Of a DNA stretch of 64,000 bases, positions 1-64,000 are shown one piece after another; within the stretch, counting starts at the first letter, position 1, and each line of letters begins with the position of its first letter. The stretch is from Verrucomicrobiia bacterium (GTDB lineage: Bacteria; Verrucomicrobiota; Verrucomicrobiia; Limisphaerales; JAEYXS01), in NCBI GenBank assembly GCA_036405135.1, contig DASWYF010000031.1, forward strand, positions 28,522-92,521. Reading direction: 5' to 3'. The notes beneath the pieces were generated by a model. It was not told the DNA's origin. It saw only the letters and a list, made by a program, of their open reading frames with translations, and did not search any database. The position numbers and the translations under genes are program-made.

Positions 1-813
1 CTTCTGCTCCTCCGCACTTCGCACGAGATGAAACTGATGCGCGCGAAACCCATCCAGTTCCGCATCATTGCGCGCCTTCTTCGTCGCTCTCACCCCACGG
101 AACCAATCAGGAGGAGTACCCAATCCATCACCATTGTCATCCAATAACGAATGCTCCGTGGCGATGCGTCCCTCCGTTTTGTAAAACTCCGCCGTTTTCC
201 GTGCCGCCATCAGATACGCCTCCAGCAGCGAAGTCTGCCCGTCCTTGTCCAGGTCCGCTTCCTTGTCCACGATCGCTTTTGAGAGATGCTCGCCGAAGCG
301 CGTGTAGTTCTGCTCATACCCGCTCTTCGTCGCCGCGATGACCACACGCCCTGAGCCCGACAGCTTAGGCAGATACGGCGCGCTCGCCGCCGAAGTATTG
401 ATCACCGCCATCGGCCGATGAAACGGTTTCAACCATTCCGTCAGTTCATCCGAATTGAAATCCGGTCCGCGCAGGTTGAACTTCGCTTCCCTGCCGTCAA
501 AAGTCCCATGCCCCAGCATCACGAACCACAATTCTCCCGCACCTTCCTTGGGTTCAATCTCCAGCTTCTTCTGCAACTCCTCGCGATCCTTGCCTTGATC
601 CGCTTCCAACCCCACCGCGATAAAATTGGCATCGGCCTTCTTCGCTGCCTCACGCCACTGCTCCGCCCACTTGCTGAACTGCATGCCGTAAACCTCTTCA
701 CCCGCCGCGCCCACGACGACAAATACCGTCGGCTTGTCCGCACTGGCCGCCTGCGCGATCCCCAGCGCCAACAGCCACACACAACCGGCCAATGTCATCC
801 ACAGTCTGCTCAT
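1..813 (-). CDS. Secreted caspase-like (C13/C14-fold) protein, catalytic Cys apparently absent; 3' part outside window
   Basis: Read from the minus strand; the frame is open through the window's left edge, so only the first 271 residues are present. It starts with a hydrophobic signal peptide (about residues 5-22, AQA-type cleavage). A caspase-haemoglobinase-like pattern follows: a beta strand ending in the His motif LGHG (100-103), then VINTSAASAP (138-147), where proteases of this fold carry the nucleophile in a DxCxSG-type motif, then VVIAATKSG (157-165). No cysteine lies at the expected position, so this may be a pseudo-protease or use another residue. Two Asp-rich loops, DKDGQTS (189-195) and DDNGDG (225-230), resemble EF-hand or dockerin calcium loops. 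The ATG overlaps the upstream stop as ATGA, so it is the last visible gene of the MoxR/VWA operon. The fold assignment is by motif only. Confidence 0.72.
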   Translation of the reverse strand, partial: MSRLWMTLAGCVWLLALGIAQAASADKPTVFVVVGAAGEEVYGMQFSKWAEQWREAAKKADANFIAVGLEADQGKDREELQKKLEIEPKEGAGELWFVMLGHGTFDGREAKFNLRGPDFNSDELTEWLKPFHRPMAVINTSAASAPYLPKLSGSGRVVIAATKSGYEQNYTRFGEHLSKAIVDKEADLDKDGQTSLLEAYLMAARKTAEFYKTEGRIATEHSLLDDNGDGLGTPPDWFRGVRATKKARNDAELDGFRAHQFHLVRSAEEQK

Positions 814-3209
814 GCCAATCCAGATTTACGCCGCAAACCCCATTCCGCCAGAAAGCACGCCAGCGCCAGCAGGAATACCCACGAGGTATGCCACAGTGGC
901 TGGGCGGTCGTTTCCATCACCGGCGCCTTGCGCGTCGGCAGCTTCGCCGCGAACGCCGCGAGCTTGTCCTCATCGATCACCTCGCCGCCCGTCTGCCGCG
1001 CGATCTTTTCCATCAGCTCACGATTCGGCTTCAGCGAGGCGAACTCTTCCGCCGCAAAATCACTCGCCCATGCCGTCAACGCTGTGCCTGCGGTCACTGC
1101 ATTCGCATCCGTCGCCACCGCCGTGGCCATATAACCGCCCGCTTCACGCGGAATGAAAACCGTTTCGTACAAGCCCGGCTCATTGAGCGAAGGTTCCGCC
1201 GTCAGCTTGATCTCCGGCAGCAACGTCACATTTGTCGCCGTCGGCAAGGGCAGCGACTTGATCATCACGGACACTGTTGCGTTATCTAACGGCTTAAACA
1301 CCGCATCCCTCGCTCTCACCTTCAAACGCACCGCACCATGCCCTTCATGACGTGCCGCTTCTGCACGAATCTCCACCCGCTCTGGCACATCCGCGACCAA
1401 CCAGCGCAGCGTCTGCCGCCACGCCTTTTGCAAGTCAGCCATCATGAGCTCGTCATGAAATCCCCAACGCCACAAATCACCGATAGTGATCGCTGCCGAG
1501 CGGCCATAACCGAACTTCTGCGCTACCAACGCTGGAAATTGTTCCCCGCCATCATCACTCACCGTTGCCAACACATTCGCGCCCGGCTTCACCGCTCTCG
1601 TATGATTCATCACCTGCAGTGGCGGCATCGAGCCATAACGCTCGTTCTCATCCGCTTCACTCGCCCGCAACCGCACCCACGGTTGCAACCACCCTTCACG
1701 TGTCAGCGCGAGCTTCAGGTTGCTCACCGGTGTCACCTCCGCGTTGCCATCCAGATAAACCGGTAACATAGCGCCGATGGGCGTATTGTCATACTTGCCC
1801 TGGTTGAACGATTCCTGACCGCCCAACATCAGGAAACCACCGCCGCGATCACCCACAAAGCGTTGCACCAGACTCATCTGATCTTGCGTGAAAAACTCCG
1901 ACTCCAGATCATCCAATATGATCGCGTGATAGCGATACAGGTCCGCCGGGTCCTTTGGAAAACCATCGCGCAACTCCGCTTCATCCTTCGCGTTCAAACG
2001 GATCAACACCGGCTGATCATATCGCTCCGTCTCCTCCGTTTTGCGATCAAACCCGCGGAATAGCGGATTGCTCGCCTCACCCACGCGCGATTTGAAATTG
2101 AACTTTTCGCGTTTGGCCACGCGTACCAATCCCATCAATTCAAGCTGCGGATCATCCCACACCGAACGGTTCAGGAATTTGAAATCCCAGTTCGGACGAC
2201 CGGACACATAAAGGATGCGATACGGCCCCTCACCACGCGTGATGGCCACAAGCTGCTGATTGTTCAGCAACGTCGCTTCACTCGTATGCTTGTCTCCCAG
2301 TGCGGTCACCGTCACCCAATACAACGTGTTACCAGGTGCGATGGGCCGTTCCAGAAAACGGAAGACTAACGGCTGCGCATCATCCTTCACCTCCTGCGTC
2401 TGCCCTTTCACGCGCTCTAGTGCGGATGTGTTGGTAACGGAAAGAGAGGTCGTATTTGTGCCGCTCGGACTCACTTCCACCACCTTCGCCACGATGCTCT
2501 CCCCCTTGTATCCCGTCACACTGACCTCCACTTGCATCGTCACCGGCGCATCTTCAAACGATGTCTGCGTCACCGACACCTTGCGGATGGCCAGATCACG
2601 CTCTGGCTCACCCTTGCCGATCACAACCGGATAGACCGGCGGCAACCCGGTGAAATCCATCGCATCATCTACATCCGTGGCATTGCCATCCGTGAGCAAC
2701 AGCAAACCCGCCACCGGCTGACCACGATAACGCTCTCCCAAAGTCTTCACTGCGTAACCAAGCGAAGAAGCATCTCCCTTGAAATCCAACGCACTGAAAT
2801 CACTCACCGCCTGCAAACGCGAATCGACGAGGAATGGTCGCAGCTTGAAACTTTCATTAAGCCCACCGAGCCACCCCTTCTCCGCATCCGCCAGCATTCC
2901 TTGCAGACGTTCGCCACGTGTCTGGCTCGCATCGCGATCGCGGATGAGCATTCCTTGGCTGTTATCCGCCACCACCAGCAATTGATTCGCTCCCGGCACC
3001 GCGCGCTCGGAGGACCACATCGGCTCCATGAGACAGAGCGCGAGCAGTGTGATACCGAGAACTTTTAATCCCACGCACGCCAGCCGCAGACCTCCGCGAA
3101 TGCGTGTATTCCGATATCCCCACACCAGCAGCAGGGCAGCCACGAACAAAAAACCGGCCGCCCATGGCAGCCAGTTTTTCGCAGAAAGAAATATCGCCCC
3201 CCAGAACAT
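810..3209 (-). CDS. Membrane VWA / glutamine-amidotransferase-like protein
   Basis: About 799 residues. Two N-terminal membrane helices (about 12-32 and 43-61) are followed by a VWA-like segment whose metal site reads DNSQGM, a degenerate form of DxSxS. A central extracytoplasmic beta-rich region follows. A glutamine-amidotransferase-like segment then contains a long GGGFLMLGG stretch and the dipeptide QE, with no nucleophile Cys visible. A C-terminal helix (LWHTSWVFLLALACF) precedes a short basic tail. The ATG at 3209 overlaps the DUF4175 stop by one base (TGATG); a TTG three bases earlier is possible. This is the class of large VWA proteins that follow BatA-like genes in Planctomycetota and Verrucomicrobiota. 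It is probably an inner-membrane protein with a periplasmic body acting with its operon neighbours; the substrate is unknown. Confidence 0.8.
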   Translation of the reverse strand: MFWGAIFLSAKNWLPWAAGFLFVAALLLVWGYRNTRIRGGLRLACVGLKVLGITLLALCLMEPMWSSERAVPGANQLLVVADNSQGMLIRDRDASQTRGERLQGMLADAEKGWLGGLNESFKLRPFLVDSRLQAVSDFSALDFKGDASSLGYAVKTLGERYRGQPVAGLLLLTDGNATDVDDAMDFTGLPPVYPVVIGKGEPERDLAIRKVSVTQTSFEDAPVTMQVEVSVTGYKGESIVAKVVEVSPSGTNTTSLSVTNTSALERVKGQTQEVKDDAQPLVFRFLERPIAPGNTLYWVTVTALGDKHTSEATLLNNQQLVAITRGEGPYRILYVSGRPNWDFKFLNRSVWDDPQLELMGLVRVAKREKFNFKSRVGEASNPLFRGFDRKTEETERYDQPVLIRLNAKDEAELRDGFPKDPADLYRYHAIILDDLESEFFTQDQMSLVQRFVGDRGGGFLMLGGQESFNQGKYDNTPIGAMLPVYLDGNAEVTPVSNLKLALTREGWLQPWVRLRASEADENERYGSMPPLQVMNHTRAVKPGANVLATVSDDGGEQFPALVAQKFGYGRSAAITIGDLWRWGFHDELMMADLQKAWRQTLRWLVADVPERVEIRAEAARHEGHGAVRLKVRARDAVFKPLDNATVSVMIKSLPLPTATNVTLLPEIKLTAEPSLNEPGLYETVFIPREAGGYMATAVATDANAVTAGTALTAWASDFAAEEFASLKPNRELMEKIARQTGGEVIDEDKLAAFAAKLPTRKAPVMETTAQPLWHTSWVFLLALACFLAEWGLRRKSGLA

Positions 3210-6200
3210 CAATCTTCACCACCCAGTTTTTCGTAATAACGCCGCACCAGTTCGCTGAACCGGCCCGGCACCGGATCGCGGTCGATGGGCACCAGTGCAT
3301 CCTTCGATTCCCGTTTCGCGATCTCCTGCTGGAGCTTCGCCCGGATGTCGGCCATCGGCTTGGAGATTTCCGCCTGCACCAGATCCCACTGCGGCTCCTT
3401 GCTGTGCCGCTTGAAATCCACCCGCACTTCGCGGGCGCGATCACGCACCCGCGCCACTTCCGCGCGCAACTCTGGCGAATCAATCGACTCCTCCACCTCA
3501 CGCAAGCGATCGCTCCACTGCGTGAACTGTTCCCCGGTCAAGGGGCCGCTTTCCATTCCGCCACCCCGTTCATTGAAGAAATTATCGAGGCGATTGCCAC
3601 CGCCTTCGTTGCCTCCACCGGGTCCGCCATTGCGACCACCAGCCGTCTGCTGACCGCCACGCTGGTTGCTGCCTTTCTGTCCGCCCTGACCTTGGCCCTC
3701 ACCCTGTTGTTGACCTTCGCCTTGACCCTGCGCCTGGCCTTTACCTTTGCCCTTCCCCTTGCCACTGCCTTCCCCGCCCTCGCCTTCCGCTTCGCTTTGA
3801 CCCTGCCCTTTTCCTTTTTGATTGCTGGCCATTTGCTTTTGGCCTTCTCCTTCACCTTCACCCGGTTGTTGGCCCTCGCCTTGTTTGCCTTCACCCTGCT
3901 TGCCCTTTTGACCGCCCTGACCAGATTGGCCGCTCTTCGCCTGCTCACCACCGGGCTGCTTGCCTTCCCCAGCTTTGCCACCTTGAGCTTTGGGCTCGCC
4001 ATTGTCTCCGGGCTGTTGTCCCTCACCTTTTTTCTGGCCTTGTCCACCAGCCATGGCCAACTGGTTTGTCCCGCCCGCCAGACGATTCGTGGAACTGCCG
4101 TTGCCTGCAACCGCAACGCGATTCGTGGAGGACGCATCACGCTTACCGCCCGCTTGCGCCAAGCCCGGATTCCCTTTCGCGATCTCCTTCTCCAACTGAT
4201 CCGAGAGATTCCGTAACTGCCGCTCTGCAAAACGCATCGCCTCCACTTCATCCCCCAGCACACTGCCCGCCGCGCGCTCCACACCTTGCCGCAATGTATC
4301 GAGTGAAGCGCGCGCCTTCTCCTCATACTGCTGTGACTGCGGGGCGAAACCGCGCTTGAACAGTTCTTCCGTCATCTCCAGCAGGTTTTCCGTCTTTTCC
4401 TGCTCCACCTTGCGGACTGTGTCGTAAAGCTGCTTGGACAGGAGCGGCTCGGAGAACTCTGCGGATTGCGTGACTTCCTTCATCTCCTTCACCAGCTCGT
4501 TGTAACGCTCCCGCTGCTCTTTCAGTCCTTCAGTGACACTTTCCTTGTTACCACTATCGGTCAGGCTCTTGCGGCCGCCCTGCTTGTCATTCCGCATCTG
4601 CTGCGCCAGCTCTTCCTGTTTCTCGGAAAGTTTGCGGGCTTCGTCACGCATCTCACGCATCGTCTCAGCGAACTCGTTGGAAGTCTGCTTGCGCATGTCC
4701 TCCTTCATCTGCTCCAGATCTTTTTGCGCGCGATTGCCCGCCGCCAAGGCCTGCGAGACCGCTCCCTTGTCGATCTCCTCGGAAGCCCGCCGGATATCCT
4801 CACGCGTCTGGTCCAGTTGATTGCGTGCCTCGGCCATCTCTTGCGGGTTCTTGCTCTGTTCCATCTTCTCGCGCAGTTCGTCCACGTCCGCCAGCATCTG
4901 GCGCTCTTCCTCGCGCAAGCGCTTCAACTGCCGTTCCAGTTCGGCCTTCTGTTCCTGCGTCTTGGCTTCCTGCAAAGCCGTCTGCAACTCCTTCAACCGT
5001 TCATTGAGATCATCCTGGCGTTGTGCCAGTTCGCGCAGGCGGTTCAGGAACTGCAGCTGTTCCTTCTGCTGCTCATTCTGCATCGGCGAGGCTTGTTTCT
5101 CTTTTTCATAACGGTCCTCTGCCTGCCGCATTTCCAGCTGATCAAGCTGCTTCTGCTTGCCGCCGCCTCCGCCGCCACCCTTTTTCTTGCTCTGGCTGAC
5201 TTGGGCTTCCCGTGGTTGCAGCTTGGCCAAAGCACGCAGAGCCCCTTGTTCTGCCGCCAGTGCTTGCGGCAAGGGCGTGGTGGAATTCTTCTCTTCCGCA
5301 CGGCTCAAATGCTCACCCGCCTTCTTCATCTCCCTCATCGCCTGATCGATGAACTTGGACAAAGTCGGGTCGGTCATTTTTCCCGACTGTTCTTCTGCCT
5401 TCTTGAGCATCTCTTCCTGAGAAAGGCGGATGGCTTCGATATCCTTCTGATAAGAGCCGGAGGGAGCAGGCTTCGTCTCACGACGTTGCACCTTCCACGT
5501 GGCGATCACGATCTGCTTCTGGAGATTGCCCAATGCTTCAGCAGAACTACCACCACCGCCACCTTCCTCGTCATTGGATTGGCCTTCACGAAAAATCTCA
5601 TCAAACGCGCGGACCTCGGCAAAATAGATGTCGCTGTAATTCCGGCGCAAATTTCCATCCGGCCCGAAATCATCCGCCCAGACGAAGTAGGAAACGACTT
5701 CATCCGGCTCAACGGTCAATGTCTCCATCGCCAGCAGATGCTTGAAGCCTTGCTTCACATTGGCCGGGGCATTGGTGCCCAGCTCCACAAACTTGGGTTC
5801 CTGACCCGCCAGGCTGTAGGCCAGACCGTAGGCCTTCAATCCGAAGTCATCGGATAACTGCGCTTCGAAACGCATCTCCTCCAGCGGGGACACACGCGGA
5901 TCACCCTTCGGCGTGATCATCTTCATGTCCGGCGCCTTGTTCGCGATGGCATTCAGACTGATCTCGCTCGGGGACTTGTTCGTCCGCCCATCGGTATCGC
6001 GCAGCAGCAGCTTGTAACGCTTGGACGTTTCCAACGGAAACTTCGCCACCCAGACATTCGATTTCGTGCCCTCCGGTGTGAGTAACAGCTCTTCGCCTTT
6101 CGAAGTCCGCAGCTTGGCCTCGACCACTGGTTTGTTAAGCTGGAAGACGTATTCCATCTGCGTGCCTTCCACCGCACTGATGCGCGTGGTCTCTTCGACT

Positions 6201-7069
6201 TTTCGTTCCGTCAGGCCGGTGTATTCAGGGAACTTCAGCGTGGCATCGGCGCGCACGAGCGATGGGTGCTCATAGACCTTCACCGCGAATTCGCGCGTCT
6301 TCGTCTTGCCATACTCGATCTCATACTTCATGTCGCCCTGCACCGCAGGCAGGCTCGCGCCGAAGACGGGATCGTTCAGATTCTTGGTGAGTGTGATGCG
6401 TTGCGGCTGGCCGGTAGCCGGCGTGATGACCAGCGTGGCCTCCACCGGGACTGTCCCAGGGAAACGCGCCAGCACCACCATGCCGGAACCACGCTCCACC
6501 TCGGCATCACCGGGCGTCACTTCGATCTCACCCGATTGTTTGGAAGCATGATGAGTGCTTTCTGGTGCGGCTGGCAGGAACGACACGGCGGTGACTGAAG
6601 CGATGGCCAACATGAACGCGGCAGAATTCCACACACGCGCCCGGCTCAAGGCATCCTCCGTCTCCACTCCCCAAGCCTGCTCCTCGCACCGTTCACCGAT
6701 CTCTTTGAACAGCCGCTTTTGCAGGAAGCTGTATTCCCCGTTCGAACCATCCGGCTTCTGCTCGATGGCCGCGAGCAAGGATGTTTGCAGTTCGGGATGC
6801 TTCTTCTCCAGTTGCCGCACGAGCCAGTGATAATCGAACGATGCCTTACGCAGTTTCCAAAGAGTGACACAGGCTCCCAGCGCACCGGCGATGATGGCGA
6901 ATATCCAAGCCTTGTTTGAAGTCCAGCCCGTCGCCTTATGCTGCCAGAGCATCAAGACACCCAGAACGGCGACGCCTAACCAGCAGAGAGCAAGCCCGCG
7001 CCAACGACGCAAGGCCTGATGCCGGGCCAGGATCGGGTCCAGTCTTTGTTTCAGTTCGGCGGCGATCAT
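3209..7069 (-). CDS. DUF4175-family membrane protein with long coiled coil and Gly/Gln/Lys-rich tail
   Basis: 1286 residues starting at the ATG that overlaps the BatA-like stop (ATGA); a longer upstream reading frame is rejected because it lies inside the previous gene. Two membrane helices sit near the N-terminus (about 20-75). A periplasmic beta-sandwich-like region follows, then a very long charged coiled coil rich in Glu, Lys, Gln and Arg (about 480-960). A low-complexity tail made of G, Q, K, E and S (about 970-1160, DNA 3590-4160) comes next, and a short ordered C-terminal helical domain ends the protein. DUF4175 proteins are usually found beside MoxR, DUF58 and BatA genes, as here. The function is unknown; the architecture suggests an inner-membrane-anchored rod reaching into the envelope. 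Other frames look open in the low-complexity tail only because of base composition. Confidence 0.87.
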   Translation of the reverse strand: MIAAELKQRLDPILARHQALRRWRGLALCWLGVAVLGVLMLWQHKATGWTSNKAWIFAIIAGALGACVTLWKLRKASFDYHWLVRQLEKKHPELQTSLLAAIEQKPDGSNGEYSFLQKRLFKEIGERCEEQAWGVETEDALSRARVWNSAAFMLAIASVTAVSFLPAAPESTHHASKQSGEIEVTPGDAEVERGSGMVVLARFPGTVPVEATLVITPATGQPQRITLTKNLNDPVFGASLPAVQGDMKYEIEYGKTKTREFAVKVYEHPSLVRADATLKFPEYTGLTERKVEETTRISAVEGTQMEYVFQLNKPVVEAKLRTSKGEELLLTPEGTKSNVWVAKFPLETSKRYKLLLRDTDGRTNKSPSEISLNAIANKAPDMKMITPKGDPRVSPLEEMRFEAQLSDDFGLKAYGLAYSLAGQEPKFVELGTNAPANVKQGFKHLLAMETLTVEPDEVVSYFVWADDFGPDGNLRRNYSDIYFAEVRAFDEIFREGQSNDEEGGGGGSSAEALGNLQKQIVIATWKVQRRETKPAPSGSYQKDIEAIRLSQEEMLKKAEEQSGKMTDPTLSKFIDQAMREMKKAGEHLSRAEEKNSTTPLPQALAAEQGALRALAKLQPREAQVSQSKKKGGGGGGGKQKQLDQLEMRQAEDRYEKEKQASPMQNEQQKEQLQFLNRLRELAQRQDDLNERLKELQTALQEAKTQEQKAELERQLKRLREEERQMLADVDELREKMEQSKNPQEMAEARNQLDQTREDIRRASEEIDKGAVSQALAAGNRAQKDLEQMKEDMRKQTSNEFAETMREMRDEARKLSEKQEELAQQMRNDKQGGRKSLTDSGNKESVTEGLKEQRERYNELVKEMKEVTQSAEFSEPLLSKQLYDTVRKVEQEKTENLLEMTEELFKRGFAPQSQQYEEKARASLDTLRQGVERAAGSVLGDEVEAMRFAERQLRNLSDQLEKEIAKGNPGLAQAGGKRDASSTNRVAVAGNGSSTNRLAGGTNQLAMAGGQGQKKGEGQQPGDNGEPKAQGGKAGEGKQPGGEQAKSGQSGQGGQKGKQGEGKQGEGQQPGEGEGEGQKQMASNQKGKGQGQSEAEGEGGEGSGKGKGKGKGQAQGQGEGQQQGEGQGQGGQKGSNQRGGQQTAGGRNGGPGGGNEGGGNRLDNFFNERGGGMESGPLTGEQFTQWSDRLREVEESIDSPELRAEVARVRDRAREVRVDFKRHSKEPQWDLVQAEISKPMADIRAKLQQEIAKRESKDALVPIDRDPVPGRFSELVRRYYEKLGGED

Positions 7070-9180
7070 GCGGGCGCAGTCGTTTGGGCCGGGCGCGTCA
7101 GGCGCGCGGCGAGCCAGGTTTCCACCAAAAGCACGGCCAGTGCGGCCACCACCAGCCAGCGCCACAGCTTTTGACGGTTCTCAAGCTCCGCGTGCTTCAA
7201 CTTTTCGGTGCGCGCTTGAGTTTGCTGGGCTGTTGCTAGACTTGAACTATGGACCGGAATGCCCAGCCGTTCAAGCTCTTCCACCGGCAACGGCGCCGTC
7301 CGGCTTTCTTCCGCAGGAAGGTTCACCGCGAAGCGCCAGTGCTTGCCATTATCTTGAACGTCATAAATGCCCGGAAGTTCCGCTGCGGAAAGTGTTTTAC
7401 GTCCGCTAACATCCTGTTTTTCACCATCTGGACGGGTGACTTGAGCCTTGGCCGTCGCATCTAATGGCACTGGAATCTCATCCCCCACGGCGAACTGAGC
7501 CCGCCGGGAAGTCATAGCCCCGCCCTGCTCCAAGAAGGAATAGAGCAGCGGCACGAATTTGGAGGAAAGTGCGAGCTGGCTATCCGCCGGATGCCATCCG
7601 CTGGTGAACACGAATATCTGTCCTTTGTCAGCATTCACGGAAAAGAGCGCGGGCTTCTCATCATCGAACCGTGCCAAAACCTTGGCACCCTTCACCCCAT
7701 CCAAATTCACCTCACGATACTTCCAGAAATAGATACGTGTAAAATCGCTGAAGCGCGGATCGGCAAACGGCGCGAACAAAGGATGTGTGAAGTCCACCTG
7801 TCCCAGCAGCATATGGCGCGAGGAGACATGTTCTTCCACCGGCAGATTCGACACCTTCAGCAGATCCGCCACGCTCGGCGCCATGCCCTTGTCCTTGAGC
7901 ACCACGATCACCGTCTTGCCATTCTCCGCCATGCGACGCAGCTCCGCATTCTGTCCCGCCGTCAGCGCTTGCCCTACAATGATCAGACGTGCCGCACCCA
8001 ATTCAGCCGCTGTCGGGAAATTCGCTGTCGTGCGATTGGCGACATCCAGCGCCAATGACCGCGTTGTCTGTAAACCGCGTTGCACATAGAAGAGCAACTG
8101 TTTGGTATCCGCCGGTTGATCTTCCCCGATGAACAATACCGTCGCTCGATCCGCCTCCTGCTTCACCGCGTGGACGGTGTTATCGAAAAGATCATCATCC
8201 CCCGTCAGCACGATCTTCTCCGATTGCATGTTCTCCACCGAACGCTGCACTGCCACCACGCGGCTCTGCCCCGCCGGCACATGCACATTCACCGGCACAC
8301 CGGCGATCTGACGTCCATCCGTCGCCGCCCAGCCCACTTGAAACTGCTCCTTCCGCGAATCCGTGGCATTGCTCACGCGCACCCGCACGACCTGTTCGCC
8401 CGCAGATTGCGTAGCGGCCTCTTCCCCCTCCGCTACGATCTGGACGCCCGCATTGCTGCGTTTGCCGAGGTCCAATTTCTCAAACTCCACCTTCACGCCT
8501 TCCGGCCATTGCATGCCTTGCAGACCATCCAGCTTCGCGCCTTCCTGCAGGTCTGTCACCACGATGATCTCGCGCTGGATGCTGGACGTCTTGAGCTCCG
8601 ACCGCGTCGCCTCTTCCTCCAACGCTTCCGCAGCCGTAGCCAGCGCATTGCCCAAATGCGTCGTGCGCCAACCAGGTTTCGTATCGTTCAAGCGCTGCAC
8701 CGCCACTGCCTTGCGCTCGCTATCTTGTGCCAGCCGCCATTGCTCAAAGCTCACCATGGCCTTGGCCTGTTGATCGAACGTGTAGAACGCGAACTGGTCC
8801 GTCGGCTTTGCATCTGCCAATAGTTTCTCCACCTTCTGCTTCGCTTGAATCCACACGCCATCGCGCTGCATGCTCGCGCTCACATCCAGCAGGATGACGC
8901 GTTGACGCGCCAGATTACCACCCGCACCCGCGCGCGTCGCATCATTGAAGAACGGGCGGGCAAATCCCAACGCCAACAAGCCCAACACCAAACACCGCAT
9001 GAGGAGTAACAGCCAATGTTCCACACGACTGCGGCGCGTCAGCTTCGGTGGCGTCGGCTGGAGAAAAAGAAGTGAACTGAAGGTGAACCGGTCATTCGTC
9101 GTCCGTCGCACGAGATGGAAAATGATGGGACCGGCGACAGCCAGCGCACCGAACAGAAACAATGGCGTCAGGAAGTTCAT
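7066..9180 (-). CDS. BatA-like protein: N-terminal BatA membrane domain plus VWA domain
   Basis: 704 residues. The N-terminus MNFLTPLFLFGALAVAGPII followed by FHLVRR and two hydrophobic segments (about 5-22 and 58-78) is the classic BatA/aerotolerance N-terminal domain. A VWA domain follows, with the metal-binding motif DVSASM (near residue 100). A C-terminal helix (WRWLVVAALAVLLVETWLA) ends in a basic tail. The ATG overlaps the DUF58 stop by four bases and the TGA overlaps the DUF4175 start by four bases, so all three are translationally coupled. BatA-type proteins form membrane VWA platforms thought to act with the MoxR ATPase. The family is clear; the client is not known. Confidence 0.88.
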   Translation of the reverse strand: MNFLTPLFLFGALAVAGPIIFHLVRRTTNDRFTFSSLLFLQPTPPKLTRRSRVEHWLLLLMRCLVLGLLALGFARPFFNDATRAGAGGNLARQRVILLDVSASMQRDGVWIQAKQKVEKLLADAKPTDQFAFYTFDQQAKAMVSFEQWRLAQDSERKAVAVQRLNDTKPGWRTTHLGNALATAAEALEEEATRSELKTSSIQREIIVVTDLQEGAKLDGLQGMQWPEGVKVEFEKLDLGKRSNAGVQIVAEGEEAATQSAGEQVVRVRVSNATDSRKEQFQVGWAATDGRQIAGVPVNVHVPAGQSRVVAVQRSVENMQSEKIVLTGDDDLFDNTVHAVKQEADRATVLFIGEDQPADTKQLLFYVQRGLQTTRSLALDVANRTTANFPTAAELGAARLIIVGQALTAGQNAELRRMAENGKTVIVVLKDKGMAPSVADLLKVSNLPVEEHVSSRHMLLGQVDFTHPLFAPFADPRFSDFTRIYFWKYREVNLDGVKGAKVLARFDDEKPALFSVNADKGQIFVFTSGWHPADSQLALSSKFVPLLYSFLEQGGAMTSRRAQFAVGDEIPVPLDATAKAQVTRPDGEKQDVSGRKTLSAAELPGIYDVQDNGKHWRFAVNLPAEESRTAPLPVEELERLGIPVHSSSLATAQQTQARTEKLKHAELENRQKLWRWLVVAALAVLLVETWLAARLTRPAQTTAPA

Positions 9181-10142
9181 CCGTTAGTCCCTCCCTTGCG
9201 CTGCTTTACCACCTTGCCGCGTTGCATGCGTTCTCGCAGATAATCGAACAAGGCAATGTCCAGCGGCTTATCCGTGTAAACCGGTCGAAAACCTACCCCT
9301 AGCTTCTGGCAGATCGCTGCCAATGCTTCCTGATGCTTCTGCATCTTCTGCAAGTAATCCGCCCGCACCTGATCGGGCTCGATGTAAAGCTCGCGTCCTG
9401 TCTCCACATCGAGAAAGAACGATGCCTTCTCAAAATTGAAATCGCGCTCCGATGGATCAAGCACCTGAAACACCATCACCTCATGACCGCAAGCCGTGAG
9501 TTGCGTTAGGCTCTTCTCAAACGTATCCAGCGGCGTGAGGAAATCTGACATCAGCACCATCAGCCCACGCTTACGCACAAGTTCTGCGATACGTTTCAAC
9601 GGCATCGACAAATCCGTTTGCGTCCCGCCAGCGGGCTTTTCCAAGGCGAGCATCATGTGCCGCAAATGCCCTGTGCGATAACGTGCCGGAAGATATTCGC
9701 GGATGCGTTCATCGAACGTCAACAAGCCGACCGCATCACCTTGTCCGTAAAGGAAGTAAGCGAACGTCGCGGCCAACGTGTTCGCATACTGCGCCTTGCT
9801 GTAGGTCAACGAGCCGTAGCTCATCGAGCGGCTGTTATCCACGAGCAGATAGCAGCGCAGATTCGTCTCGTCCTCGAACTTCTTGATGTAATAGCGATCA
9901 CTCCGTGCGTATAACCGCCAGTCGAGATAACGCGGATCATCGCCCGGCGTGTATTGGCGATACTCGGTGAACTCGACGGAGAAGCCGTGATACGGACTGC
10001 GATGCAGACCGTTCCAGAATCCTTGCACCACGATGCGCGCGCGCAGCTCCAGATTCCGGATCGCCATCAGAGCCTGCGGATCAATGAACGAAGCCGCCTG
10101 CTTGGGCGTTGTCGCAGCAGCACTGTTTACGGCTTCGGGCAT
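9177..10142 (-). CDS. DUF58 domain protein (VWA-like partner of MoxR)
   Basis: 321 residues, soluble. It shows the DUF58 signature: GFSVEFTEYRQYTPGDDPRYLDW broken across about residues 54-77, then YYIKKFEDE and the VWA-like metal site LLVDNSRSMSYG (about 94-105). No membrane segment is seen. The ATG lies six bases after the MoxR stop, and its own stop overlaps the next ATG as ATGA. DUF58 proteins are almost always encoded next to MoxR AAA+ ATPases and are proposed to link the ATPase to its client. No deviation from the family is seen. Confidence 0.92.
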   Translation of the reverse strand: MPEAVNSAAATTPKQAASFIDPQALMAIRNLELRARIVVQGFWNGLHRSPYHGFSVEFTEYRQYTPGDDPRYLDWRLYARSDRYYIKKFEDETNLRCYLLVDNSRSMSYGSLTYSKAQYANTLAATFAYFLYGQGDAVGLLTFDERIREYLPARYRTGHLRHMMLALEKPAGGTQTDLSMPLKRIAELVRKRGLMVLMSDFLTPLDTFEKSLTQLTACGHEVMVFQVLDPSERDFNFEKASFFLDVETGRELYIEPDQVRADYLQKMQKHQEALAAICQKLGVGFRPVYTDKPLDIALFDYLRERMQRGKVVKQRKGGTNG

Positions 10143-10148
10143 CGTATC

Positions 10149-11195
<1,047 letters not shown>

Positions 11196-11327
11196 TTATG
11201 CTTCCTTTCCCGTGTACGTGTTCCACCAGTGATTGAACACCGGCAGGGGTGAAATGTTTTGAAGATGGACGCGAGCCGTTCCGGTCGTATTCGTGTCTCT
11301 GTTTTTCCATTCGCATGCCGGTGAACT

Positions 11328-12245
11328 TCAATGCGTCATCGCGTAGAAGATGATGTTGATGCCGAGCGGAAAGGCCTTCTTCTCGGAGAACTCGCGGAAA
11401 TAATATTCGTTCTCGCCTTCGCGCTCCCATCCGTCGCCATTGTCCGTGTTATGGCAGATCATCACCATCATGCGGCCCTTGTCATCCGAGATGGAACGGA
11501 AATGGACTTCCTTGGCATCGGGCCGTTCCCATGTGACACCGCTATACTGGCTGTCCGTGCCGGTCCCCACATTCGGCACTTGCATGTGATTTTTCTCCAA
11601 TTTCAGGTCGAACACACAATGGAAGATGGGATGATCCATCGGTACATCCACCACTTCGCGATCAGGGAACACGCGTTTGATCTCGTAGTAAAAATTCTCC
11701 CACTCAGCTTCACCCCAAAAATCATCCACCATCAAGAAACCGCCATTGAGCAGATACTTCCGCAAGGCCACGACTTCTTCCTCGCTGAATTGCAAAGCGC
11801 CCGGTTCCACAATGTAGCAGAACGGATAGTTCAGCAGATCCGGATTGGTGATCTCCAAGCTGATGGGATTGGGATTCACCTTGAGTGAAGTCATCTCCTG
11901 CAGACGATAGGACAAATTCAACTCAGCATCTGGCGCATCCGTGGTCCAGCGTCGTCCACCATATCCGCCAAAGCCATAACGACCGCCGCTGGAGGTGTAT
12001 TGGATGCGTACGAAGGTGAAGACATCCTTGGAAAGCTCCTTGTTCACCTCCCACACCGGGACACCGGCACGAGGATCACTGCTGCGGCTATCGTAAGGAG
12101 AACGCATACGCCCCCCGGAACGCTGGGCAAAAGTGACGGCTGCCGTAGTGATGACAAGAGCGACGAAGATAAACCAACGTGATGCCCGCGAACTGAAGCG
12201 CCGAGGGGCGCTCGCTGGGCTGGCCTGTGATGTGGGCTCCGGCAT
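11328..12245 (-). CDS. DUF4159 domain protein, membrane-anchored or secreted
   Basis: 305 residues from the ATG at 12245; an in-frame TTG at 12287 is less likely. A basic N-terminus precedes one hydrophobic segment (about residues 19-38, ending near AQRS), so it is exported or anchored. The remainder fits DUF4159: SLEITNPDLLNYPFCYIVEPG, then LRKYLLNGGFLMVDDFWGE and a late HNTDNGDGWEREGENEYYF region, ending with LGINIIFYAMTH. This domain is glutamine-amidotransferase-like in shape and is found beside MoxR operons in PVC bacteria. Its function is unknown. It lies upstream of the MoxR gene on the same strand with a 132-base gap. Confidence 0.85.
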   Translation of the reverse strand: MPEPTSQASPASAPRRFSSRASRWFIFVALVITTAAVTFAQRSGGRMRSPYDSRSSDPRAGVPVWEVNKELSKDVFTFVRIQYTSSGGRYGFGGYGGRRWTTDAPDAELNLSYRLQEMTSLKVNPNPISLEITNPDLLNYPFCYIVEPGALQFSEEEVVALRKYLLNGGFLMVDDFWGEAEWENFYYEIKRVFPDREVVDVPMDHPIFHCVFDLKLEKNHMQVPNVGTGTDSQYSGVTWERPDAKEVHFRSISDDKGRMMVMICHNTDNGDGWEREGENEYYFREFSEKKAFPLGINIIFYAMTH

Positions 12246-12356
12246 ATCGGACTTCACGGCGTATCCATCTGGTATCGGGTAAACCAAACGGGCTGTCGCT
12301 GAGATTTAACTACGCCGGAATCAGGTCAGAAGCAAGCGGGGAGAACGGGTATTTTC

Positions 12357-12476
12357 TGAATGACGAATGACCAAGCACCAATGACGAGGGAATGAGCAAT
12401 ACCCAATGACTAAAATAGCGGCTTAAGTCATTGGCCATTCCTTGGTCATTCGGATTTCGTCATTGGTCATTTCTTT
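12357..12476. repeat. Imperfect inverted stutter repeat, AATGAC family, copy 1
   Basis: About 120 bases built of repeated units such as ATGACGAATGACCAA, with left arm 12361-12410 and right arm 12427-12475 complementary to it. The right arm runs into the yacG 3' end, so the last codons of yacG (R-N-D-Q-stop) are read from repeat sequence. A second copy lies at 52893-53013. Confidence 0.85.
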
Positions 12477-12693
12477 CTGGCTTATCAAGATACTCCCCCG
12501 GCGGCAGCTCCTCATAGCCCTTGAAATGCTCGGGCTTGAGCGGTTCAGAGATCTTGTTTTCCTCGTCGAGCCACTTGCCGAGGTCGAGCAAGCGGCAGCG
12601 GCTCGAGCAAAAAGGCCCGAACTTACCCTCAAACCACGCCCCGCGCTTCTTGCAGGTCAGGCACTTCACTTCTGGTAACGGCTTGTCACTCAT
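12460..12693 (-). CDS. yacG: YacG-like zinc-binding DNA gyrase inhibitor
   Basis: 77 residues from the ATG at 12693. Zinc ligands are C11-x2-C14 and C29-x3-C33 (CLTCKKRGAWF, then FCSSRCRLLDLGKWL), which is the YacG pattern including the conserved RC-x-L-x-DLG-x-W segment. In Escherichia coli YacG binds GyrB and inhibits gyrase. The open frame continues upstream on this strand but there overlaps the divergent alkyltransferase-like gene, so the short form is chosen. The C-terminal RNDQ and stop come from the AATGAC repeat, so the natural tail may have been replaced. Confidence 0.85.
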   Translation of the reverse strand: MSDKPLPEVKCLTCKKRGAWFEGKFGPFCSSRCRLLDLGKWLDEENKISEPLKPEHFKGYEELPPGEYLDKPERNDQ

Positions 12694-12777
12694 GTGTTCT
12701 ATCTGCTGCTGTTCTTTTGCGGCTCGACCCTTTGCTTGTCCAGAGATAATACTACCACAACCTATCCACCAATCCTC

Positions 12778-13260
12778 ATGAAAGCCCGCAAAACTTGGCG
12801 CGAAAAATTGGCTGACGATAAAGATCTGCCCAAAGTCGTGCACATCAAGCCCGGGGACCGCGCCCGCTGGAAAGGCGCGACGCTCGTCGTCCCCGCCCCG
12901 CGCGAAGTGGATGCGTTGATGCAAAAGGTACCAAAAGGAAAACTGGTCACTATCAACGAACTTCGCACTGCGCTTGCTCGCAAACATGGCACCGAGGTAG
13001 GCTGTCCCATCACCACCGGCATCTTTTCCTGGATCGCCGCACATGCCGCCATGGAGGATGAAACGGCTGGAAAGAAACGCGTCACACCTTATTGGCGGAC
13101 ACTCAAGGTGGGCGGTGAATTGAATCCAAAATATCCCGGGGGGATTGAAAACCTCCGTCAACGATTGGAGGGCGAAGGCCACAAAGTCATCCAAAAGGGA
13201 AAGAAGTTTCTGGTGGAAGATTATCAGAAAGCGATGGTTCAGCAGGAAAAGCTGGTGTGA
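12778..13260 (+). CDS. Alkyltransferase-like (MGMT-fold) DNA-binding protein without the PCHRV cysteine
   Basis: 160 residues from the ATG at 12778. The segment VPKGKLVTINELRTAL matches the start of the MGMT/Ada DNA-binding domain, and PYWRTLKVGGELNPKYPGG sits where methyltransferases have PCHRV followed by G-x-L-x-GY. The catalytic Cys-His are replaced by Tyr-Trp, so direct methyl transfer is not expected; such proteins act as damage sensors, like Atl1. The only Cys is in GCPITTGIF. The gene is divergent from yacG with an 84-base gap. An upstream in-frame hydrophobic extension is not counted as it overlaps yacG. Confidence 0.75.
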   Translation: MKARKTWREKLADDKDLPKVVHIKPGDRARWKGATLVVPAPREVDALMQKVPKGKLVTINELRTALARKHGTEVGCPITTGIFSWIAAHAAMEDETAGKKRVTPYWRTLKVGGELNPKYPGGIENLRQRLEGEGHKVIQKGKKFLVEDYQKAMVQQEKLV

Positions 13261-13262
13261 CG

Positions 13263-13417
13263 GAGCGTGCCCGTCCTCGGGCACAGCAACGTCCATAAGC
13301 ACAGGTGAGCTAGTTTCGCCTGAGTCTGCCGCATGAAACGACTTTCTTATGCGCTCAAATTTCTGTAAGCCGCTTGCAGCATTTCACCTTGCTGTGCCCG
13401 GGGCCGGGCACGCTCCA
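13263..13417. repeat. Pair of palindromic GTGCCCG/CGGGCAC repeats in inverted orientation
   Basis: Two copies of a REP-like hairpin: 13267-13284 (GTGCCCG, loop TCCT, CGGGCAC) and about 13394-13411 (GTGCCCG, loop GGGC, CGGGCAC). Their flanks (GGAGC on one side, AGCAA on the other) are also shared but inverted. The next bases (13420-13461) are a stutter of ACGTTTCACGCATTACACGTTACG type that runs straight into the thioredoxin start codon. Confidence 0.75.
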
Positions 13418-13461
13418 GCAGTCTTTACGTTTCACGCATTACACGTTACGTATCACCCATC

Positions 13462-14268
13462 ATGAGTCACGAGTTGCAGGATTTTCAGAAGGATGTTTTG
13501 GAGCGGAGCCAGCAGGTGCCCGTGCTGGTGGATTTCTGGGCGCCTTGGTGTGGTCCGTGTAAGATGCTGGGACCGATCCTCGACAAGCTCGCCACGGAAG
13601 CTCATGGCCGCTGGGAACTCGTGAAGGTGAACACCGAGGTGCATCAGGAACTCGCGATGCAATTCGAGATCGCCAGTATTCCGGCGCTGAAGCTTTTCGT
13701 GAACGGTCAAGTCGTGCATGAACTGGCCGGTGCCTTGCCGGAGGCTGAGTTGCGTCGCTGGCTGAACAAGAACCTCCCCTCTCCTTCCGCTGGCATTGTG
13801 AAAGAAGCGCGGCGACTGGCGAGTGAAGGCCAGTTCGCTGAGGCGATGAATCAACTCGAAACCGCACTCGACCTCGACTCTGGCGACGAAGCGGCAGTTC
13901 TGCTCATGGCTGAGTGCCAACTGGCGGCGAACCCGTCCGCCGTCAGCGGCACTTTGAAAACCATCACAGAATCCTCAGACAATGCGACCAAGGCCAACGC
14001 GCTCAGGGAACTGGCCCGACTGCGCCAGTCCGCCAAGGAACTTCCCACGGGTAAAGGTAAAGCAACATTCATTGCCGGATTGACCGCCTTGGAAACCTTG
14101 GATTACGTCACGGCTTTGGAGAATTGGATCAAAGTCATCGAAACAGACCGCAAGTATCACAACGAGGCGGCCAAGGCAGGCTGCAAGGGCATCTTCCAGA
14201 TTCTGGGCATTCGGCACCCTATTTCCGAGCGGTTCCATCGCGCCTTCTCCAGCGCAGTCAACTGCTAG
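13462..14268 (+). CDS. Thioredoxin-TPR protein (CnoX/YbbN-like)
   Basis: 268 residues. An N-terminal thioredoxin domain carries the active site FWAPWCGPCKML (about 29-40) and the cis-Pro region ASIPALKLFVNGQVV. A helical TPR-like half follows (ARRLASEGQFAEAMNQLETAL, then ALETLDYVTALENWIKV). The overall layout and length match CnoX/YbbN, a chaperedoxin; here the CxxC is complete. The ATG follows a stuttering repeat with no clear ribosome-binding site, so the exact start is moderately sure. No signal peptide is present, so it is cytoplasmic. Confidence 0.9.
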   Translation: MSHELQDFQKDVLERSQQVPVLVDFWAPWCGPCKMLGPILDKLATEAHGRWELVKVNTEVHQELAMQFEIASIPALKLFVNGQVVHELAGALPEAELRRWLNKNLPSPSAGIVKEARRLASEGQFAEAMNQLETALDLDSGDEAAVLLMAECQLAANPSAVSGTLKTITESSDNATKANALRELARLRQSAKELPTGKGKATFIAGLTALETLDYVTALENWIKVIETDRKYHNEAAKAGCKGIFQILGIRHPISERFHRAFSSAVNC

Positions 14269-14361
14269 CGGCGTGACTGCTTATCGCCCAAGGTGTTAGG
14301 CGATGTTATTTTTTGCCATTTTTCTCCTGAGAACGGCAAACAACCTGCTATTTGGACATGT

Positions 14362-14826
14362 ATGTTTAGCTGGTTGCGCAAGACACTGAACCCGGAAGAA
14401 GAGATTCGCCAGAACCAGGCCAAAGCAGCAGCAGGTGATGCCGAGGCCCAGTTCCGCGTGGCTGTGTATCATATCGAGGGCAAATTGGGCGATCCCGATA
14501 CGATGCAGGCAGCGCAGTGGTTTAAGCGCGCTGCAGAGCTAGGTCACCGGGATGCGCAATACAATCTCGGCGTGATGTATTCCGTGGGCCGCGGCGTTCC
14601 GAAGGACTATCCCCTCGCCCTCAAATGGTTACGCATGGCCGCCGAACAGAATTGCCCGGATGCCCAGTATCTTTTAGGCAAGTTCCTCGCCCTCGGTAAA
14701 GGGGCGAAAGGCACACAGCCAGAAGCTTTCCGTTGGCTGGATCTGGCTGCGGAACAAGGAAATGAAGAAGCAAAAGGCTTGCTCGCCACCTTGCGCCCTC
14801 AATCTGCCGAAGCGGTGAAGGCGTAG
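14362..14826 (+). CDS. Sel1-repeat protein, cytoplasmic
   Basis: 154 residues from MFSWLRKTLNPEEE (ATG at 14362); an upstream in-frame ATG at 14293 gives a poorly structured extension. Three Sel1-like repeats follow: AEAQFRVAVYHIEGKLG...AAQWFKRAAELGH, RDAQYNLGVMYSVGRGVPKDYPLA, and PDAQYLLGKFLALGKGAKG. These solenoids mediate protein contacts. No signal peptide or enzyme domain is seen. It lies 93 bases after the thioredoxin-TPR gene on the same strand. Confidence 0.85.
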   Translation: MFSWLRKTLNPEEEIRQNQAKAAAGDAEAQFRVAVYHIEGKLGDPDTMQAAQWFKRAAELGHRDAQYNLGVMYSVGRGVPKDYPLALKWLRMAAEQNCPDAQYLLGKFLALGKGAKGTQPEAFRWLDLAAEQGNEEAKGLLATLRPQSAEAVKA

Positions 14827-14922
14827 TTTTGTTCCGAGTATATTCCGGACTCTCAGTAGTCAAAAGGTTTCAGTTGCAGCCTCCGCAGCGGATGCTCATC
14901 TTTGAGGAAGCCCAAGCTGACT

Positions 14923-15372
14923 ATGAGCGCACAAGTGATCCACTTCTTCAGACCGGAAGACGCCTATGGTGGCTTCTCCAATCACTCGGCTCATGCTATA
15001 GAACTGCACGGCAAGCGCTGGTCCACGACGGAGCATTATTTTCAGGCACAGAAATTCGTCGGCACCGAGCAGGAGGAGAAAATCCGGTTGGAGCCGTCCT
15101 CGCAGGTCGCAGCGCAAATGGGGCGCGACCGCTCTTTCCCCATTCGCAAGGATTGGGAAGCCGTGAAGGAAAACCTGATGCGGGAAGCGTTGCTGGCCAA
15201 GTTCACCCAGCACGCGGACTTGAAAGCATTACTGCTCTCCACCGGCGATGCGCAAATCGTGGAACACACGCCCTCTGATGCTTATTGGGGCGATGGCGCG
15301 GATGGTTGCGGCAAGAACCGGCTCGGCATCTTGCTGATGGAAATCCGCCAAAAGCTCCGCGAGGGAAATTAA
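14923..15372 (+). CDS. NADAR (YbiA-like) family protein
   Basis: 149 residues from the ATG at 14923, with GAGGAAG about 12 bases upstream. It shows the NADAR signature: FFRPEDAYGGFSNHSAHAIELHGKRWSTTEHYFQAQKF in pieces, then MGRDRSFPIRKDWEAVKENLMREAL, and HTPSDAYWGDGADGCGKNRLGILLMEIR near the end. YbiA-type N-glycosidases hydrolyse intermediates of riboflavin biosynthesis, and other NADAR proteins act on ADP-ribosylated or NAD-derived substrates. It is a lone gene between a Sel1 protein and the CCA enzyme. Confidence 0.92.
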   Translation: MSAQVIHFFRPEDAYGGFSNHSAHAIELHGKRWSTTEHYFQAQKFVGTEQEEKIRLEPSSQVAAQMGRDRSFPIRKDWEAVKENLMREALLAKFTQHADLKALLLSTGDAQIVEHTPSDAYWGDGADGCGKNRLGILLMEIRQKLREGN

Positions 15373-15417
15373 GAAAGTTTGGGATTTTTCGATTCAGGGG
15401 TTAAAGGAGAGGCAGTC

Positions 15418-16821
15418 ATGGGTGAAGCGGGCAAAGGCAATTTCACGCTCCCGGAAGAATTGGAGCGTATTTTACTGGAAACAGATGCGTTGCAGGAAGC
15501 GTATCTGGTGGGTGGCTGCGTACGCGACTGGTTCCTCGGCTCGGCTCAGAAGGATTTCGATATCGAAGTCTTCGGCATCACCTATGAGCAATTGGAAAAA
15601 GCACTGCGCAAATGGGGGCGCGTTGATCTGGTAGGTCGTTCCTTCGGCGTCGTGAAGCTGACGATGCGTTCGGGTGCGACTTATGATTTCTCACTGCCGC
15701 GCCGGGATTCAAAGATCGCTGCTGGCCACAGAGGCTTCACCATCACCTTCGATCCGGACATCACTCCGAAAGAAGCGGCTGCACGGCGTGATTACACCAT
15801 CAACGCGCTGATGTACAGTCCACGCAAAGGCGCGTTGCTGGATCACTACGGCGGTGTGGCAGACCTGAAGCAGCGTGTTCTCCGGCATACGAGCGAGGCA
15901 TTCACGGAAGATCCCTTGCGTGTGTTGCGCGGAATGCAGTTTGCCGCACGCTTCAATCTGACTGTCGCGCCTGAAACAGTGAAGCTGTGCCGTAGTATCA
16001 AGGATACTTACCGCGAATTGGCCGTGGAACGTGTGCGTGAAGAGTGGTTCAAGTGGGCATCCAAGAGCGTCACGCCTTCACGCGGTCTGCATTTCCTCCG
16101 CGACACTGGCTGGATCGAACATTTCCCCGAGGTGCTGGCATTGATCGATGTGCCGCAGGAGCCAGAGTGGCATCCTGAAGGCGATGTCTACACGCACACC
16201 AGCCTGTGCTGTGATGCCATGGCGCGCCTGTCTCTCTGGCAACAGAAGGACGAAACCTCTCGTATCGTCTACATGCTCGCGATACTCGCGCATGACTTCG
16301 CCAAGCCACAGACCACTTCGCGTGCTCTAAGAGATGGCGTATGGCGCATCGTCTCACCGGGTCACGAAGAGGCGGGCGGTCCGATAGCTGAGAGATTCCT
16401 GGAACGCATCGCGGCACCCAACGCGATCCGTGAACGCATCATTCCTTTGGTTGTGAATCATCTAGCACACTTGAACGCAGCTTCAGCACGAGGGGTAAGG
16501 AGATTGGCAAAGCGTTTGGTGCCAGAGACGATCGAGGGATTGTGCCTCGTCATCGAGGCCGATCACAGCGGGCGTCCACCGAAACCGCCCGGTTTGCCGA
16601 AAGGCGGCCAAATGTTGCTGGAGATGGCGGAAGAGATGAATTTGAAAGCATCGGCTCCCAAGCCGATCTTGCTGGGACGTGATCTCATCGCGAAGGGCAT
16701 GTCACCCGGCAAACAATTCGGTGCGATCTTGGAAGCCGCGTTTGAAGCGCAGCTCGAAGGTAAATTTACCGACCACGCCGGAGCGCTGCAATGGCTGGAA
16801 GAAACCTTGCGTGCCGAATGA
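15418..16821 (+). CDS. CCA tRNA nucleotidyltransferase / poly(A) polymerase family, with HD domain
   Basis: 467 residues from the ATG at 15418, preceded by AAAGGAGAGG; an in-frame TTG at 15379 is rejected. The head domain has YLVGGCVRDWFLG and KDFDIEVFG, the nucleotidyltransferase GGCVRD and D-x-D motifs. ARRDYTINALMY and DPLRVLRGMQFAARFN follow, as in class II CCA-adding enzymes. An HD-type region (LAHDFAKPQT, then GHEEAGG and NHLAHL) suggests an added phosphohydrolase activity, as in bacterial CCA enzymes of the E. coli type. It adds or repairs the 3' CCA of tRNAs. It converges with the next gene, with only six bases between stops. Confidence 0.92.
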   Translation: MGEAGKGNFTLPEELERILLETDALQEAYLVGGCVRDWFLGSAQKDFDIEVFGITYEQLEKALRKWGRVDLVGRSFGVVKLTMRSGATYDFSLPRRDSKIAAGHRGFTITFDPDITPKEAAARRDYTINALMYSPRKGALLDHYGGVADLKQRVLRHTSEAFTEDPLRVLRGMQFAARFNLTVAPETVKLCRSIKDTYRELAVERVREEWFKWASKSVTPSRGLHFLRDTGWIEHFPEVLALIDVPQEPEWHPEGDVYTHTSLCCDAMARLSLWQQKDETSRIVYMLAILAHDFAKPQTTSRALRDGVWRIVSPGHEEAGGPIAERFLERIAAPNAIRERIIPLVVNHLAHLNAASARGVRRLAKRLVPETIEGLCLVIEADHSGRPPKPPGLPKGGQMLLEMAEEMNLKASAPKPILLGRDLIAKGMSPGKQFGAILEAAFEAQLEGKFTDHAGALQWLEETLRAE

Positions 16822-16827
16822 CGCCGA

Positions 16828-17886
16828 TTACTTGGCGGCAGGCTTGTTCAGCTTCTCCGCGCGGTCTTTCGCATCCGCCAGTTGCTCAGGCGTCATCTCT
16901 TTTTCCAGCAGTGCGAGGATTTCCTTACCAAAACCCCGTGAGCTCGCGAGGCTGATCCAACGATAGGCTTCCACCAGATCTTTCTTCACCCCCACACCTG
17001 TGCGATAGAGCGAGCCGAGACTGATCTGAGAAAAGGCTTCACCTTGTTCTGCCGCTTTCTGATAAAGCTCGGCAGCCTTAGCCGGATCACGATCGACAGC
17101 GATACCGTTCTCGTAGAAGCGCCCCATGTTGGCGATGCAGTTCAGTTCGCCCGCCTCCACACCGCGTTGATACCAGTACATCGCATCCTGATTGCTCTGG
17201 CCGATGCCATGACCGCGCTCGTAGCAATAGCCCATCTTGAAATAGGCTTTGGAATTCTTGAGCTGGGCGGCATTGCGATAATATTTGAATGCCTCGGGCA
17301 GATCACGGATGCCGGCTTCACCCGTGAAATAGAGATCACCCAAGCGCATATTGGCTTCGCTATCCCCGGCTGAAGCGGCCTTCTGATACATCTTCACCGT
17401 TTCAGCGGCGTTGTTGCCAGTGGATTCCTTGGCGCGCGCGACTTTGAAGGCGGATTCTGCGATACCACCTTCCGCCGCCGCGCGATGCCATTTCAAGGCT
17501 TGCTCCTTGTCTGCTGCCCCGCCCTTGCCTTGTTCGAACATCATGGCGGCTTTTGCTGCCGCGCGGATGTGGCCGTTCTCAGCGGCTTTTACATACCATT
17601 CACGGGCCTTGGCCATGTCTGAACTTTCCATGACCAGACCAAGGAAAAATTGGGCGTCGGGATAACCGGCCTCAGCCGCACCTGTGATCAGGGCCGTGGC
17701 CTCTCCCTTCTCTTTTTCCGAAGTGGCTATGTCCAGCAAGTGCATGCCGCGCTCGAAATTGTTCACTGCCGCCATCTTCTTGGGATCGATCGCTACCGGA
17801 CCAGGTGCAGGCAAAGACTTCGGTTCCGCAGCGGAAGCATTCAGCATCGGCACGATCAAGCACAAGGAAAGTAATGGGCGCCACAT
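16828..17886 (-). CDS. Exported Sel1-repeat protein
   Basis: 352 residues. A signal peptide (MWRPLLSLCLIVPMLNASAA) is followed by at least seven Sel1-like repeats of about 36 residues with the A-x2-A-x-F-x-LG...A-x2-W/Y pattern (for example DAQFFLGLVMESS, KAYFKMGYCYERGHG, NCIANMGRFYENGIAV, FSQISLGSLYRTGVGV). The C-terminus is Lys/Ala rich. Periplasmic Sel1 proteins often scaffold or regulate envelope complexes, but nothing here names a partner. It lies downstream of the DEAD-box gene on the same strand with about 50 bases between. Confidence 0.88.
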   Translation of the reverse strand: MWRPLLSLCLIVPMLNASAAEPKSLPAPGPVAIDPKKMAAVNNFERGMHLLDIATSEKEKGEATALITGAAEAGYPDAQFFLGLVMESSDMAKAREWYVKAAENGHIRAAAKAAMMFEQGKGGAADKEQALKWHRAAAEGGIAESAFKVARAKESTGNNAAETVKMYQKAASAGDSEANMRLGDLYFTGEAGIRDLPEAFKYYRNAAQLKNSKAYFKMGYCYERGHGIGQSNQDAMYWYQRGVEAGELNCIANMGRFYENGIAVDRDPAKAAELYQKAAEQGEAFSQISLGSLYRTGVGVKKDLVEAYRWISLASSRGFGKEILALLEKEMTPEQLADAKDRAEKLNKPAAK

Positions 17887-17935
17887 ACGGATAGAGTGAA
17901 CTTGATGCAGGGTAAAATCAAGTTTGGCAGAGACT

Positions 17936-20020
17936 TTAGGCCTCCTTGACTTTCACCTTATATCCTTTGATCTGAGTTCGTTTCAACTTGGCCACGATGC
18001 TGTTCGCATGCTCCGCTGCCACATCCACAAAAAGGTGTTTCTCGCGGATATCCACCGTTCCAATCGCCTTTGCAGACAACCCGGTCTCGCCTTGGATCGC
18101 CTGAACCACATCGGCGGCCGTGACACCCATCTCTTCACCCACGCTCATGTATAGACGCGTCTGGTTATCTGGCGTCTTGCGGCTCGCCTTGGGTGAACGG
18201 AAAGGCATAGGATTCTCGATCAACTCCCGTTTTTCGGGTATACGCATCATCGGCTTCACCTTCGTCGGCGTGCCCGGCGGAATTTCTGATTTTTGGACCG
18301 GCTTTGCTTCTGCCTTGGGTGCGACCGGTTTGATTTCTTTAACCTCGGTTTTGACCGCAGGTGTCACTTTAGCAACCGGAGGAAGTTCTTCCGCTTTAGG
18401 CTCAGGCACCTTGGCATACGCCTCTGCCGCTTCCTTCACCGCTTCAGCGGTCGCTGCGATGGTTGTCGGCTTGGGAGTAATCATCTTCGCTGGCGTCGAA
18501 GGCCGGGCGATAGGTGCTGGTCTTACCGGGCGCTCCATCGGCGCCCGGGCTGGACGCTCATCGTATCGGTCACCATACCCGCCGCGATCCTGACGGTATC
18601 CTCCACGTTCTTCACGGTAACCGCCACGATCCTCGCGATAGCCACCACCACGACGATCATCCCGTCCACCACCGCGATCATAGCCGCCACGCTGTTCCTC
18701 TCGCTCCACTGGCTGCTGCGCGGGTTGTTCATCCTCACCTTGTAAATGATGAATAAGCGCGGAGGCGATGTCGGTAGACGTAAATCCTTCTTCCAGCAAA
18801 CGCTCGATCAAATGATCCTGCTTCTTGTATTCGCCGCTCGTCAAAGTCAGGCGCAGCTTCGTCAGGAACACGCTCGCCTTGGCCTGTTCGACTTCCGTTT
18901 GCGTCGGCACACGACCGCGCTGGATGCGCATCTTCGTGTAACGCTCGATGTGCTGGATCTGAAACAGTTCGCGTCCCGAGATGAACGAGATGGCACGACC
19001 ACTACGACCGGCGCGGCCTGTGCGGCCAATACGGTGCACGTAGTCTTCTACGTCATACGGCAGGTCGTAATTGAACACCACCTGCACGTCGTCCACGTCG
19101 ATGCCGCGTGCGGCCACATCCGTCGCCACGAGAAATTCCAAACCCGATTTGCGGAACTTCTGCATCACGCGATCACGCTGGTTCTGGTTCATGTCACCAT
19201 GCAGGCGGTCGGCAGAATAACCCTGCGCATTCAGGTGATCCACGAGGTCATCCACCATGCGCTTGGTGTTGCAGAAAATGATGCCCAGCTTGAGATCGTG
19301 GATGTCAATCAAGCGCGTGAGCAACTCGATCTTGAAGCGGCGGTCCACCTCGTAATAGGACTGCTCCACCGTCGGCACAGTCATCGCCTTCTGCTCGATT
19401 TTAACGCTCTGCGGATCCTTCGCAAACTTCTTGATCAATTCCTGGATCGGCCGCGGCATCGTAGCGGAGAAGAAAACCGTCTGCCGTTCTGCAGGCAAGG
19501 CTTGCAGGATGAACTCGATGTCTTCGCGGAAACCCATGTCCAGCATCACATCCGCCTCGTCCAGAATGATCATCTTGAGCTTATCGAGGCGCAACGTGCC
19601 ACGGCGCATATGGTCCATCAGACGTCCCGGTGTGCCGATGACGATCTGCGCGCCCTGCTGCAAACCGTAGTACTGACGTTCGTAAGATTGCCCGCCGTAA
19701 ATCGGCAGCGCCTGGATGCCACGCTTGAAAAGCGTCAGTTTATGGACCTCTTCCGAGACCTGCACGGCCAGCTCACGGGTGGGGCACAAGATCAGGATCT
19801 GCACGCCACGCAGTTTGACATCCACCTTCTCCACTGCCGGGATGGCAAAGGCCGCCGTCTTACCGGAACCAGTTTGCGACTGGCCCACGATGTCCTTCCC
19901 CTGCAACAGTACAGGGATGGCCTCGGCCTGAATCGGTGAGGCTTGTTCAAACCCCAGCTTATCGATGGCCTTCAACAGTTCCGGGGACAAACCCAGCTCA
20001 GAAAATAACTTCGGTGTCAT
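17936..20020 (-). CDS. DEAD-box RNA helicase with RGG-like tail and DbpA-type RNA-binding domain
   Basis: 694 residues from the ATG at 20020. All helicase motifs are present: Q motif (GFEQASPIQ), Walker A SQTGSGKT, PTRELA, DEAD (VIILDEAD-like), SAT, ARGIDV and HRIGRTGR. After the core comes an Arg/Gly/Asp/Tyr-rich stretch of repeated RGGYRE and DRGGY units (about 455-515), a Pro/Lys/Ala linker, and a C-terminal domain (about 620-694) like the DbpA RNA-binding fold. The layout is that of DeaD/CsdA, which unwinds structured RNA in ribosome assembly and cold adaptation. The RGG-like region may favour RNA condensates. Regulation is not visible. Confidence 0.93.
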   Translation of the reverse strand: MTPKLFSELGLSPELLKAIDKLGFEQASPIQAEAIPVLLQGKDIVGQSQTGSGKTAAFAIPAVEKVDVKLRGVQILILCPTRELAVQVSEEVHKLTLFKRGIQALPIYGGQSYERQYYGLQQGAQIVIGTPGRLMDHMRRGTLRLDKLKMIILDEADVMLDMGFREDIEFILQALPAERQTVFFSATMPRPIQELIKKFAKDPQSVKIEQKAMTVPTVEQSYYEVDRRFKIELLTRLIDIHDLKLGIIFCNTKRMVDDLVDHLNAQGYSADRLHGDMNQNQRDRVMQKFRKSGLEFLVATDVAARGIDVDDVQVVFNYDLPYDVEDYVHRIGRTGRAGRSGRAISFISGRELFQIQHIERYTKMRIQRGRVPTQTEVEQAKASVFLTKLRLTLTSGEYKKQDHLIERLLEEGFTSTDIASALIHHLQGEDEQPAQQPVEREEQRGGYDRGGGRDDRRGGGYREDRGGYREERGGYRQDRGGYGDRYDERPARAPMERPVRPAPIARPSTPAKMITPKPTTIAATAEAVKEAAEAYAKVPEPKAEELPPVAKVTPAVKTEVKEIKPVAPKAEAKPVQKSEIPPGTPTKVKPMMRIPEKRELIENPMPFRSPKASRKTPDNQTRLYMSVGEEMGVTAADVVQAIQGETGLSAKAIGTVDIREKHLFVDVAAEHANSIVAKLKRTQIKGYKVKVKEA

Positions 20021-20147
20021 GCGATCAAATATCCAACAAGAGAACCACTTTACAGTATGCCGGGATGCATAGGGAGACAAATCTTACGGGGTCAAAAAAC
20101 CCCTATTCAGCATTGCGACACACCCATTCCTCCCTTACATAACCTCT

Positions 20148-21437
20148 ATGCCACTGTTCGACAGCTTGCGCCGTATGCTCTCCCCCGAGGGCAAAAGCGG
20201 CGCTGCGGCTGCCAAGCTCCCCACTTGCCGGGGTGCGCGCACAGTGGATTACCTGTCCAAGACGGGTGAATTTTCCATCGAAGCCCGCTACCTGCTTGAC
20301 CTCATCTTGCTGGATGCGATCGCTGTAAAAGCCAGCGATGTGCATCTGGATCCTGCTGAGGACCATATGCTTGTCCGCTATCGCATCGACGGCATGTTGC
20401 ATGATGTGGTGAAACTGCCGAATCACCTGAAAGGCTCCCTCGCCAATCGTGTGAAGGTGATGGCAGACTTGAAGATTTACGAGAGCCGGGTGCCGCAGGA
20501 AGGCAAGGCCAAGGCCGATCCGGCCATGGGTGGATTCGAGATGCGTGTCTCGCTCTCGCCGATGGTAGCGGGAGAAAAGATTTCCATCCGCCTGTTCCGA
20601 CCGGGTGAACAGCGCTTCAGTGTCCAGGCTTTGGGTTTTGATCCGGATACGTTGCATCAATGGGTAAACCTCATCTCCCAGCCGCATGGTTTGTTGCTGC
20701 TGACCGGGCCCGTGGGTTCAGGCAAGACCACTACTCTTTATTCCACGCTCACGCACTTGGTGAACACTCAAGGCCAGCGTCTGAATATCACCACCGTGGA
20801 GGATCCGGTTGAATCGGTTTTGCCGCGCGTGAACCAGGCCACCGTGAACGTGGCGCAAGGGTTCACCTACCCCATCGCCTTGCGTTCTATTCTGCGACAC
20901 GATCCGCAGGTCATCATGATCGGTGAGATACGGGATGAGGAGACGGCGGGCATCGCTGTGCGCGCCAGCCTTTCAGGTCATTTGGTCTTGAGCACGGTGC
21001 ATAGCGGCACAGCGGCGGGTGCGTTTGCGCGAATGGCAAACTTGCATGTAGACCCGCAACTGCTTGCTAGCGCCACGATAGGCGTGATGAATCTGCGTCT
21101 CGTCCGCCAGAACTGCACACAATGCGCCATCCCCTACGAGCCCGGCCCGATGCATATGGCGCGCTTGGAAGGATTGGACCTGGATCGCGCATTCTTTCGT
21201 AAAGGCACCGGTTGCGCTGCTTGTGGCTTCACCGGCTTCCAAGGGCGCCTGCCCATCACGGAATTGCTGGTGAAGAATCCGGAGATCGAACGCCTCATCG
21301 CCGCGAACGCCCCTAGCCAGCAGATCCATGACCTCGCCGAGCAACACGGCATGTGTTCTTTGGCGGCCAGCGCAGTCTTGCGCACCTTCAATGGTGAAAC
21401 GACTTTGGAAGAGATATCCAATCTCCTCATCGCGTAA
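20148..21437 (+). CDS. GspE/PilB-type secretion or pilus ATPase, orphan
   Basis: 429 residues. Asp box and NTPase motifs are complete: ASDVHLDP, Walker A TGPVGSGKTTT, EDPVE, Walker B IMIGEIRDEETA, and His box GHLVLSTVHSG. A C-terminal tetracysteine motif (NCTQCAIPY, then GCAACGFTGFQGR) binds zinc in this family. The N-terminal domain is short compared with PilB/GspE. No other type II secretion or type IV pilus gene is in this window, so the partner system must be elsewhere. It is divergent from the DEAD-box helicase. Confidence 0.9.
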   Translation: MPLFDSLRRMLSPEGKSGAAAAKLPTCRGARTVDYLSKTGEFSIEARYLLDLILLDAIAVKASDVHLDPAEDHMLVRYRIDGMLHDVVKLPNHLKGSLANRVKVMADLKIYESRVPQEGKAKADPAMGGFEMRVSLSPMVAGEKISIRLFRPGEQRFSVQALGFDPDTLHQWVNLISQPHGLLLLTGPVGSGKTTTLYSTLTHLVNTQGQRLNITTVEDPVESVLPRVNQATVNVAQGFTYPIALRSILRHDPQVIMIGEIRDEETAGIAVRASLSGHLVLSTVHSGTAAGAFARMANLHVDPQLLASATIGVMNLRLVRQNCTQCAIPYEPGPMHMARLEGLDLDRAFFRKGTGCAACGFTGFQGRLPITELLVKNPEIERLIAANAPSQQIHDLAEQHGMCSLAASAVLRTFNGETTLEEISNLLIA

Positions 21438-21521
21438 TTTTACGCGTTTTGGGAATCATCTCTCTTGCGAAATCCTCACGCAAAGGCGTATCGTCCGATA
21501 GCCTTCGGACAAAGCCACGCC

Positions 21522-22238
21522 ATGAAATGCCTCGTAGTAGCCGATCTGCACTACGCCCTAAAACAATGGGATTGGGTGCACCGTGCCGCTGACAGCTTCG
21601 ACCTCGTCATCATCGCCGGAGACCTGCTGGACCTGAGTTCGCTCGTGGAGCGTGAGGCTCAATCCATTGTTGTCCTGAAATACCTCGACCGGATTGTCCG
21701 CAAGAAACCTCTGCTCGTGTGTTCCGGCAATCACGATGGCACCGACCACAATGCAGAGAATGAAGCCATCGCCACGTGGCTTGAGGAAGCGCGTGAGGGC
21801 GGCACGCTGGTGGACGGTGATTCATGGGAGAAAGACGGCTGCCTGTTCACCATCTGTCCTTGGTGGGATGGTGATATCACACGCAAGGAAGTCGGAGAAT
21901 TGCTCGCGCGCGATGCGGCAAAGCCCAAGCAACGCTGGATCTGGATCTATCATGCTCCCCCTGATCATACGAAAGTGAGCTGGACCGGTCGTGATTGGGG
22001 TGGCGATGCGCACCTTGTAGAATGGATCAAACAATATCAGCCAGACATGGTTTTGAGCGGGCACATCCATCAGTCCCCTTTCCGTAACGAAGGCTCGTGG
22101 ATCGATAAGATAAACGGCACGTGGGTTTTCAATACAGGACGTCAGATAGGCCCTGAACCCGCCTTCATCCTTCTGGATCTGGAAAACAGGCAGGCGACTT
22201 GGACATCCCAGGCGGGACAGGAGACGATGGCCTTATAG
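21522..22238 (+). CDS. Calcineurin-like metallophosphoesterase
   Basis: 238 residues from the ATG at 21522. Metal-binding blocks appear in order: VADLHYA (D-x-H), IIAGDLLDL (GD), CSGNHDG (GNHD), WIYHAPP, and SGHIHQSPF (GH-x-H). There is no signal peptide or membrane segment, so it is a cytoplasmic phosphoesterase of unknown substrate. It converges on the cNMP-binding gene with seven bases between stops. Confidence 0.9.
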   Translation: MKCLVVADLHYALKQWDWVHRAADSFDLVIIAGDLLDLSSLVEREAQSIVVLKYLDRIVRKKPLLVCSGNHDGTDHNAENEAIATWLEEAREGGTLVDGDSWEKDGCLFTICPWWDGDITRKEVGELLARDAAKPKQRWIWIYHAPPDHTKVSWTGRDWGGDAHLVEWIKQYQPDMVLSGHIHQSPFRNEGSWIDKINGTWVFNTGRQIGPEPAFILLDLENRQATWTSQAGQETMAL

Positions 22239-22245
22239 GACGGGA

Positions 22246-22707
22246 TTACCCGGACTTTTTCTTCGACTTCCCTTGATGATGCAGCAAGCTTTCCAGCACT
22301 TCATCCACCATGCTCATGTGATCTTTCTGATCTTCGAACTGGTGTTTCAAGTCTACCAGATAGCGCGTGAGATTGTTTAGCCTCCGCGCCAGTGTTTCAG
22401 CGACGATGATCGTTACTTCTGGATGTGCATCCAGAAACTGGCGTGCATTCTCGGCCTCCAAGAACTTGCAATCTGTCAGGCACTTGACGGTGGCCATGTG
22501 CGGCTGATGGAGCAGGATGGACATCTCGCCAAAGATGGACCCAGGTTCAGACACACGGCTTACCTGCACATCGCCTTTGCATATCTCCACCTTACCCTCT
22601 ATGAGGATATAGAGGTGGCCCGTGCTCTGGCCTTCGTGCAAAACCTCATCGCCTGTCTTATAGGATACCTGCGGCAGTGCCTGGCAAGATTCCAGCATAT
22701 GGCTCAT
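22246..22707 (-). CDS. Cyclic-nucleotide-binding domain protein without HTH
   Basis: 153 residues. A CNB domain spans about residues 10-120 with the phosphate-binding cassette region EPGSIFGEMSILLHQPHMATV. The canonical R in RTA is replaced by H-M-A, so cAMP affinity is doubtful. The rest is helical and Lys rich (LVDLKHQFEDQKDHMSMVDEVLESLL), with no DNA-binding domain. It could be a signalling adaptor. A perfect palindrome sits 24 bases upstream of its start. Confidence 0.85.
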   Translation of the reverse strand: MSHMLESCQALPQVSYKTGDEVLHEGQSTGHLYILIEGKVEICKGDVQVSRVSEPGSIFGEMSILLHQPHMATVKCLTDCKFLEAENARQFLDAHPEVTIIVAETLARRLNNLTRYLVDLKHQFEDQKDHMSMVDEVLESLLHHQGKSKKKSG

Positions 22708-22730
22708 AACACCGCCAAGGTGAAGGACCC

Positions 22731-22747
22731 GTTTGACAACGTCAAAC
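22731..22747. promoter_or_regulatory. Perfect palindrome GTTTGAC-AAC-GTCAAAC upstream of the cNMP-binding gene
   Basis: Seven-base arms with a three-base spacer, 24-40 bases upstream of the start codon at 22707 (minus strand). Size and position suit an operator for a dimeric HTH regulator. The regulator is unknown. Confidence 0.45.
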
Positions 22748-22790
22748 GTTGCTTCACCGGGATAGTTAATTGGAGAGCGTCAAAGCAAAA

Positions 22791-22817
22791 CCGCGCATGA
22801 ATTCATTTCATGCGCGG
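22791..22817 (-). terminator. Rho-independent terminator after the outer-membrane protein gene
   Basis: An 11-base perfect stem (CCGCGCATGAA and its complement, loop TTCAT), followed on the minus strand by GGTTTTGCTTTG. It lies 26 bases past the stop of the gene at 22843-23697. Confidence 0.75.
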
Positions 22818-22842
22818 CTGCCTTAAACATCTTTCAGAGCAA

Positions 22843-23697
22843 TCAGAACCGCCACACCAGATCCACCGTCACGCGGTCTTTGAAGATGTCATTGCTCGGC
22901 GCAAAGCCACGCTCGTAAGCGAATCCCAAATCCACGTTCTCGAGAACCCGCGAACGGAAACCCACTCCCCACGCAGCTTGCGTGCGACCACCGGCATTCG
23001 TGCTGCCGAAGTTGATCAGATCGAAGCCCTCGGAATTGAAGGGCAATTGGTTACCTTCGGTGAGCGTAGTCACAGCATTGATGGTGGTGAATGGGATGAA
23101 CCATCTACAGGTGAAGTAATCCGCCATCAGGCTGTAACGCACATTGGCTGTCTCTTTGTCCATGTCGATCGGGATGCGTGCTCCGAGATTACCGGTCAGG
23201 TGGAACTTGTCCCACCCCTTGATGGCCGAGACAAACAGGTTGAACTCACCAGACGCATTCCCTTGGAACACATCTTGATTGCCGGAGGGCAGTTCAAAGG
23301 TCAGGCCTGGTGTGATGACCGTTTGCTGCTCGTCATTCTTATAAACGGCATACTTCACACCGAAGCCGATGTCCGCCCAGCCATTCTGCGCAGGACCGAC
23401 CTCAGGGTTGAACTCGATGAAGCCGTCCTTAGTGGCGATGATGGCCAGCCGGTCATTCACGGCGTAGCGCAATTGCACGGCGTATACACGCACATCCACG
23501 TCAGTCCCGAGGAATGCATTATCTAGACGGTGGTAGGCGAAGATCGGGCGAACCTCACTTTGAATCAAAGGTGATTCAAAGAAAATGGGATTCGTCACCG
23601 GCGCGATCGCCTGTGCGGTCCAGTCCTCTGCGTGCACAGTTGTTCCTAGAATCAAACCTGCTGCAGCAGCCATTAATTTCAGTGATGTTTGTTTCAT
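22843..23697 (-). CDS. Outer-membrane beta-barrel protein, transporter-like
   Basis: 284 residues. A signal peptide (MKQTSLKLMAAAAGLILGTTVHA) is followed by alternating amphipathic strands and a C-terminal VDLVWRF, ending in Phe as outer-membrane barrels do. Features such as DIGFGVKYAVY and PGLTFELPSGN resemble the phenol-degradation MetA-like/transporter barrel family. The cargo is unknown. It is divergent from the NO-response operon and shares a 157-base intergenic region containing the NsrR-like box, although the box is far closer to the globin gene. Confidence 0.78.
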   Translation of the reverse strand: MKQTSLKLMAAAAGLILGTTVHAEDWTAQAIAPVTNPIFFESPLIQSEVRPIFAYHRLDNAFLGTDVDVRVYAVQLRYAVNDRLAIIATKDGFIEFNPEVGPAQNGWADIGFGVKYAVYKNDEQQTVITPGLTFELPSGNQDVFQGNASGEFNLFVSAIKGWDKFHLTGNLGARIPIDMDKETANVRYSLMADYFTCRWFIPFTTINAVTTLTEGNQLPFNSEGFDLINFGSTNAGGRTQAAWGVGFRSRVLENVDLGFAYERGFAPSNDIFKDRVTVDLVWRF

Positions 23698-23819
23698 AAA
23701 TCAACAAACTTCACTTATACTCCTAGAGATCCGTTCTCTACCCTCCGCTTGTCGCTTCCCTGCTTTCTCTTGGGACAAAATAGGATGGCTCTCACGCCAA
23801 AATGGGTCAGCGAAAATGT

Positions 23820-23851
23820 TTGAATAGATGCTTTTAAAATGCATCTATATT
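23820..23851 (+). promoter_or_regulatory. NsrR-type operator inside a probable promoter of the globin operon
   Basis: Arms AGATGCTTTT and AAATGCATCT around a central A (23826-23846) form an inverted repeat with one mismatch. It closely resembles the known NsrR consensus (AAGATGCATTT and its mirror). It fills the space between a -35-like TTGAAT (23820-23825) and -10-like TCTATA/TATATT (23844-23851), so binding would block transcription. The operon's own second gene encodes an NsrR-like protein, which implies autoregulation. Confidence 0.8.
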
Positions 23852-23854
23852 GAT

Positions 23855-24319
23855 ATGAACGTCAGTTTGCTGGAACGCATGGGTGGACGACCGGTTCTCC
23901 TGAACCTGTTACGCCATTTCTATGCCGATGTCCGTCAACACGTACTGATCGGCCCTATCTTCACCGCACATATCACAGATTGGCCGGCGCATCTGGAGAA
24001 GATTGCGGATTTTTGGAGTACCATCGCCGGTGGTCCGCCCGCTTACAGCGGGCCCATGGGGGCCAAACACATGCCTTTAGAGCTAAAGGAAGAACACTTT
24101 CAGGCATGGCTGGGCCTGTGGGAACATAATTGCAAAGTCTGGCTGGCTGCCGATTGCGCAGCGGAAATGATTCAATTTGCCCGGAGCATAGCCCTGCGTC
24201 TGCGCTTGATCAGCGGTGTCACCATCCCCGCAGACAGCCTTGGTGCCAGCCTGACTTTCGGTACGAGGCCGTATGGACAGAAGCCTTCCGTTAGGCTTCA
24301 ATCCGGCCCGACATCATGA
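23855..24319 (+). CDS. Truncated haemoglobin, group III-like
   Basis: 154 residues from the ATG at 23855. SLLERMGGRPVLLNLLRHFYADV gives helices A-B with Tyr at B10 (Y23). GPIF and HLEKIADFWSTIAGG follow, then the proximal His in KHMPL (H72) and EEHFQAWLGLW, as in group III truncated globins. The C-terminus is longer than usual and Pro/Arg rich. The start is uncertain: the ATG lies very close to the -10-like box, so the ATG at 23879 is possible if the transcript begins about 23857. The gene overlaps the regulator gene by four bases (ATGA). Truncated globins bind O2 and NO; in this context NO detoxification is likely. Confidence 0.85.
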   Translation: MNVSLLERMGGRPVLLNLLRHFYADVRQHVLIGPIFTAHITDWPAHLEKIADFWSTIAGGPPAYSGPMGAKHMPLELKEEHFQAWLGLWEHNCKVWLAADCAAEMIQFARSIALRLRLISGVTIPADSLGASLTFGTRPYGQKPSVRLQSGPTS

Positions 24320-24753
24320 ATCTGACCTTATTCTCTGATTACTCGCTTCGCATTCTCATGTATGCAGCTCTCAATGGTGGCAAGCAGTTCTCGGTGGATG
24401 ACGTGTCGAACGCCTACAAGCTCTCGCGCCATCATGTGGCCAAGGCGGTGAACTTCCTTTCGCAGGAAGGTTACCTGGCCGCCAAGCGTGGTCGCGGGGG
24501 TGGGATTCTGCTGGGCAAAGCACCTTCGGAAATACGCATCGGCCAGTTGCTGCGCCGTAGCGAAGCAGGAACTCCGTTCATCGAGTGTTTCGATGTGGCC
24601 ACGAATACATGTCCGCTCATCAAAGGCTGCATGCTGAAGGGGGCTCTGTTCGAAGCGTGGAATGCGTTCTTCGATACGCTGGATAAATACACGCTCGCCG
24701 ATTTCGTAAAACGACCCGAGCGCCTGCAACAGGCGTTGGCGATCACTACATGA
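24316..24753 (+). CDS. nsrR: Rrf2-family Fe-S transcription regulator, NsrR-like
   Basis: 145 residues. The N-terminus MNLTLFSDYSLRILMY has Asp8, the ligand known from Streptomyces NsrR. The winged helix includes KLSRHHVAKAVNFLSQEGYLAAKRGRGGG, typical of Rrf2. Three cysteines C91, C99 and C105 (ECFDVATNTCPLIKGC) match the cluster-binding triad, with seven residues between the first pair rather than four or five. NsrR represses NO-defence genes and is released when NO attacks its Fe-S cluster. It overlaps both neighbours by ATGA. The NsrR-like box upstream fits this regulator. Confidence 0.9.
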   Translation: MNLTLFSDYSLRILMYAALNGGKQFSVDDVSNAYKLSRHHVAKAVNFLSQEGYLAAKRGRGGGILLGKAPSEIRIGQLLRRSEAGTPFIECFDVATNTCPLIKGCMLKGALFEAWNAFFDTLDKYTLADFVKRPERLQQALAITT

Positions 24754-26069
24754 AGTTGCTGTTACATAGTTTCATTCTGTTTTTAAGTTCTGTCATAGGC
24801 ACATACGCCCAAGGCACCGAAGAATACGAACAAGCACCCATCCGCTACTCTGCCACCGCCGCAAAGGACGCCACGCAAAAACTCGAGGCTAAATTCGCTT
24901 CGGGTGAATTAAAATTTTCCTCCACGGATAAAGAGAATGTCCGTCTCATCTTGCGTGAGATGAATGTGCCAGTGGAAAGTCAGGTCATCGTTTTTTCCAA
25001 GACCAGTCTCCAGCGCGGGCTCATCTCCCCCCAGCATCCACGCACGATTTACTTCAGTGACGATTGCTACATCGGTTGGGTGCCGGGTGGCTTGGTAGAG
25101 GTAGCGAGCTTCGATCCTGAACTGGGCCCGGTCTTTTATACTTTCGATCCGCGTCCTCTCGCCAAGCCCGAACTGCCCCACTTCAAACGCGACAATGATT
25201 GCCTGAGCTGTCATGGCGGCTCCTTCGTGCGCGGCATCCCAGGTGTGTTTGTCCGTTCGGTGAATACCACGGAGACCGGCGATCCCCTGCTCCAGTTCGG
25301 TTCCAAGGTGGTGGACCACACCACCCCATTCAAAGACCGCTGGGGCGGTTGGTATGTGACGGGCACGCATGGTGATTCCATACATCAAGGCAATGTTTTC
25401 GCAGTGGATAAGAATCGCGAACTCCAGGTGGACTACCACAAGGGTGCAAACATCACCGGGCTCTCACGTTTTTTCCCGGTGGAGAATCTGCTGACGGATT
25501 CGAGCGACATCGTCGCCTTGCTTGTGCTGGAGCATCAGACCGCGATGCACAATGCGATCACGCGTGCTGCTTACAACTCACGGCGAATGCTTGCGTATCA
25601 ACGAAATCTGCAGACGGACTTGAAAGAGCCTGTGACCGATGAGCCCAGCTACGACAGCGTGAAGCGCGTCTTCGACAGCTCAGCCCGGGATGTGGTGGAT
25701 CATCTGCTCTTCAAGGATGAAGCCATTTTACCCGAAGATGGCGTAAAAGGTTCCAACGCGTTTCAGCAAGTATATGAGCGAGGCGGTGTCCGCACGAAAG
25801 ATGGCCGTTCATTGCGCGACTTGCGGCTGGATCGTTACCTCTTCAAATACCGTTGCAGCCATCTTATCTATTCGAAACAGTTTCTCGCTTTGCCGAAGCA
25901 ACTCAAGCAACGCATCTATGCGCGCTTGGAAAAAGCGCTGGATGAGAATGATCCAGATTCACGGTATGATCATCTCAGCAAGCAGGAACGGATTGGTATC
26001 CGTGAGATTTTGCGGGAGACGCATCCGGATTTAAAAGTTACTTGGCAGAAGCAGACGGCGCCGAAGTAG
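24750..26069 (+). CDS. Exported protein with one c-type haem motif, uncharacterised, NO-operon member
   Basis: 439 residues. A signal peptide (MKLLLHSFILFLSSVIGTYA) is followed by a large domain. A single CLSCH haem-attachment motif sits at residues 151-155, preceded by HFKRDND and followed by GGSFVRGIPGVFVRSV. Further on are RWGGWYVTGTHG and LLVLEHQTAMHNAITRAAYNSRRML, a helix with His that could give a second iron ligand. It is not a standard cytochrome c size. I do not know a function for this family. Its ATG overlaps the nsrR stop (ATGA), so it should be induced by NO. Possible roles are a periplasmic NO-binding or redox protein; this is inference. Confidence 0.82.
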   Translation: MKLLLHSFILFLSSVIGTYAQGTEEYEQAPIRYSATAAKDATQKLEAKFASGELKFSSTDKENVRLILREMNVPVESQVIVFSKTSLQRGLISPQHPRTIYFSDDCYIGWVPGGLVEVASFDPELGPVFYTFDPRPLAKPELPHFKRDNDCLSCHGGSFVRGIPGVFVRSVNTTETGDPLLQFGSKVVDHTTPFKDRWGGWYVTGTHGDSIHQGNVFAVDKNRELQVDYHKGANITGLSRFFPVENLLTDSSDIVALLVLEHQTAMHNAITRAAYNSRRMLAYQRNLQTDLKEPVTDEPSYDSVKRVFDSSARDVVDHLLFKDEAILPEDGVKGSNAFQQVYERGGVRTKDGRSLRDLRLDRYLFKYRCSHLIYSKQFLALPKQLKQRIYARLEKALDENDPDSRYDHLSKQERIGIREILRETHPDLKVTWQKQTAPK

Positions 26070-26072
26070 CAA

Positions 26073-26146
26073 CTTTGGACCTCGGCGGCTCGCCACGATG
26101 CGGTGTCGGGGTTGTTCTCCCCAAGAGAACCAGACGCAGTCCAAAG
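26073..26146. repeat. Inverted CTTTGGAC repeat between convergent genes
   Basis: CTTTGGAC at 26073-26080 and GTCCAAAG at 26139-26146 enclose a GC-rich 58-base segment between two converging stop codons. It may serve as a bidirectional terminator or be part of a dispersed repeat; GTCCAAAG recurs near 38500. Confidence 0.5.
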
Positions 26147-26153
26147 GTATCAG

Positions 26154-26843
26154 CTACTGTTTTGCAAAATACTTCAGCATCTTCTCCAATGCCTTCGAGC
26201 GATGGCTCAGCTTGTTCTTCACTTCTTCGCCCAATTCTGCAAAGGACTTGTCATATCCAACCGGGATGAACATGGGATCATAGCCAAATCCGCCGCCGCC
26301 AGCGGGCTTGGTATCCATGCGGCCTTCACATGCACCTTCGAATACCAGTGTGGCCGTTTCCAATTCATCCGCTGCGCAAGGAGGTGAGGAACATTTCTCC
26401 TCTTTCACCAATGGCGTGAGTGCCAGCGCGCAACGAAAACGCGCACTGCGTATTTCCGTTGGCACACCTTGCATAAGACGCAGCAACTTGGCGTTATTTT
26501 CGCCATCTGGGGAATTGCCCGGCTTGCCGGAATCCAGATTCGCGAATCGCGCGGAGTAGACTCCGGGGGCGCCGTTCAGCGCATCCACTTCCAAGCCGCT
26601 GTCATCTGCGAGCACATAGGCCTCACCCGAAATTTGGGATAATTTCCCGGGCGTCTCCAGAAGCCAGTGCGCCAAGCCCGCTGACTTCAACGTGGCGTTG
26701 CCTCCAAACGTGGTCGCGTTCTCTTCGATCGGCGGCGCGTCAGGAAACTCGACCAGGGAAAGGCAGCGGAAAGAGGGACCGAGGATCTGCTGGATCTCTT
26801 CCGTCTTGTGTTTGTTGCGCGTGGCCAGAATCAAAGTGATCAC
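26154..26843 (-). CDS. rdgB: XTP/dITP diphosphatase (RdgB/HAM1)
   Basis: 229 residues. The start MITLILATRNKHKTEEI gives the conserved T-x-N-x-x-K motif. Then follow TFGGNATLKS, VLADDSGLEVDALNGAPGVYSARFA, GGGGFGYDPMF and the late KNKLSHRSKALEKM, all diagnostic. It hydrolyses non-canonical purine nucleoside triphosphates (ITP, XTP) to keep them out of DNA and RNA. A short Cys-Pro-rich insertion (EEKCSSPPCAADE) sits in the middle. Its start is 51 bases downstream of the Rieske gene stop on the same strand. Confidence 0.96.
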   Translation of the reverse strand: MITLILATRNKHKTEEIQQILGPSFRCLSLVEFPDAPPIEENATTFGGNATLKSAGLAHWLLETPGKLSQISGEAYVLADDSGLEVDALNGAPGVYSARFANLDSGKPGNSPDGENNAKLLRLMQGVPTEIRSARFRCALALTPLVKEEKCSSPPCAADELETATLVFEGACEGRMDTKPAGGGGFGYDPMFIPVGYDKSFAELGEEVKNKLSHRSKALEKMLKYFAKQ

Positions 26844-26894
26844 GCTTTAAGAAAATCCGAAATACGCCGGGAACCAAGTCTAAAGCGCAGTCGC

Positions 26895-27626
26895 TTACAA
26901 CTGTGTCACCTTCACATTCACTAAAAAGAATCCGCTCTGGCCGTTGCGGCTCACATACACAATCTGGCTGGTGCCGCTGGCGGTCACTTCAGTGGTCACG
27001 ATCGTCCCAGAGGGATTTATGGAGAATGGCACCACGTTTTCCGCCCCGGTCAACTGTGCACGAAAACGGATCTCATACTTTATCCCTGGAGTGGATGTAA
27101 AAGTGAGTTCAAGACGATCTGCGCCTGAGGCGGTCACTACTGTCACCCTGTATGCCATATCGGGCAAACTGATCTCCAGCAAACCATCCGACGCTTGATG
27201 AAGTGACTCATACTGCGGCAGAGATCCGCCTATCGCCGGCCCCATGTAAGCAATTCCTTCGTGATTGAAGAGCGAGCCGTGATTTGTGCAACGAAAGTTC
27301 GTGCCATTGGGAACGACCGTGCCGCCGGCATGAGGACATTGGGCACGCATGACGCGATAACCTTCCGTCATCCGGCTGATCAGCACAGGATAGTTTGTAT
27401 CGTAGGCAAGCCCGATGAAACCGCCTACTGCTCCGAGCACGGGGAAATCAGAGGGCTTCACCGTCAGCTTTCCATCGGTAGCCGATGACATGAGAGCCAG
27501 CACCGGTTGCGCCCATGTTTTGGAGCCCAAGCGACAACTTGCGAGACCGGTGAACAAGCCAGCAATGAAATCTCTCCGGTTCGGCAGGCAAGGCTTGGTC
27601 TGGCAAGGCAGCATGCTCAAAAGCAT
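26895..27626 (-). CDS. Exported Rieske [2Fe-2S] protein
   Basis: About 243 residues. The Rieske ligands are complete: CPHAGG and, 16 residues later, CTNHGSLF, giving C-x-H and C-x2-H. The N-terminus has a Tat-like signal (NRRDFIAGLFTGLASC), so it is exported folded. A C-terminal beta domain of about 90 residues (from LEISLPDMAYRV on) follows. Starts are possible at 27656 (GTG), 27626 (ATG with AAGGGG in front) and 27614; I chose 27626. No dioxygenase or cytochrome b partner is nearby, so its electron partner is unknown. Confidence 0.82.
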   Translation of the reverse strand: MLLSMLPCQTKPCLPNRRDFIAGLFTGLASCRLGSKTWAQPVLALMSSATDGKLTVKPSDFPVLGAVGGFIGLAYDTNYPVLISRMTEGYRVMRAQCPHAGGTVVPNGTNFRCTNHGSLFNHEGIAYMGPAIGGSLPQYESLHQASDGLLEISLPDMAYRVTVVTASGADRLELTFTSTPGIKYEIRFRAQLTGAENVVPFSINPSGTIVTTEVTASGTSQIVYVSRNGQSGFFLVNVKVTQL

Positions 27627-27634
27627 GCCTTGCC
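27602..27634. repeat. Hairpin covering the Rieske gene start
   Basis: GGCAAG / CTTGCC outside and GCATGC / GCATGC inside, loop TCAAAA, with a three-base bulge. Two candidate start codons lie in the stem, so the structure could hinder initiation. The surrounding CCTTGC repeats suggest stutter sequence was recruited as the N-terminal leader. Confidence 0.5.
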
Positions 27635-27855
27635 CCTTGGAATTCCAGCAAGGCACCTCCGGTCACATTCGGGTGACAATTGGCTGTCAAACCTTTCCCC
27701 AAAAATTAGCACATACAAAAAACGGGTGCCCCAGTGTCTAGTGACTGACAGGACCAGACGCGAATCATGCGCTCAACCAGGGGGCCATAGGCAAAAATTT
27801 ATGATTGGCCCCCGGCATGGTTTCCTTAATCCTCTGGCACCCGATAGCAGCAATT

Positions 27856-30558
27856 ATGGCAGCAAATAAAAGCCCGCAATCCGATACCGGCCTTAAAACT
27901 TGGCAATGTCTCGCGCTAGCCTTGGCCGGCCTGCTCGTCCTGCTGCTCATCTCTTTCCATGACGGTCTGGGGGAAGGAATGGTGCATTTCAACAATGACG
28001 CCCCATATGGCATGATCAAGGCGCGGGAGGATTCGGCCATTGCTGGACTTACCGGGTATTGGGAAAACCTGAACTGGGTGGGCATTGAGCAGCCCAGCGG
28101 CCAGCCAGAACTGGGCAATGCTTATTACTTCCTCACCGGAACCGAGCTGTTCTGCAAAACGTTCCCGGCTTTTTCCCTCTTTTTTCTGGGGTTCTGTGGC
28201 TGGGTCTTGTTCCGCGCGCTCAAGTTTCATCCCGTGGTATGTTTTGCGGGAGCAGTAGCGGCGGCTTATAATACCAACTCCTTTTCCAATGCTTGCTGGG
28301 GCTTGGGCACCTGGCCGATCGCCCGCGGTATGGTCCTGCTTGCGATCGCTGCCCTGTTCAGCTACCGCGAGAAGCCGCATTGGTCCAAGCTGGTGCTCGC
28401 AGGCGCTGCCGTGGGCTTCAACATCATGGGTGCTTTCGATACGGGGGCGATTTACAGTCTCTATGTGGCGGCCTTTGGCCTGGCTCTGGCCTTCAGCAAG
28501 GCGAGCGAGCCATTGCTCAAGCGCAGCGGCAAAGGCATACTACAAGTCGGGGTGGTGGCCGTTTGCGCGTTCCTGCTTTCTGCCCATACCGTCATGAACC
28601 TTATCGGCACCCAGGTGCAAGGTGTCGTCGGCATGGAGCAGACGGAGCAGGCTAAACAGGAACGCTGGAAGGGCGCCACACTTTGGAGCTTCCCGAAGAT
28701 CGAAACCCTCAGGCTCGCTGTGCCAGGCATGTTCGGTTATCGCATGTCAGAAAGTCAGACAGCCAAGCCTGCTGATTACTGGGGTACAGTCGGAGCGCAA
28801 GACGATGCTCCCTATACCCGCTATTCCGGTTCTGGCGAATATGCTGGCTTGCTGGTATTGCTGCTGGCCGCATGGGCTTTGGGGCAAAGCCTGCGACGCG
28901 ATGGAAAAGAGCTTTCCGGCGATAATGACAAATATGTCATCTGGTTTTGTGCGATCGCCGGCTTCATCGCCCTGCTCCTCTCATACGGGCGCTTTGCACC
29001 GTTTTACCAGATCATCTACAAACTGCCTTTCTTCTCCACCATCCGGAATCCCATCAAATTCACCAACCCTCTGCACATCTCGCTACTGATCCTGTTCGGC
29101 TACGGGCTGAACAATCTGGTGAAATCCTACTTCTTCACCAGCAAAGGAGAAACCCTGTCTTGGGGGGCTGCGTGGGTGGCATTTAAGAAAATGTCTGATC
29201 AACACGCCAAGAAACTCCTGTATGGTGGAATCGTGCTCCTGGGTGTTTGCGGACTGGCCGGGTTGATCTATTCCTCTTCCTCTGCGGAATTGGTCAGCTA
29301 TCTGGAAAAAGCCCGTTTCACCCCGGAATCCGCCAAGACACTGGCTGCCTACAGCGCCAAGGAAGTCTTCATAGCATTGATGTTTTTCGCTGCTTCCCTG
29401 CTGGTGATCTGGGGCGGGATGAGCGGCTGGCTAAAGCCCCGGCTCGCCTTGGGGATACTGGTGGCGCTGCTGGCGGTGGACTTCGTCCGCGCCAATATGC
29501 CCTGGGTGAATTTCTATGACTACCGGTATCGCTACGCCTCCAATCACGTCATTGATTTCCTGAAGTCGCAATCCCCTTATTGGCGGAACGCCACCGAAGT
29601 TTCTCCCTTGAGCCGCAGTTACCTCCTCACGCCAGAAGCCAATCACTTCGGCGGAGTGTTCAGCGCATGGCTGCAGAACCAATATCAGTATTACCAGATA
29701 CAGTCGCTTGACATCATCCAGATGCCCCGCCCGCCGGTGTTGGAACTCAATTACATCATGAATTTCAAACCGACAGATAACACCACCGGCAGCGACCTGT
29801 ACAAGCTCAGCCGCGTCTGGGAGCTGACCAGCACGCGGTATCTGGTCGGCCTCGAAGGTTATCTGCCCATCCTGAACCAGCAGTTCGACCGCGGTCGCAA
29901 CCGTTTCAGCATCAAGGAAAAATTCCAGTTCACCGCCAAGCCTGGTGCTACGGGAAACATCGGCCAATACGATGTCACCACCGCCCCTTCGGACAAAGGC
30001 CCTTTGGCCATCTTCGAGTTCACGGGCGCCCTGCCCCGAGCCCACATCTATACCCAATGGGAAAGCGGCATGAGCAACAGCATCCTTTACACAAACATGG
30101 GTGCCGTGACGACCAATGAAGCCGCCCTGCCGATGATCGCCGCGCCGGATTTTGACCCTCAGATGAAAGTGCTGATCTCAGAAACCATTCCGGCACCTGC
30201 CTCTTCACCCGCGAAAGAAGGTATGACCAATCGCGTCAGCGACGTGAACATCCAATCGCGCAGCGTGAGCATGAAGGTTGAGGTGGCACAAGATTCCGTG
30301 CTGCTCCTCAACGACCGTCACAGTCCCAACTGGCACGTGTATGTGGATGGCGCGGAACGTCCGCTCTTGCGGGCGAATTACCTCATGCGCGCCGTACAGT
30401 TGAAGCCGGGTGACAAGGAAGTGATCTTTAAGTTCGAGCCCACCGCCAAGTATCTCAAGATCACTGTCGCCTCGATGGCAGTTGCCCTAGGCTTGCTCGT
30501 GTGGTGGCCATTGCGCGAAAAAAGACAGGCTGCCTCCCCGGAACCTGCTGCCAAATAG
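27856..30558 (+). CDS. YfhO-like multi-spanning membrane protein
   Basis: About 900 residues from the ATG at 27856; an ATG at 27817 is also possible, and neither has a clear ribosome-binding site. Roughly a dozen membrane helices occupy the first two thirds (for example CLALALAGLLVLLLISF, FSLFFLGFCGWVLF, GKGILQVGVVAVCAFLL). An extracytoplasmic C-terminal part ends in SPNWHVYVDGAERPLLRANYLMRAV and VIFKFEPTAKYLKI plus a last helix. That ending is characteristic of YfhO, a family related to GT-C glycosyltransferases and implicated in lipid-linked sugar transfer. The methyltransferase gene starts on the very next base after its stop. Confidence 0.8.
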   Translation: MAANKSPQSDTGLKTWQCLALALAGLLVLLLISFHDGLGEGMVHFNNDAPYGMIKAREDSAIAGLTGYWENLNWVGIEQPSGQPELGNAYYFLTGTELFCKTFPAFSLFFLGFCGWVLFRALKFHPVVCFAGAVAAAYNTNSFSNACWGLGTWPIARGMVLLAIAALFSYREKPHWSKLVLAGAAVGFNIMGAFDTGAIYSLYVAAFGLALAFSKASEPLLKRSGKGILQVGVVAVCAFLLSAHTVMNLIGTQVQGVVGMEQTEQAKQERWKGATLWSFPKIETLRLAVPGMFGYRMSESQTAKPADYWGTVGAQDDAPYTRYSGSGEYAGLLVLLLAAWALGQSLRRDGKELSGDNDKYVIWFCAIAGFIALLLSYGRFAPFYQIIYKLPFFSTIRNPIKFTNPLHISLLILFGYGLNNLVKSYFFTSKGETLSWGAAWVAFKKMSDQHAKKLLYGGIVLLGVCGLAGLIYSSSSAELVSYLEKARFTPESAKTLAAYSAKEVFIALMFFAASLLVIWGGMSGWLKPRLALGILVALLAVDFVRANMPWVNFYDYRYRYASNHVIDFLKSQSPYWRNATEVSPLSRSYLLTPEANHFGGVFSAWLQNQYQYYQIQSLDIIQMPRPPVLELNYIMNFKPTDNTTGSDLYKLSRVWELTSTRYLVGLEGYLPILNQQFDRGRNRFSIKEKFQFTAKPGATGNIGQYDVTTAPSDKGPLAIFEFTGALPRAHIYTQWESGMSNSILYTNMGAVTTNEAALPMIAAPDFDPQMKVLISETIPAPASSPAKEGMTNRVSDVNIQSRSVSMKVEVAQDSVLLLNDRHSPNWHVYVDGAERPLLRANYLMRAVQLKPGDKEVIFKFEPTAKYLKITVASMAVALGLLVWWPLREKRQAASPEPAAK

Positions 30559-31335
30559 ATGTCAGACTCCTCTTCATCACATCAGGAATCCTACCGGCAG
30601 AACGAAGCCTACGCCGAGTTTCTCTCCGGTTGGGATGCCGGCTTCTACGCCAAGTACGCTGATACCTTGCGGCCTGCCAATGCCGGGGGGCGGGTGCTGG
30701 ATGTAGGCTGTGGAGTCGGCCAGGTGGTGAACCGCTTGCAAACCGCCGGTTATGAGGCTCACGGTGTGGATGTCTCGGAGCCGAACATCCAACGCGCGGT
30801 GAAATTCAGTCCTCGCTGCCAGCTCTATGACGGGCGCAAGCTGCCCTTCCCTGATGGCTTCTTCGATTCTGCTGGTGCATTGAATGTCTTGGAGCATGTG
30901 GAAGAGCCCGAACTGTTCATCCCTGAGCTTGTGCGCATAGTGAAACGCGGCGGCAAGATCGTGCTCTCCAGTCCGAACTTCTTTCGCGTGCTCGGTTTCA
31001 AAGATTACCATCCCCGAATGCGCGGCATCGGGCAGAAGTGGAGCAACTTCCAACGCTTACAGGAAAAGCGCCGTCAGATCCGCGAGACTCCCGAGCAAGT
31101 GCGCTTTGACCGCATGGAACCCATCAAACGGGAAGCTTTTCAACCGGACGATGATGCCATCATCGCCACGAATCCGCTGGAGATGAGCTTCTTTCTGGAA
31201 CGCGCCGGTTGTCGCGTGGAGAGTGTTTCCTGCACGGATCGTTATGTGGCCGCGCCAGTCGAGTTCGGGTTGAATCTCGGTCCTTGGCGCTGGGGCATGT
31301 TCAATGCCTTCCTCATCGCCACCAAGATCAAGTGA
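30559..31335 (+). CDS. Class I SAM-dependent methyltransferase
   Basis: 258 residues. The SAM-binding motif I is VLDVGCGVGQV, with acidic loop VDVSEPN, then FDSAGALNVLEHVEEPELFI and VKRGGKIVLSSPN, the Methyltransf_11 layout. The start directly follows the YfhO-like stop, so the two are coupled; the pair may modify a glycan or lipid. The true substrate is not readable from the sequence. No signal peptide. Confidence 0.9.
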   Translation: MSDSSSSHQESYRQNEAYAEFLSGWDAGFYAKYADTLRPANAGGRVLDVGCGVGQVVNRLQTAGYEAHGVDVSEPNIQRAVKFSPRCQLYDGRKLPFPDGFFDSAGALNVLEHVEEPELFIPELVRIVKRGGKIVLSSPNFFRVLGFKDYHPRMRGIGQKWSNFQRLQEKRRQIRETPEQVRFDRMEPIKREAFQPDDDAIIATNPLEMSFFLERAGCRVESVSCTDRYVAAPVEFGLNLGPWRWGMFNAFLIATKIK

Positions 31336-31336
31336 T

Positions 31337-32098
31337 TCACAGCCCCGATGGGTGATCGATGAAACTCCACGGCACTCCGCATTTCTTCGAGAGATGCGCT
31401 GAGAGCGCTTTCACTCCAAATGTTTCAGTGGCGTAGTGCCCGCCGTAAATCACATTCACTCCCAATTCTTCCGCCAGCGGAAAAGTCCAGTGTGGCCCTT
31501 CTCCCGTGATGAACGTATCCACACCTTCAGCCGCCGCCTTCTTCACCTCGGCTCCGGCTCCGCCCGTCACCACGCCGATGTTCCGGCAGATCTCCGGTCC
31601 GCACGCGAGCACAGTCGTCTTGCCACCGACCGCCTTTTGCACCCGCGTATCCAATTCCTCCCGGCTGATCTTCGTCGCTGACTTCAGCCCCAAGTATCGC
31701 TTCTTCTCAAAGAAAAACGGCATCATTTTCTTCAAACCAAGCGCCGCGCAAAGTTGTGCGTTGTTCCCCAGCTTCGCATGCAGGTCCAACGGCAGGTGCG
31801 AACTGTAAACCGCTACGTTTCCCTCCAGTAACAGGCGCATGAGCTCATAGCGCTTCCCCGTCCACGGATGCGATGGCGACCAGAATAATCCGTGATGCAC
31901 GATGAGCAGATCAGCTTTCGCTGCGATCGCCTTGCGGACGGTCGCAATGCTGCCATCCACGGCAGCGGCGATCTTCGTAACCTTGCCGGTGTTTTCCACC
32001 TGCAAGCCGTTCACCGCCCCGGGGTAATCTTCCACGTTTGCCGTATCCAGCAACTCGTCACAATACCCCGTCAGCTTTCGCAGTTCCACACTTTGCAT
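31337..32098 (-). CDS. Nif3-like dinuclear metal centre protein
   Basis: About 253 residues from the ATG at 32098, with GGAGA just upstream; an ATG at 32110 is the alternative. Metal-binding motifs include LLIVHHGLFW (HH), YSSHLPLDLH, and late TGEGPHWTF and VIYGGHYATETFGV. The arrangement matches the NIF3/YqfO/GTP cyclohydrolase I type 2 family, a hexameric toroid of uncertain activity. It converges with the methyltransferase gene (one base between stops) and lies downstream of the Kelch gene on the same strand. Confidence 0.93.
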   Translation of the reverse strand: MQSVELRKLTGYCDELLDTANVEDYPGAVNGLQVENTGKVTKIAAAVDGSIATVRKAIAAKADLLIVHHGLFWSPSHPWTGKRYELMRLLLEGNVAVYSSHLPLDLHAKLGNNAQLCAALGLKKMMPFFFEKKRYLGLKSATKISREELDTRVQKAVGGKTTVLACGPEICRNIGVVTGGAGAEVKKAAAEGVDTFITGEGPHWTFPLAEELGVNVIYGGHYATETFGVKALSAHLSKKCGVPWSFIDHPSGL

Positions 32099-32159
32099 GG
32101 TGTTCTCCATGCCATGCCTTGCATCTCAGGCAAAGCTATTTCACCCTCTAAACGAAGGT

Positions 32160-34865
32160 TTACAGTTCAATCGGCTCAACCTTGTAGAAGCCGGTGTCAG
32201 TCTCCGAAAGGATATCGGCATACACGCCTTGCTTGCCTGTCGGAGTGACTATCCCCACTTCTTCCCAAGCCGGATCGTTGATATTCGTCTTCCTCAGGAC
32301 GCGATAGCTCACGCCTGGAACACTGCGCCAGACGACTGTCGGCGTCATGCGGATTCCCAGCGCAAACCCGGAGAATGGATCCAGCGGATTCGTCTCATCT
32401 TCAAATTCCTTCTGGTTCGTGCTGCCGTCATCATCCGGGTCAGCCTTCAGCAATGCATTCGGATTGTGCCGGTAATGTTCGCCAAAATATTCCGCGAGCC
32501 ATTCCGAGCTGACACCCGTGATGTCTTTCGGCGAATAGCTATAGATCTGGGAACTATGCTCAACTCCTGTGTAACCGCCGTAGACCAGCACACTGGCTCC
32601 GGTCCACACCGCATGATGATGGACGCGGGCGGACGGCGCATTCGTCGTCGTCAGCAAAGACCACTTATCCGTCACCGGATTGTAGATGCCGCCCGTGTTC
32701 AAGAATCCCGAATTGTTGAAAGCACCGCCGAATACGAACATCCGGTCACCCGCCCACGTCAACGCATGCCGGTTGCGGGCCGAGGGTGCATTCACCGTGG
32801 ACATAGTCGTCCATGTATCTGTCGTCGGGTTGTAACGCGCACCGTCGTTATAAGACGCCGTTAAACCTTGGTTCGCACCGCCCCATACGATCATCTCCGT
32901 GCCCGTCCACGTTGTTTGGAATAACCAAGTGCGCGCTGACGGCGCATTCACACTGGAGACAGCCCGCCACGTATCCGTCTCAACATTGTAAGCTGCACCA
33001 TCACCCAATGCTCCCGCTGAGCCAGAACCGCCCCATACCACTAGCTCAGCGCCGCTCCAAGCGTGAGCCGGCAGGCAACGCGCAATTGGCGCACCGACAG
33101 AAGCGAGCGCACGCCAGCTATCCGACTCCGGATTGTAGATAGCTCCGTCATTGAGATAGGTACCGTTCGAGACACCACCCCATACGATGACTTCCTCTCC
33201 CGTCCACGCGATCGCTGGATAACTCCGTGCCGAAGGCGCACCTACCGTGGACATCACGTGCCATGTATCCGTCTTCGGATCATAACGGCCGCCAGAATTC
33301 AACTGCGCGCCGTTGTATCCACCCCAGACGATGAACTCCGTCCCTGTCCACACACCTGCATGCTGCGAACGGTTTTCCGGTTTGTCCACCTCACTCATCG
33401 GCGTCCAAGTGTTGCTCGCTGGTGAATAACGCGCACCGCTATCGTAAGAAACTCCAAAACCCTCGCCACCCCAGATCAACAATTCCTTGCCCGTCCATGC
33501 GGAAACATAGATAGAGCGACCCGGCACTTCCGTATTATTTGCACGCTGCAACCATTCACCCATCATCGGCACAGAGCTGGTGCTATTCGGATCACTTCCA
33601 CCGTCGAACTCCACCAGATTGTTGAACCCATCTCCATCCGGGTCAGCATACTCTGCTGCTGCCGGTTGATGACGGAAATAGCCGCCAAAATTCTCTGCCA
33701 GCCATTGGCTCATGATCACTTGATAATTGAATGAAGGCGAATAGCTCGTGCAGTCTTGGTTATGACCGGAACCATTGTAACCGCCATACACCAGCACACT
33801 TGCTCCCGTCCACACCGCTGAATGATGCACCCGGGCTCCTGGTGCACCAGTCGTCGTCATCGGGGCCCAAGTGTCCGTCACCGGGTTATAGGAAGCCCCG
33901 GTATTCGAGTATGTCCCCGTCCCTGCGCCGGTCGCCCCACCGAACAAAACCATTTCCTTGCCTGTCCACGCCATCGCCGCGCGGTTGCGACCGCTCGGCG
34001 CTCCTGTGGAAGACATCGTCGTCCACGTATCCGTCGTCGGATTGTAGCGCGCACCATCGTTAAACGTCTGCGATAAAGCCAGATTACCACCACCCCACAC
34101 GATCAATTCCGTCCCCGTCCAGACCGGCGTCAAAATCCAAGTCCGCGCGGAAGGAGCGTTGACCGAAGATACCGGACGCCACGTATCCGTTGCCGGATTG
34201 TATAACGCGCCGTCGTTGTGAACGATCGAGTTGTTATGACCGCCCCAAATGAGCATTTCTGTCCCCGTCCAGACCGCATTCACGCCACCACGTGCGGAAG
34301 GAGCCCCAGTGGTACTCATCGGTCTCCAAGTGTTATTGGTCGGATTATACAAAGCTCCACTCGCCAGCAATACGTTACCAGCCCCATGCCCGCTCCAGAT
34401 GATCATTTCGCTACCGGTCCAGATCACTGCGGCTGCTGAACGCGCCGCTGGTGCACCGGTCGTCGATGTCGCCTGCCAAGAATCGGTGGAGGGATTGTAA
34501 CGTCCGCCTGATTGCAGATAGCTCCCATTGTAACCGCCCCAAACGATCATCTCCGTCCCCGTCCATACCGCATTATGCTGCGAACGGTTCGCTGGCGCAT
34601 TCACCGTGGAGGTGGCCGTCCAGCTATTGCTCTTCACCAGAAAACGCGCACCCGAGTTGTAGGAAACTCCAGGACCCTCACCACCCCAGATGATCATCTC
34701 CTGCCCGGTCCACACCGCAGAATGGACTGCTCTTCCTGGAACGACCGTGGCCGCACTACGCCCAAGCCATTCATCTGGTGTACCCACCGCTTTGGCATTG
34801 GTTAAGGCTAAAAATGCCAAACACAACACCATCAGTCCGGCTTTGAGACAGAGTTTGGTATTCAT
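32160..34865 (-). CDS. Exported protein with two tandem Kelch-like propellers
   Basis: 901 residues. A signal peptide (MNTKLCLKAGLMVLCLAFLALTNAKA) is followed by two similar halves. Each has about six repeats of roughly 50 residues with the pattern AVWTGTEMIVWGG...G-x-RYNP-x-TD-x-W (about 30-385 and 440-790), typical of galactose-oxidase-like/Kelch blades. Each half ends with a hinge containing a calcium-loop motif: ADPDGDGFNNLVEFDGGSDPN after the first and ADPDDDGSTNQKEFEDETNP after the second. A beta domain closes the protein. It arose by internal duplication. It is probably extracellular or cell-surface; a ligand cannot be named. AGGAGA about ten bases ahead of the ATG is a good ribosome-binding site. 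Confidence 0.88.
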   Translation of the reverse strand: MNTKLCLKAGLMVLCLAFLALTNAKAVGTPDEWLGRSAATVVPGRAVHSAVWTGQEMIIWGGEGPGVSYNSGARFLVKSNSWTATSTVNAPANRSQHNAVWTGTEMIVWGGYNGSYLQSGGRYNPSTDSWQATSTTGAPAARSAAAVIWTGSEMIIWSGHGAGNVLLASGALYNPTNNTWRPMSTTGAPSARGGVNAVWTGTEMLIWGGHNNSIVHNDGALYNPATDTWRPVSSVNAPSARTWILTPVWTGTELIVWGGGNLALSQTFNDGARYNPTTDTWTTMSSTGAPSGRNRAAMAWTGKEMVLFGGATGAGTGTYSNTGASYNPVTDTWAPMTTTGAPGARVHHSAVWTGASVLVYGGYNGSGHNQDCTSYSPSFNYQVIMSQWLAENFGGYFRHQPAAAEYADPDGDGFNNLVEFDGGSDPNSTSSVPMMGEWLQRANNTEVPGRSIYVSAWTGKELLIWGGEGFGVSYDSGARYSPASNTWTPMSEVDKPENRSQHAGVWTGTEFIVWGGYNGAQLNSGGRYDPKTDTWHVMSTVGAPSARSYPAIAWTGEEVIVWGGVSNGTYLNDGAIYNPESDSWRALASVGAPIARCLPAHAWSGAELVVWGGSGSAGALGDGAAYNVETDTWRAVSSVNAPSARTWLFQTTWTGTEMIVWGGANQGLTASYNDGARYNPTTDTWTTMSTVNAPSARNRHALTWAGDRMFVFGGAFNNSGFLNTGGIYNPVTDKWSLLTTTNAPSARVHHHAVWTGASVLVYGGYTGVEHSSQIYSYSPKDITGVSSEWLAEYFGEHYRHNPNALLKADPDDDGSTNQKEFEDETNPLDPFSGFALGIRMTPTVVWRSVPGVSYRVLRKTNINDPAWEEVGIVTPTGKQGVYADILSETDTGFYKVEPIEL

Positions 34866-35314
34866 CTTATCTTGATCTCCTGTTAGATGGAATGTCCTGT
34901 GACGACTCCTTGGTTGTTAGGAAATATTTTTCAAAATGACTGCTGGCGTGTCCAGCCTAGAATCTTCTCCTTGCCATTTTTTTGATCTCATCTGAACAAG
35001 TCATATCCTTTTTGCACACGCTCAACCCGCTTCTTCTGCCCGTTTGGAAAATGTATTTTATGGGAACAGCAGGGAATGGCCGCCAGAGTGCATCCTTTGC
35101 TTTAGCGGCCATCCGACACTAACCCAACTTTCATTTCACCCCTCACCCTCCCTTCTGTCATTTCCCATAATGAACCTTTTTCACGGTCTTTATATTTTCC
35201 ACCCCCTGATACCTCCCAAAACCACGCCCAGAATCTCCTTCAAATATTTACTTAACCCCTATTGAATTCCTCCCCGCACTCCTTATAGTGCGCTCGACTT
35301 TTGCATCGCAAAAA
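34866..35314. other. Gene-free divergent region between the Kelch gene and speA
   Basis: 449 bases holding the upstream regions of two divergent genes. The Kelch ribosome-binding site is next to its ATG. Near speA a weak promoter-like pair TTGAAT (35263) and TATAGT (35284) can be seen with a short spacer. No convincing coding frame or structured RNA was seen. Confidence 0.5.
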
Positions 35315-37252
35315 ATGAGCAACCAGCAGGACGGAGCCGGCCAATGGAACATCCAGGCGGCGCGCACTCTTTACAACGTTGATCGTTGGGGCGCGAAATA
35401 TTTCGACATCAACGAACAAGGCAACGTCGCGGTCACGCCTCTTCAGGAAGCCGGTGCCAGCGTCGATATCACCGACGTCATCGAGGAAGCCAAGGCGCGC
35501 GGACTCAAGTTCCCCCTGCTCATCCGCTTCCAGGACATCCTGCGTCATCGCGTCCAGTCCATCAACCAAGCTTTCCGCAACTCCATCGCAGAGTTCAATT
35601 ACCAGGGCCAGTACCGCGGTGTGTTCCCCATCAAGGTGAACCAACTCCGCGAAGTGGTGGAAGAGATCCTCGACGCCGGCAAGCAATACAACTTCGGTCT
35701 CGAAGTCGGCAGCAAGCCCGAGCTCTATGCCGGTCTCGCCCTCCAGAACCAGATGGGCGGTCTCATCATTTGCAACGGCTACAAAGATCCCGGCTTCGTG
35801 AAGATGGCCCTCATGGGCATCAAGCTCGGCCGCAAGGTCATCATGGTCGTGGAAAAGCTCGAAGAGCTGAAGCAAATCATCACTGTCTCCAAGCAAGTCG
35901 GTGTGGAACCCATGGTCGGCATCCGCGCCCGTCTGCTCAGCAAGGGTGCTGGCAAATGGGCCGAGAGCGGTGGCGAGAACGCCAAGTTCGGCCTCAGCAC
36001 TTCCGAGATGCTCGAAGCCGCCGAACTCCTCAAGGCCGAGAACCTCACGCAATGCTTCAAGCTTCTGCACTTCCACATCGGTTCGCAGGTGCCTGATATT
36101 TTGACCGTGAAGAAGGCCGTGCAGGAAGCCAGCCGCTTCTACGCCAAGCTCCACAAGATGGGCTTCCCCATCGAGTTCGTGGATGTCGGCGGCGGTTTGG
36201 GCGTGGATTACGATGGCAGCCGTTCCGCCTTCGATAGCTCCACGAACTACACCCTCCAGGAATACACGAACGACATCGTCTATTACATCGGCAACATCTG
36301 CGATGCCGAGAAGGTGCCGCATCCGAACATCGTCAGCGAGAGCGGTCGCGCCATCGTCGCGCATCACAGTGTGCTCGTCGTGGAAGTCTTCGGCTCCATC
36401 GCCAAACAACAGACCGCCACTCATCTCAAGTATGGCGAGAACGAACATTCGCTCGTCAAAGAGCTTTTGGACATCCGCCAGAACCTCCCCAAGCTGAACA
36501 AGCTCGAGGCTTATCACGACGCGCTCGAACGCAAAGAAGACGCGCACCAGATGTTCACGCTCGGCGTCATGGAATTGCCCGACAAGGCGAAGATCGAGAA
36601 CCTCTACTGGGACATCAGCCAAGCCGTTGTGGAATCCTTCCGCGGCCAAGCCTACATCCCCGAGGAGATCCGCAAGCTCGAAGACAGCTTGGGGGATCAA
36701 TACCTCTGTAACTTCTCCGTGTTCCAATCTTTGTTGGATCACTGGGCTCTCGGTCAGTTGTTCCCCATCATGCCCATCGCTCGGTTGAATGAGAAGCCGG
36801 ACCGCGAAGGCACTTTGGTGGACATCACCTGCGATTCCGATGGTCAGATCAACAAGTTCATCGATCTCCGCGACGTCCGCGATACCCTGCCCCTCCATTC
36901 CCTCAAGCAGAATGGCAACGGCAACGAGCCTTACCGCATCGGCTTCTTCCTCATGGGCGCTTATCAGGACATCATGGGTGATCTTCACAACCTCTTCGGT
37001 CGTGTGAACGAAGTCCACGTGTTCCTCGATCCCGATGAACCCTGCGGCTACTACGTCGAGGAAGTCATCGAAGGCAACACCATCGTGCAATGCCTCGCCG
37101 CCGTGCAATACGACGAACGCGATCTCTGCCGTCAGGTGAAAGCTCAGGTGGATGAAGCCATCAAGAGCGACCGTTTGAAACCGTCCGAAGGCATGCGCCT
37201 CTTGGACGATTACGAACGCGGCTTGCGCGAATACACCTATCTCTCATTCTAG
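35315..37252 (+). CDS. speA: Biosynthetic arginine decarboxylase
   Basis: 645 residues from the ATG at 35315; an in-frame GTG at 35288 is less likely. The N-terminal half is a PLP-binding barrel with the lysine in GVFPIKVNQLREVVEEI. Further motifs are GLEVGSKPELYAGLAL, FHIGSQVPDI, VDVGGGLGVDYDGS, SESGRAIVAHHSVLV, and the C-terminal CDSDGQI and GAYQDIMGDLHNLFGRV. It matches SpeA in length and order of motifs. The enzyme makes agmatine from arginine for polyamine synthesis. A long frame on the opposite strand is an artefact of codon bias. A membrane-protein gene starts seven bases after the stop. Confidence 0.96.
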   Translation: MSNQQDGAGQWNIQAARTLYNVDRWGAKYFDINEQGNVAVTPLQEAGASVDITDVIEEAKARGLKFPLLIRFQDILRHRVQSINQAFRNSIAEFNYQGQYRGVFPIKVNQLREVVEEILDAGKQYNFGLEVGSKPELYAGLALQNQMGGLIICNGYKDPGFVKMALMGIKLGRKVIMVVEKLEELKQIITVSKQVGVEPMVGIRARLLSKGAGKWAESGGENAKFGLSTSEMLEAAELLKAENLTQCFKLLHFHIGSQVPDILTVKKAVQEASRFYAKLHKMGFPIEFVDVGGGLGVDYDGSRSAFDSSTNYTLQEYTNDIVYYIGNICDAEKVPHPNIVSESGRAIVAHHSVLVVEVFGSIAKQQTATHLKYGENEHSLVKELLDIRQNLPKLNKLEAYHDALERKEDAHQMFTLGVMELPDKAKIENLYWDISQAVVESFRGQAYIPEEIRKLEDSLGDQYLCNFSVFQSLLDHWALGQLFPIMPIARLNEKPDREGTLVDITCDSDGQINKFIDLRDVRDTLPLHSLKQNGNGNEPYRIGFFLMGAYQDIMGDLHNLFGRVNEVHVFLDPDEPCGYYVEEVIEGNTIVQCLAAVQYDERDLCRQVKAQVDEAIKSDRLKPSEGMRLLDDYERGLREYTYLSF

Positions 37253-37259
37253 GCGCAGC

Positions 37260-37970
37260 ATGTCTGCCCCTGCCGGCATAGACCCCGAGCTGATGCCTTC
37301 CTTACGAAGGCTGCTGCGAGGTCTGTCCGCGCTGTTCTGGGCCCTGCCGCTCACCTTGATCACGTGTGTTCAGAGCGCCGTCACCGAATGGCTGCGCCCC
37401 ATGGGCATGCTCCCACCCGTCATCATGACCGGCCTGCTTTATTATGGTCTGCATGAACTCGGTCATTTCCAGAGACAGGAGCGCGTGTGGATGGATGCCT
37501 TGGACCGCACCAAGCTCTTCGCCCTCATCAACCTCGGCCTGTCCCCTTTCATCTATTGGTGGAATCAGTTTCCTGCCATCGGCTTTTTCTTCCAGGCCAT
37601 CGTGGTCATGGGAGTCTGCAGCGTGATGTTCCTCATTTCCCTGAACTTCATGCTGCAACGCCTCACCGCGATGCTCCCCGATGAGATGCTCCGTGCCGAA
37701 ACCAAGGTCTTCACCCAGATGAACCTGATTTTGATCGCCGTCCTCATCTGCGTCGGTGCCATCTTTCAGGCTCTCTCCGCCATCGAGAATCTTCCGGACG
37801 TTGTCATCAACATCCTGAACATCCTCTACGCCACCCGCCGCGCCTGGCTGTTACTGCTCGCGCTCCTGCCGTTGGCCATGACGATGACCTTGCTCTGGAA
37901 AACCAAAGAAGTCGTCCTCAGCTCCATCTTCGGCAACCGCGACCTCTTGGTAAAACCTCCGCAGAGCTAA
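37260..37970 (+). CDS. Uncharacterised five-helix membrane protein following speA
   Basis: 236 residues. Hydrophobic segments lie at about 23-43, 51-68, 86-100, 104-130 and 150-172, with another near 192-212. A GLHELGHF stretch between helices is reminiscent of an HExxH metal site but lacks the second His at the right spacing. The start is close to the speA stop, so it is probably co-transcribed; a link to polyamine transport is only a guess. I do not recognise the family. Confidence 0.8.
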   Translation: MSAPAGIDPELMPSLRRLLRGLSALFWALPLTLITCVQSAVTEWLRPMGMLPPVIMTGLLYYGLHELGHFQRQERVWMDALDRTKLFALINLGLSPFIYWWNQFPAIGFFFQAIVVMGVCSVMFLISLNFMLQRLTAMLPDEMLRAETKVFTQMNLILIAVLICVGAIFQALSAIENLPDVVINILNILYATRRAWLLLLALLPLAMTMTLLWKTKEVVLSSIFGNRDLLVKPPQS

Positions 37971-39321
37971 CTTCCCCCGTCGTGCTCGTCCTCGTCGTCG
38001 TCCTTCGTCCTCGATTCCTCCGCCCATTAGTCCCATCGGCCCCATAAGACCTATTAGTCCTATTCCCCAATTCCCCTTTCTTCATTCACCCTTCGTAATT
38101 CTCAATTCGCGTTCCCCGAAGCAGCCTTCCCATCTCGTCCGTTCGATGCTCCCTCATCACGATGGCATCCTGTCCTGCGGCACTCTAGCCACCAGTCCAC
38201 ACCAAATAGATCGCAACCCTCGCCAGCCACTCCACAAAGAAACGCAGTCGAAGAACAGAGAATGCTCGCCGAAACACGGCATTCCCATCTCCCTCTCTTC
38301 CATTGATAAATGGAGGAGAGGGCTGGGGAGAGGAGGCACTAAACCTCCCCTTTCTTCGTTCACCATTCCTCATTCTACATTCCCCTTAAGGAACTATGTC
38401 AAAGAGCAATGAAACCATCCGACCCCTGTGAGGCATCGCAACCCAATCCTCCTAATCAAAGAAGTCAATTGGAGGTCGAACTTCGACCCGCGCTGTCCAA
38501 AGCCCGGCCGGTTCCGCAGTGGTTACTGAGGATTCCCCGGTGAGACATAAAAATCCTACGCTCACCAACGTCCCTTTCGCCCTCCGGCTTACGAGCCCCA
38601 ATCCAAACGCCCGATACACCCACAGATCCTACTCCAAACCCGGTAGGGCGAGGCTCCCGACGAGCCCAAACTCTTTTCGCAACTGCACTACCAAGTCTGA
38701 AACAGCAGACTCGATGCAAGAGAGCTTTCCCCCTTCTCATCTCGTCCCTGATGATCCCATAAGGACTGCCACCTCCCCACCAACGCAGGACACAACAATG
38801 CTATGCGTACACAACACACCATCATGCTTGATGACTCTGGGATTTTAGTGGCTGCCTATCGCTCCGAAAGAGCCCAACCACCGCTTCCCGTCCTTTACCA
38901 GCAGCGAGCTGCCAGCACTTATATTTTTCCCATAAACCGCTCAAGAAAACCACCATTTTTCGCTAAAATTCGTGATGAAAACCCAACCTTTTCGCTGACA
39001 ACAACATCCAAAAATCCCCCTCTACGTAACTCGCATTTTTAAAACCGTTTCCCGGGTAAAATCGGGAATCCAAAATCGTAAGTTCTCCCCCACTCTTTTG
39101 GGGCCTTCTGTGCTTTCCTGCCCCGGCGTTTTGGTCAGGGTTTGTGGCTATTTCCCTCTCTCCGCGTCCTCCGTGTCTCCGTGGTGAATTCCCCTTTTGC
39201 GTATTCCGCGTCGTTCGCGGTCACCCTCGGCTATCGACAATGACCACCTCACAATCCCTCTATTCAATCCACAAAAAATCATGTAGTGATAACCCAAGAA
39301 AAGAGCGAACCCCAGCCCCAC
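37971..39321. repeat. Gene-free block of decayed stutter repeats
   Basis: 1.35 kb with no supported gene. It contains a CGTCCTCGTCGTCGTCC stutter (37978-38020; inverted copy at 56432-56470), ATTAGTCCCAT/TATTAGTCCTATT units (38026-38065), TTCATTC/CATTCCTCATTC units (38080-38105 and 38360-38385), a hairpin-like CTCTCTTCCATT...AATGGAGGAGAGG (about 38292-38318), a GGTCGAA/CTTCGACC palindrome (about 38476-38491), a TAGGGCGAGGCTCCCGACGAG unit (38643-38665) and a CCTCCGTGTCTCCGTGG unit (39148-39193). Short open frames here look random. Confidence 0.7.
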
Positions 39322-39582
39322 ATGAAAATCGCATTCCAAGATTTCACACCAACCTATGAAACGAAGGGCTTCTTCTCCTCGACGACCTATGAGCCCCTTC
39401 AAGATTGCCTGCAACGAGCCAATGAATGGATCGAGGCAGAAAACCCGAACATCATCAATATCGAGACCGTCGTCCTGCCGAACCTTTGGAACAAAGGAGA
39501 AGAAGGAAGTGAAGACCCTTCACTGTTCTCCGGCGATTACAGCAGTTGGCATCAATTTATAAGGATTTGGTATAAGGCCTAA
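39322..39582 (+). CDS. Small conserved hypothetical protein (FSS..YEPL...FIRIWY type)
   Basis: 86 residues from the ATG at 39322. The sequence is non-random: FQDFTPTYETKGFFSSTTYEPLQDCL, ANEWIE, then INIETVVLPNLW, EEGSEDPSL, and a final SSWHQFIRIWYKA. I recall similar small proteins with a terminal W-x-QFIRVWY in related bacteria, but no function is known. No signal peptide, and no clear ribosome-binding site. Confidence 0.6.
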   Translation: MKIAFQDFTPTYETKGFFSSTTYEPLQDCLQRANEWIEAENPNIINIETVVLPNLWNKGEEGSEDPSLFSGDYSSWHQFIRIWYKA

Positions 39583-39653
39583 TCCTATGATGCAGAATGG
39601 CAGCATCGTAGCGACCCATCTGCGGGATTGAGCCATGGAAGGATTGAACACTC

Positions 39654-39932
39654 ATGAAAAATCACATCCGGATTTTTTCAATTCTCGCCATTTCACACTT
39701 CTTGATCGGCGCGGTTTGCGGCTGCTTCTTGTTTCTTAGCCAAGAGGGTTTCACCAAATCAGATGCAACCAGGATTTTTGAAACCATATGGGGTGCTGGC
39801 GTCGTGATTTTAGGACTACCGGATACTGTATTGGGTTGGCTGCTCAATTCATGCCTTTACGCATTTGCCTTATCGCTGCTTTTCCACATGTGGAATTTAT
39901 ATCTTAAGGCCATCCCGGATAAATCCTCCTGA
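39654..39932 (+). CDS. Small two-helix membrane protein, unknown
   Basis: 92 residues. Hydrophobic segments at about 7-28 and 45-80 flank a short polar loop (QEGFTKSDATRIFE). It follows the small gene at 39322 by about 70 bases on the same strand. The composition fits a real membrane protein but I do not recognise it. It could also be a decayed fragment. Confidence 0.5.
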   Translation: MKNHIRIFSILAISHFLIGAVCGCFLFLSQEGFTKSDATRIFETIWGAGVVILGLPDTVLGWLLNSCLYAFALSLLFHMWNLYLKAIPDKSS

Positions 39933-39990
39933 TCCTATCCTATGCGCGAGGCAATCGGTTCATCATGATATCAGTCGAACATTCGTCCTT

Positions 39991-40029
39991 TCTCTCCCAT
40001 CTGTGTGATCCGTGTTCCATCCGTGGCTA
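39991..40029. repeat. Half copy of the CCACAGAT/ACACGGAT stutter repeat
   Basis: On the minus strand it reads TAGCCACGGATGGAACACGG then ATCACACAGATGGG. The first three bases are the stop codon of the J-domain gene (40027-40029). Related copies: 53672-53777 and, weakly, 62419-62447. Confidence 0.7.
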
Positions 40030-41094
40030 AATACCATTCCCCTCCAAATGATCCATGAGCGCATGATACGCCTCATTGATCTGCTTCGCTTTCTCCTCCA
40101 CTAACGCCCGCTTCGCCGGTTCCGCCGTCGCGTAGAGATCCGGATGATACTGCTTCATCATCTTCCGATACGCCCGCCGTAACATCTGCAGGTCCGCATT
40201 TCTGGGCAGTTCCAGCGTTTTATAATATCCCGCCAGATTGCCCGTCTCCTCCCGTTTCGGACGCTCACGTTTCCGCTCCGGTTCCGGCTCGATCCGCAAC
40301 CGTCCTTGCAAATCCATCCGACCCCGATAACGCGCCTCGCATTTCGGACAACGTATCGTGTGATTCACCTGAAAGCGCCTCAACCGCAACTTCTGCCCAC
40401 ACCGCATGCAAACGAACTCGAAACGCTCTTCCCGCGGCGGCGGTCTCCAGTCACTTTCCCACCGTTGTTTCACAAACGTCTTTCGCAACTCCCCCGTTAG
40501 GCTCAAGCCCGCCGGTGCCGATGATAAAAACACCACTCCAGGGATAAGTTTCAGCTGCTTCAACGCATTCTCCCAATCCACCTCCGGCAACTCACGCTGT
40601 AACACCTCCAGCGCCACCCGATGCGGACTGCCCAGCAATTTCGCGATCACCGCGCTGCAATCCACCACATTCATCTTCACCCAAGTCGGGATATTTCCGT
40701 AGAAGGAAAATACCGCCATCACTACCGAAGGTGCCGCAAAAAGTATCTGCACGATCACCAGCGAGATATCCAGCGCCGTCGGATCCTCCTCCTTTTTACT
40801 GCTCCCCTTGCTCCTTTCCTCCCGCTTTCGGTCCCAGATGAGATACACCACAAACCAGATCACGAACAAGATCACCGCCACCGTCACTGAACTGTCCATC
40901 GCCAGCCGTCCGCGCCCAAAAACTTCCGATAACGGATTCCCACCTCTCAGCACCCTCACCACCATCCAAAGCAGAGCCGTATGCAGCAGCACCAATGGAA
41001 TCGCCAACAGCATCAGCAAACTCCCCACCGTGAGATTCCCGAGTATCTCACCCGCCATCTGACGCCGCAGCCATTTCTCAACGACAGACTTCAC
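40027..41094 (-). CDS. Membrane-associated J-domain protein with zinc ribbon
   Basis: 355 residues (GTG start at 41094; an ATG at 41058 is possible). Three hydrophobic segments occupy the N-terminal half (about 22-45, 70-88, 110-130). A zinc-ribbon-like CMRCGQKLRLRRFQVNHTIRCPKCEARY (C-x2-C...C-x2-C, about 230-257) follows. The C-terminal J domain (about 285-350) carries the HPD tripeptide in MKQYHPDLYA. J domains stimulate DnaK; the membrane placement suggests a localised co-chaperone. It follows the SNF2 gene by 15 bases on the same strand. The stop codon TAG is read from a dispersed repeat. Confidence 0.85.
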   Translation of the reverse strand: MKSVVEKWLRRQMAGEILGNLTVGSLLMLLAIPLVLLHTALLWMVVRVLRGGNPLSEVFGRGRLAMDSSVTVAVILFVIWFVVYLIWDRKREERSKGSSKKEEDPTALDISLVIVQILFAAPSVVMAVFSFYGNIPTWVKMNVVDCSAVIAKLLGSPHRVALEVLQRELPEVDWENALKQLKLIPGVVFLSSAPAGLSLTGELRKTFVKQRWESDWRPPPREERFEFVCMRCGQKLRLRRFQVNHTIRCPKCEARYRGRMDLQGRLRIEPEPERKRERPKREETGNLAGYYKTLELPRNADLQMLRRAYRKMMKQYHPDLYATAEPAKRALVEEKAKQINEAYHALMDHLEGNGI

Positions 41095-41109
41095 AAATTC
41101 ATCACTTCA

Positions 41110-44100
41110 TCACCCCGCGAACAGGCCCTGTATCTCATCCCACGTCAGCGAATTGCTAAACGCCTCGCCATCATCCAACGTCGCCTCTGCTATCTCCCGT
41201 TTACGCTGTTGCAACGTCAGTATCTTCTCCTCCAACGTCCCGCGCGCGATGAGCTTATAACTCGTCACCACGCGATTCTGTCCGATACGATGCGCCCGCC
41301 CCGTCGCCTGATCTTCCACCGCCGGATTCCACCACGGATCGAAATGAATCACCGTATCCGCCGCCGTCAGGTTCAAGCCGGTGCCACCCGCCTTCAAGCT
41401 GATGAGGAACAGCGGAATATCACCCGACTTCTGGAACTGCTCCACCACCTCACCGCGATTCTTCGTGCTGCCATCCAGATAACAATACTTCACCCCATCC
41501 TTGTCCAACTTCTCACGCAATAAACCTAGCATCTCCACGAACTGGCTGAACACCAACGCGCGATGGCCGCCATCAATCACCTCTTCCAGCAACTCACCAA
41601 ACAGCTCCAGCTTGCCGGAAGGCGCTTTCATCTCCACTTCAGACAGCTTCAAAAGCCGGACGTCACAGCAAATCTGTCGCAATCGCAGCAACGCACTGAA
41701 GATCACCAACCGGCTCTTCGCCAATCCCTGCGCGCCTACCGCATCCATCACTTCCTTGCGACTCGCTTCGAGTATCTGCGTGTAAGCCGCCTGCTGTTCC
41801 TCCGTCAGCTCGCAATAAGCCACCTGCTCCAGCTTCTCCGGCAACTCCTTCGCCACATCACGCTTCAGGCGGCGCAAGATGAACGGCTTCAACCGCCGCG
41901 TGAGCCGTGATTGCGCGTCCTTGTCCTTGTCACGCACGATCGGCAATTCATACCGCTCCCGAAAATCCTTCGCCGCCCCCAGATAACCCGGCATGAGAAA
42001 ATCGAAGATAGACCACAGATCCAGCACCGAGTTCTCCATCGGCGTGCCCGTCAGCACCACGCGATGATCCGTGCGAATGGTCTTCACCGCCTGCGCATTC
42101 TGGCTCTCCCGATTCTTGATATGCTGCGCCTCATCCAAGATCACCGTATCGAACTCATGCTGCCGATACTGCTCCGCATCCCGCCGTATCAGCGCATAAC
42201 TCGTCACGATCAAATCCGACTCCGCGATCAACGGAAACCTCACCTGCCGCTGCGGCCCATCCAGCGCGAGCACCTTTAACTGCGGCGCAAACTTCTTCGC
42301 CTCCTGCACCCAGTTGAAAACGAGACTCGTCGGGCACACGATCAACACAGGCTTCAACTTCGCTTCCTGCTTCGCCGCTATCAGCAACGCCAGCGTCTGC
42401 AACGTCTTACCCAAACCCATCTCATCCGCCAGCACGCCACCGAAATCGTTCTGTCGTAAAAACCACAACCACGCCACGCCCTGCTTCTGATATGGACGTA
42501 AAACTTTCTCCAGCTCGCCCACCGATGGCAGCGGCATCTCCGCCACCCCTTGCCGCGCAAACGCCTTCGCCTGCCACGTCGGTGGTGCCTGCACCTTCGT
42601 TAGCCCCGCCTCTTCCAGTGACGATTGCAAGAACCCCGCCTGCGCATTGCTGATGCGATATTTCCCGCCCTGTTGCTCTGGTGAAACATCCTGCAACACC
42701 TGCTGAAATTCTTGGATCGCCTCCGTATCGATCAGCGCGATCTTCCCATTCTTCAACCGCGTATGATTGCGCCCCGAGAGCAAGAGCCGCTGGATATCCA
42801 TCGCCGAAAACCGCTCACTCTCTCCTGCAAAATTCACCTCCAGATCGAACCACCGCTCACCCGAATTCATCACGCGGAACTCCGGTTCGATGCGCTCCAG
42901 ATTCTTCTCAGTGCTGCGCTGGAGCCGCTCCTCCAACGTCACCTTCCACTCCTTCTCGATACGCGGATACTCCCGCGCCATGAAGTTCAGCACGCGATCT
43001 TCCCCCACCAGATGACACATGCCCAACTCATCCGGACGACTGAATCCGTATTTCAACAATCGGTCCAGCGCCGCCTTCTCCGCCATCGTATCCCGCGTCA
43101 CATAACGCGTTGGCGAATCCGGATCCGGCTGCCACAACCCATCATCCGACGCCGTCTTGCCCACCGTATGAATCCGCACGCCATACGCGCATTGCAACTG
43201 CGCGCGTAATTGCGCCAGCCCGCCTTGCATATGCAGCAAGAATTTCGGCGGTGCCGCTTCACAACTGAAATCCTCCAGCTTGAAGTTCGACTGCACCTCA
43301 CACGCCGCCTGCAACTGAGGCCAATCCCGCGTGAGAAATATCGGCACCTCAGACCGCTTCAGCCTCACACTCCCCTGCGTCGCCGCGAGCAATGCTGGCG
43401 GCAACACCACCGGTTGAAAACGATTCTTCTGAAACACCCAGCTCTGCGTGCCACTGGATAGCAACGCCGCATCCGCCGGCATCGCCCCCGCACTCAGCAC
43501 GATCTCGCCCTTCGGATCCAGCGTCGCCTTCACCGTCGCGCGCCACGTCTGCTTGGAAACTTCCACCGCCTGCTGTTTGCCCACGCTGATGCGCGGATGT
43601 CCCACCAGCTTCGGCAACAACCCCGCCACCTGCGCCGTCGTCAGCACCAGCATCGCGGGCACTTCGCCTTCGGCCAATGCCTCCGCCTCCAGATACAACG
43701 CCTTGTCCTGCGCATCGCAGCGATAGAGAATAATCTTCGGAAACGTGTTCAACGGCTGACGTCGCCCACCCGATTCGCCTTCCAAGAAAATCATCGCCTT
43801 CCCCTTCGCCGCCGCAGCAGCAAAGTTCGGTGGAATCACCACATGCAGTTTCAGTTCCTCACCCGGCTGTCCCTCAGCCGCAAACTTTAACCCATTGCTC
43901 GGCTTCTTCACCGGTGTCACTGGCACGATCGGCTTGCTCATCCCTCCAACAGAAGGCGGTTTCGTCGCCAAGCCATCATCCGGCTTCAATTCTCCCTTCG
44001 TGATCTGTTCCCGCCGCAGATGATGCAATCCCACTGACACTGAGTGCGCGCAAATCGTCCCCCATTCGCGCGAATCCTTGCACGTGCAGAGATTCTCCAC

Positions 44101-44292
44101 ATCCGTCGCCCCTTTGATGACCAACCCCGCGCGATAGCTCGTCCCGCCCGCATTCACTACGCCTTTGAGCACGGGTGGCGACCAGTTGGATGACAGCACC
44201 TGCGCCGCTTCGAGATACGAGCGGGCGCGCTTCATCACTTCCCAGCCCGCCATGTCGGCGAACAGCTTTTCCGTTAACAACACATGTGACAT
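41110..44292 (-). CDS. SNF2/SWI2-family helicase with N-terminal SWIM zinc finger
   Basis: 1060 residues. Near residue 85-110 a SWIM motif (LCTCKDSREWGTICAHSVSVG, C-x-C...C-x-H) is seen. The helicase core runs from about 590 to 1050: Walker A DEMGLGKTLQT, DEAQHIKN, VVLTGTPMENSVLDLWS, and C-terminal motifs LVFSQFVEML, LISLKAGGTGLNLTAADTVIHFDPWWNPAVEDQATGRAHRIGQ in order. Such bacterial RapA/HepA-like proteins remodel protein-DNA or transcription complexes. It is the first gene of a pair with the J-domain protein. A strong terminator separates it from the upstream oxidoreductase gene. Confidence 0.95.
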   Translation of the reverse strand: MSHVLLTEKLFADMAGWEVMKRARSYLEAAQVLSSNWSPPVLKGVVNAGGTSYRAGLVIKGATDVENLCTCKDSREWGTICAHSVSVGLHHLRREQITKGELKPDDGLATKPPSVGGMSKPIVPVTPVKKPSNGLKFAAEGQPGEELKLHVVIPPNFAAAAAKGKAMIFLEGESGGRRQPLNTFPKIILYRCDAQDKALYLEAEALAEGEVPAMLVLTTAQVAGLLPKLVGHPRISVGKQQAVEVSKQTWRATVKATLDPKGEIVLSAGAMPADAALLSSGTQSWVFQKNRFQPVVLPPALLAATQGSVRLKRSEVPIFLTRDWPQLQAACEVQSNFKLEDFSCEAAPPKFLLHMQGGLAQLRAQLQCAYGVRIHTVGKTASDDGLWQPDPDSPTRYVTRDTMAEKAALDRLLKYGFSRPDELGMCHLVGEDRVLNFMAREYPRIEKEWKVTLEERLQRSTEKNLERIEPEFRVMNSGERWFDLEVNFAGESERFSAMDIQRLLLSGRNHTRLKNGKIALIDTEAIQEFQQVLQDVSPEQQGGKYRISNAQAGFLQSSLEEAGLTKVQAPPTWQAKAFARQGVAEMPLPSVGELEKVLRPYQKQGVAWLWFLRQNDFGGVLADEMGLGKTLQTLALLIAAKQEAKLKPVLIVCPTSLVFNWVQEAKKFAPQLKVLALDGPQRQVRFPLIAESDLIVTSYALIRRDAEQYRQHEFDTVILDEAQHIKNRESQNAQAVKTIRTDHRVVLTGTPMENSVLDLWSIFDFLMPGYLGAAKDFRERYELPIVRDKDKDAQSRLTRRLKPFILRRLKRDVAKELPEKLEQVAYCELTEEQQAAYTQILEASRKEVMDAVGAQGLAKSRLVIFSALLRLRQICCDVRLLKLSEVEMKAPSGKLELFGELLEEVIDGGHRALVFSQFVEMLGLLREKLDKDGVKYCYLDGSTKNRGEVVEQFQKSGDIPLFLISLKAGGTGLNLTAADTVIHFDPWWNPAVEDQATGRAHRIGQNRVVTSYKLIARGTLEEKILTLQQRKREIAEATLDDGEAFSNSLTWDEIQGLFAG

Positions 44293-44357
44293 GCTCGAGC
44301 TTCAGTTTGCCGCGCCTGAACTTACCACCAAAGCAAATTCCTGCTGCGAAAAAGAAA

Positions 44358-44379
44358 GCGGCACCCCTTGGGGTGCCGC
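44358..44379 (-). terminator. Strong rho-independent terminator after the oxidoreductase gene
   Basis: Ten-base perfect stem GCGGCACCCC / GGGGTGCCGC with a TT loop. On the minus strand it is followed by TTTCTTTTT, so it ends transcripts from the gene at 44408-45793. Confidence 0.9.
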
Positions 44380-44407
44380 CTCTGAAATCAGCTGATCGCC
44401 AAAGAAT

Positions 44408-45793
44408 TTAATACTCGCGATCGCGTTTGATGCCCGGCTCGGGGATCGGATACTTGCCGTTCGCATCCGCCAACAGCGGTGCTGGACCATCAAGCGTGAG
44501 CTTGTCCACGTTCGGGGCGAACTCATGTTTGTTCTCCTTGAAGTCCTCCCACGTCACTTCCTGGCCCGTATGCGCTGCGAAACGGCCCATCGCCGTGATC
44601 ATGCTCGCCTCGGCACTGCGCACCACTTCGTTGTATGGCTCATCGTGACGGATGGCCGCCATGAAATCATCCCACTCCTGCTGGTATGGATTCGGAGCCT
44701 CACCATAGGACCACACTTGAGATTCACTGCTCATGATATGGTTCTTGAAGATGCGTCCCGCACGGCCCAATGAATGACCACCCAGCGAGACCGTTGCCAT
44801 ACCCTTCGCACCATGGACGATGCTCGAGAACTCATCTTTCACACCCATCATCGTGCGACCGTAGAAGAAGAACTTCGTGCCATCGTTGAATGTGTATTCC
44901 ACCTGATAGGAATCGAAATTCTGGTCGATGTTATCACCGCGATAGTGACGTCCGCCGATGGCGTGGCACTTCACTGGCCAGGAGTTCTTCATCCAGCAGC
45001 ATTCGTCGATCTGGTGGATGTAGAAGTCACTGAACAGACCACCGCTCGCCCACAGGAAGCTGTGGAAGCGTGAGATCTGGAACATCAATTCGCTCTGGCC
45101 TTCCTTGCGCATGGAGGGATCCGTGAAGGCGGAACCGACCGGCGGATGCATGCGATACGCGCGCATGGCGATGACATCACCGATGGCGTTCTCCTTGTTG
45201 ATCTTGTCGAACAACGCCTGACGGCCTTTGCAATGCCGCACCATCAGACCTACTGCCACCTTGAGATTCTTCTTCTTGGCTTCTTCAGCCAGGGCGATCA
45301 TTCGACGACCCGTCGGCGCATCCACGCAGATGGGTTTCTCCATGAATACATTCAGGCCCTTCTCGATGGCATACTTGAAATGCACCCAACGGAAGGCGGG
45401 CGGCGTCGCGAGGATGACCACATCACCCTTCTTCAACTGATCCATCGCCTGCTTATAACCGTCAAAACCGATATACTTGCGCTCCGGCGGAACTTCGAGC
45501 TGATCCTTATACTTCTTCTGAAGCTGCGTGTAGCTGTTGCTCAGCTTGCTCTCGAAGACGTCGGCCATGGCCACCAGCTTCGGTGGTCCGCTGGTCTCCA
45601 AGGCATTGGCGGCGGCACCCGTGCCACGGCCACCGCAACCGACCAGCGCGATACGCACCTGATCGCTGCCTTGGGCAAAAACATGAGGAAGGGTGACTCC
45701 CGAAAGCGCCGATGCACCGATCACGGTACCGGTGGTCTGCAAGAACTTGCGACGGGACGAAAATAGCGGTGAATTGTCTGGTGACTGGGTCAT
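44408..45793 (-). CDS. Tat-exported Gfo/Idh/MocA-family oxidoreductase
   Basis: 461 residues from the ATG at 45793. A Tat signal (SSRRKFLQTTGTVIGASALSG) precedes the Rossmann motif IALVGCGGRGTGAA. VILATPPAFRWVHFKYAIEKGLNVFMEKPICVDAPTGRRM follows in pieces, with the EKP catalytic motif, then a C-terminal beta-sheet domain with the metal- or substrate-binding HQIDECCWM. These periplasmic NAD-dependent enzymes are expanded in Planctomycetota and Verrucomicrobiota and act on sugars or sugar alcohols. The substrate is unknown. Confidence 0.93.
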   Translation of the reverse strand: MTQSPDNSPLFSSRRKFLQTTGTVIGASALSGVTLPHVFAQGSDQVRIALVGCGGRGTGAAANALETSGPPKLVAMADVFESKLSNSYTQLQKKYKDQLEVPPERKYIGFDGYKQAMDQLKKGDVVILATPPAFRWVHFKYAIEKGLNVFMEKPICVDAPTGRRMIALAEEAKKKNLKVAVGLMVRHCKGRQALFDKINKENAIGDVIAMRAYRMHPPVGSAFTDPSMRKEGQSELMFQISRFHSFLWASGGLFSDFYIHQIDECCWMKNSWPVKCHAIGGRHYRGDNIDQNFDSYQVEYTFNDGTKFFFYGRTMMGVKDEFSSIVHGAKGMATVSLGGHSLGRAGRIFKNHIMSSESQVWSYGEAPNPYQQEWDDFMAAIRHDEPYNEVVRSAEASMITAMGRFAAHTGQEVTWEDFKENKHEFAPNVDKLTLDGPAPLLADANGKYPIPEPGIKRDREY

Positions 45794-45958
45794 GCCCACA
45801 TCGTTCTTTTTCAGACGCTTTCTGTCAATCTTCCAGCGTCACGAACCGGCAACAAACTGTCCTTCCGCTTCGTTTTGAACATCGATTCCTCCCATCATGT
45901 CCTATTTCTTCCGCATTCCTCCTTGAATTTCACCCGGCACCTTTCCAGAGTGTCGCCC

Positions 45959-46441
45959 ATGAAGTCCCATGAACTGCTGCGCGAGGTATTTCACCAGGGC
46001 AATCCCAAGAAGATCGCCGATGACATGGGCTTGTCCTTGTCCATGATCTACAAGTGGGCGGAAGCACCCACTGAAGGCGGCAGCGGCGCCACCAATCCCC
46101 TCGACCGTATCGAGGCGCTTATCAAGTCCACCGATGATCCCCGCTTGGTACAATGGGTCTGCGAACGCTCCGGCGGCTTTTTCATCCGCAATCCCAAGGA
46201 ACATTGGGCTCACCCCTACTACCTCATCCCCGCCACGAATCAGGTAGTGCAAGAATTTGCCGATCTGCTTTCAGTGGTTGCTACTGCGGCCGGTGACCAT
46301 CATATCACCAAAGACGAAGCCAAACGCATCCGCAAACGCTGGGAACAGCTCAAGTCTGTGACCGAAGGCTTCGTCCACTGCTGCGAAGAAGGCAATTTCG
46401 GTCCCTTGGAAAAAGAACTGGGTGAGAAACCCAAGGAATAG
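45959..46441 (+). CDS. CII-like HTH regulator
   Basis: 160 residues from the ATG at 45959. The N-terminal HTH reads EVFHQGNPKKIADDMGLSLSMIYKWAE, followed by NPLDRIEALI, as in phage regulatory CII-type (PF06892-like) proteins. The C-terminal half is helical (EFADLLSVVATAAGDHHITKDEAKRIRKRWEQLK). No prophage genes are nearby, so it is probably a domesticated regulator. It is divergent from the Gfo/Idh/MocA gene, and the rhomboid gene starts 27 bases after its stop. Confidence 0.78.
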   Translation: MKSHELLREVFHQGNPKKIADDMGLSLSMIYKWAEAPTEGGSGATNPLDRIEALIKSTDDPRLVQWVCERSGGFFIRNPKEHWAHPYYLIPATNQVVQEFADLLSVVATAAGDHHITKDEAKRIRKRWEQLKSVTEGFVHCCEEGNFGPLEKELGEKPKE

Positions 46442-46468
46442 CAGGCGCAAGCCACGGAAGCCGTTGTT

Positions 46469-47050
46469 GTGGCCAAATCCACCTGGAAAGATTTTCGTTC
46501 CGCCTTCCAGTTCAGCATTTTCTTTGTTGCCGTACTTTTCGTCACGTTCGGGATAGATATTCTTCTTCGGGTCAAGGGTTCGGGATTAGCCGGTTTCGGC
46601 ATCATTCCGCGCACTACATGGGGTTTGATCGGCATTCCCTTCAGCCCCCTGCTCCATGCGAATCTCGCCCATCTGTTGGCAAACTCAGTCCCTCTCCTAG
46701 TCCTGCTCACCCTGCTCTTCTGGGATCGGAAATATCATCCCGGCACCACCCTTACCATCATCTGGCTCGTGAGCGGCGTGGGCACTTGGCTGATCGGACG
46801 CAATGAATCGGGCGGGCAGCCGATCGTGCATATCGGAGCCAGTTCGGTCATCTACGGCATCTTCGCCTATTTGATCGCTTCCGCCTTTTGGATGCGGCGT
46901 TGGCGTTCCGCTTTCATCGCTGTGCTTGTTCTGTTCCTCTATGGCGGCATCGTCTTGGGCGCCATGCCCCAAGCTGGCCCGATCAGTTGGGAAGGACACT
47001 TGGCCGGCATGATTGCCGGTATCTGGTGCGCCCTAAGGCTGCATAGCTGA
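46469..47050 (+). CDS. Rhomboid-family intramembrane serine protease
   Basis: 193 residues; GTG start with CGGAAG about eight bases upstream. Five to six membrane helices. The catalytic Ser lies in HIGASSVIYGI (G-x-S context) and the catalytic His in WEGHLAGMIAG. FSPLLHANLAHLLANSVPLLVL matches the HxxxN region of rhomboids. It probably cleaves membrane proteins within the bilayer. It is likely co-transcribed with the CII-like gene. Confidence 0.9.
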   Translation: MAKSTWKDFRSAFQFSIFFVAVLFVTFGIDILLRVKGSGLAGFGIIPRTTWGLIGIPFSPLLHANLAHLLANSVPLLVLLTLLFWDRKYHPGTTLTIIWLVSGVGTWLIGRNESGGQPIVHIGASSVIYGIFAYLIASAFWMRRWRSAFIAVLVLFLYGGIVLGAMPQAGPISWEGHLAGMIAGIWCALRLHS

Positions 47051-47133
47051 AAGTCACCTGCAATCAACGTAGGTTGGCGTCACAAATAGCGGTAGGGTTA
47101 GCGTGTTAAAACCCATGTGTCCTGTATGGACAC

Positions 47134-47245
47134 CAGACCTCTGGCGACCTTTCAGGCCGCTTTCCTCTGCGCAACCCAAACCCAAGGCAGACCACAGATG
47201 GTCTGCCTTGGGCTCGAGTCTTTTGGCCCTTTGAGCCAACTCCAT
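47134..47245. repeat. Dispersed repeat GCGACCTTTCAGGCCGCT...CCAAGGCAGAC, copy 1
   Basis: In order: GCGACCTTTCAGGCCGCT, a spacer, CCCAAGGCAGAC, short loop, GTCTGCCTTGGG (hairpin), then TCTTTTGGCCCTTTGAGCCAA. The same series recurs at 58055-58153. It fills most of the 330-base gap between the rhomboid gene and the next gene; the rest of that gap shows nothing recognisable. Confidence 0.85.
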
Positions 47246-47386
47246 ACCTCTTTCACTGGGTTACGTTCAAGCCGGTCAAAGCTCATCAAAGGCTCTAGAG
47301 GCAGTCCCAAAACTCTTACAACTTTTTTACAATTATCTTGCTCCGCTCTGACAACTTGATGGCCATCCCGCACTACCTTGGTTGTC

Positions 47387-48805
47387 ATGAAAACTCTTCT
47401 GCTCTCACTTGCGCTGGCGACCAGTAGCGTTGCCGCCTATGCGTGCGGCGGTTACGGGGACTTCGATCATTACACCGCGCACGAATGGGGCACCTTCACC
47501 TCCATCCAAGGCACCGATGGCGTCCCCATCGCGTGGCAATCATTGGTAGTCGGTGACCTTCCTCGTTTCGTCTATAACCGCACCCGTGCTGAAGATGCCA
47601 AGCTGCTCGGGAACACCGCTGAGTTCTTCGGCAAAGGTTCCATGGCTGCGCGACAGCGCATCGAAACTCCAGTCATCTATTTCTACTCCCTGAAACCCCA
47701 GACCATCGATGTGCGCGTGGACCTGCCCCAAGGCAAGATTACCGAGTGGTATCCGCAGATCAGCAAGTTCGGCCCGGTTCCCGGAGAAGCAGTCACGCCC
47801 TTCATCGATCCCGGGCAGAGGGATAAAAGTTTCATCCAATGGTCCAAGGTGCAGGTCATTCCACGTGGTAATGAGACTTTTCCCAGCGAGAAAGGCGGCA
47901 GCCATTACTACGCCGCCCGGGAAACGGATGCCTCTCCAGTGCAAGTGACCCCTCCCACCGTCAAGGAAGGAAAACCCACGGTGCAGAATGAAAAGTTTCT
48001 CTTCTATCGCGGTGTCGCTGGTTTTCCTTCGCCGCTTATGGCCAAGACCGTCAGTGACAACAGCGTGACCATGCAGAACCAGTTGAACGAACCGCTTAAG
48101 CACCTCTTCGTGATCGATCAACGGGCGAATGAATACGCCTTCAGTTACCACGCAGAATTGCCAGCCAAGCAGGAACTGACTGCGGACATCAGCATCGTTT
48201 CTTCCCGCACTCAAACCTTCAGAAGCCGCGACCAGCTCATCCAGGCGATGAAAGATTCCCTCACCAAATCCGGCCTGTTCGAGAAAGAATCCGCCGCCAT
48301 GGTGAAGACGTGGGAAGATTCATGGTTCGATGAATCCGGCGTCCGCATCCTCTACGTGCTGCCGGAGAAATGGGTGGATGCTACCATGCCGCTGAAGTTC
48401 ACTCCGGAACCCGCCAAGATAGCCCGCGTCTTCGTGGGGCGCGCTGAATTATTCACACCCAGTCTGGAACATAAACTGACTCAACTCGTGAAAAACTATG
48501 GAGCTGCCGAATTTGATCAGAAAAAAGTGCTGATCCAATCGGTCAAAGACCTTCGCCTTGGCCGCTTCACCCAAGCTGCTTTCGATCGTGTAATCCGCTT
48601 GCAGAATGACAAAGCCTTCACCACGGCAGCCTATGAGCTGCAAGGAAATGCTTTGATGCCAGCGCCGGCCCACCCGCCCTCTGAACATACTGCACACACT
48701 AAAGTGCTGACCGCCGTCTCAACTTCGCTGATACGCTCAAACTTTTCGCCCGATCTCGAGCTTCTCGACCTTGTCTTGGATTGTGGAGCGCTAGTGCCAC
48801 GCTGA
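47387..48805 (+). CDS. Exported protein of unknown function (HEWGTFT motif)
   Basis: 472 residues from the ATG at 47387 (a start three codons earlier is possible). Signal peptide MKTLLLSLALATSSVAAYA. Soon after comes YTAHEWGTFTSIQGTDG, a motif I associate with a family of secreted hypotheticals in PVC bacteria and myxobacteria. TPVIYFYSLKPQTIDVRVDLP and FFYRGVAGFPSP follow in the first half, and a helical C-terminal half (RVFVGRAELFTPSLEHKLTQLV). No catalytic motif was identified. Confidence 0.8.
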   Translation: MKTLLLSLALATSSVAAYACGGYGDFDHYTAHEWGTFTSIQGTDGVPIAWQSLVVGDLPRFVYNRTRAEDAKLLGNTAEFFGKGSMAARQRIETPVIYFYSLKPQTIDVRVDLPQGKITEWYPQISKFGPVPGEAVTPFIDPGQRDKSFIQWSKVQVIPRGNETFPSEKGGSHYYAARETDASPVQVTPPTVKEGKPTVQNEKFLFYRGVAGFPSPLMAKTVSDNSVTMQNQLNEPLKHLFVIDQRANEYAFSYHAELPAKQELTADISIVSSRTQTFRSRDQLIQAMKDSLTKSGLFEKESAAMVKTWEDSWFDESGVRILYVLPEKWVDATMPLKFTPEPAKIARVFVGRAELFTPSLEHKLTQLVKNYGAAEFDQKKVLIQSVKDLRLGRFTQAAFDRVIRLQNDKAFTTAAYELQGNALMPAPAHPPSEHTAHTKVLTAVSTSLIRSNFSPDLELLDLVLDCGALVPR

Positions 48806-48842
48806 GAGCCTGTAGGAAACGCTTTTGTGGGGAGTTATGCGT

Positions 48843-48883
48843 CCGCCCCGTCCGTCCAATCATCGCTGGACGGAACGGGGCGG
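48843..48883. terminator. GC-rich hairpin between the HEWGTFT gene and the kinase gene
   Basis: CCGCCCCGTCCGTCCA (48843-48858) pairs with TGGACGGAACGGGGCGG (48867-48883) with one bulge and an eight-base loop. No U run follows, so it may end upstream transcripts weakly or structure the kinase 5' leader 24 bases ahead of its ATG. Confidence 0.5.
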
Positions 48884-48907
48884 AACGCCGATGATACCTA
48901 AAGTCCC

Positions 48908-50815
48908 ATGCGCAAGGTCGCCATAGTCTTCATCCTCACAGTGCTCATCCCGAGCCTGGGTCTCGCGTGGCTCGCGATCCGCTCCCTGCGCGACCAGCAA
49001 TACAGCCTCGAGCGTCAGGAATTCCTGCTTTACCAAAGTGCGGTGGACAAGCTCGCGCAGGAAGCGGAGGGCTATCTTGATCAGCAGCAGCAGCAATTCG
49101 CCACCCAAGTAGAAGTGATGTTGCAAGAAAGCCGGCCGGAAATCCTCGCTCTCTCTTTTGATGAGACCATCCGCAAAGCCTGGCCAATGGCCGAGATCGG
49201 TTTCGCCGTTTCGCTCAAGGGTAAAGTGATCAACCCGTTGCTGACCGGCCGCCCGGAGGCGCGCCAGTTCCGGCTGGAGAACGACCGTTTCCTTTGTAAC
49301 GCCGAATCCGTGGAAGTTTATTGGAACACAGGCAGAGGTTCCGTGAATCTCAGCGCTTTGGATCAGAAAAACAGTCTCGGCGGCCAAAATTCACCTCAAT
49401 TTTTTCAGGCCCAGTCGCAGACCATCGTGCCGATCGTCCAATCCGGCGGGCAAAGCCAGAGCCAGGGCGGACAAGGTGGATATTACGGGACGGACCAAGT
49501 GCAGAGCGGTAAAATTCCGACAGCCAAACGCGTGGTGATACCCCAAAGCCAAACCGATCCCTCTCAGCAAGCGATCCCCATGCCCCCACTGCCGACGGAT
49601 AACACCTACTCACGCGTGCAGGCGTCGGAAGCAGAGTTCCATCAACTGATCGGCGAGGCCAGTGAAGGGATGATGGCGCGCTTCCTCCAAAACCGCCTGA
49701 ATGTGATGACTTGGTACCGCTCCCCTCGTAATTCCAATCTCGTCTATGGCGCCAAGCTGGACCTGAGCAAACTGACCGATGGCTTGAAATCAGTCGTCCA
49801 CACATTGAACCCCGAACTGGGCGGCAACGTCTGCGTGGCATTATTGGATGATTCAGCGCGCCCCGTCAGCCGTTCCCATCCTGATTTCACCGCATCATGG
49901 AAGCGTCCTTTCGTGGCCGCAGAGATCGGCGAGGCCCTGCCCCACTGGGAGATCGCCTTCTATCAATTAAACCCCGGCAAACTCAACTCTGCCGCCGTGA
50001 CGCTCAAATTCACCCTTGCCCTGCTGGTCTCGTTGCTGCTCATGGCCATCATCATCGGTGGCTGGCTCATCGGGCGCGATCTTCACCGTGAACTTAGGCT
50101 GGCACGGCAGAAAACCGATTTCGTCAGTAATGTCTCACATGAATTGAAGACGCCACTGACCTCAATCCGCATGTTCGCAGAATTGCTGGCAGATGGCCGG
50201 GTGACCGATCCCGATAAACAGCGTGGCTACCTGCACATCATCACCGCCGAATCCGCCCGCCTCACGCGGCTCATCAATAACGTGCTCGATTTCGCCCGCT
50301 TGGAACGTGGCGAAAAAAAGTATCAGATGCATCAGCTCGATGTGGCCACTGTCACGCGTGATTCAGCCGAGGCATTGCGCGCGCATCTGGAATCCCATGG
50401 TTTCAAACTGGAGCTGTCCCTGCCAGAAACGCCGGTGTACGTCATCGGCGATGCTGATGCTCTCGCCCAAATAGTGGTGAATCTGCTCTCGAATGCGGAA
50501 AAATATTCCGGTGAGTCCCATGACATCCGGTTGCACCTCTTTGTGGCGGCGTACCCTTTCCCGCACGCTGAACTGCAAGTGCTGGATCGCGGTCGCGGTG
50601 TGCCGAAAGGGTGTGAAGAGAAAATCTTTGAACAGTTCTACCGTGCCCATGATTCTCTGAGCAGCGGCATCCAGGGCTCGGGCCTGGGTCTCACTTTAGC
50701 GCGACAGATCGCGCGTGCTCATGGCGGTGAATTAAAATACATAGCCCGTGAAGGGGGAGGAAGCTGCTTCACCCTGCACCTTCCGCTTGCAACTCCCTCG
50801 TCCTATCAAACATGA
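48908..50815 (+). CDS. Sensor histidine kinase
   Basis: 635 residues. A first membrane helix (about 4-24) and a second (about 362-385) enclose a large extracytoplasmic sensor. The sensor holds a Gln/Ser/Gly-rich insertion (about 175-205). No HAMP domain is obvious; after a short linker the HisKA box FVSNVSHELKTPLTS places the phospho-acceptor at His411. The ATPase motifs are LLSNAEKYS (N box), VLDRGRGVP (G1) and GSGLGLTLAR (G2). The response-regulator gene overlaps its stop by four bases. The signal is unknown. Confidence 0.94.
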   Translation: MRKVAIVFILTVLIPSLGLAWLAIRSLRDQQYSLERQEFLLYQSAVDKLAQEAEGYLDQQQQQFATQVEVMLQESRPEILALSFDETIRKAWPMAEIGFAVSLKGKVINPLLTGRPEARQFRLENDRFLCNAESVEVYWNTGRGSVNLSALDQKNSLGGQNSPQFFQAQSQTIVPIVQSGGQSQSQGGQGGYYGTDQVQSGKIPTAKRVVIPQSQTDPSQQAIPMPPLPTDNTYSRVQASEAEFHQLIGEASEGMMARFLQNRLNVMTWYRSPRNSNLVYGAKLDLSKLTDGLKSVVHTLNPELGGNVCVALLDDSARPVSRSHPDFTASWKRPFVAAEIGEALPHWEIAFYQLNPGKLNSAAVTLKFTLALLVSLLLMAIIIGGWLIGRDLHRELRLARQKTDFVSNVSHELKTPLTSIRMFAELLADGRVTDPDKQRGYLHIITAESARLTRLINNVLDFARLERGEKKYQMHQLDVATVTRDSAEALRAHLESHGFKLELSLPETPVYVIGDADALAQIVVNLLSNAEKYSGESHDIRLHLFVAAYPFPHAELQVLDRGRGVPKGCEEKIFEQFYRAHDSLSSGIQGSGLGLTLARQIARAHGGELKYIAREGGGSCFTLHLPLATPSSYQT

Positions 50816-51513
50816 AAACACGCATTCTGGTGATAGAAGATGATGCCCATATCCGATTAGGACTTGAGGAAGTATTGCGTGGTGAGGGTTTCGATGTGGC
50901 CAGTTGCGGACGCGGCGATGAAGCATTGAACTCTATCGAAAAAGAGAAACCGCATCTCATCGTGCTGGATGTCATGCTGCCCGGAGCCAGCGGCTACGAC
51001 ATCTGCAAACAGCTTCGCGCGCGCAAGAGCACCACCCCAGTACTCATGCTCACGGCGAAAGGACAGGAGATCGATAAGGTCATCGGCCTGGATCTCGGTG
51101 CAGATGATTACGTCACCAAACCTTTTGGCGTGCGCGAACTGCTCGCCCGCATTCACGCCCTGCTCCGGCGCATGAACGGAAGCAATGGTGGCAATGGAGA
51201 AACGACCGGATGCGGGCCGTTCAAGATCGGCACTGCCACCATCAACCCCACCACGTTTCAAGTGACTCGCGGGAAACAATCCGAAGACCTCACAGCAAAA
51301 GAACTGAAACTCCTCCAGCTTTTCTTCACCCATCCCGGCGAAGTATTCTCCCGCGACAAACTGCTCAACGAAGTTTGGGGCTACAACTACTACGGCACCA
51401 CCCGCACCCTCGATCAGGTCATCGTGCAATTACGCAAGAAACTCGGTGATAACGCTGGAGAGCCGAAGCATTTGCTCACGGTGCATGGAGTGGGATACAA
51501 GCTGGTGATGTAG
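50812..51513 (+). CDS. OmpR-family response regulator
   Basis: 233 residues. The receiver domain has acidic IEDD (9-11), the phospho-acceptor Asp53 in IVLDVMLPG, and the Lys of YVTKPFG. A winged-helix domain (about 135-230) includes LTAKELKLLQLFFTHPGEVFSRDKLLNEVWGYNY and RTLDQVIVQLRKKL. The ATG overlaps the kinase stop (ATGA), making a matched pair. Transcription ends at the terminator 14 bases past the stop. Confidence 0.96.
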   Translation: MKTRILVIEDDAHIRLGLEEVLRGEGFDVASCGRGDEALNSIEKEKPHLIVLDVMLPGASGYDICKQLRARKSTTPVLMLTAKGQEIDKVIGLDLGADDYVTKPFGVRELLARIHALLRRMNGSNGGNGETTGCGPFKIGTATINPTTFQVTRGKQSEDLTAKELKLLQLFFTHPGEVFSRDKLLNEVWGYNYYGTTRTLDQVIVQLRKKLGDNAGEPKHLLTVHGVGYKLVM

Positions 51514-51526
51514 ATCACAAAACAAG

Positions 51527-51559
51527 AAAACCCGGATGGCTTTCGCCATCCGGGTTTTT
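51527..51559. terminator. Bidirectional terminator between the response regulator and argG
   Basis: Fourteen-base perfect stem AAAACCCGGATGGC / GCCATCCGGGTTTT with loop TTTC; U-rich arms suit both directions, and the flanking genes converge. Confidence 0.93.
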
Positions 51560-51578
51560 GGAATTCTTCTAAAGTATC

Positions 51579-52817
51579 TTACTTCTTCTTTTTCTTCGCG
51601 CCGTGGACTTTTGCGGCCACCTTCAGGCGCAAGCCATTCAAGCGGATGAAGCCCGTGGCGTCGTTCTGGTTGTAGGCCTTCGTCGGGTCCGCTTCCATCG
51701 TGGCGATGTGCGGGTTGTAGAGGCTCACCGGGGACTTGCGGCCCGCTGCGTAGATGCCGCCCTTGTAGAGCTTCACGCGCACCGTGCCCGTCACGTTCTT
51801 CTGGCTCTCTTCCACATACGCCTGCAACGCCAACCGCTCCGGTGCATACCAGAAACCGTTGTAAACGAGTGAGGCATACTTCGGGATGAACGAGTCGCGC
51901 TGATGCATGACTTCACGATCCATCGTGAGGCTCTCCATTTGGCGATGTGCGAAGATGAGGATGGCACCACCCGGCGTTTCATAGACACCACGGCTCTTCA
52001 TACCCACGAAGCGGTTCTCCACCATGTCCACGCGACCGACGCCATGCTTGCCGCCGATCTTGTTCAGCGCGCGCATGACTTCGAGCGGCGACATCTTCTT
52101 GCCGTTCACTGCCACGCAATCACCCTTCACGAAATCCAGCTCCACATACTCCGCCTTGTCTGGTGCGTCTTCTGGCAACACGGACAGCGTGGTGAAATAT
52201 TCGCGATTCTTCAGGTCGAAGGAATCGTACCAAGGATCTTCCAAGATGCCCGCCTCATACGAGATGTGCAGGAGGTTGCGGTCCATGGAGTAAGGCTTCT
52301 TCGCGGAAGCCTGCACGGGAATACCCTTTTTCTCGCAGTAAGCGATCATCTCGGCACGGCCCGGGAATTCCTTGCGGAACCGTTCATCACGCCATGGCGC
52401 GATGACTTCCAGATCAGGAGCCAAAGCGGCAGCGGTCAGCTCAAAACGCACCTGATCATTGCCCTTGCCCGTGGCACCATGACCCACGGCCGTAGCGCCC
52501 TCTGCCTTGGCGATCTCCACCATGCGCTTGGCGATCAACGGACGCGCGATGGAGGTGCCGAGGAAATACTGCCCCTCATAGATGGCACCCGCACGGATGA
52601 TCGGGTAAATGAAATCGCTGGCGAATTCTTCCTGCAGGTCATCGATATAGATCTTCGATGCGCCCGTCTTCTTCGCCTTCTTTTCGAGGCCCTTGAGCTC
52701 GTCGTCCTGGCCCACATTGGCGCAGAACGCGATCATCTCGGCGTTATAGGTATCTTTGATCCACGAGAGCAGCACCGAGGTATCGAGGCCGCCCGAGTAT
52801 GCCAGCACAATTTTCAT
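51579..52817 (-). CDS. argG: Argininosuccinate synthase
   Basis: 412 residues from the ATG at 52817 (a GTG two codons earlier is rejected). The ATP-binding P-loop AYSGGLDTS opens the protein. [25 protein letters not shown] and [12 protein letters not shown] follow, all conserved in ArgG. It joins citrulline and aspartate in arginine biosynthesis. The C-terminus is a run of lysines. With SpeA in the same window it connects to arginine and polyamine metabolism, but the genes are far apart. Confidence 0.97.
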
Positions 52818-52892
52818 AGTCACAAAATTCCAACCAAACCAGAGACGCGACTAAACGACAACCGGACTAAACAGGAAAGAACAAATTTCAAG

Positions 52893-53013
52893 AGCAATGA
52901 CCAATGACGAAGCACGAATGACCAAGGAATGAAACAATGCCCAATGAACAAATGTCATTGGGGCTTGGTCATTTGTCATTCCTTCGTCATTCGGATTTGG
53001 ACATTGGTCATTT
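52893..53013. repeat. Imperfect inverted stutter repeat, AATGAC family, copy 2
   Basis: Left arm 52895-52947 and right arm 52953-53011, both built of AATGACCAATGACGAA-like units, fold onto each other. It overlaps the last codon of the HAD gene: the TGA at 53008-53010 is part of the repeat. Confidence 0.87.
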
Positions 53014-53658
53014 AACTCCTAGAAGTCGCTCAATCTCGTCGTAGTTTTTGACGATATGATCTGCCCGGCCCAGCTTGTCTGCCGCAAAGGAATTGGTGAT
53101 GGCGATCACTTGCATGCCCGCCGCTCTGCCCGCTTCCACACCGGCGACAGAGTCCTCGATCACCACACAGTCTGCCGGTTTCTTTTTGATGAGATCGGCG
53201 GCGCGCAGGAAGATGTCCGGTGCGGGTTTCCCCTTCGCCACATCCTGGCTGCTAACCACGGCGGAGAAGAAGGAACGCAGATTTTTGATGACGAGCACTT
53301 CATCAATGACCGGGTGCAACGAACCCGAAGCAACGGCGAGCGGATACTTCGCATTCAGCTTGGCGACCAACTCCGGCAAGCCATCGAAGATCGGCTGCTC
53401 TGCGCGTAGGATTTCCAGAAAGCGATTCTGCTTCATCGCCGTCAGGTCTTCGTAACTGTAGGTGGGTTTGTGATTCGCGATGAAGTCGAGCCACACCGCT
53501 TTATCCGAGCGCCCAATGTAATCGGGGAAATGGATACCGTGCGTCTGGCCGTAACCGAGCCGGTCAAAGATCTCCAAAAACGCTTTCTCGTGACGTGGTT
53601 CACTGTCCACGATCACGCCATCCATATCAAAAATCACCGCCGAAAAAGGCTTTAGCAT
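53008..53658 (-). CDS. HAD-superfamily phosphatase, beta-phosphoglucomutase-like
   Basis: 216 residues. Motif I is VIFDMDGVIVDSEP (nucleophile Asp and general acid Asp), motif II VASGS, motif III Lys in KGKPAPD, motif IV VVIEDSVAGVEAGRAAGM. The cap is helical (about 20-85), as in subclass I HAD enzymes related to phosphoglycolate phosphatase and beta-phosphoglucomutase. The substrate is not clear. The stop codon lies in the AATGAC repeat. Confidence 0.93.
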   Translation of the reverse strand: MLKPFSAVIFDMDGVIVDSEPRHEKAFLEIFDRLGYGQTHGIHFPDYIGRSDKAVWLDFIANHKPTYSYEDLTAMKQNRFLEILRAEQPIFDGLPELVAKLNAKYPLAVASGSLHPVIDEVLVIKNLRSFFSAVVSSQDVAKGKPAPDIFLRAADLIKKKPADCVVIEDSVAGVEAGRAAGMQVIAITNSFAADKLGRADHIVKNYDEIERLLGVK

Positions 53659-53671
53659 ACGACAAATTTTA

Positions 53672-53777
53672 TCTTAGCCACAGATGGACACAGATTAACA
53701 CAGATAAGGTAAATGACCTTTAAATCTGGTTACATCTCTATCATCAATCTGTGTGTATCTGTGTTAATCTGTGGTTA
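53672..53777. repeat. Inverted repeat of CCACAGAT/ACACAGAT stutter units
   Basis: Left arm 53674-53707 (AGCCACAGATGGACACAG...) and right arm 53744-53777 (complement of ACCACAGATTAACACAGATA...). It lies between two minus-strand genes, and its right end supplies the TAA stop of the VOC gene. Confidence 0.87.
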
Positions 53778-54173
53778 CTTTTTATTAAAAACAGAACTGG
53801 AGGGGCGTTCGACGAAGTGCAACAGATTGCCTTCGGCGTCTTTGAAGAAGAGGACGCTGCCGCCACCGCCAGCGGGCTTAACCGGTTCCGTGAACACCAC
53901 CCCACGCGCTTCGAGTTCTTTCTTCGCCACCTCAATAGATTCCACTTGGAGTGCGAAATGGCGGATGCCCGCCACGGAGTTATCGCCCACATCGGCGACG
54001 ACACGTTTGCAGGGGCCAATCTCCAAGACCAGGCCGCCGGAGAGCTTCACGAAGTAAAGCGGGACTGCTGCATCCTGCCAGACGATCTCCGCGCCGAGCA
54101 CGCGCCCATACCACTCCTGCAAGACCGTCGGCGACTGGGACGGCACACCGATATGTTCCACCACAAATTTCAT
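53775..54173 (-). CDS. VOC-fold (glyoxalase/bleomycin-resistance) protein
   Basis: 132 residues from the ATG at 54173; an ATG at 54182 or a longer form is possible. MKFVVEHIGVPSQSP with WYGRVLGAEI, then GIRHFALQVE and a final GSVLFFKDAEGNLLHFVE give paired beta-alpha-beta units with His and Glu as metal ligands. Substrate unknown. Its stop codon falls in the CCACAGAT repeat. Confidence 0.85.
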   Translation of the reverse strand: MKFVVEHIGVPSQSPTVLQEWYGRVLGAEIVWQDAAVPLYFVKLSGGLVLEIGPCKRVVADVGDNSVAGIRHFALQVESIEVAKKELEARGVVFTEPVKPAGGGGSVLFFKDAEGNLLHFVERPSSSVFNKK

Positions 54174-54295
54174 GCGCCGCATTGGTAACGCGCCGGGAGA
54201 GGAAAGCAATGGGAAACGCAACACAGGCATTATCACCCCTCGAGTTTACTTGCCCGCTTAGCTTCAACCGCATAAATAAAAACCAAGGATTCATC

Positions 54296-54676
54296 ATGCA
54301 AAGACTCACGAACGAAACCATCACAGAAATTGAGCACACGATTGGAGTATCTCTTCCTGGTCTATACCGAAAACTGTTAATCGAAATCGGCCATGGCAAG
54401 TTTGACCAGAAACCGGAATGCAGATGGAACACCGCCAAGGAAATTTACCACCCCACCGCTATCCGCGAGCTATATTCTTCATTCTTTGATAATCCCTCTG
54501 TCCTGTTTTCACCATACTTTCCCTTTGGCTGCGACAATCAAAGACAGGATCTATGGATCATCGACTCAAGCCGTGAGCTAGCAGCGTGCATTGCTCACTC
54601 AACCCACCCAGACGATTGGCCAGAGGAAGAATGGTTAGCCTTCGAAGATTGGATCAAAAAGCATCTCAAAGCGTAA
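54296..54676 (+). CDS. SMI1/KNR4 (SUKH) family protein
   Basis: 126 residues from the ATG at 54296 with AAGGAT upstream. It shows the SUKH fold pattern: EIEHTIGVSLPGLYRKLLIEIGHGKF, FFPFGCDN-like FPFGCDNQRQDLWIID, and EEEWLAFEDWIKKHLKA. SUKH proteins are often immunity proteins to contact-dependent or polymorphic toxins. No toxin gene is adjacent. A second SUKH-like gene follows by 20 bases. Confidence 0.78.
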   Translation: MQRLTNETITEIEHTIGVSLPGLYRKLLIEIGHGKFDQKPECRWNTAKEIYHPTAIRELYSSFFDNPSVLFSPYFPFGCDNQRQDLWIIDSSRELAACIAHSTHPDDWPEEEWLAFEDWIKKHLKA

Positions 54677-54696
54677 GTCCCCCTCATTGCCAGCTT

Positions 54697-55083
54697 ATGA
54701 ATTCACCGGCTCACAAGCACATAATTTTCCTGACTCAGCTAAACAGCAAAATCATAGCTCATTATATTGAGCTAGGTGAGCCCATAGGCGAATTCCATCA
54801 AACTGATACCGGAGAAATATTTTTCAATTATCATCAAGCGACCGATCGCTCATGGTATGTGAACAAAACGCTCGCCGCCTTTCGTCAATCAGCGGAAATC
54901 TTCAATCGTTTCTGCCTCCAACATGCCAACGATGAAAACACCGATGACGAATCAATCTGGTCTTTGGCAGCAGCACAACTGCAACACGATCTCGAACAAA
55001 TCGAACCATTAGGCGATCCAGCAACCTCTCTATGGAGCACCACTATTTACGACACTGAATGGGGTTTGCTGAATTTGCACTGA
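54697..55083 (+). CDS. SUKH-4-like immunity protein
   Basis: 128 residues from the ATG at 54697; a longer upstream frame overlaps the preceding gene. Motifs GEFHQTDTGEIFFNYHQATDRSWYVNKTLAAF, ESIWSLAAAQLQHDLEQIEPL and a terminal WSTTIYDTEWGLLNLH agree with SUKH-4-type immunity proteins. It lies 20 bases after the SMI1/KNR4-type gene; together they look like orphan immunity genes. The low GC content compared with neighbours may hint at transfer. Confidence 0.65.
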   Translation: MNSPAHKHIIFLTQLNSKIIAHYIELGEPIGEFHQTDTGEIFFNYHQATDRSWYVNKTLAAFRQSAEIFNRFCLQHANDENTDDESIWSLAAAQLQHDLEQIEPLGDPATSLWSTTIYDTEWGLLNLH

Positions 55084-55191
55084 TCAAGTCGTGAGACCAG
55101 AAACGAATCCCCGAGCTCAACCAATCTCACCACTAGCTACGCCTAGAATAATTCCCCCGAACCAAACTCATACACTGTTCGTAACACTTCC

Positions 55192-56415
55192 ATGACCGTC
55201 ACCAGCATACGTCCCCTATTATCCCTGACTGTCTTACTGGTCTTCATGCAAGGAGCTTTGGGTGCTGATGGCTCGAATCAAGGTCCCGGTCCCGGCAGGG
55301 CTCCTGCCGGGACACCGGGACCGTGGGATGCGGATGTGGTGGTGTATCGCGCAGGGACGGATGGGAAAGCAGAGAAGATGGCGACATTTGAGCGGGCCGG
55401 TGTGCCAACTGTAGCCCGCATGAAGGATGGGCGGCTTATCGCAGCGCATCAGTATTTTCCAGAGAATGATCGGGAGAACTTTGACAAGGTCGCCATCCAT
55501 TTCTCTGCTGATGAAGGCAAGACTTGGACCGCGCCTGAGGTCTTGCGTTTGAAAAGTTTGCCGGGAGAGATGCGCTATCCGTTTGATCCTACGTTAGTGG
55601 CTTTGCCGGATGGGCGCATCCGGGTTTATTTTACTTCCCTCATCGGACGGCGTTTTGAGGAACATGTCCCGGCGATCTATTCGGCCATCTCAACCAATGG
55701 TGTTGATTACACTTTTGAACCGGGCATGCGCTTCGGCGTCAATGGGCGCTTTGTGATCGATTGTGCGGTGGCGTTGCACAACGGTGTGTTTCATCTCTAC
55801 TCACCGGACAATGGCGCGCAGGAGCAAGGCGGCAATCGCAACGGTCCGCCCAAGATGGAGGGACAAGAAGGCGTGGGCTATCATGCGACGAGCACGGATG
55901 GATTGAACTTCACGCGGCAGCCGGACGTGAAGCTGGATGGACGGCGTCGCTGGCTGGGAAATGCGCAATCCGATGGGAAGGTGATCGCGTTTTACGGCAC
56001 AGGTCATCCGCTGGACTTCGTGCCTACGCCTGGTCAACGCGGTGGTAATCTATGGATGGCGACGAGCAGTGATGGGCAGGCGTGGCAGTTGATCAAAAGC
56101 CCTTTGGTAATGGGGGCTGATCCGGGCGCGGTGACTTTGAAGGATGGGAGCTTGCTGGTCGTGACGACGGGAGAGCCGCGACCGGGAACGGCGAGTGCGA
56201 ATCGGATGCGTGGTAATAATAACAATGGCGGAGAGAATTTTCGGCCGGTTGTTATCACGCCAGTCATGAAGGCGTTGGATGTGAACAATGACGGGATGTT
56301 GGATGCGGAGGAACTGGCGAATGCGACGGCGGCATTGAAGACATTGGATCGGGATGGGAATGGGAGATTGAGCGGGGATGAGTTTCGGGCGGTGAATCAG
56401 GGAGAGCGGAGGTAG
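55192..56415 (+). CDS. Exported sialidase-fold (BNR-like) protein with EF-hand pair
   Basis: 407 residues. Signal peptide about 1-24 (LLSLTVLLVFMQGALGA). A six-bladed sialidase-like region follows, with an Asp-box-like SADEGKTW and repeated phrases such as ALPDGRIRVYF and TSSDGQAW. The C-terminus has two canonical EF-hand loops, DVNNDGMLDAEE and DRDGNGRLSGDE. No full catalytic triad of true sialidases is confirmed. Near the N-terminus, PGPGRAPAGTPGP is encoded by a large palindrome. Likely secreted and calcium-binding. Confidence 0.82.
   Translation: MTVTSIRPLLSLTVLLVFMQGALGADGSNQGPGPGRAPAGTPGPWDADVVVYRAGTDGKAEKMATFERAGVPTVARMKDGRLIAAHQYFPENDRENFDKVAIHFSADEGKTWTAPEVLRLKSLPGEMRYPFDPTLVALPDGRIRVYFTSLIGRRFEEHVPAIYSAISTNGVDYTFEPGMRFGVNGRFVIDCAVALHNGVFHLYSPDNGAQEQGGNRNGPPKMEGQEGVGYHATSTDGLNFTRQPDVKLDGRRRWLGNAQSDGKVIAFYGTGHPLDFVPTPGQRGGNLWMATSSDGQAWQLIKSPLVMGADPGAVTLKDGSLLVVTTGEPRPGTASANRMRGNNNNGGENFRPVVITPVMKALDVNNDGMLDAEELANATAALKTLDRDGNGRLSGDEFRAVNQGERR
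55282..55322. repeat. REP-like nested palindrome inside a coding sequence
   Basis: GGTCCCGGT and CCCGGCAGG pair, across a three-base loop GCT, with CCTGCCGGG and ACCGGGACC (a two-base AC bulge between the last two). 41 bases, in frame, encoding a Pro/Gly/Ala linker just after the signal peptide. Confidence 0.85.
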
Positions 56416-56431
56416 AAGGGTTAGATAAAGA

Positions 56432-56470
56432 AATCGAGGACGACGACGAGAACGAGGACGATTACGAATA
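56432..56470. repeat. CGAGGACGACGACGAGAACGAGG stutter
   Basis: A purine-rich stutter (units CGAGGACGA, CGAGAACGA) lying between the sialidase-fold gene and the esterase gene. The inverted version is at 37978-38020. Confidence 0.75.
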
Positions 56471-56518
56471 GGCAGCTGACTATTGCGCGAGTCCCTATAC
56501 TCCCCTAGCCTGCTGCGC

Positions 56519-57331
56519 ATGCGTTATCTCCTTTGTCTGTTGCTGCTTTGTGCCACATCGGCGTTTGCGGATCTCAAAACGGATATAGAGTTTGCGAAGG
56601 CCGGTGATGTGAGCCTGACGTTGGATGCTTTCACGCCGGAGGGGGATGGTCCATTCCCTACCTGCATTCTCGTGCACGGTGGCGGGTGGATGCGCGGGGA
56701 CAAGACGACGTATATCAAGCCGTTGTTCGAGCCGTTGAGCAAAGCGGGCTTCACGTGGTTCACGATCAATTATCGTCTCGCGCCGACGAACAAGTTTCCC
56801 GCGTGTATTGAGGATACGGAAGCGGCGATACGCTGGGTGAAGGCGCATGCGAAGGAATATAAGGTGGATACGAAGCGCATCGCGATTATCGGTGAATCTG
56901 CAGGCGGACACATAGTATCGTATGTGGGCGCGAGGGCGAAGGGTGATACGGCGGTGGCGGCAGTGGTGCCTTATTATGCGCCGCATGACCTTGTCTTGCA
57001 TGCGGACACACGCAAGGCGCTGGGGCCTTCTCTTGAAGCGTTGTTCGGATTGAAGGAGTTGAATGATGAATCGCGCAAGGTGTTGAAGAATGCTTCGGCC
57101 ACGACGTATCTGCAGAAGGGTATGCCGCCGTATCTGCTCATCCACGGCACGAAGGATGAGCAGGTGCCGTATGAGCAATCCGTGAAGTTTCAGGAACAAA
57201 TGAAGGCGCTCGGGAACACGTGCGATTTCATCACGATCGAGAACGGCATCCACGGCATGGGTGGATGGCAGAAGCTGGGGTCGAATTACCAGCAGGAGAT
57301 GATCGATTGGTTGAAGAAGACGTTGAAGTGA
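56519..57331 (+). CDS. Exported alpha/beta-hydrolase, carboxylesterase (BD-FAE-like)
   Basis: 270 residues from the ATG at 56519. Signal peptide MRYLLCLLLLCATSAFA. Oxyanion motif LVHGGGWMRGDK, nucleophile IIGESAGGHI, Asp of GTKDEQVPYEQS, and late His in GIHGMGGW complete the triad. The layout resembles acetylxylan/feruloyl esterases of the BD-FAE type. It follows the sialidase-fold gene on the same strand; both are exported and might act on polysaccharides, which is inference. Confidence 0.9.
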   Translation: MRYLLCLLLLCATSAFADLKTDIEFAKAGDVSLTLDAFTPEGDGPFPTCILVHGGGWMRGDKTTYIKPLFEPLSKAGFTWFTINYRLAPTNKFPACIEDTEAAIRWVKAHAKEYKVDTKRIAIIGESAGGHIVSYVGARAKGDTAVAAVVPYYAPHDLVLHADTRKALGPSLEALFGLKELNDESRKVLKNASATTYLQKGMPPYLLIHGTKDEQVPYEQSVKFQEQMKALGNTCDFITIENGIHGMGGWQKLGSNYQQEMIDWLKKTLK

Positions 57332-57410
57332 GGGTACGGTTATCTGTCTTTTCGATTGTCTCAAACAAAGCTGATAGCGGTTGGTTGATTCAAGTTACAT
57401 TTCCCCTCAC

Positions 57411-57998
57411 CCCGGCCCTCTCCCTTGGGGCTGAGCATTACCCACAAGTCTATAAAGCGTGAATGAACAAGACTGAGGACAGGGAGAGCTGCGTTTTTCG
57501 GAGGCCGGTTTCATTTGAGAGGTCGGCGGTGAAGGCCAAAGTCAGGGCAAAGCGGCAGCTCAGTAGTGTCCAGCTATAACTGTTTAATGAAAAAAAGGTT
57601 CTGTTCTGGGTGTTCTGAGCGAATATATCGATGGTGGGAGTTTGCATCGAAGATGCTGGCACTGCAGATCTCAGCGTTTCGTTCAATGTTTTGTCAGTCT
57701 TGATCTGTTGTTTCAAGATGGCCACGTGCAGATAAGTACAGATGACAAACCCTACTTGGCAACGGACGTTTTCTGAGCGGCCTTAGAGGCTGCGCAGTCG
57801 CAATGCTGTTTGAACATCCAAGTCGGTAACACGCCGACTGTGGAAAAACACCTGTAAACATAGGCGTTTTATTTGCTCACACAAAAGATAGCTGGACACC
57901 ACTGAGCGGCAGCTTTGCCCCACCTTAATAAGGGAGTTCCCGCTGGCTGGACGCTGGTGACCACTTATGGGTAATGCTCAGCCCTTGGGGAGAGGGTG
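57411..57998. mobile_element. Nested inverted-repeat element, MITE-like or decayed insertion
   Basis: Outer arms share GGGCTGAGCATTACCCA exactly (57428-57444 and inverted 57968-57984), within longer similar flanks. Inner arms of about 31 bases (57546-57576, inverted 57888-57919) share GTGTCCAGCTAT and GGCAAAGC. The 311-base core has no transposase motif. The 823-base gap between the esterase and GreA genes consists of this element plus a dispersed repeat at its right. Confidence 0.65.
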
Positions 57999-58054
57999 GT
58001 AACATTTTCAACTGCGGAGTCTGTTTGAGCGCTGGCTCTTTTACTTCTCGCAAT

Positions 58055-58153
58055 CACTCTCGCGACCTTTCAGGCCGCTGACTGCATCCCGTTTGACAAC
58101 CCAAGGCAGACGAGCTGCCTTGGGCTATGCTCTTTTGGCCCTTTGGGCCAAAA
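58055..58153. repeat. Dispersed repeat GCGACCTTTCAGGCCGCT...CCAAGGCAGAC, copy 2
   Basis: Same order of blocks as at 47134-47245. Its right end TTTTGGCCC-TTT-GGGCCAAAA is a perfect hairpin immediately 3' of the GreA-like gene and probably serves as its terminator. Confidence 0.85.
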
Positions 58154-58154
58154 A

Positions 58155-58634
58155 TTAGCTCACCGAAAGGATGCGGTAATCACTCTTCGTTCCGGCGATC
58201 TCCATTTTGATGCGGTCGCCTTGTTTTTTGCCGATGAGTTGCTGGCCGAGCGGTGATTGCGGGGTGATGACGAGGATGTCGCGTTTTCCCACGATGACTT
58301 CGAGGCCACCGGAGCGGGAGGCGATGAAATAGAGCATCTTCTCACCTTTGGCATCGAGCTCCACCAAGGCGCCGAGATTGATCGGTTCCTCAGGTGTAAA
58401 GTCTTTCACGATCAGCTTCTGGAATTCTTCGATGGCGGCTTCCGTCTCGGCGGCCTGACGGGATTGGCCGCGTGCGAGATAGGAGGCTTCGAGGCCGCGC
58501 GTATCGTATTTATTTTCCGCTTTGCTTTGCGGGTCAGTGGCTTCGGCACGGGCTGACAACGCCGCTTTGTAATAGAGTTTCAAATCCGCAGTGAGTTGCG
58601 CGATGATCTTTTTGATGAGGGCCTGTTTCTTCAC
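58155..58634 (-). CDS. GreA/GreB-like transcription factor
   Basis: 159 residues. An N-terminal helical hairpin (about 1-75) is followed by the FKBP-like C-terminal domain with INLGALVELDA, VIVGKRDILVITPQSPLGQQLIGKKQGDRIKM in pieces. The C-terminal motif is that of GreA/GreB; the coiled-coil is rearranged relative to E. coli GreA, as in short GreAB-type proteins. It probably binds the RNA polymerase secondary channel. Its 3' end adjoins a hairpin repeat. Confidence 0.83.
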   Translation of the reverse strand: MKKQALIKKIIAQLTADLKLYYKAALSARAEATDPQSKAENKYDTRGLEASYLARGQSRQAAETEAAIEEFQKLIVKDFTPEEPINLGALVELDAKGEKMLYFIASRSGGLEVIVGKRDILVITPQSPLGQQLIGKKQGDRIKMEIAGTKSDYRILSVS

Positions 58635-58655
58635 GTCGTAAATATAAAATGAGAA

Positions 58656-58679
58656 GGCCAGCCGTTTGAGCGGCTGGCC
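58656..58679 (-). terminator. Terminator after the lactonase gene
   Basis: Nine-base perfect stem GGCCAGCCG / CGGCTGGCC with a six-base loop, located between the lactonase stop (58698) and the GreA-like start. The U run is weak (TTCTCATTTT on the minus strand). Confidence 0.7.
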
Positions 58680-58697
58680 AGATTGTTCAGTGCCAGC

Positions 58698-59819
58698 TTA
58701 CTTCTTGCGATAGACCAGACTCACAGGGAACGGCACTTCCGTGGTGTTCCCTGTTTCGCTCAGTTTGCCGGTTTTTTGGTCGATCTTGAAGACGACCAAG
58801 TTAGCAGAATCCTGATTCGCGGCGATGAGCCAGCGGCCATCGGGGCTGATGGAGAAAGCGCGCGGGTTCTTGCCGCCAGAGCTGATGTGCTGAGCGAGCG
58901 TGAGCTGGCCAGACTTCGGATCGATGGTGTAGACCACGATGGTATTATGTCCGCGATTGGAGCCGTAGAGGAACTTGCCGCTCGGATGCGCTTCCAGTTC
59001 AGCGGTGCTGAAGCCGCGCTCCACTTTCGTGCCTTCGGGCAAGGTGGAGATAGTTTGTATCTCGGTGAGGCCGCCGCCTTTGCTATCGCGTGTGTAAGCG
59101 GTGACGTTGCAGGTCATCTCGGTGATGACGTAGGCGAAGTCCGACTTCGGATGCATCACGAAGTGGCGAGGGCCAGCTCCCGGTGCGGTGCTACCGAAAG
59201 CGGGATCGCTGGGCGTCAGCTTGCCATTGCTGGCGTTGAGCTTGTAGATCATCACCTTGTCGAGGCCGAGATCCGGTACGTAAACGAAGCGGTTGGCTTC
59301 ATCCACGTAGATGCCGTGGGCGTGCGGGCCTTTCTGGCGACCGGCATCGGGGCCGGAGCCGGAGTGTTGCACGAAGTCGCTCGCTTCTTTCAAGCGACCA
59401 TCGGAGAGCACGGGGAAGACGGCGATGCTGCCGCCGCCGTAATTAGCGGCGAGGACGTGGCGACCGGTTTTATCCACCGTGAGGTGACAGGTGCCGTCGC
59501 CTTGCGCGCTGGCGTCATTCAGGAATGTCAGGGCGCCGGAATCTTCGCTGATACTGAAGGCGGAGACTTTGCCGGCGGGGCCGGTTTCATTCACGGAGTA
59601 GAGGTATTTGCCGCTGGGGTGCAGAGCTAGGAATGAGGGATTCGTCGTCGTGGCGGAGAGCGCTTTGGGAGACAACTTGCCGGTGGCGCCATCCAGTTTC
59701 ACGCGGTAGATGCCACGGCTGTCGCCCTTGGTGTAGGTGCCGACATACACGTCATAGTCTGCCGCGAGCAAGGAACCGGTGGTAATCATCATCCCCAACA
59801 GTAAACTCAGTTTCATCAT
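58698..59819 (-). CDS. Exported lactonase, 6-phosphogluconolactonase (Pgl)-like propeller
   Basis: 373 residues with a signal peptide (MMKLSLLLGMMITTGSLLA). Seven-bladed propeller phrases: YVGTYTKGDSRGIY, HPSGKYLYSVNET, CHLTVDKTGRHVLAANYGGGS, KGPHAHGIYVDEANRFVYVPDLG, GPRHFVMHPKSDFAYV, LEAHPSGKFLYGSNRG, and ISPDGRWLIAANQ. This is the lactonase family (PF10282). As it is exported, a role on sugar lactones in the periplasm is plausible, next to a sugar dehydrogenase gene on the same strand. Confidence 0.92.
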   Translation of the reverse strand: MMKLSLLLGMMITTGSLLAADYDVYVGTYTKGDSRGIYRVKLDGATGKLSPKALSATTTNPSFLALHPSGKYLYSVNETGPAGKVSAFSISEDSGALTFLNDASAQGDGTCHLTVDKTGRHVLAANYGGGSIAVFPVLSDGRLKEASDFVQHSGSGPDAGRQKGPHAHGIYVDEANRFVYVPDLGLDKVMIYKLNASNGKLTPSDPAFGSTAPGAGPRHFVMHPKSDFAYVITEMTCNVTAYTRDSKGGGLTEIQTISTLPEGTKVERGFSTAELEAHPSGKFLYGSNRGHNTIVVYTIDPKSGQLTLAQHISSGGKNPRAFSISPDGRWLIAANQDSANLVVFKIDQKTGKLSETGNTTEVPFPVSLVYRKK

Positions 59820-59882
59820 TTACCTCTAGATTTAGTGTTACGTCTTAAATCTGTTTTAAACTTCTGGTGCGCTCAGGGGAGC

Positions 59883-59930
59883 ACCCCTCACCCCGGCCCT
59901 CTCCCCTCCGAGGGGCGAGGGAGATGGAGC
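59883..59930. repeat. CCCCTCACCCCGGCCCTCTCCC repeat
   Basis: Widespread C-rich repeat followed by a complementary GAGGGGCGAGGGAGA segment, giving a hairpin between lactonase and sugar dehydrogenase genes. Related copies begin near 57402 and 61488. Confidence 0.75.
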
Positions 59931-60001
59931 GTTGCTCTGCTTTTCTCCATCACTGACATTTCGTGAGCCATGCCACGCTACGCACATCACTACGCTATAT
60001 A

Positions 60002-61318
60002 TTACTCCCCAGCAGAGGCGGGAGTGATCTTGTAAACTTTGCCGGTCTTGCCGGTGACGGCGTTGCGGCCGTTGATGAGCACGTAGAGTTCGCCATCGGC
60101 GTCTTCGCCGAAGGCGGTCACGTAGCCAGCGAGGCGACCGTTCGGGAGATTGCTCACGGGGAGGTTCTCCATGGTCCATTGGCCTTTGCCATCGGCAGGA
60201 CGGGTGGCCACGAAGAGGATGCCATCGGGCACGCCCCAGTTGCGGGACCAGTCGGCGAAGATGTATTTGCCATCAAGCGCGGAGAGCGCTTTGCCACGGT
60301 AGACGTAGCCGCCGGTGACGCTGATGCCTTTTAAGTCCGTGCCACCAGGGTGACCTTTCAGGTTTTTGTAAGCGACGATCGGATCAATGAAGCTCGTGCC
60401 GTCTTCGGCTTTGGCAGCGGGAGTCTCCGGCGGTTTGATCGGATTATCGGGGTTGAAGCCGATCATGCCTTCGCGCAGGTTCCAGCCGTAGTTGCCGCCC
60501 TTCACGATGATGTTGATCTCCTCGAACATGCTCTGGCCGACGTCTGCGGCGAAGAGTTCTTTCTTGCCGCCGCGATCGAAGGAGATGCCCCAGGGATTGC
60601 GTATGCCGTAGGCGAAGACTTCCGCTTTGCCGCCGCCTTTGGCGAACGGGTTGTCTTGCGGGATGGCGTAAGGGGCTTTGCCATCCACATCGATACGCAG
60701 GATTTTACCGAGGATGTTGTTTTTGTCCTGACCGTTGCCTTTCGGGCCGTGGCCTTTGCCGCGATCATTGCCATCGCCGCCATCACCGACGCCGATGTAG
60801 AGGAAACCATCGGGACCGAAGGCGATGCGTCCGCCGTTGTGGTTGAAGGACGGTTTATCGATCTGCAAGACGATACGTTCGGAATTAGGATCGGCTTTCG
60901 TGGGGTTCTTGGCGTCCACGGTGAACTCAGCGATGTGCATGGTGTGATCCCAGTCTTCCGGGGCACCGGCACGGCGCGGGGCGCTGTAGGCCACGTAGAA
61001 CTTGCGATTCGTCTTGAACTTGGGATGGAAGGCGAAATCCAAGAAGCCGCGCTCGTCGAAGCCATCGCGGAGCTTGGTCATCTTGGGGCGGAGATCAAGG
61101 AAGAGTTCTGCGGCGAGCTTGCCGTCTTTATCAAGGAGATGGGCGGTGCCGCTCTGGTCGGTGATAACGGTATTACCAGAACCATCCGGGATGGAGGCGA
61201 GCGCCATGGGGGACACAAGGCCGTCCGTGACCAGTTTCAGAGAAACAGGTGCCGCCGCTTGTGTCGTGAGGGTTGCGCCAAGAGAAAATACTGCCGCCAA
61301 TTTCCAAATGGATTTCAT
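60002..61318 (-). CDS. Exported PQQ-dependent sugar dehydrogenase (GDH-B/YliI type)
   Basis: 438 residues from the ATG at 61318; the frame extends upstream through a stutter repeat and is not used. Signal peptide MKSIWKLAAVFSLGATLTTQA. Propeller and cofactor features: DERGFLDFAFHPKF, SFNHNGGRIAFGPDGFLYIGVGDGGDGND, AYGIRNPWGISFDRGG and FAADVGQSMFEEIN. The H-NGG and R-NPWG motifs are conserved in soluble PQQ glucose/aldose dehydrogenases. It oxidises sugars to lactones; the lactonase next door could hydrolyse the product. Confidence 0.9.
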   Translation of the reverse strand: MKSIWKLAAVFSLGATLTTQAAAPVSLKLVTDGLVSPMALASIPDGSGNTVITDQSGTAHLLDKDGKLAAELFLDLRPKMTKLRDGFDERGFLDFAFHPKFKTNRKFYVAYSAPRRAGAPEDWDHTMHIAEFTVDAKNPTKADPNSERIVLQIDKPSFNHNGGRIAFGPDGFLYIGVGDGGDGNDRGKGHGPKGNGQDKNNILGKILRIDVDGKAPYAIPQDNPFAKGGGKAEVFAYGIRNPWGISFDRGGKKELFAADVGQSMFEEINIIVKGGNYGWNLREGMIGFNPDNPIKPPETPAAKAEDGTSFIDPIVAYKNLKGHPGGTDLKGISVTGGYVYRGKALSALDGKYIFADWSRNWGVPDGILFVATRPADGKGQWTMENLPVSNLPNGRLAGYVTAFGEDADGELYVLINGRNAVTGKTGKVYKITPASAGE

Positions 61319-61362
61319 GGCGCGCAATATGCATGGGCTCATTTCTAAAAGCGAGATGAGAA

Positions 61363-61625
61363 ATTGATTCACCACGGAGGCACGGAGGGCGCGGAGAATG
61401 GCCACAAAGAGGCAAAGAAGGCACAAAAGGAGGACTGCATGAAACTAACACCCGTAATGATAAATCAAACGAGGTCGGCTCGATCAACCCTCACCCCTAC
61501 CCTCTCCGCCGAAGCTCGGCCTGCCATTTAAGGGAGAGGGAGAACATTTAGTGCGTTGATAGAAAGGCAGGCGTGCTGGCTGTTGAATTGTTCAGATCAA
61601 GAGTTAGCGCGGACTAATGTCCGCG
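61363..61625. repeat. Block of three dispersed repeat types in a gene-free gap
   Basis: The 420-base gap holds: ACCACGGAGGCACGGAGGGC stutter (61363-61430; inverted relative at 39148), a CCCTCACCCC...GGGAGAGGG repeat (61488-61545), and a CGCGGAC-TAAT-GTCCGCG hairpin (61608-61625). No gene is seen. Confidence 0.75.
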
Positions 61626-61738
61626 GCTACGAGGGAAGGGTTCGGAAAGAACATTTTAAAATTTCATGGATACGGCATTGCGTAGTGAAGGCGCATTTGG
61701 CACAACAGCGCCTCCGAATTTTCCTTGTCGTAATGCGT

Positions 61739-62413
61739 ATGAAAAAAGAACCGAAGAAGAACGCTGAATTGCAATTGTTGAATCTCCTGAAACAGATCCT
61801 GCCGAAGGCCACGGATGATGCGAAGCTGGCGAGCAAGATCTACAGTGCGATCGAGAGCGAGTTGAAATCGAAGGCGCGCGTGAAGGCTTTTGATACTTTC
61901 TGTGAAAAGGTGGCGCTGCCTGATCTGGAGGCGCAGAGCATCGCGGAGGTGAAGGAGCAACTCGCGGCTTCGTTCGGTGACGGGGATGTGACGATCAAGC
62001 CGAACAAGAAGGAGCAGACGCTCACGGTGGAGGTCGCGATGCCGGATGGCACGCAGTTCACAAGCGAGATCAAGGTGAATCCAGACGCCAAGAACGAGAG
62101 CGATGAACAGGAAGTGAAACTGAAGTTCATCCCCTTCCCGGTCAGCCTGCCGGGTGACAAGGAGCTGGTGTGGATCATGGCGAAGCGTGAGAGCATGTCC
62201 AATGACGAGGCGGCGATCGCACTGACGAAGCTGGAGGAGGATTTCTGGGCGACAAAGGCGGGGCAGAAGCTGCAGAAAGATCGCGTGGAGAAATGCTTCC
62301 CGGAATTTATCGCGCGTGTGCCGGGCGGGATGCTCACAGAAGTGGGATTGAAGCGGCATTACAAAACGCCGGAGGTTTTGAAAGTGCTGCGGAGCGGTGG
62401 GCAGACGAAGTAA
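61739..62413 (+). CDS. Conserved hypothetical, cytoplasmic, alpha/beta
   Basis: 224 residues from the ATG at 61739 (61733 also possible). Helical N-terminal half (LLNLLKQILPKATDDAKLASKIYSAI), then strands (DVTIKPNKKEQTLTVEVAMPDGTQF), and a C-terminal helical part with WIMAKRESMSNDEAAIALTKLEEDFW. No catalytic motif, signal peptide or membrane helix. I do not recognise the family. A clear terminator follows. Confidence 0.72.
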   Translation: MKKEPKKNAELQLLNLLKQILPKATDDAKLASKIYSAIESELKSKARVKAFDTFCEKVALPDLEAQSIAEVKEQLAASFGDGDVTIKPNKKEQTLTVEVAMPDGTQFTSEIKVNPDAKNESDEQEVKLKFIPFPVSLPGDKELVWIMAKRESMSNDEAAIALTKLEEDFWATKAGQKLQKDRVEKCFPEFIARVPGGMLTEVGLKRHYKTPEVLKVLRSGGQTK

Positions 62414-62455
62414 GGGACGAACCACAGACCACACAGAATACACAGAAAAAAATTT

Positions 62456-62486
62456 CCCAAGACGGCATAGCTGTCTTGGGTTTTTT
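62456..62486 (+). terminator. Rho-independent terminator
   Basis: CCCAAGAC / GTCTTGGG stem with a nine-base loop and a T6 run, 43 bases past the hypothetical gene at 61739-62413. Confidence 0.9.
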
Positions 62487-62550
62487 CTTTTTGGGAAGTG
62501 ACGAGGGTAGCGCCTGCTGGCTGCGAGCCTGCACTACAGGGGGGGTGTGA

Positions 62551-62730
62551 TCAGGCTGGTTGGAGGGCTTTTCTGAGGCGTCGGTTTTCCAGCCACAGAG
62601 CGAGATTTGAACCGCTCAGCAAGATGGCAAATGTGTGCTTTCCGGCGAGGCGGAAGAAAACACAGCATAGAAGAAAGGCCACCAGACTGAACAGGATGAG
62701 ATAGATTCTATCTTTGAACAAAGGATTCAT
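62551..62730 (-). CDS. Possible small membrane protein
   Basis: 59 residues from the ATG at 62730. One or two hydrophobic segments (YLILFSLVAFLLCCVFF, then FAILLSGSNLALWL) and a basic C-terminus (ENRRLRKALQPA). Codons and composition suit a small membrane protein but there is no independent support. Confidence 0.4.
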   Translation of the reverse strand: MNPLFKDRIYLILFSLVAFLLCCVFFRLAGKHTFAILLSGSNLALWLENRRLRKALQPA

Positions 62731-62955
62731 GGTCGGCTGCGATTTCAGGTGGAGACTGATATGCACTTTAGCATTTGTGGTGGTTTTGCCAAGGGTAATG
62801 AGGATTTGAAAAGGTGAACCGAGGAATAAAAACACAACGCCCACGCTCCAGGGGCGATGCCTTTTGACTCTAGGATGGTGAGGTGTACACCCAGTTCTTT
62901 TGATGAGGTATGGGTGTACTGTTTAGAACGGTGAAAATGAAATGTCGGGTCGTAG

Positions 62956-63168
62956 ATGAATATCATGCAACAGAACTTGGATACTGCGGATGATGAGAAC
63001 AAAACTGCCACGGCTGAGGTGGAGGAGCATCATTCGAGTTATCTGGAGGACAAGGAGTTGCGGATCAAGAGTTACGTGCTGGTGGCGTTGGCGGGAGCGG
63101 GTTTGCTGTTCTGGTGCGGGCTGGTTTTCTGGGTGGTGACGGTGGTGATGAAGAAGTGGGGCACATGA
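62956..63168 (+). CDS. Small single-pass membrane protein
   Basis: 70 residues. An acidic N-terminal half (AEVEEHHSSYLEDKELRIKSY) precedes one helix (VLVALAGAGLLFWCGLVFWVVTVVM) with a basic end. Unknown family. The TGA stop coincides with the first bases of a direct repeat. Confidence 0.5.
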   Translation: MNIMQQNLDTADDENKTATAEVEEHHSSYLEDKELRIKSYVLVALAGAGLLFWCGLVFWVVTVVMKKWGT

Positions 63169-63253
63169 GTTTCAAGTTTTCAGTGTTCAGTTTTCAGCGG
63201 GAGCAGCAAAGCCAACATGCGAAGGTTTTCAACCGAATGGGGTCAAGCGAATG
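63166..63253. repeat. Direct repeat left of the lipoprotein gene
   Basis: Starts with TGAGTTTCAAGTTTTCAG and ends with CAACCGAATGGGGTCAAGCG. The same two blocks recur at 63679-63780 in the same orientation, so the lipoprotein gene is flanked by direct repeats about 515-525 bases apart. Confidence 0.85.
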
Positions 63254-63263
63254 AAAAGCTGGT

Positions 63264-63689
63264 TCACTTTTGTTTCTTCAAGATCATGTCGCTTGAGATG
63301 GCGAAGGTTATACGTTCTACGGTTGGTCCATCGGGGATTGGCCAGTAGGTGCGACCGCTGGTCTGCTCTGGCGCACTGAGAACTGTGTTGGATTGCGGGT
63401 CGTACATCACAGAAAAGTGTTCATTGGGCGTGAGATTGATCTCGGCAGATTTCTCAACGATCTTCCATTTGCCTGATTCGCCAACGATTTCCTTCCCAGC
63501 CACCCAACACGAGTGGGTATAGGTTCCATCACTTTTAAAGATCACGACTTCCCTGAGTTTTCCGTGTGTGGCTTCATATGTGCCGGGAAAGTTCGCGACC
63601 CAATTCGCCGGAAGGGTGCCCTTATCTGAGCAGGCGATCGCCATAAGGAGCGGCAGCAGGATGAGGTATTGGAAGGAAATGAGTTTCAA
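63264..63689 (-). CDS. Small lipoprotein, unknown
   Basis: 141 residues with a TTG start at 63689, inside the right flanking repeat. The signal MKLISFQYLILLPLLMAIAC has a lipobox-like LMAIAC. The mature part is a small beta-rich domain (FPGTYEATHGKLREVVIFKSDGTYTHSCWV, then GKWKIVEKSAEINLTPNE), reminiscent of lipocalin-like proteins. Function unknown. The flanking direct repeats suggest insertion or excision potential. Confidence 0.65.
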   Translation of the reverse strand: MKLISFQYLILLPLLMAIACSDKGTLPANWVANFPGTYEATHGKLREVVIFKSDGTYTHSCWVAGKEIVGESGKWKIVEKSAEINLTPNEHFSVMYDPQSNTVLSAPEQTSGRTYWPIPDGPTVERITFAISSDMILKKQK

Positions 63690-63780
63690 GTTTTCAGGCC
63701 GGTTGCGCCGGCGGGTCTATAAGTGCCAATGTGCAATAGCCGATAGCCAACGTTTTCAACCGAATGGGGTCAAGCGAATG
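63679..63780. repeat. Direct repeat right of the lipoprotein gene
   Basis: Second copy of the TGAGTTTCAAGTTTTCAG ... CAACCGAATGGGGTCAAGCG pair, same orientation as 63166-63253; the middle differs. Confidence 0.85.
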
Positions 63781-63907
63781 GAGGGGAATGGGTCGGGATA
63801 GGACTCATGGGACGTATGGTGGGAGGTTTTGAAATATTTCATGTTTTTAAAAAGATTATTGGTTCTTCGCTGTTTTCAGTGGAATGGGGATTTGGTAGGA
63901 GGAGGAG

Positions 63908-64000
63908 ATGACACCAGAGCGACTGTTTCATGAGTTATTGGGCTTGGGGATGAACTGGGAGGTGAAGGCGAGCCGGTTTGACCGGGACGACGGATTGGTC
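63908..64000 (+). CDS. Probable ISL3-type transposase, N-terminal 31 residues, cut by window edge
   Basis: Starts at an ATG directly after an AGGAGGAG ribosome-binding site and stays open to the window edge: MTPERLFHELLGLGMNWEV then KASRFDRDDGLV. The LF...LLGLG-x-x-WEV-x-x-x-RFD pattern resembles the N-terminus of ISL3-family transposases. The left end of the element, if present, lies in 63781-63907, but no terminal repeat could be confirmed. Confidence 0.5.
   Translation, partial: MTPERLFHELLGLGMNWEVKASRFDRDDGLV

Follow-up and report, generated by a model that had tools for sequence, protein, structure and literature searches.

The window, that is, the whole 64,000-nucleotide stretch of DNA analysed here, contains a compact locus of three overlapping genes, encoding a truncated globin, an Rrf2 regulator and a predicted exported protein with a single CxxCH motif, behind a palindrome of the NsrR type (Table 1). 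With moderate confidence, we read this locus as an NsrR-box operon in which the exported protein, carrying haem c, would remove NO outside the inner membrane and the globin inside, both being induced by NO. NsrR-globin operons are already known; the third component belongs to an uncharacterised family and is new here. The source genome comprises 5.8 Mb in 52 contigs, and its named closest relatives are verrucomicrobial.

Table 1. Features of the three-gene locus, in positions of the window.
Feature	Positions	Strand	Basis
NsrR-type operator palindrome AGATGCTTTTAAAATGCATCT	23826..23846	.	pattern search and published consensus
Truncated haemoglobin, group-III-like	23855..24319	+	PF01152, best PDB relative 2ig3
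NsrR-type Rrf2 repressor (D8, C91, C99, C105)	24316..24753	+	PF02082, best PDB relative 5n07 NsrR
Predicted exported single-haem-c protein, 439 aa, unnamed family	24750..26069	+	homologues, CxxCH, AlphaFold
Haem-bearing N-terminal domain (residues 26-182), cytochrome c'-beta-like predicted fold	24825..25295	+	
CLSCH of the third protein (residues 151-155)	25200-25214	+	

Operon layout and operator box

An initial annotation of this DNA had described ATGA overlaps at both gene junctions and an NsrR-type palindrome ahead of the genes, and both were recovered. The globin and Rrf2 genes share positions 24316-24319, the Rrf2 and CxxCH genes 24750-24753, and the three genes would be read as one transcript. 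With up to 3 mismatches allowed, an NsrR-type pattern matched the window once (0.06 expected from shuffles), and the site at 23827-23845 differs by one base from the NsrR consensus box gATGyAT-N5-ATrCATc as given in PMC1274295. The box lies 9-29 bases upstream of the globin ATG at 23855, where the regulator would act as a repressor. Since this site was the best in a genome-wide search with a longer pattern, the six others (3 mismatches) all lying inside open reading frames, the three-gene operon looks like the regulator's own and sole clear target in this genome. In a scan, sigma-70-type promoters were no more frequent than chance would give (2 matches, 1.6 expected). Another box-like site, a weak one at 23684 (2 mismatches), overlaps the start of a minus-strand gene (22843-23697) that is divergent from the operon, encodes a 284-residue predicted outer-membrane-like protein and is retained in a related locus, L001.

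The truncated globin

Gene 1 encodes a truncated globin, as the initial annotation had stated: it matches the Pfam family Bac_globin (PF01152) with 33.6 bits against a cut-off of 21. Its best PDB relative is 2ig3, a group III truncated haemoglobin of the Campylobacter kind (E 4.9e-9, aligned over 100 residues), rows 2-5 being other globins. Unlike the Campylobacter protein, whose regulator is NssR, the globin here is paired with the CxxCH family. The earliest possible start (ATG 23828) was rejected because it falls inside the operator palindrome; the start is most likely ATG 23855, which would place it near that of relatives, with the box just upstream. The same genome has one more window-type globin (46% identity; G000:C48:191105-191455, L274), with neither an Rrf2 gene nor a box within its 1.5 kb flanks. 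A shared globin partner as a rule for the CxxCH family was rejected, as window-type globins occur without a CxxCH gene in eight genomes (G075, G088, G091, G099, G169, G172, G181 and G271). Closely related globins in other members of the phylum occur by themselves, which counts against the NO-defence reading.

The Rrf2 regulator

The product of gene 2 is an Rrf2 protein (PF02082, 97 bits, cut-off 30), and its nearest solved structure is the HTH-type repressor NsrR (5n07, E 4.5e-18). Asp8 and the three cysteines C91, C99 and C105, which had been pointed out from the sequence, are all present and align with NsrR 5n07; we take them to be the residues of the iron-sulphur cluster in NsrR. The label NsrR-like stood in part. 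The cluster residues and the box fit it, but profiles do not separate NsrR from RirA: the NCBIfam scores of the window regulator (NsrR 109.6, cut-off 182; RirA 114.2, cut-off 193) are both below cut-off and leave the choice undecided. We consider it very improbable that this is an iron regulator like RirA, with an operon for the supply of haem or iron instead of NO defence. The RirA score exceeds the NsrR score here and in L001 (125.9 versus 108.2), and the C91-C99-C105 spacing is presumably the same in RirA. However, D8 is presumably absent from RirA, the box fits the published NsrR consensus, a partner in one relative is a flavohaemoglobin above its curated cut-off, and the regulators of L016, L062, L080, L157 and L282 score higher with NsrR than with RirA. 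D8 and the box speak for a regulator of the NsrR type.

Gene neighbourhoods in relatives

Probes for globins, Rrf2 proteins and flavohaemoglobins were run in six frames against 110 loci with a CxxCH gene, mostly 7-15 kb long, which came from one Hydrogenedentota MAG and from Verrucomicrobiota, Planctomycetota and Acidobacteriota. Since the probes came from the loci themselves, the contrast between near and far sequence, and not the raw count, is taken as evidence. Across 109 loci (window not counted, duplicate L177 dropped), 15 matches fell in the 317,020 bases within 1.5 kb of the CxxCH gene and 2 in the 989,963 bases beyond, with p 4.8e-8 in a binomial test that assumes independent matches, L172 and L173 being paralogues from one genome. 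Rrf2 alone gave 11 near and 2 far matches in the same loci (p 8e-6), one of the two far matches being the own Rrf2 of L080. The expectation of the initial annotation that CxxCH homologues lie near nsrR or globin genes was thus borne out well over local background, but for a minority: 13 of the 109 loci are linked at up to 1.5 kb and 96 are unlinked. An unbiased clustering of open frames returned Rrf2 and sulfatases as the most widespread near genes. Rrf2 was near in 8 loci and far in 2, sulfatases near in 8 and far in 7; of these two, only Rrf2 is enriched near the CxxCH gene, and the sulfatases reflect mere abundance. Smaller clusters comprised 3-5 near and 0 far loci, several of them from loci close on the tree.

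The globin-Rrf2-CxxCH triad itself recurs in L001 (third protein 82% identical) and in L016, from a Pedosphaera MAG (55%). In L080, a flavohaemoglobin gene directly precedes the CxxCH gene (the mechanical frames overlap by 4 bases), and a divergent Rrf2 gene of the NsrR type encodes D8 and three Cys; the flavohaemoglobin reaches 545.9 bits with the NCBIfam model for NO-inducible flavohemoprotein (curated cut-off 432). NsrR-type Rrf2 genes also lie upstream of the CxxCH gene in L062 and L157, in the latter as one run in which the gene for a Tll0287-like protein separates the two. A protoglobin gene sits between the CxxCH and Rrf2 genes in L143, and in L086 a globin is divergent from the CxxCH gene (20.4 bits, with a Pfam cut-off of 21, though the window globin aligns to it). 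Further Tll0287-like neighbours were identified in L172 by Pfam and in L005 and L173 by similarity to the L172 protein (L157 8005-8532, L172 8465-9142, L005 7589-8173, L173 1-285). On the other side of the CxxCH gene, L172 and L173 have a YwiC-like membrane protein.

Rrf2 proteins of another type, with two motif cysteines, were found in L008, L009, L013, L143, L158, L172 and L173; the five that were scored (L013 and L173 left out) reached 35-64 bits with the NsrR model. Of the 12 linked regulators in other loci, 7 are of a non-NsrR type. L013 (4898-7251, the same as L177), from a Planctomycetaceae MAG, has a tandem pair of CxxCH genes beside its Rrf2 gene. In two further genomes (G199 and G277), a globin is divergent from an Rrf2 gene (L264 994-1878, L263 1020-1851) and the CxxCH gene lies elsewhere; a search of both genomes for palindromes common to the pair and the unlinked CxxCH gene yielded none before the gene.

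When linkage was mapped on a tree of 98 sequences (16 linked rows, including L005 with only a Tll0287-like neighbour; L177 dropped), the label required 12 changes, or at least 11 when well-supported branches alone are counted, whereas shuffled labels needed 15.1 and 6 of 500 shuffles were as low as 12. With so many changes, the link was gained or lost repeatedly. The repeated linkage with unrelated globin families argues for function, yet it is a minority habit of the CxxCH family.

Operator boxes in relatives

Box statistics rest on the published consensus; a core pattern built after the sites had been seen was set aside. As promoter regions we chose 300 bases upstream and 60 downstream for the CxxCH gene or its linked partners, and from the window the stretch 18000-33000; the duplicates L177 and L293 were dropped. 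At up to 2 mismatches, we counted eight matches in 48,281 promoter bases versus eight in the other 1,447,642 (p 1.2e-8), the promoter matches belonging to six loci, with two each from the window and L001 and an L300 site that overlaps the start codon. The globin of L016 has a perfect box upstream, those of L001 and the window one with 1 mismatch each.

In the Hydrogenedentota copy, L006, a box at 2 mismatches (0 of 200 shuffles) occurs without an Rrf2 gene nearby. In its genome, six places fit with 2 mismatches or fewer, and 14 fit with 3 or fewer (2 for a reversed control pattern). Two of the six are clearly intergenic: one is the site before the CxxCH gene in L006, the other lies between an NsrR-type gene and a truncated globin gene (L282). 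The L282 regulator has D8 and three Cys (NsrR 109.5 versus a cut-off of 182), and its globin gene is followed by a ferredoxin reductase gene; in Legionella, a globin-reductase pair (glbN-ferredoxin reductase) is listed as a predicted NsrR target (PMC1274295). As for the remaining four places, L279, L280 and L284 are inside open frames, and L283, which shares the sequence of L284, sits at the end of a contig. Among the other Hydrogenedentota copies, L296 and L300 match at 2 mismatches and the rest have no match at that level.

These data bear on one alternative, a chance neighbourhood in which an ordinary exported protein happens to come after the regulator. Most members of the CxxCH family are indeed unlinked, but the enrichment of genes and boxes near the CxxCH gene, the repeated linkage with unrelated globin families and the unlinked Hydrogenedentota copy behind a box leave this reading hardly credible. 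The proposal of a new NO-defence partner gained support from the linkage, from the triad in two other Verrucomicrobia and from the boxed, unlinked Hydrogenedentota copy. Overall, a minority of the family's genes adjoin globin or repressor-type genes or lie downstream of NsrR-type boxes, and these cases come from three phyla.

The third protein

The third gene encodes 439 residues with a single CLSCH and a signal-peptide-like start, in agreement with the initial annotation; export and haem attachment are predicted. The N-terminus is hydrophobic, resembles a Sec signal peptide and forms a helix (residues 2-19) in the AlphaFold model (pLDDT 95.2). The protein matched no Pfam family (E up to 1) and no NCBIfam family, and it had neither a PHROGs match nor a PDB relative by sequence; a description of the family was not found in the open-access literature of PubMed Central (few subscription papers, no preprints). 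It has at least 6,212 homologues at E up to 0.001 among 7,998 candidates scored. Matches occur in 24 of 288 genomes of its own phylum, Verrucomicrobiota, in 27 of 246 in the phylum of Stieleria, in 12 of 199 in that of Granulicella and, with a Hydrogenedentota relative as query, in 13 of 68 Hydrogenedentota genomes. Spread by plasmids was rejected (0 matches in 72,556 plasmid records). The genome of the window encodes two paralogues, 42% and 40% identical (G000:C47:31451-32629 and G000:C2:371540-372778; L055 and L056), which belong to other clades of the tree and have no globin, Rrf2 or flavohaemoglobin neighbour in 15 kb.

Family alignments comprised 54 and 75 members, with the partial or short L012, L014 and L015 left out. 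The CxxCH is kept in 54 of 54 members; the window protein has four Cys and one CxxCH. Among 75 sequences, Q78, S86, I92, P97, R98, G109, E117, C151, C154, H155, G177, R197, G205, N215, S252, D253 and Q263 are invariant and H212, E261, H262 and C369 nearly so, and neither Met nor Lys is found in these columns. The pattern of a class I cytochrome c is absent, as the CxxCH lies at 151 and no such Met is available as distal ligand. For the 75 members, 25 of 29 weak Pfam families were listed, none of them credible, and these include cytochrome c for just one member (E 0.24). These results weigh on the possibility of a periplasmic electron carrier or redox partner for another oxidoreductase, induced when NO stresses the cell or oxygen is low, that binds no NO itself. 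Such a carrier would share the single CxxCH and the exported-type start, and it would accord with a family larger than its NO link, several copies of which adjoin other Rrf2 types. Given the missing Met as a possible sixth ligand, the one cytochrome c match and several partners that are globins, a flavohaemoglobin or Tll0287-like proteins, we regard a carrier as unlikely; the residues are more in keeping with a haem enzyme or gas binder.

The N-terminal domain is predicted to consist of helices and five strands, with the CxxCH near its end, and the best rows of a structural comparison suggest a cytochrome P460/c'-beta-like fold. Foldseek gave no lead with the full model or with the domain alone. 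PDB sequence searches with family and domain profiles returned chance rows around the CxxCH as well as one Elongator row, one NrdH row and a DUF4867 protein at E 0.056. The Pfam P460 family (PF16694) did not match the window protein (E up to 1) and is missing from the listed families (25 of 29) of the 75 members. Alignment with hhalign to 18 P460 sequences (drawn from 31 loci; 13 dropped, 12 of them since only the plus strand was read) gave a weak profile alignment around the CxxCH only. Elsewhere in the genome of the window, a weak Pfam cytochrome P460 match (G000:C2:114116-114355, L219) is the sole one in 115 genomes of the phylum.

The invariant E117 precedes the haem His by 38 residues, much as the distal carboxylate of McP460 does by 42, an equivalence by spacing only. 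Together with the predicted fold, this spacing would suit a P460-type enzyme that converts hydroxylamine or nitrite and is induced since such compounds accompany NO. But the family has no invariant or nearly invariant Lys for the haem cross-link, Pfam P460 finds no match and the residues correspond by spacing alone, so we judge such an enzyme improbable. For the NO-removing protein that we prefer, the same glutamate, placed much like the P460 distal carboxylate, makes turnover of NO (to nitrate, or N2O) seem more likely than mere sequestration.

Discussion

In the mechanism that we propose, NO would reach the cell and damage the iron-sulphur cluster of the repressor, which would then leave the box. 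The globin and the exported haem protein would be made and would handle NO inside and outside, respectively. As the regulator is encoded within its own operon, the response would limit itself. The c'-beta-like domain (residues about 26-182) would hold a five-coordinate haem c and capture NO, and the C-terminal helical half, with the invariant D253 and Q263 and the nearly invariant E261 and H262, may help to form the pocket or pass electrons.

In bacteria, NO is removed mostly in the cytoplasm (Hmp, truncated globins) or at the membrane (NOR). The flavohaemoglobin Hmp is a cytoplasmic two-domain globin with its own reductase, unlike the CxxCH protein with its predicted export; the two meet in L080, where a flavohaemoglobin replaces the globin beside an NsrR-type Rrf2 gene and the CxxCH gene. 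For soluble periplasmic candidates, for example cytochromes c', the role is described as unsettled (PMC11928373, section 4). NO binding by the cytochrome c'-beta McCP, and His123 as a ligand in the structure-matched protein, are covered in PMC11928373 and PMC6427953. Like McCP, TtCP and cytochrome P460, the third protein may combine a fold of this kind, predicted for its N-terminal domain, with haem c; unlike them, it has 439 residues with an extra helical half, an invariant E117 and R98 and no conserved Lys, and its sequence relation to them hardly extends beyond the CxxCH. With the NsrR regulons of PMC1274295 (NsrR with hmp, nnrS and hcp; glbN-ferredoxin reductase in Legionella), the locus shares an Asp8/three-Cys Rrf2 protein, the gATGyAT-N5-ATrCATc box and a globin target. 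It differs in that the regulator sits inside the operon and the sole convincing box in the genome is its own, and the targets just named do not include the third gene.

The third protein is likely a new kind of NO-defence protein. More tentatively, the CxxCH family may possibly be a new class of periplasmic NO enzyme, with a c'-beta-like haem domain, a helical cap and a catalytic glutamate, that would convert NO before it enters the cell and that would be paired with whichever globin its owner has in Verrucomicrobiota, Planctomycetota and Hydrogenedentota. The wider family may have a role in haem or redox stress, with NO defence as one use of it. An unnamed family with at least 6,212 relatives and a recurrent genomic tie to NO-sensing and gas-binding proteins is thereby a testable candidate, in phyla with a little-known NO biology.
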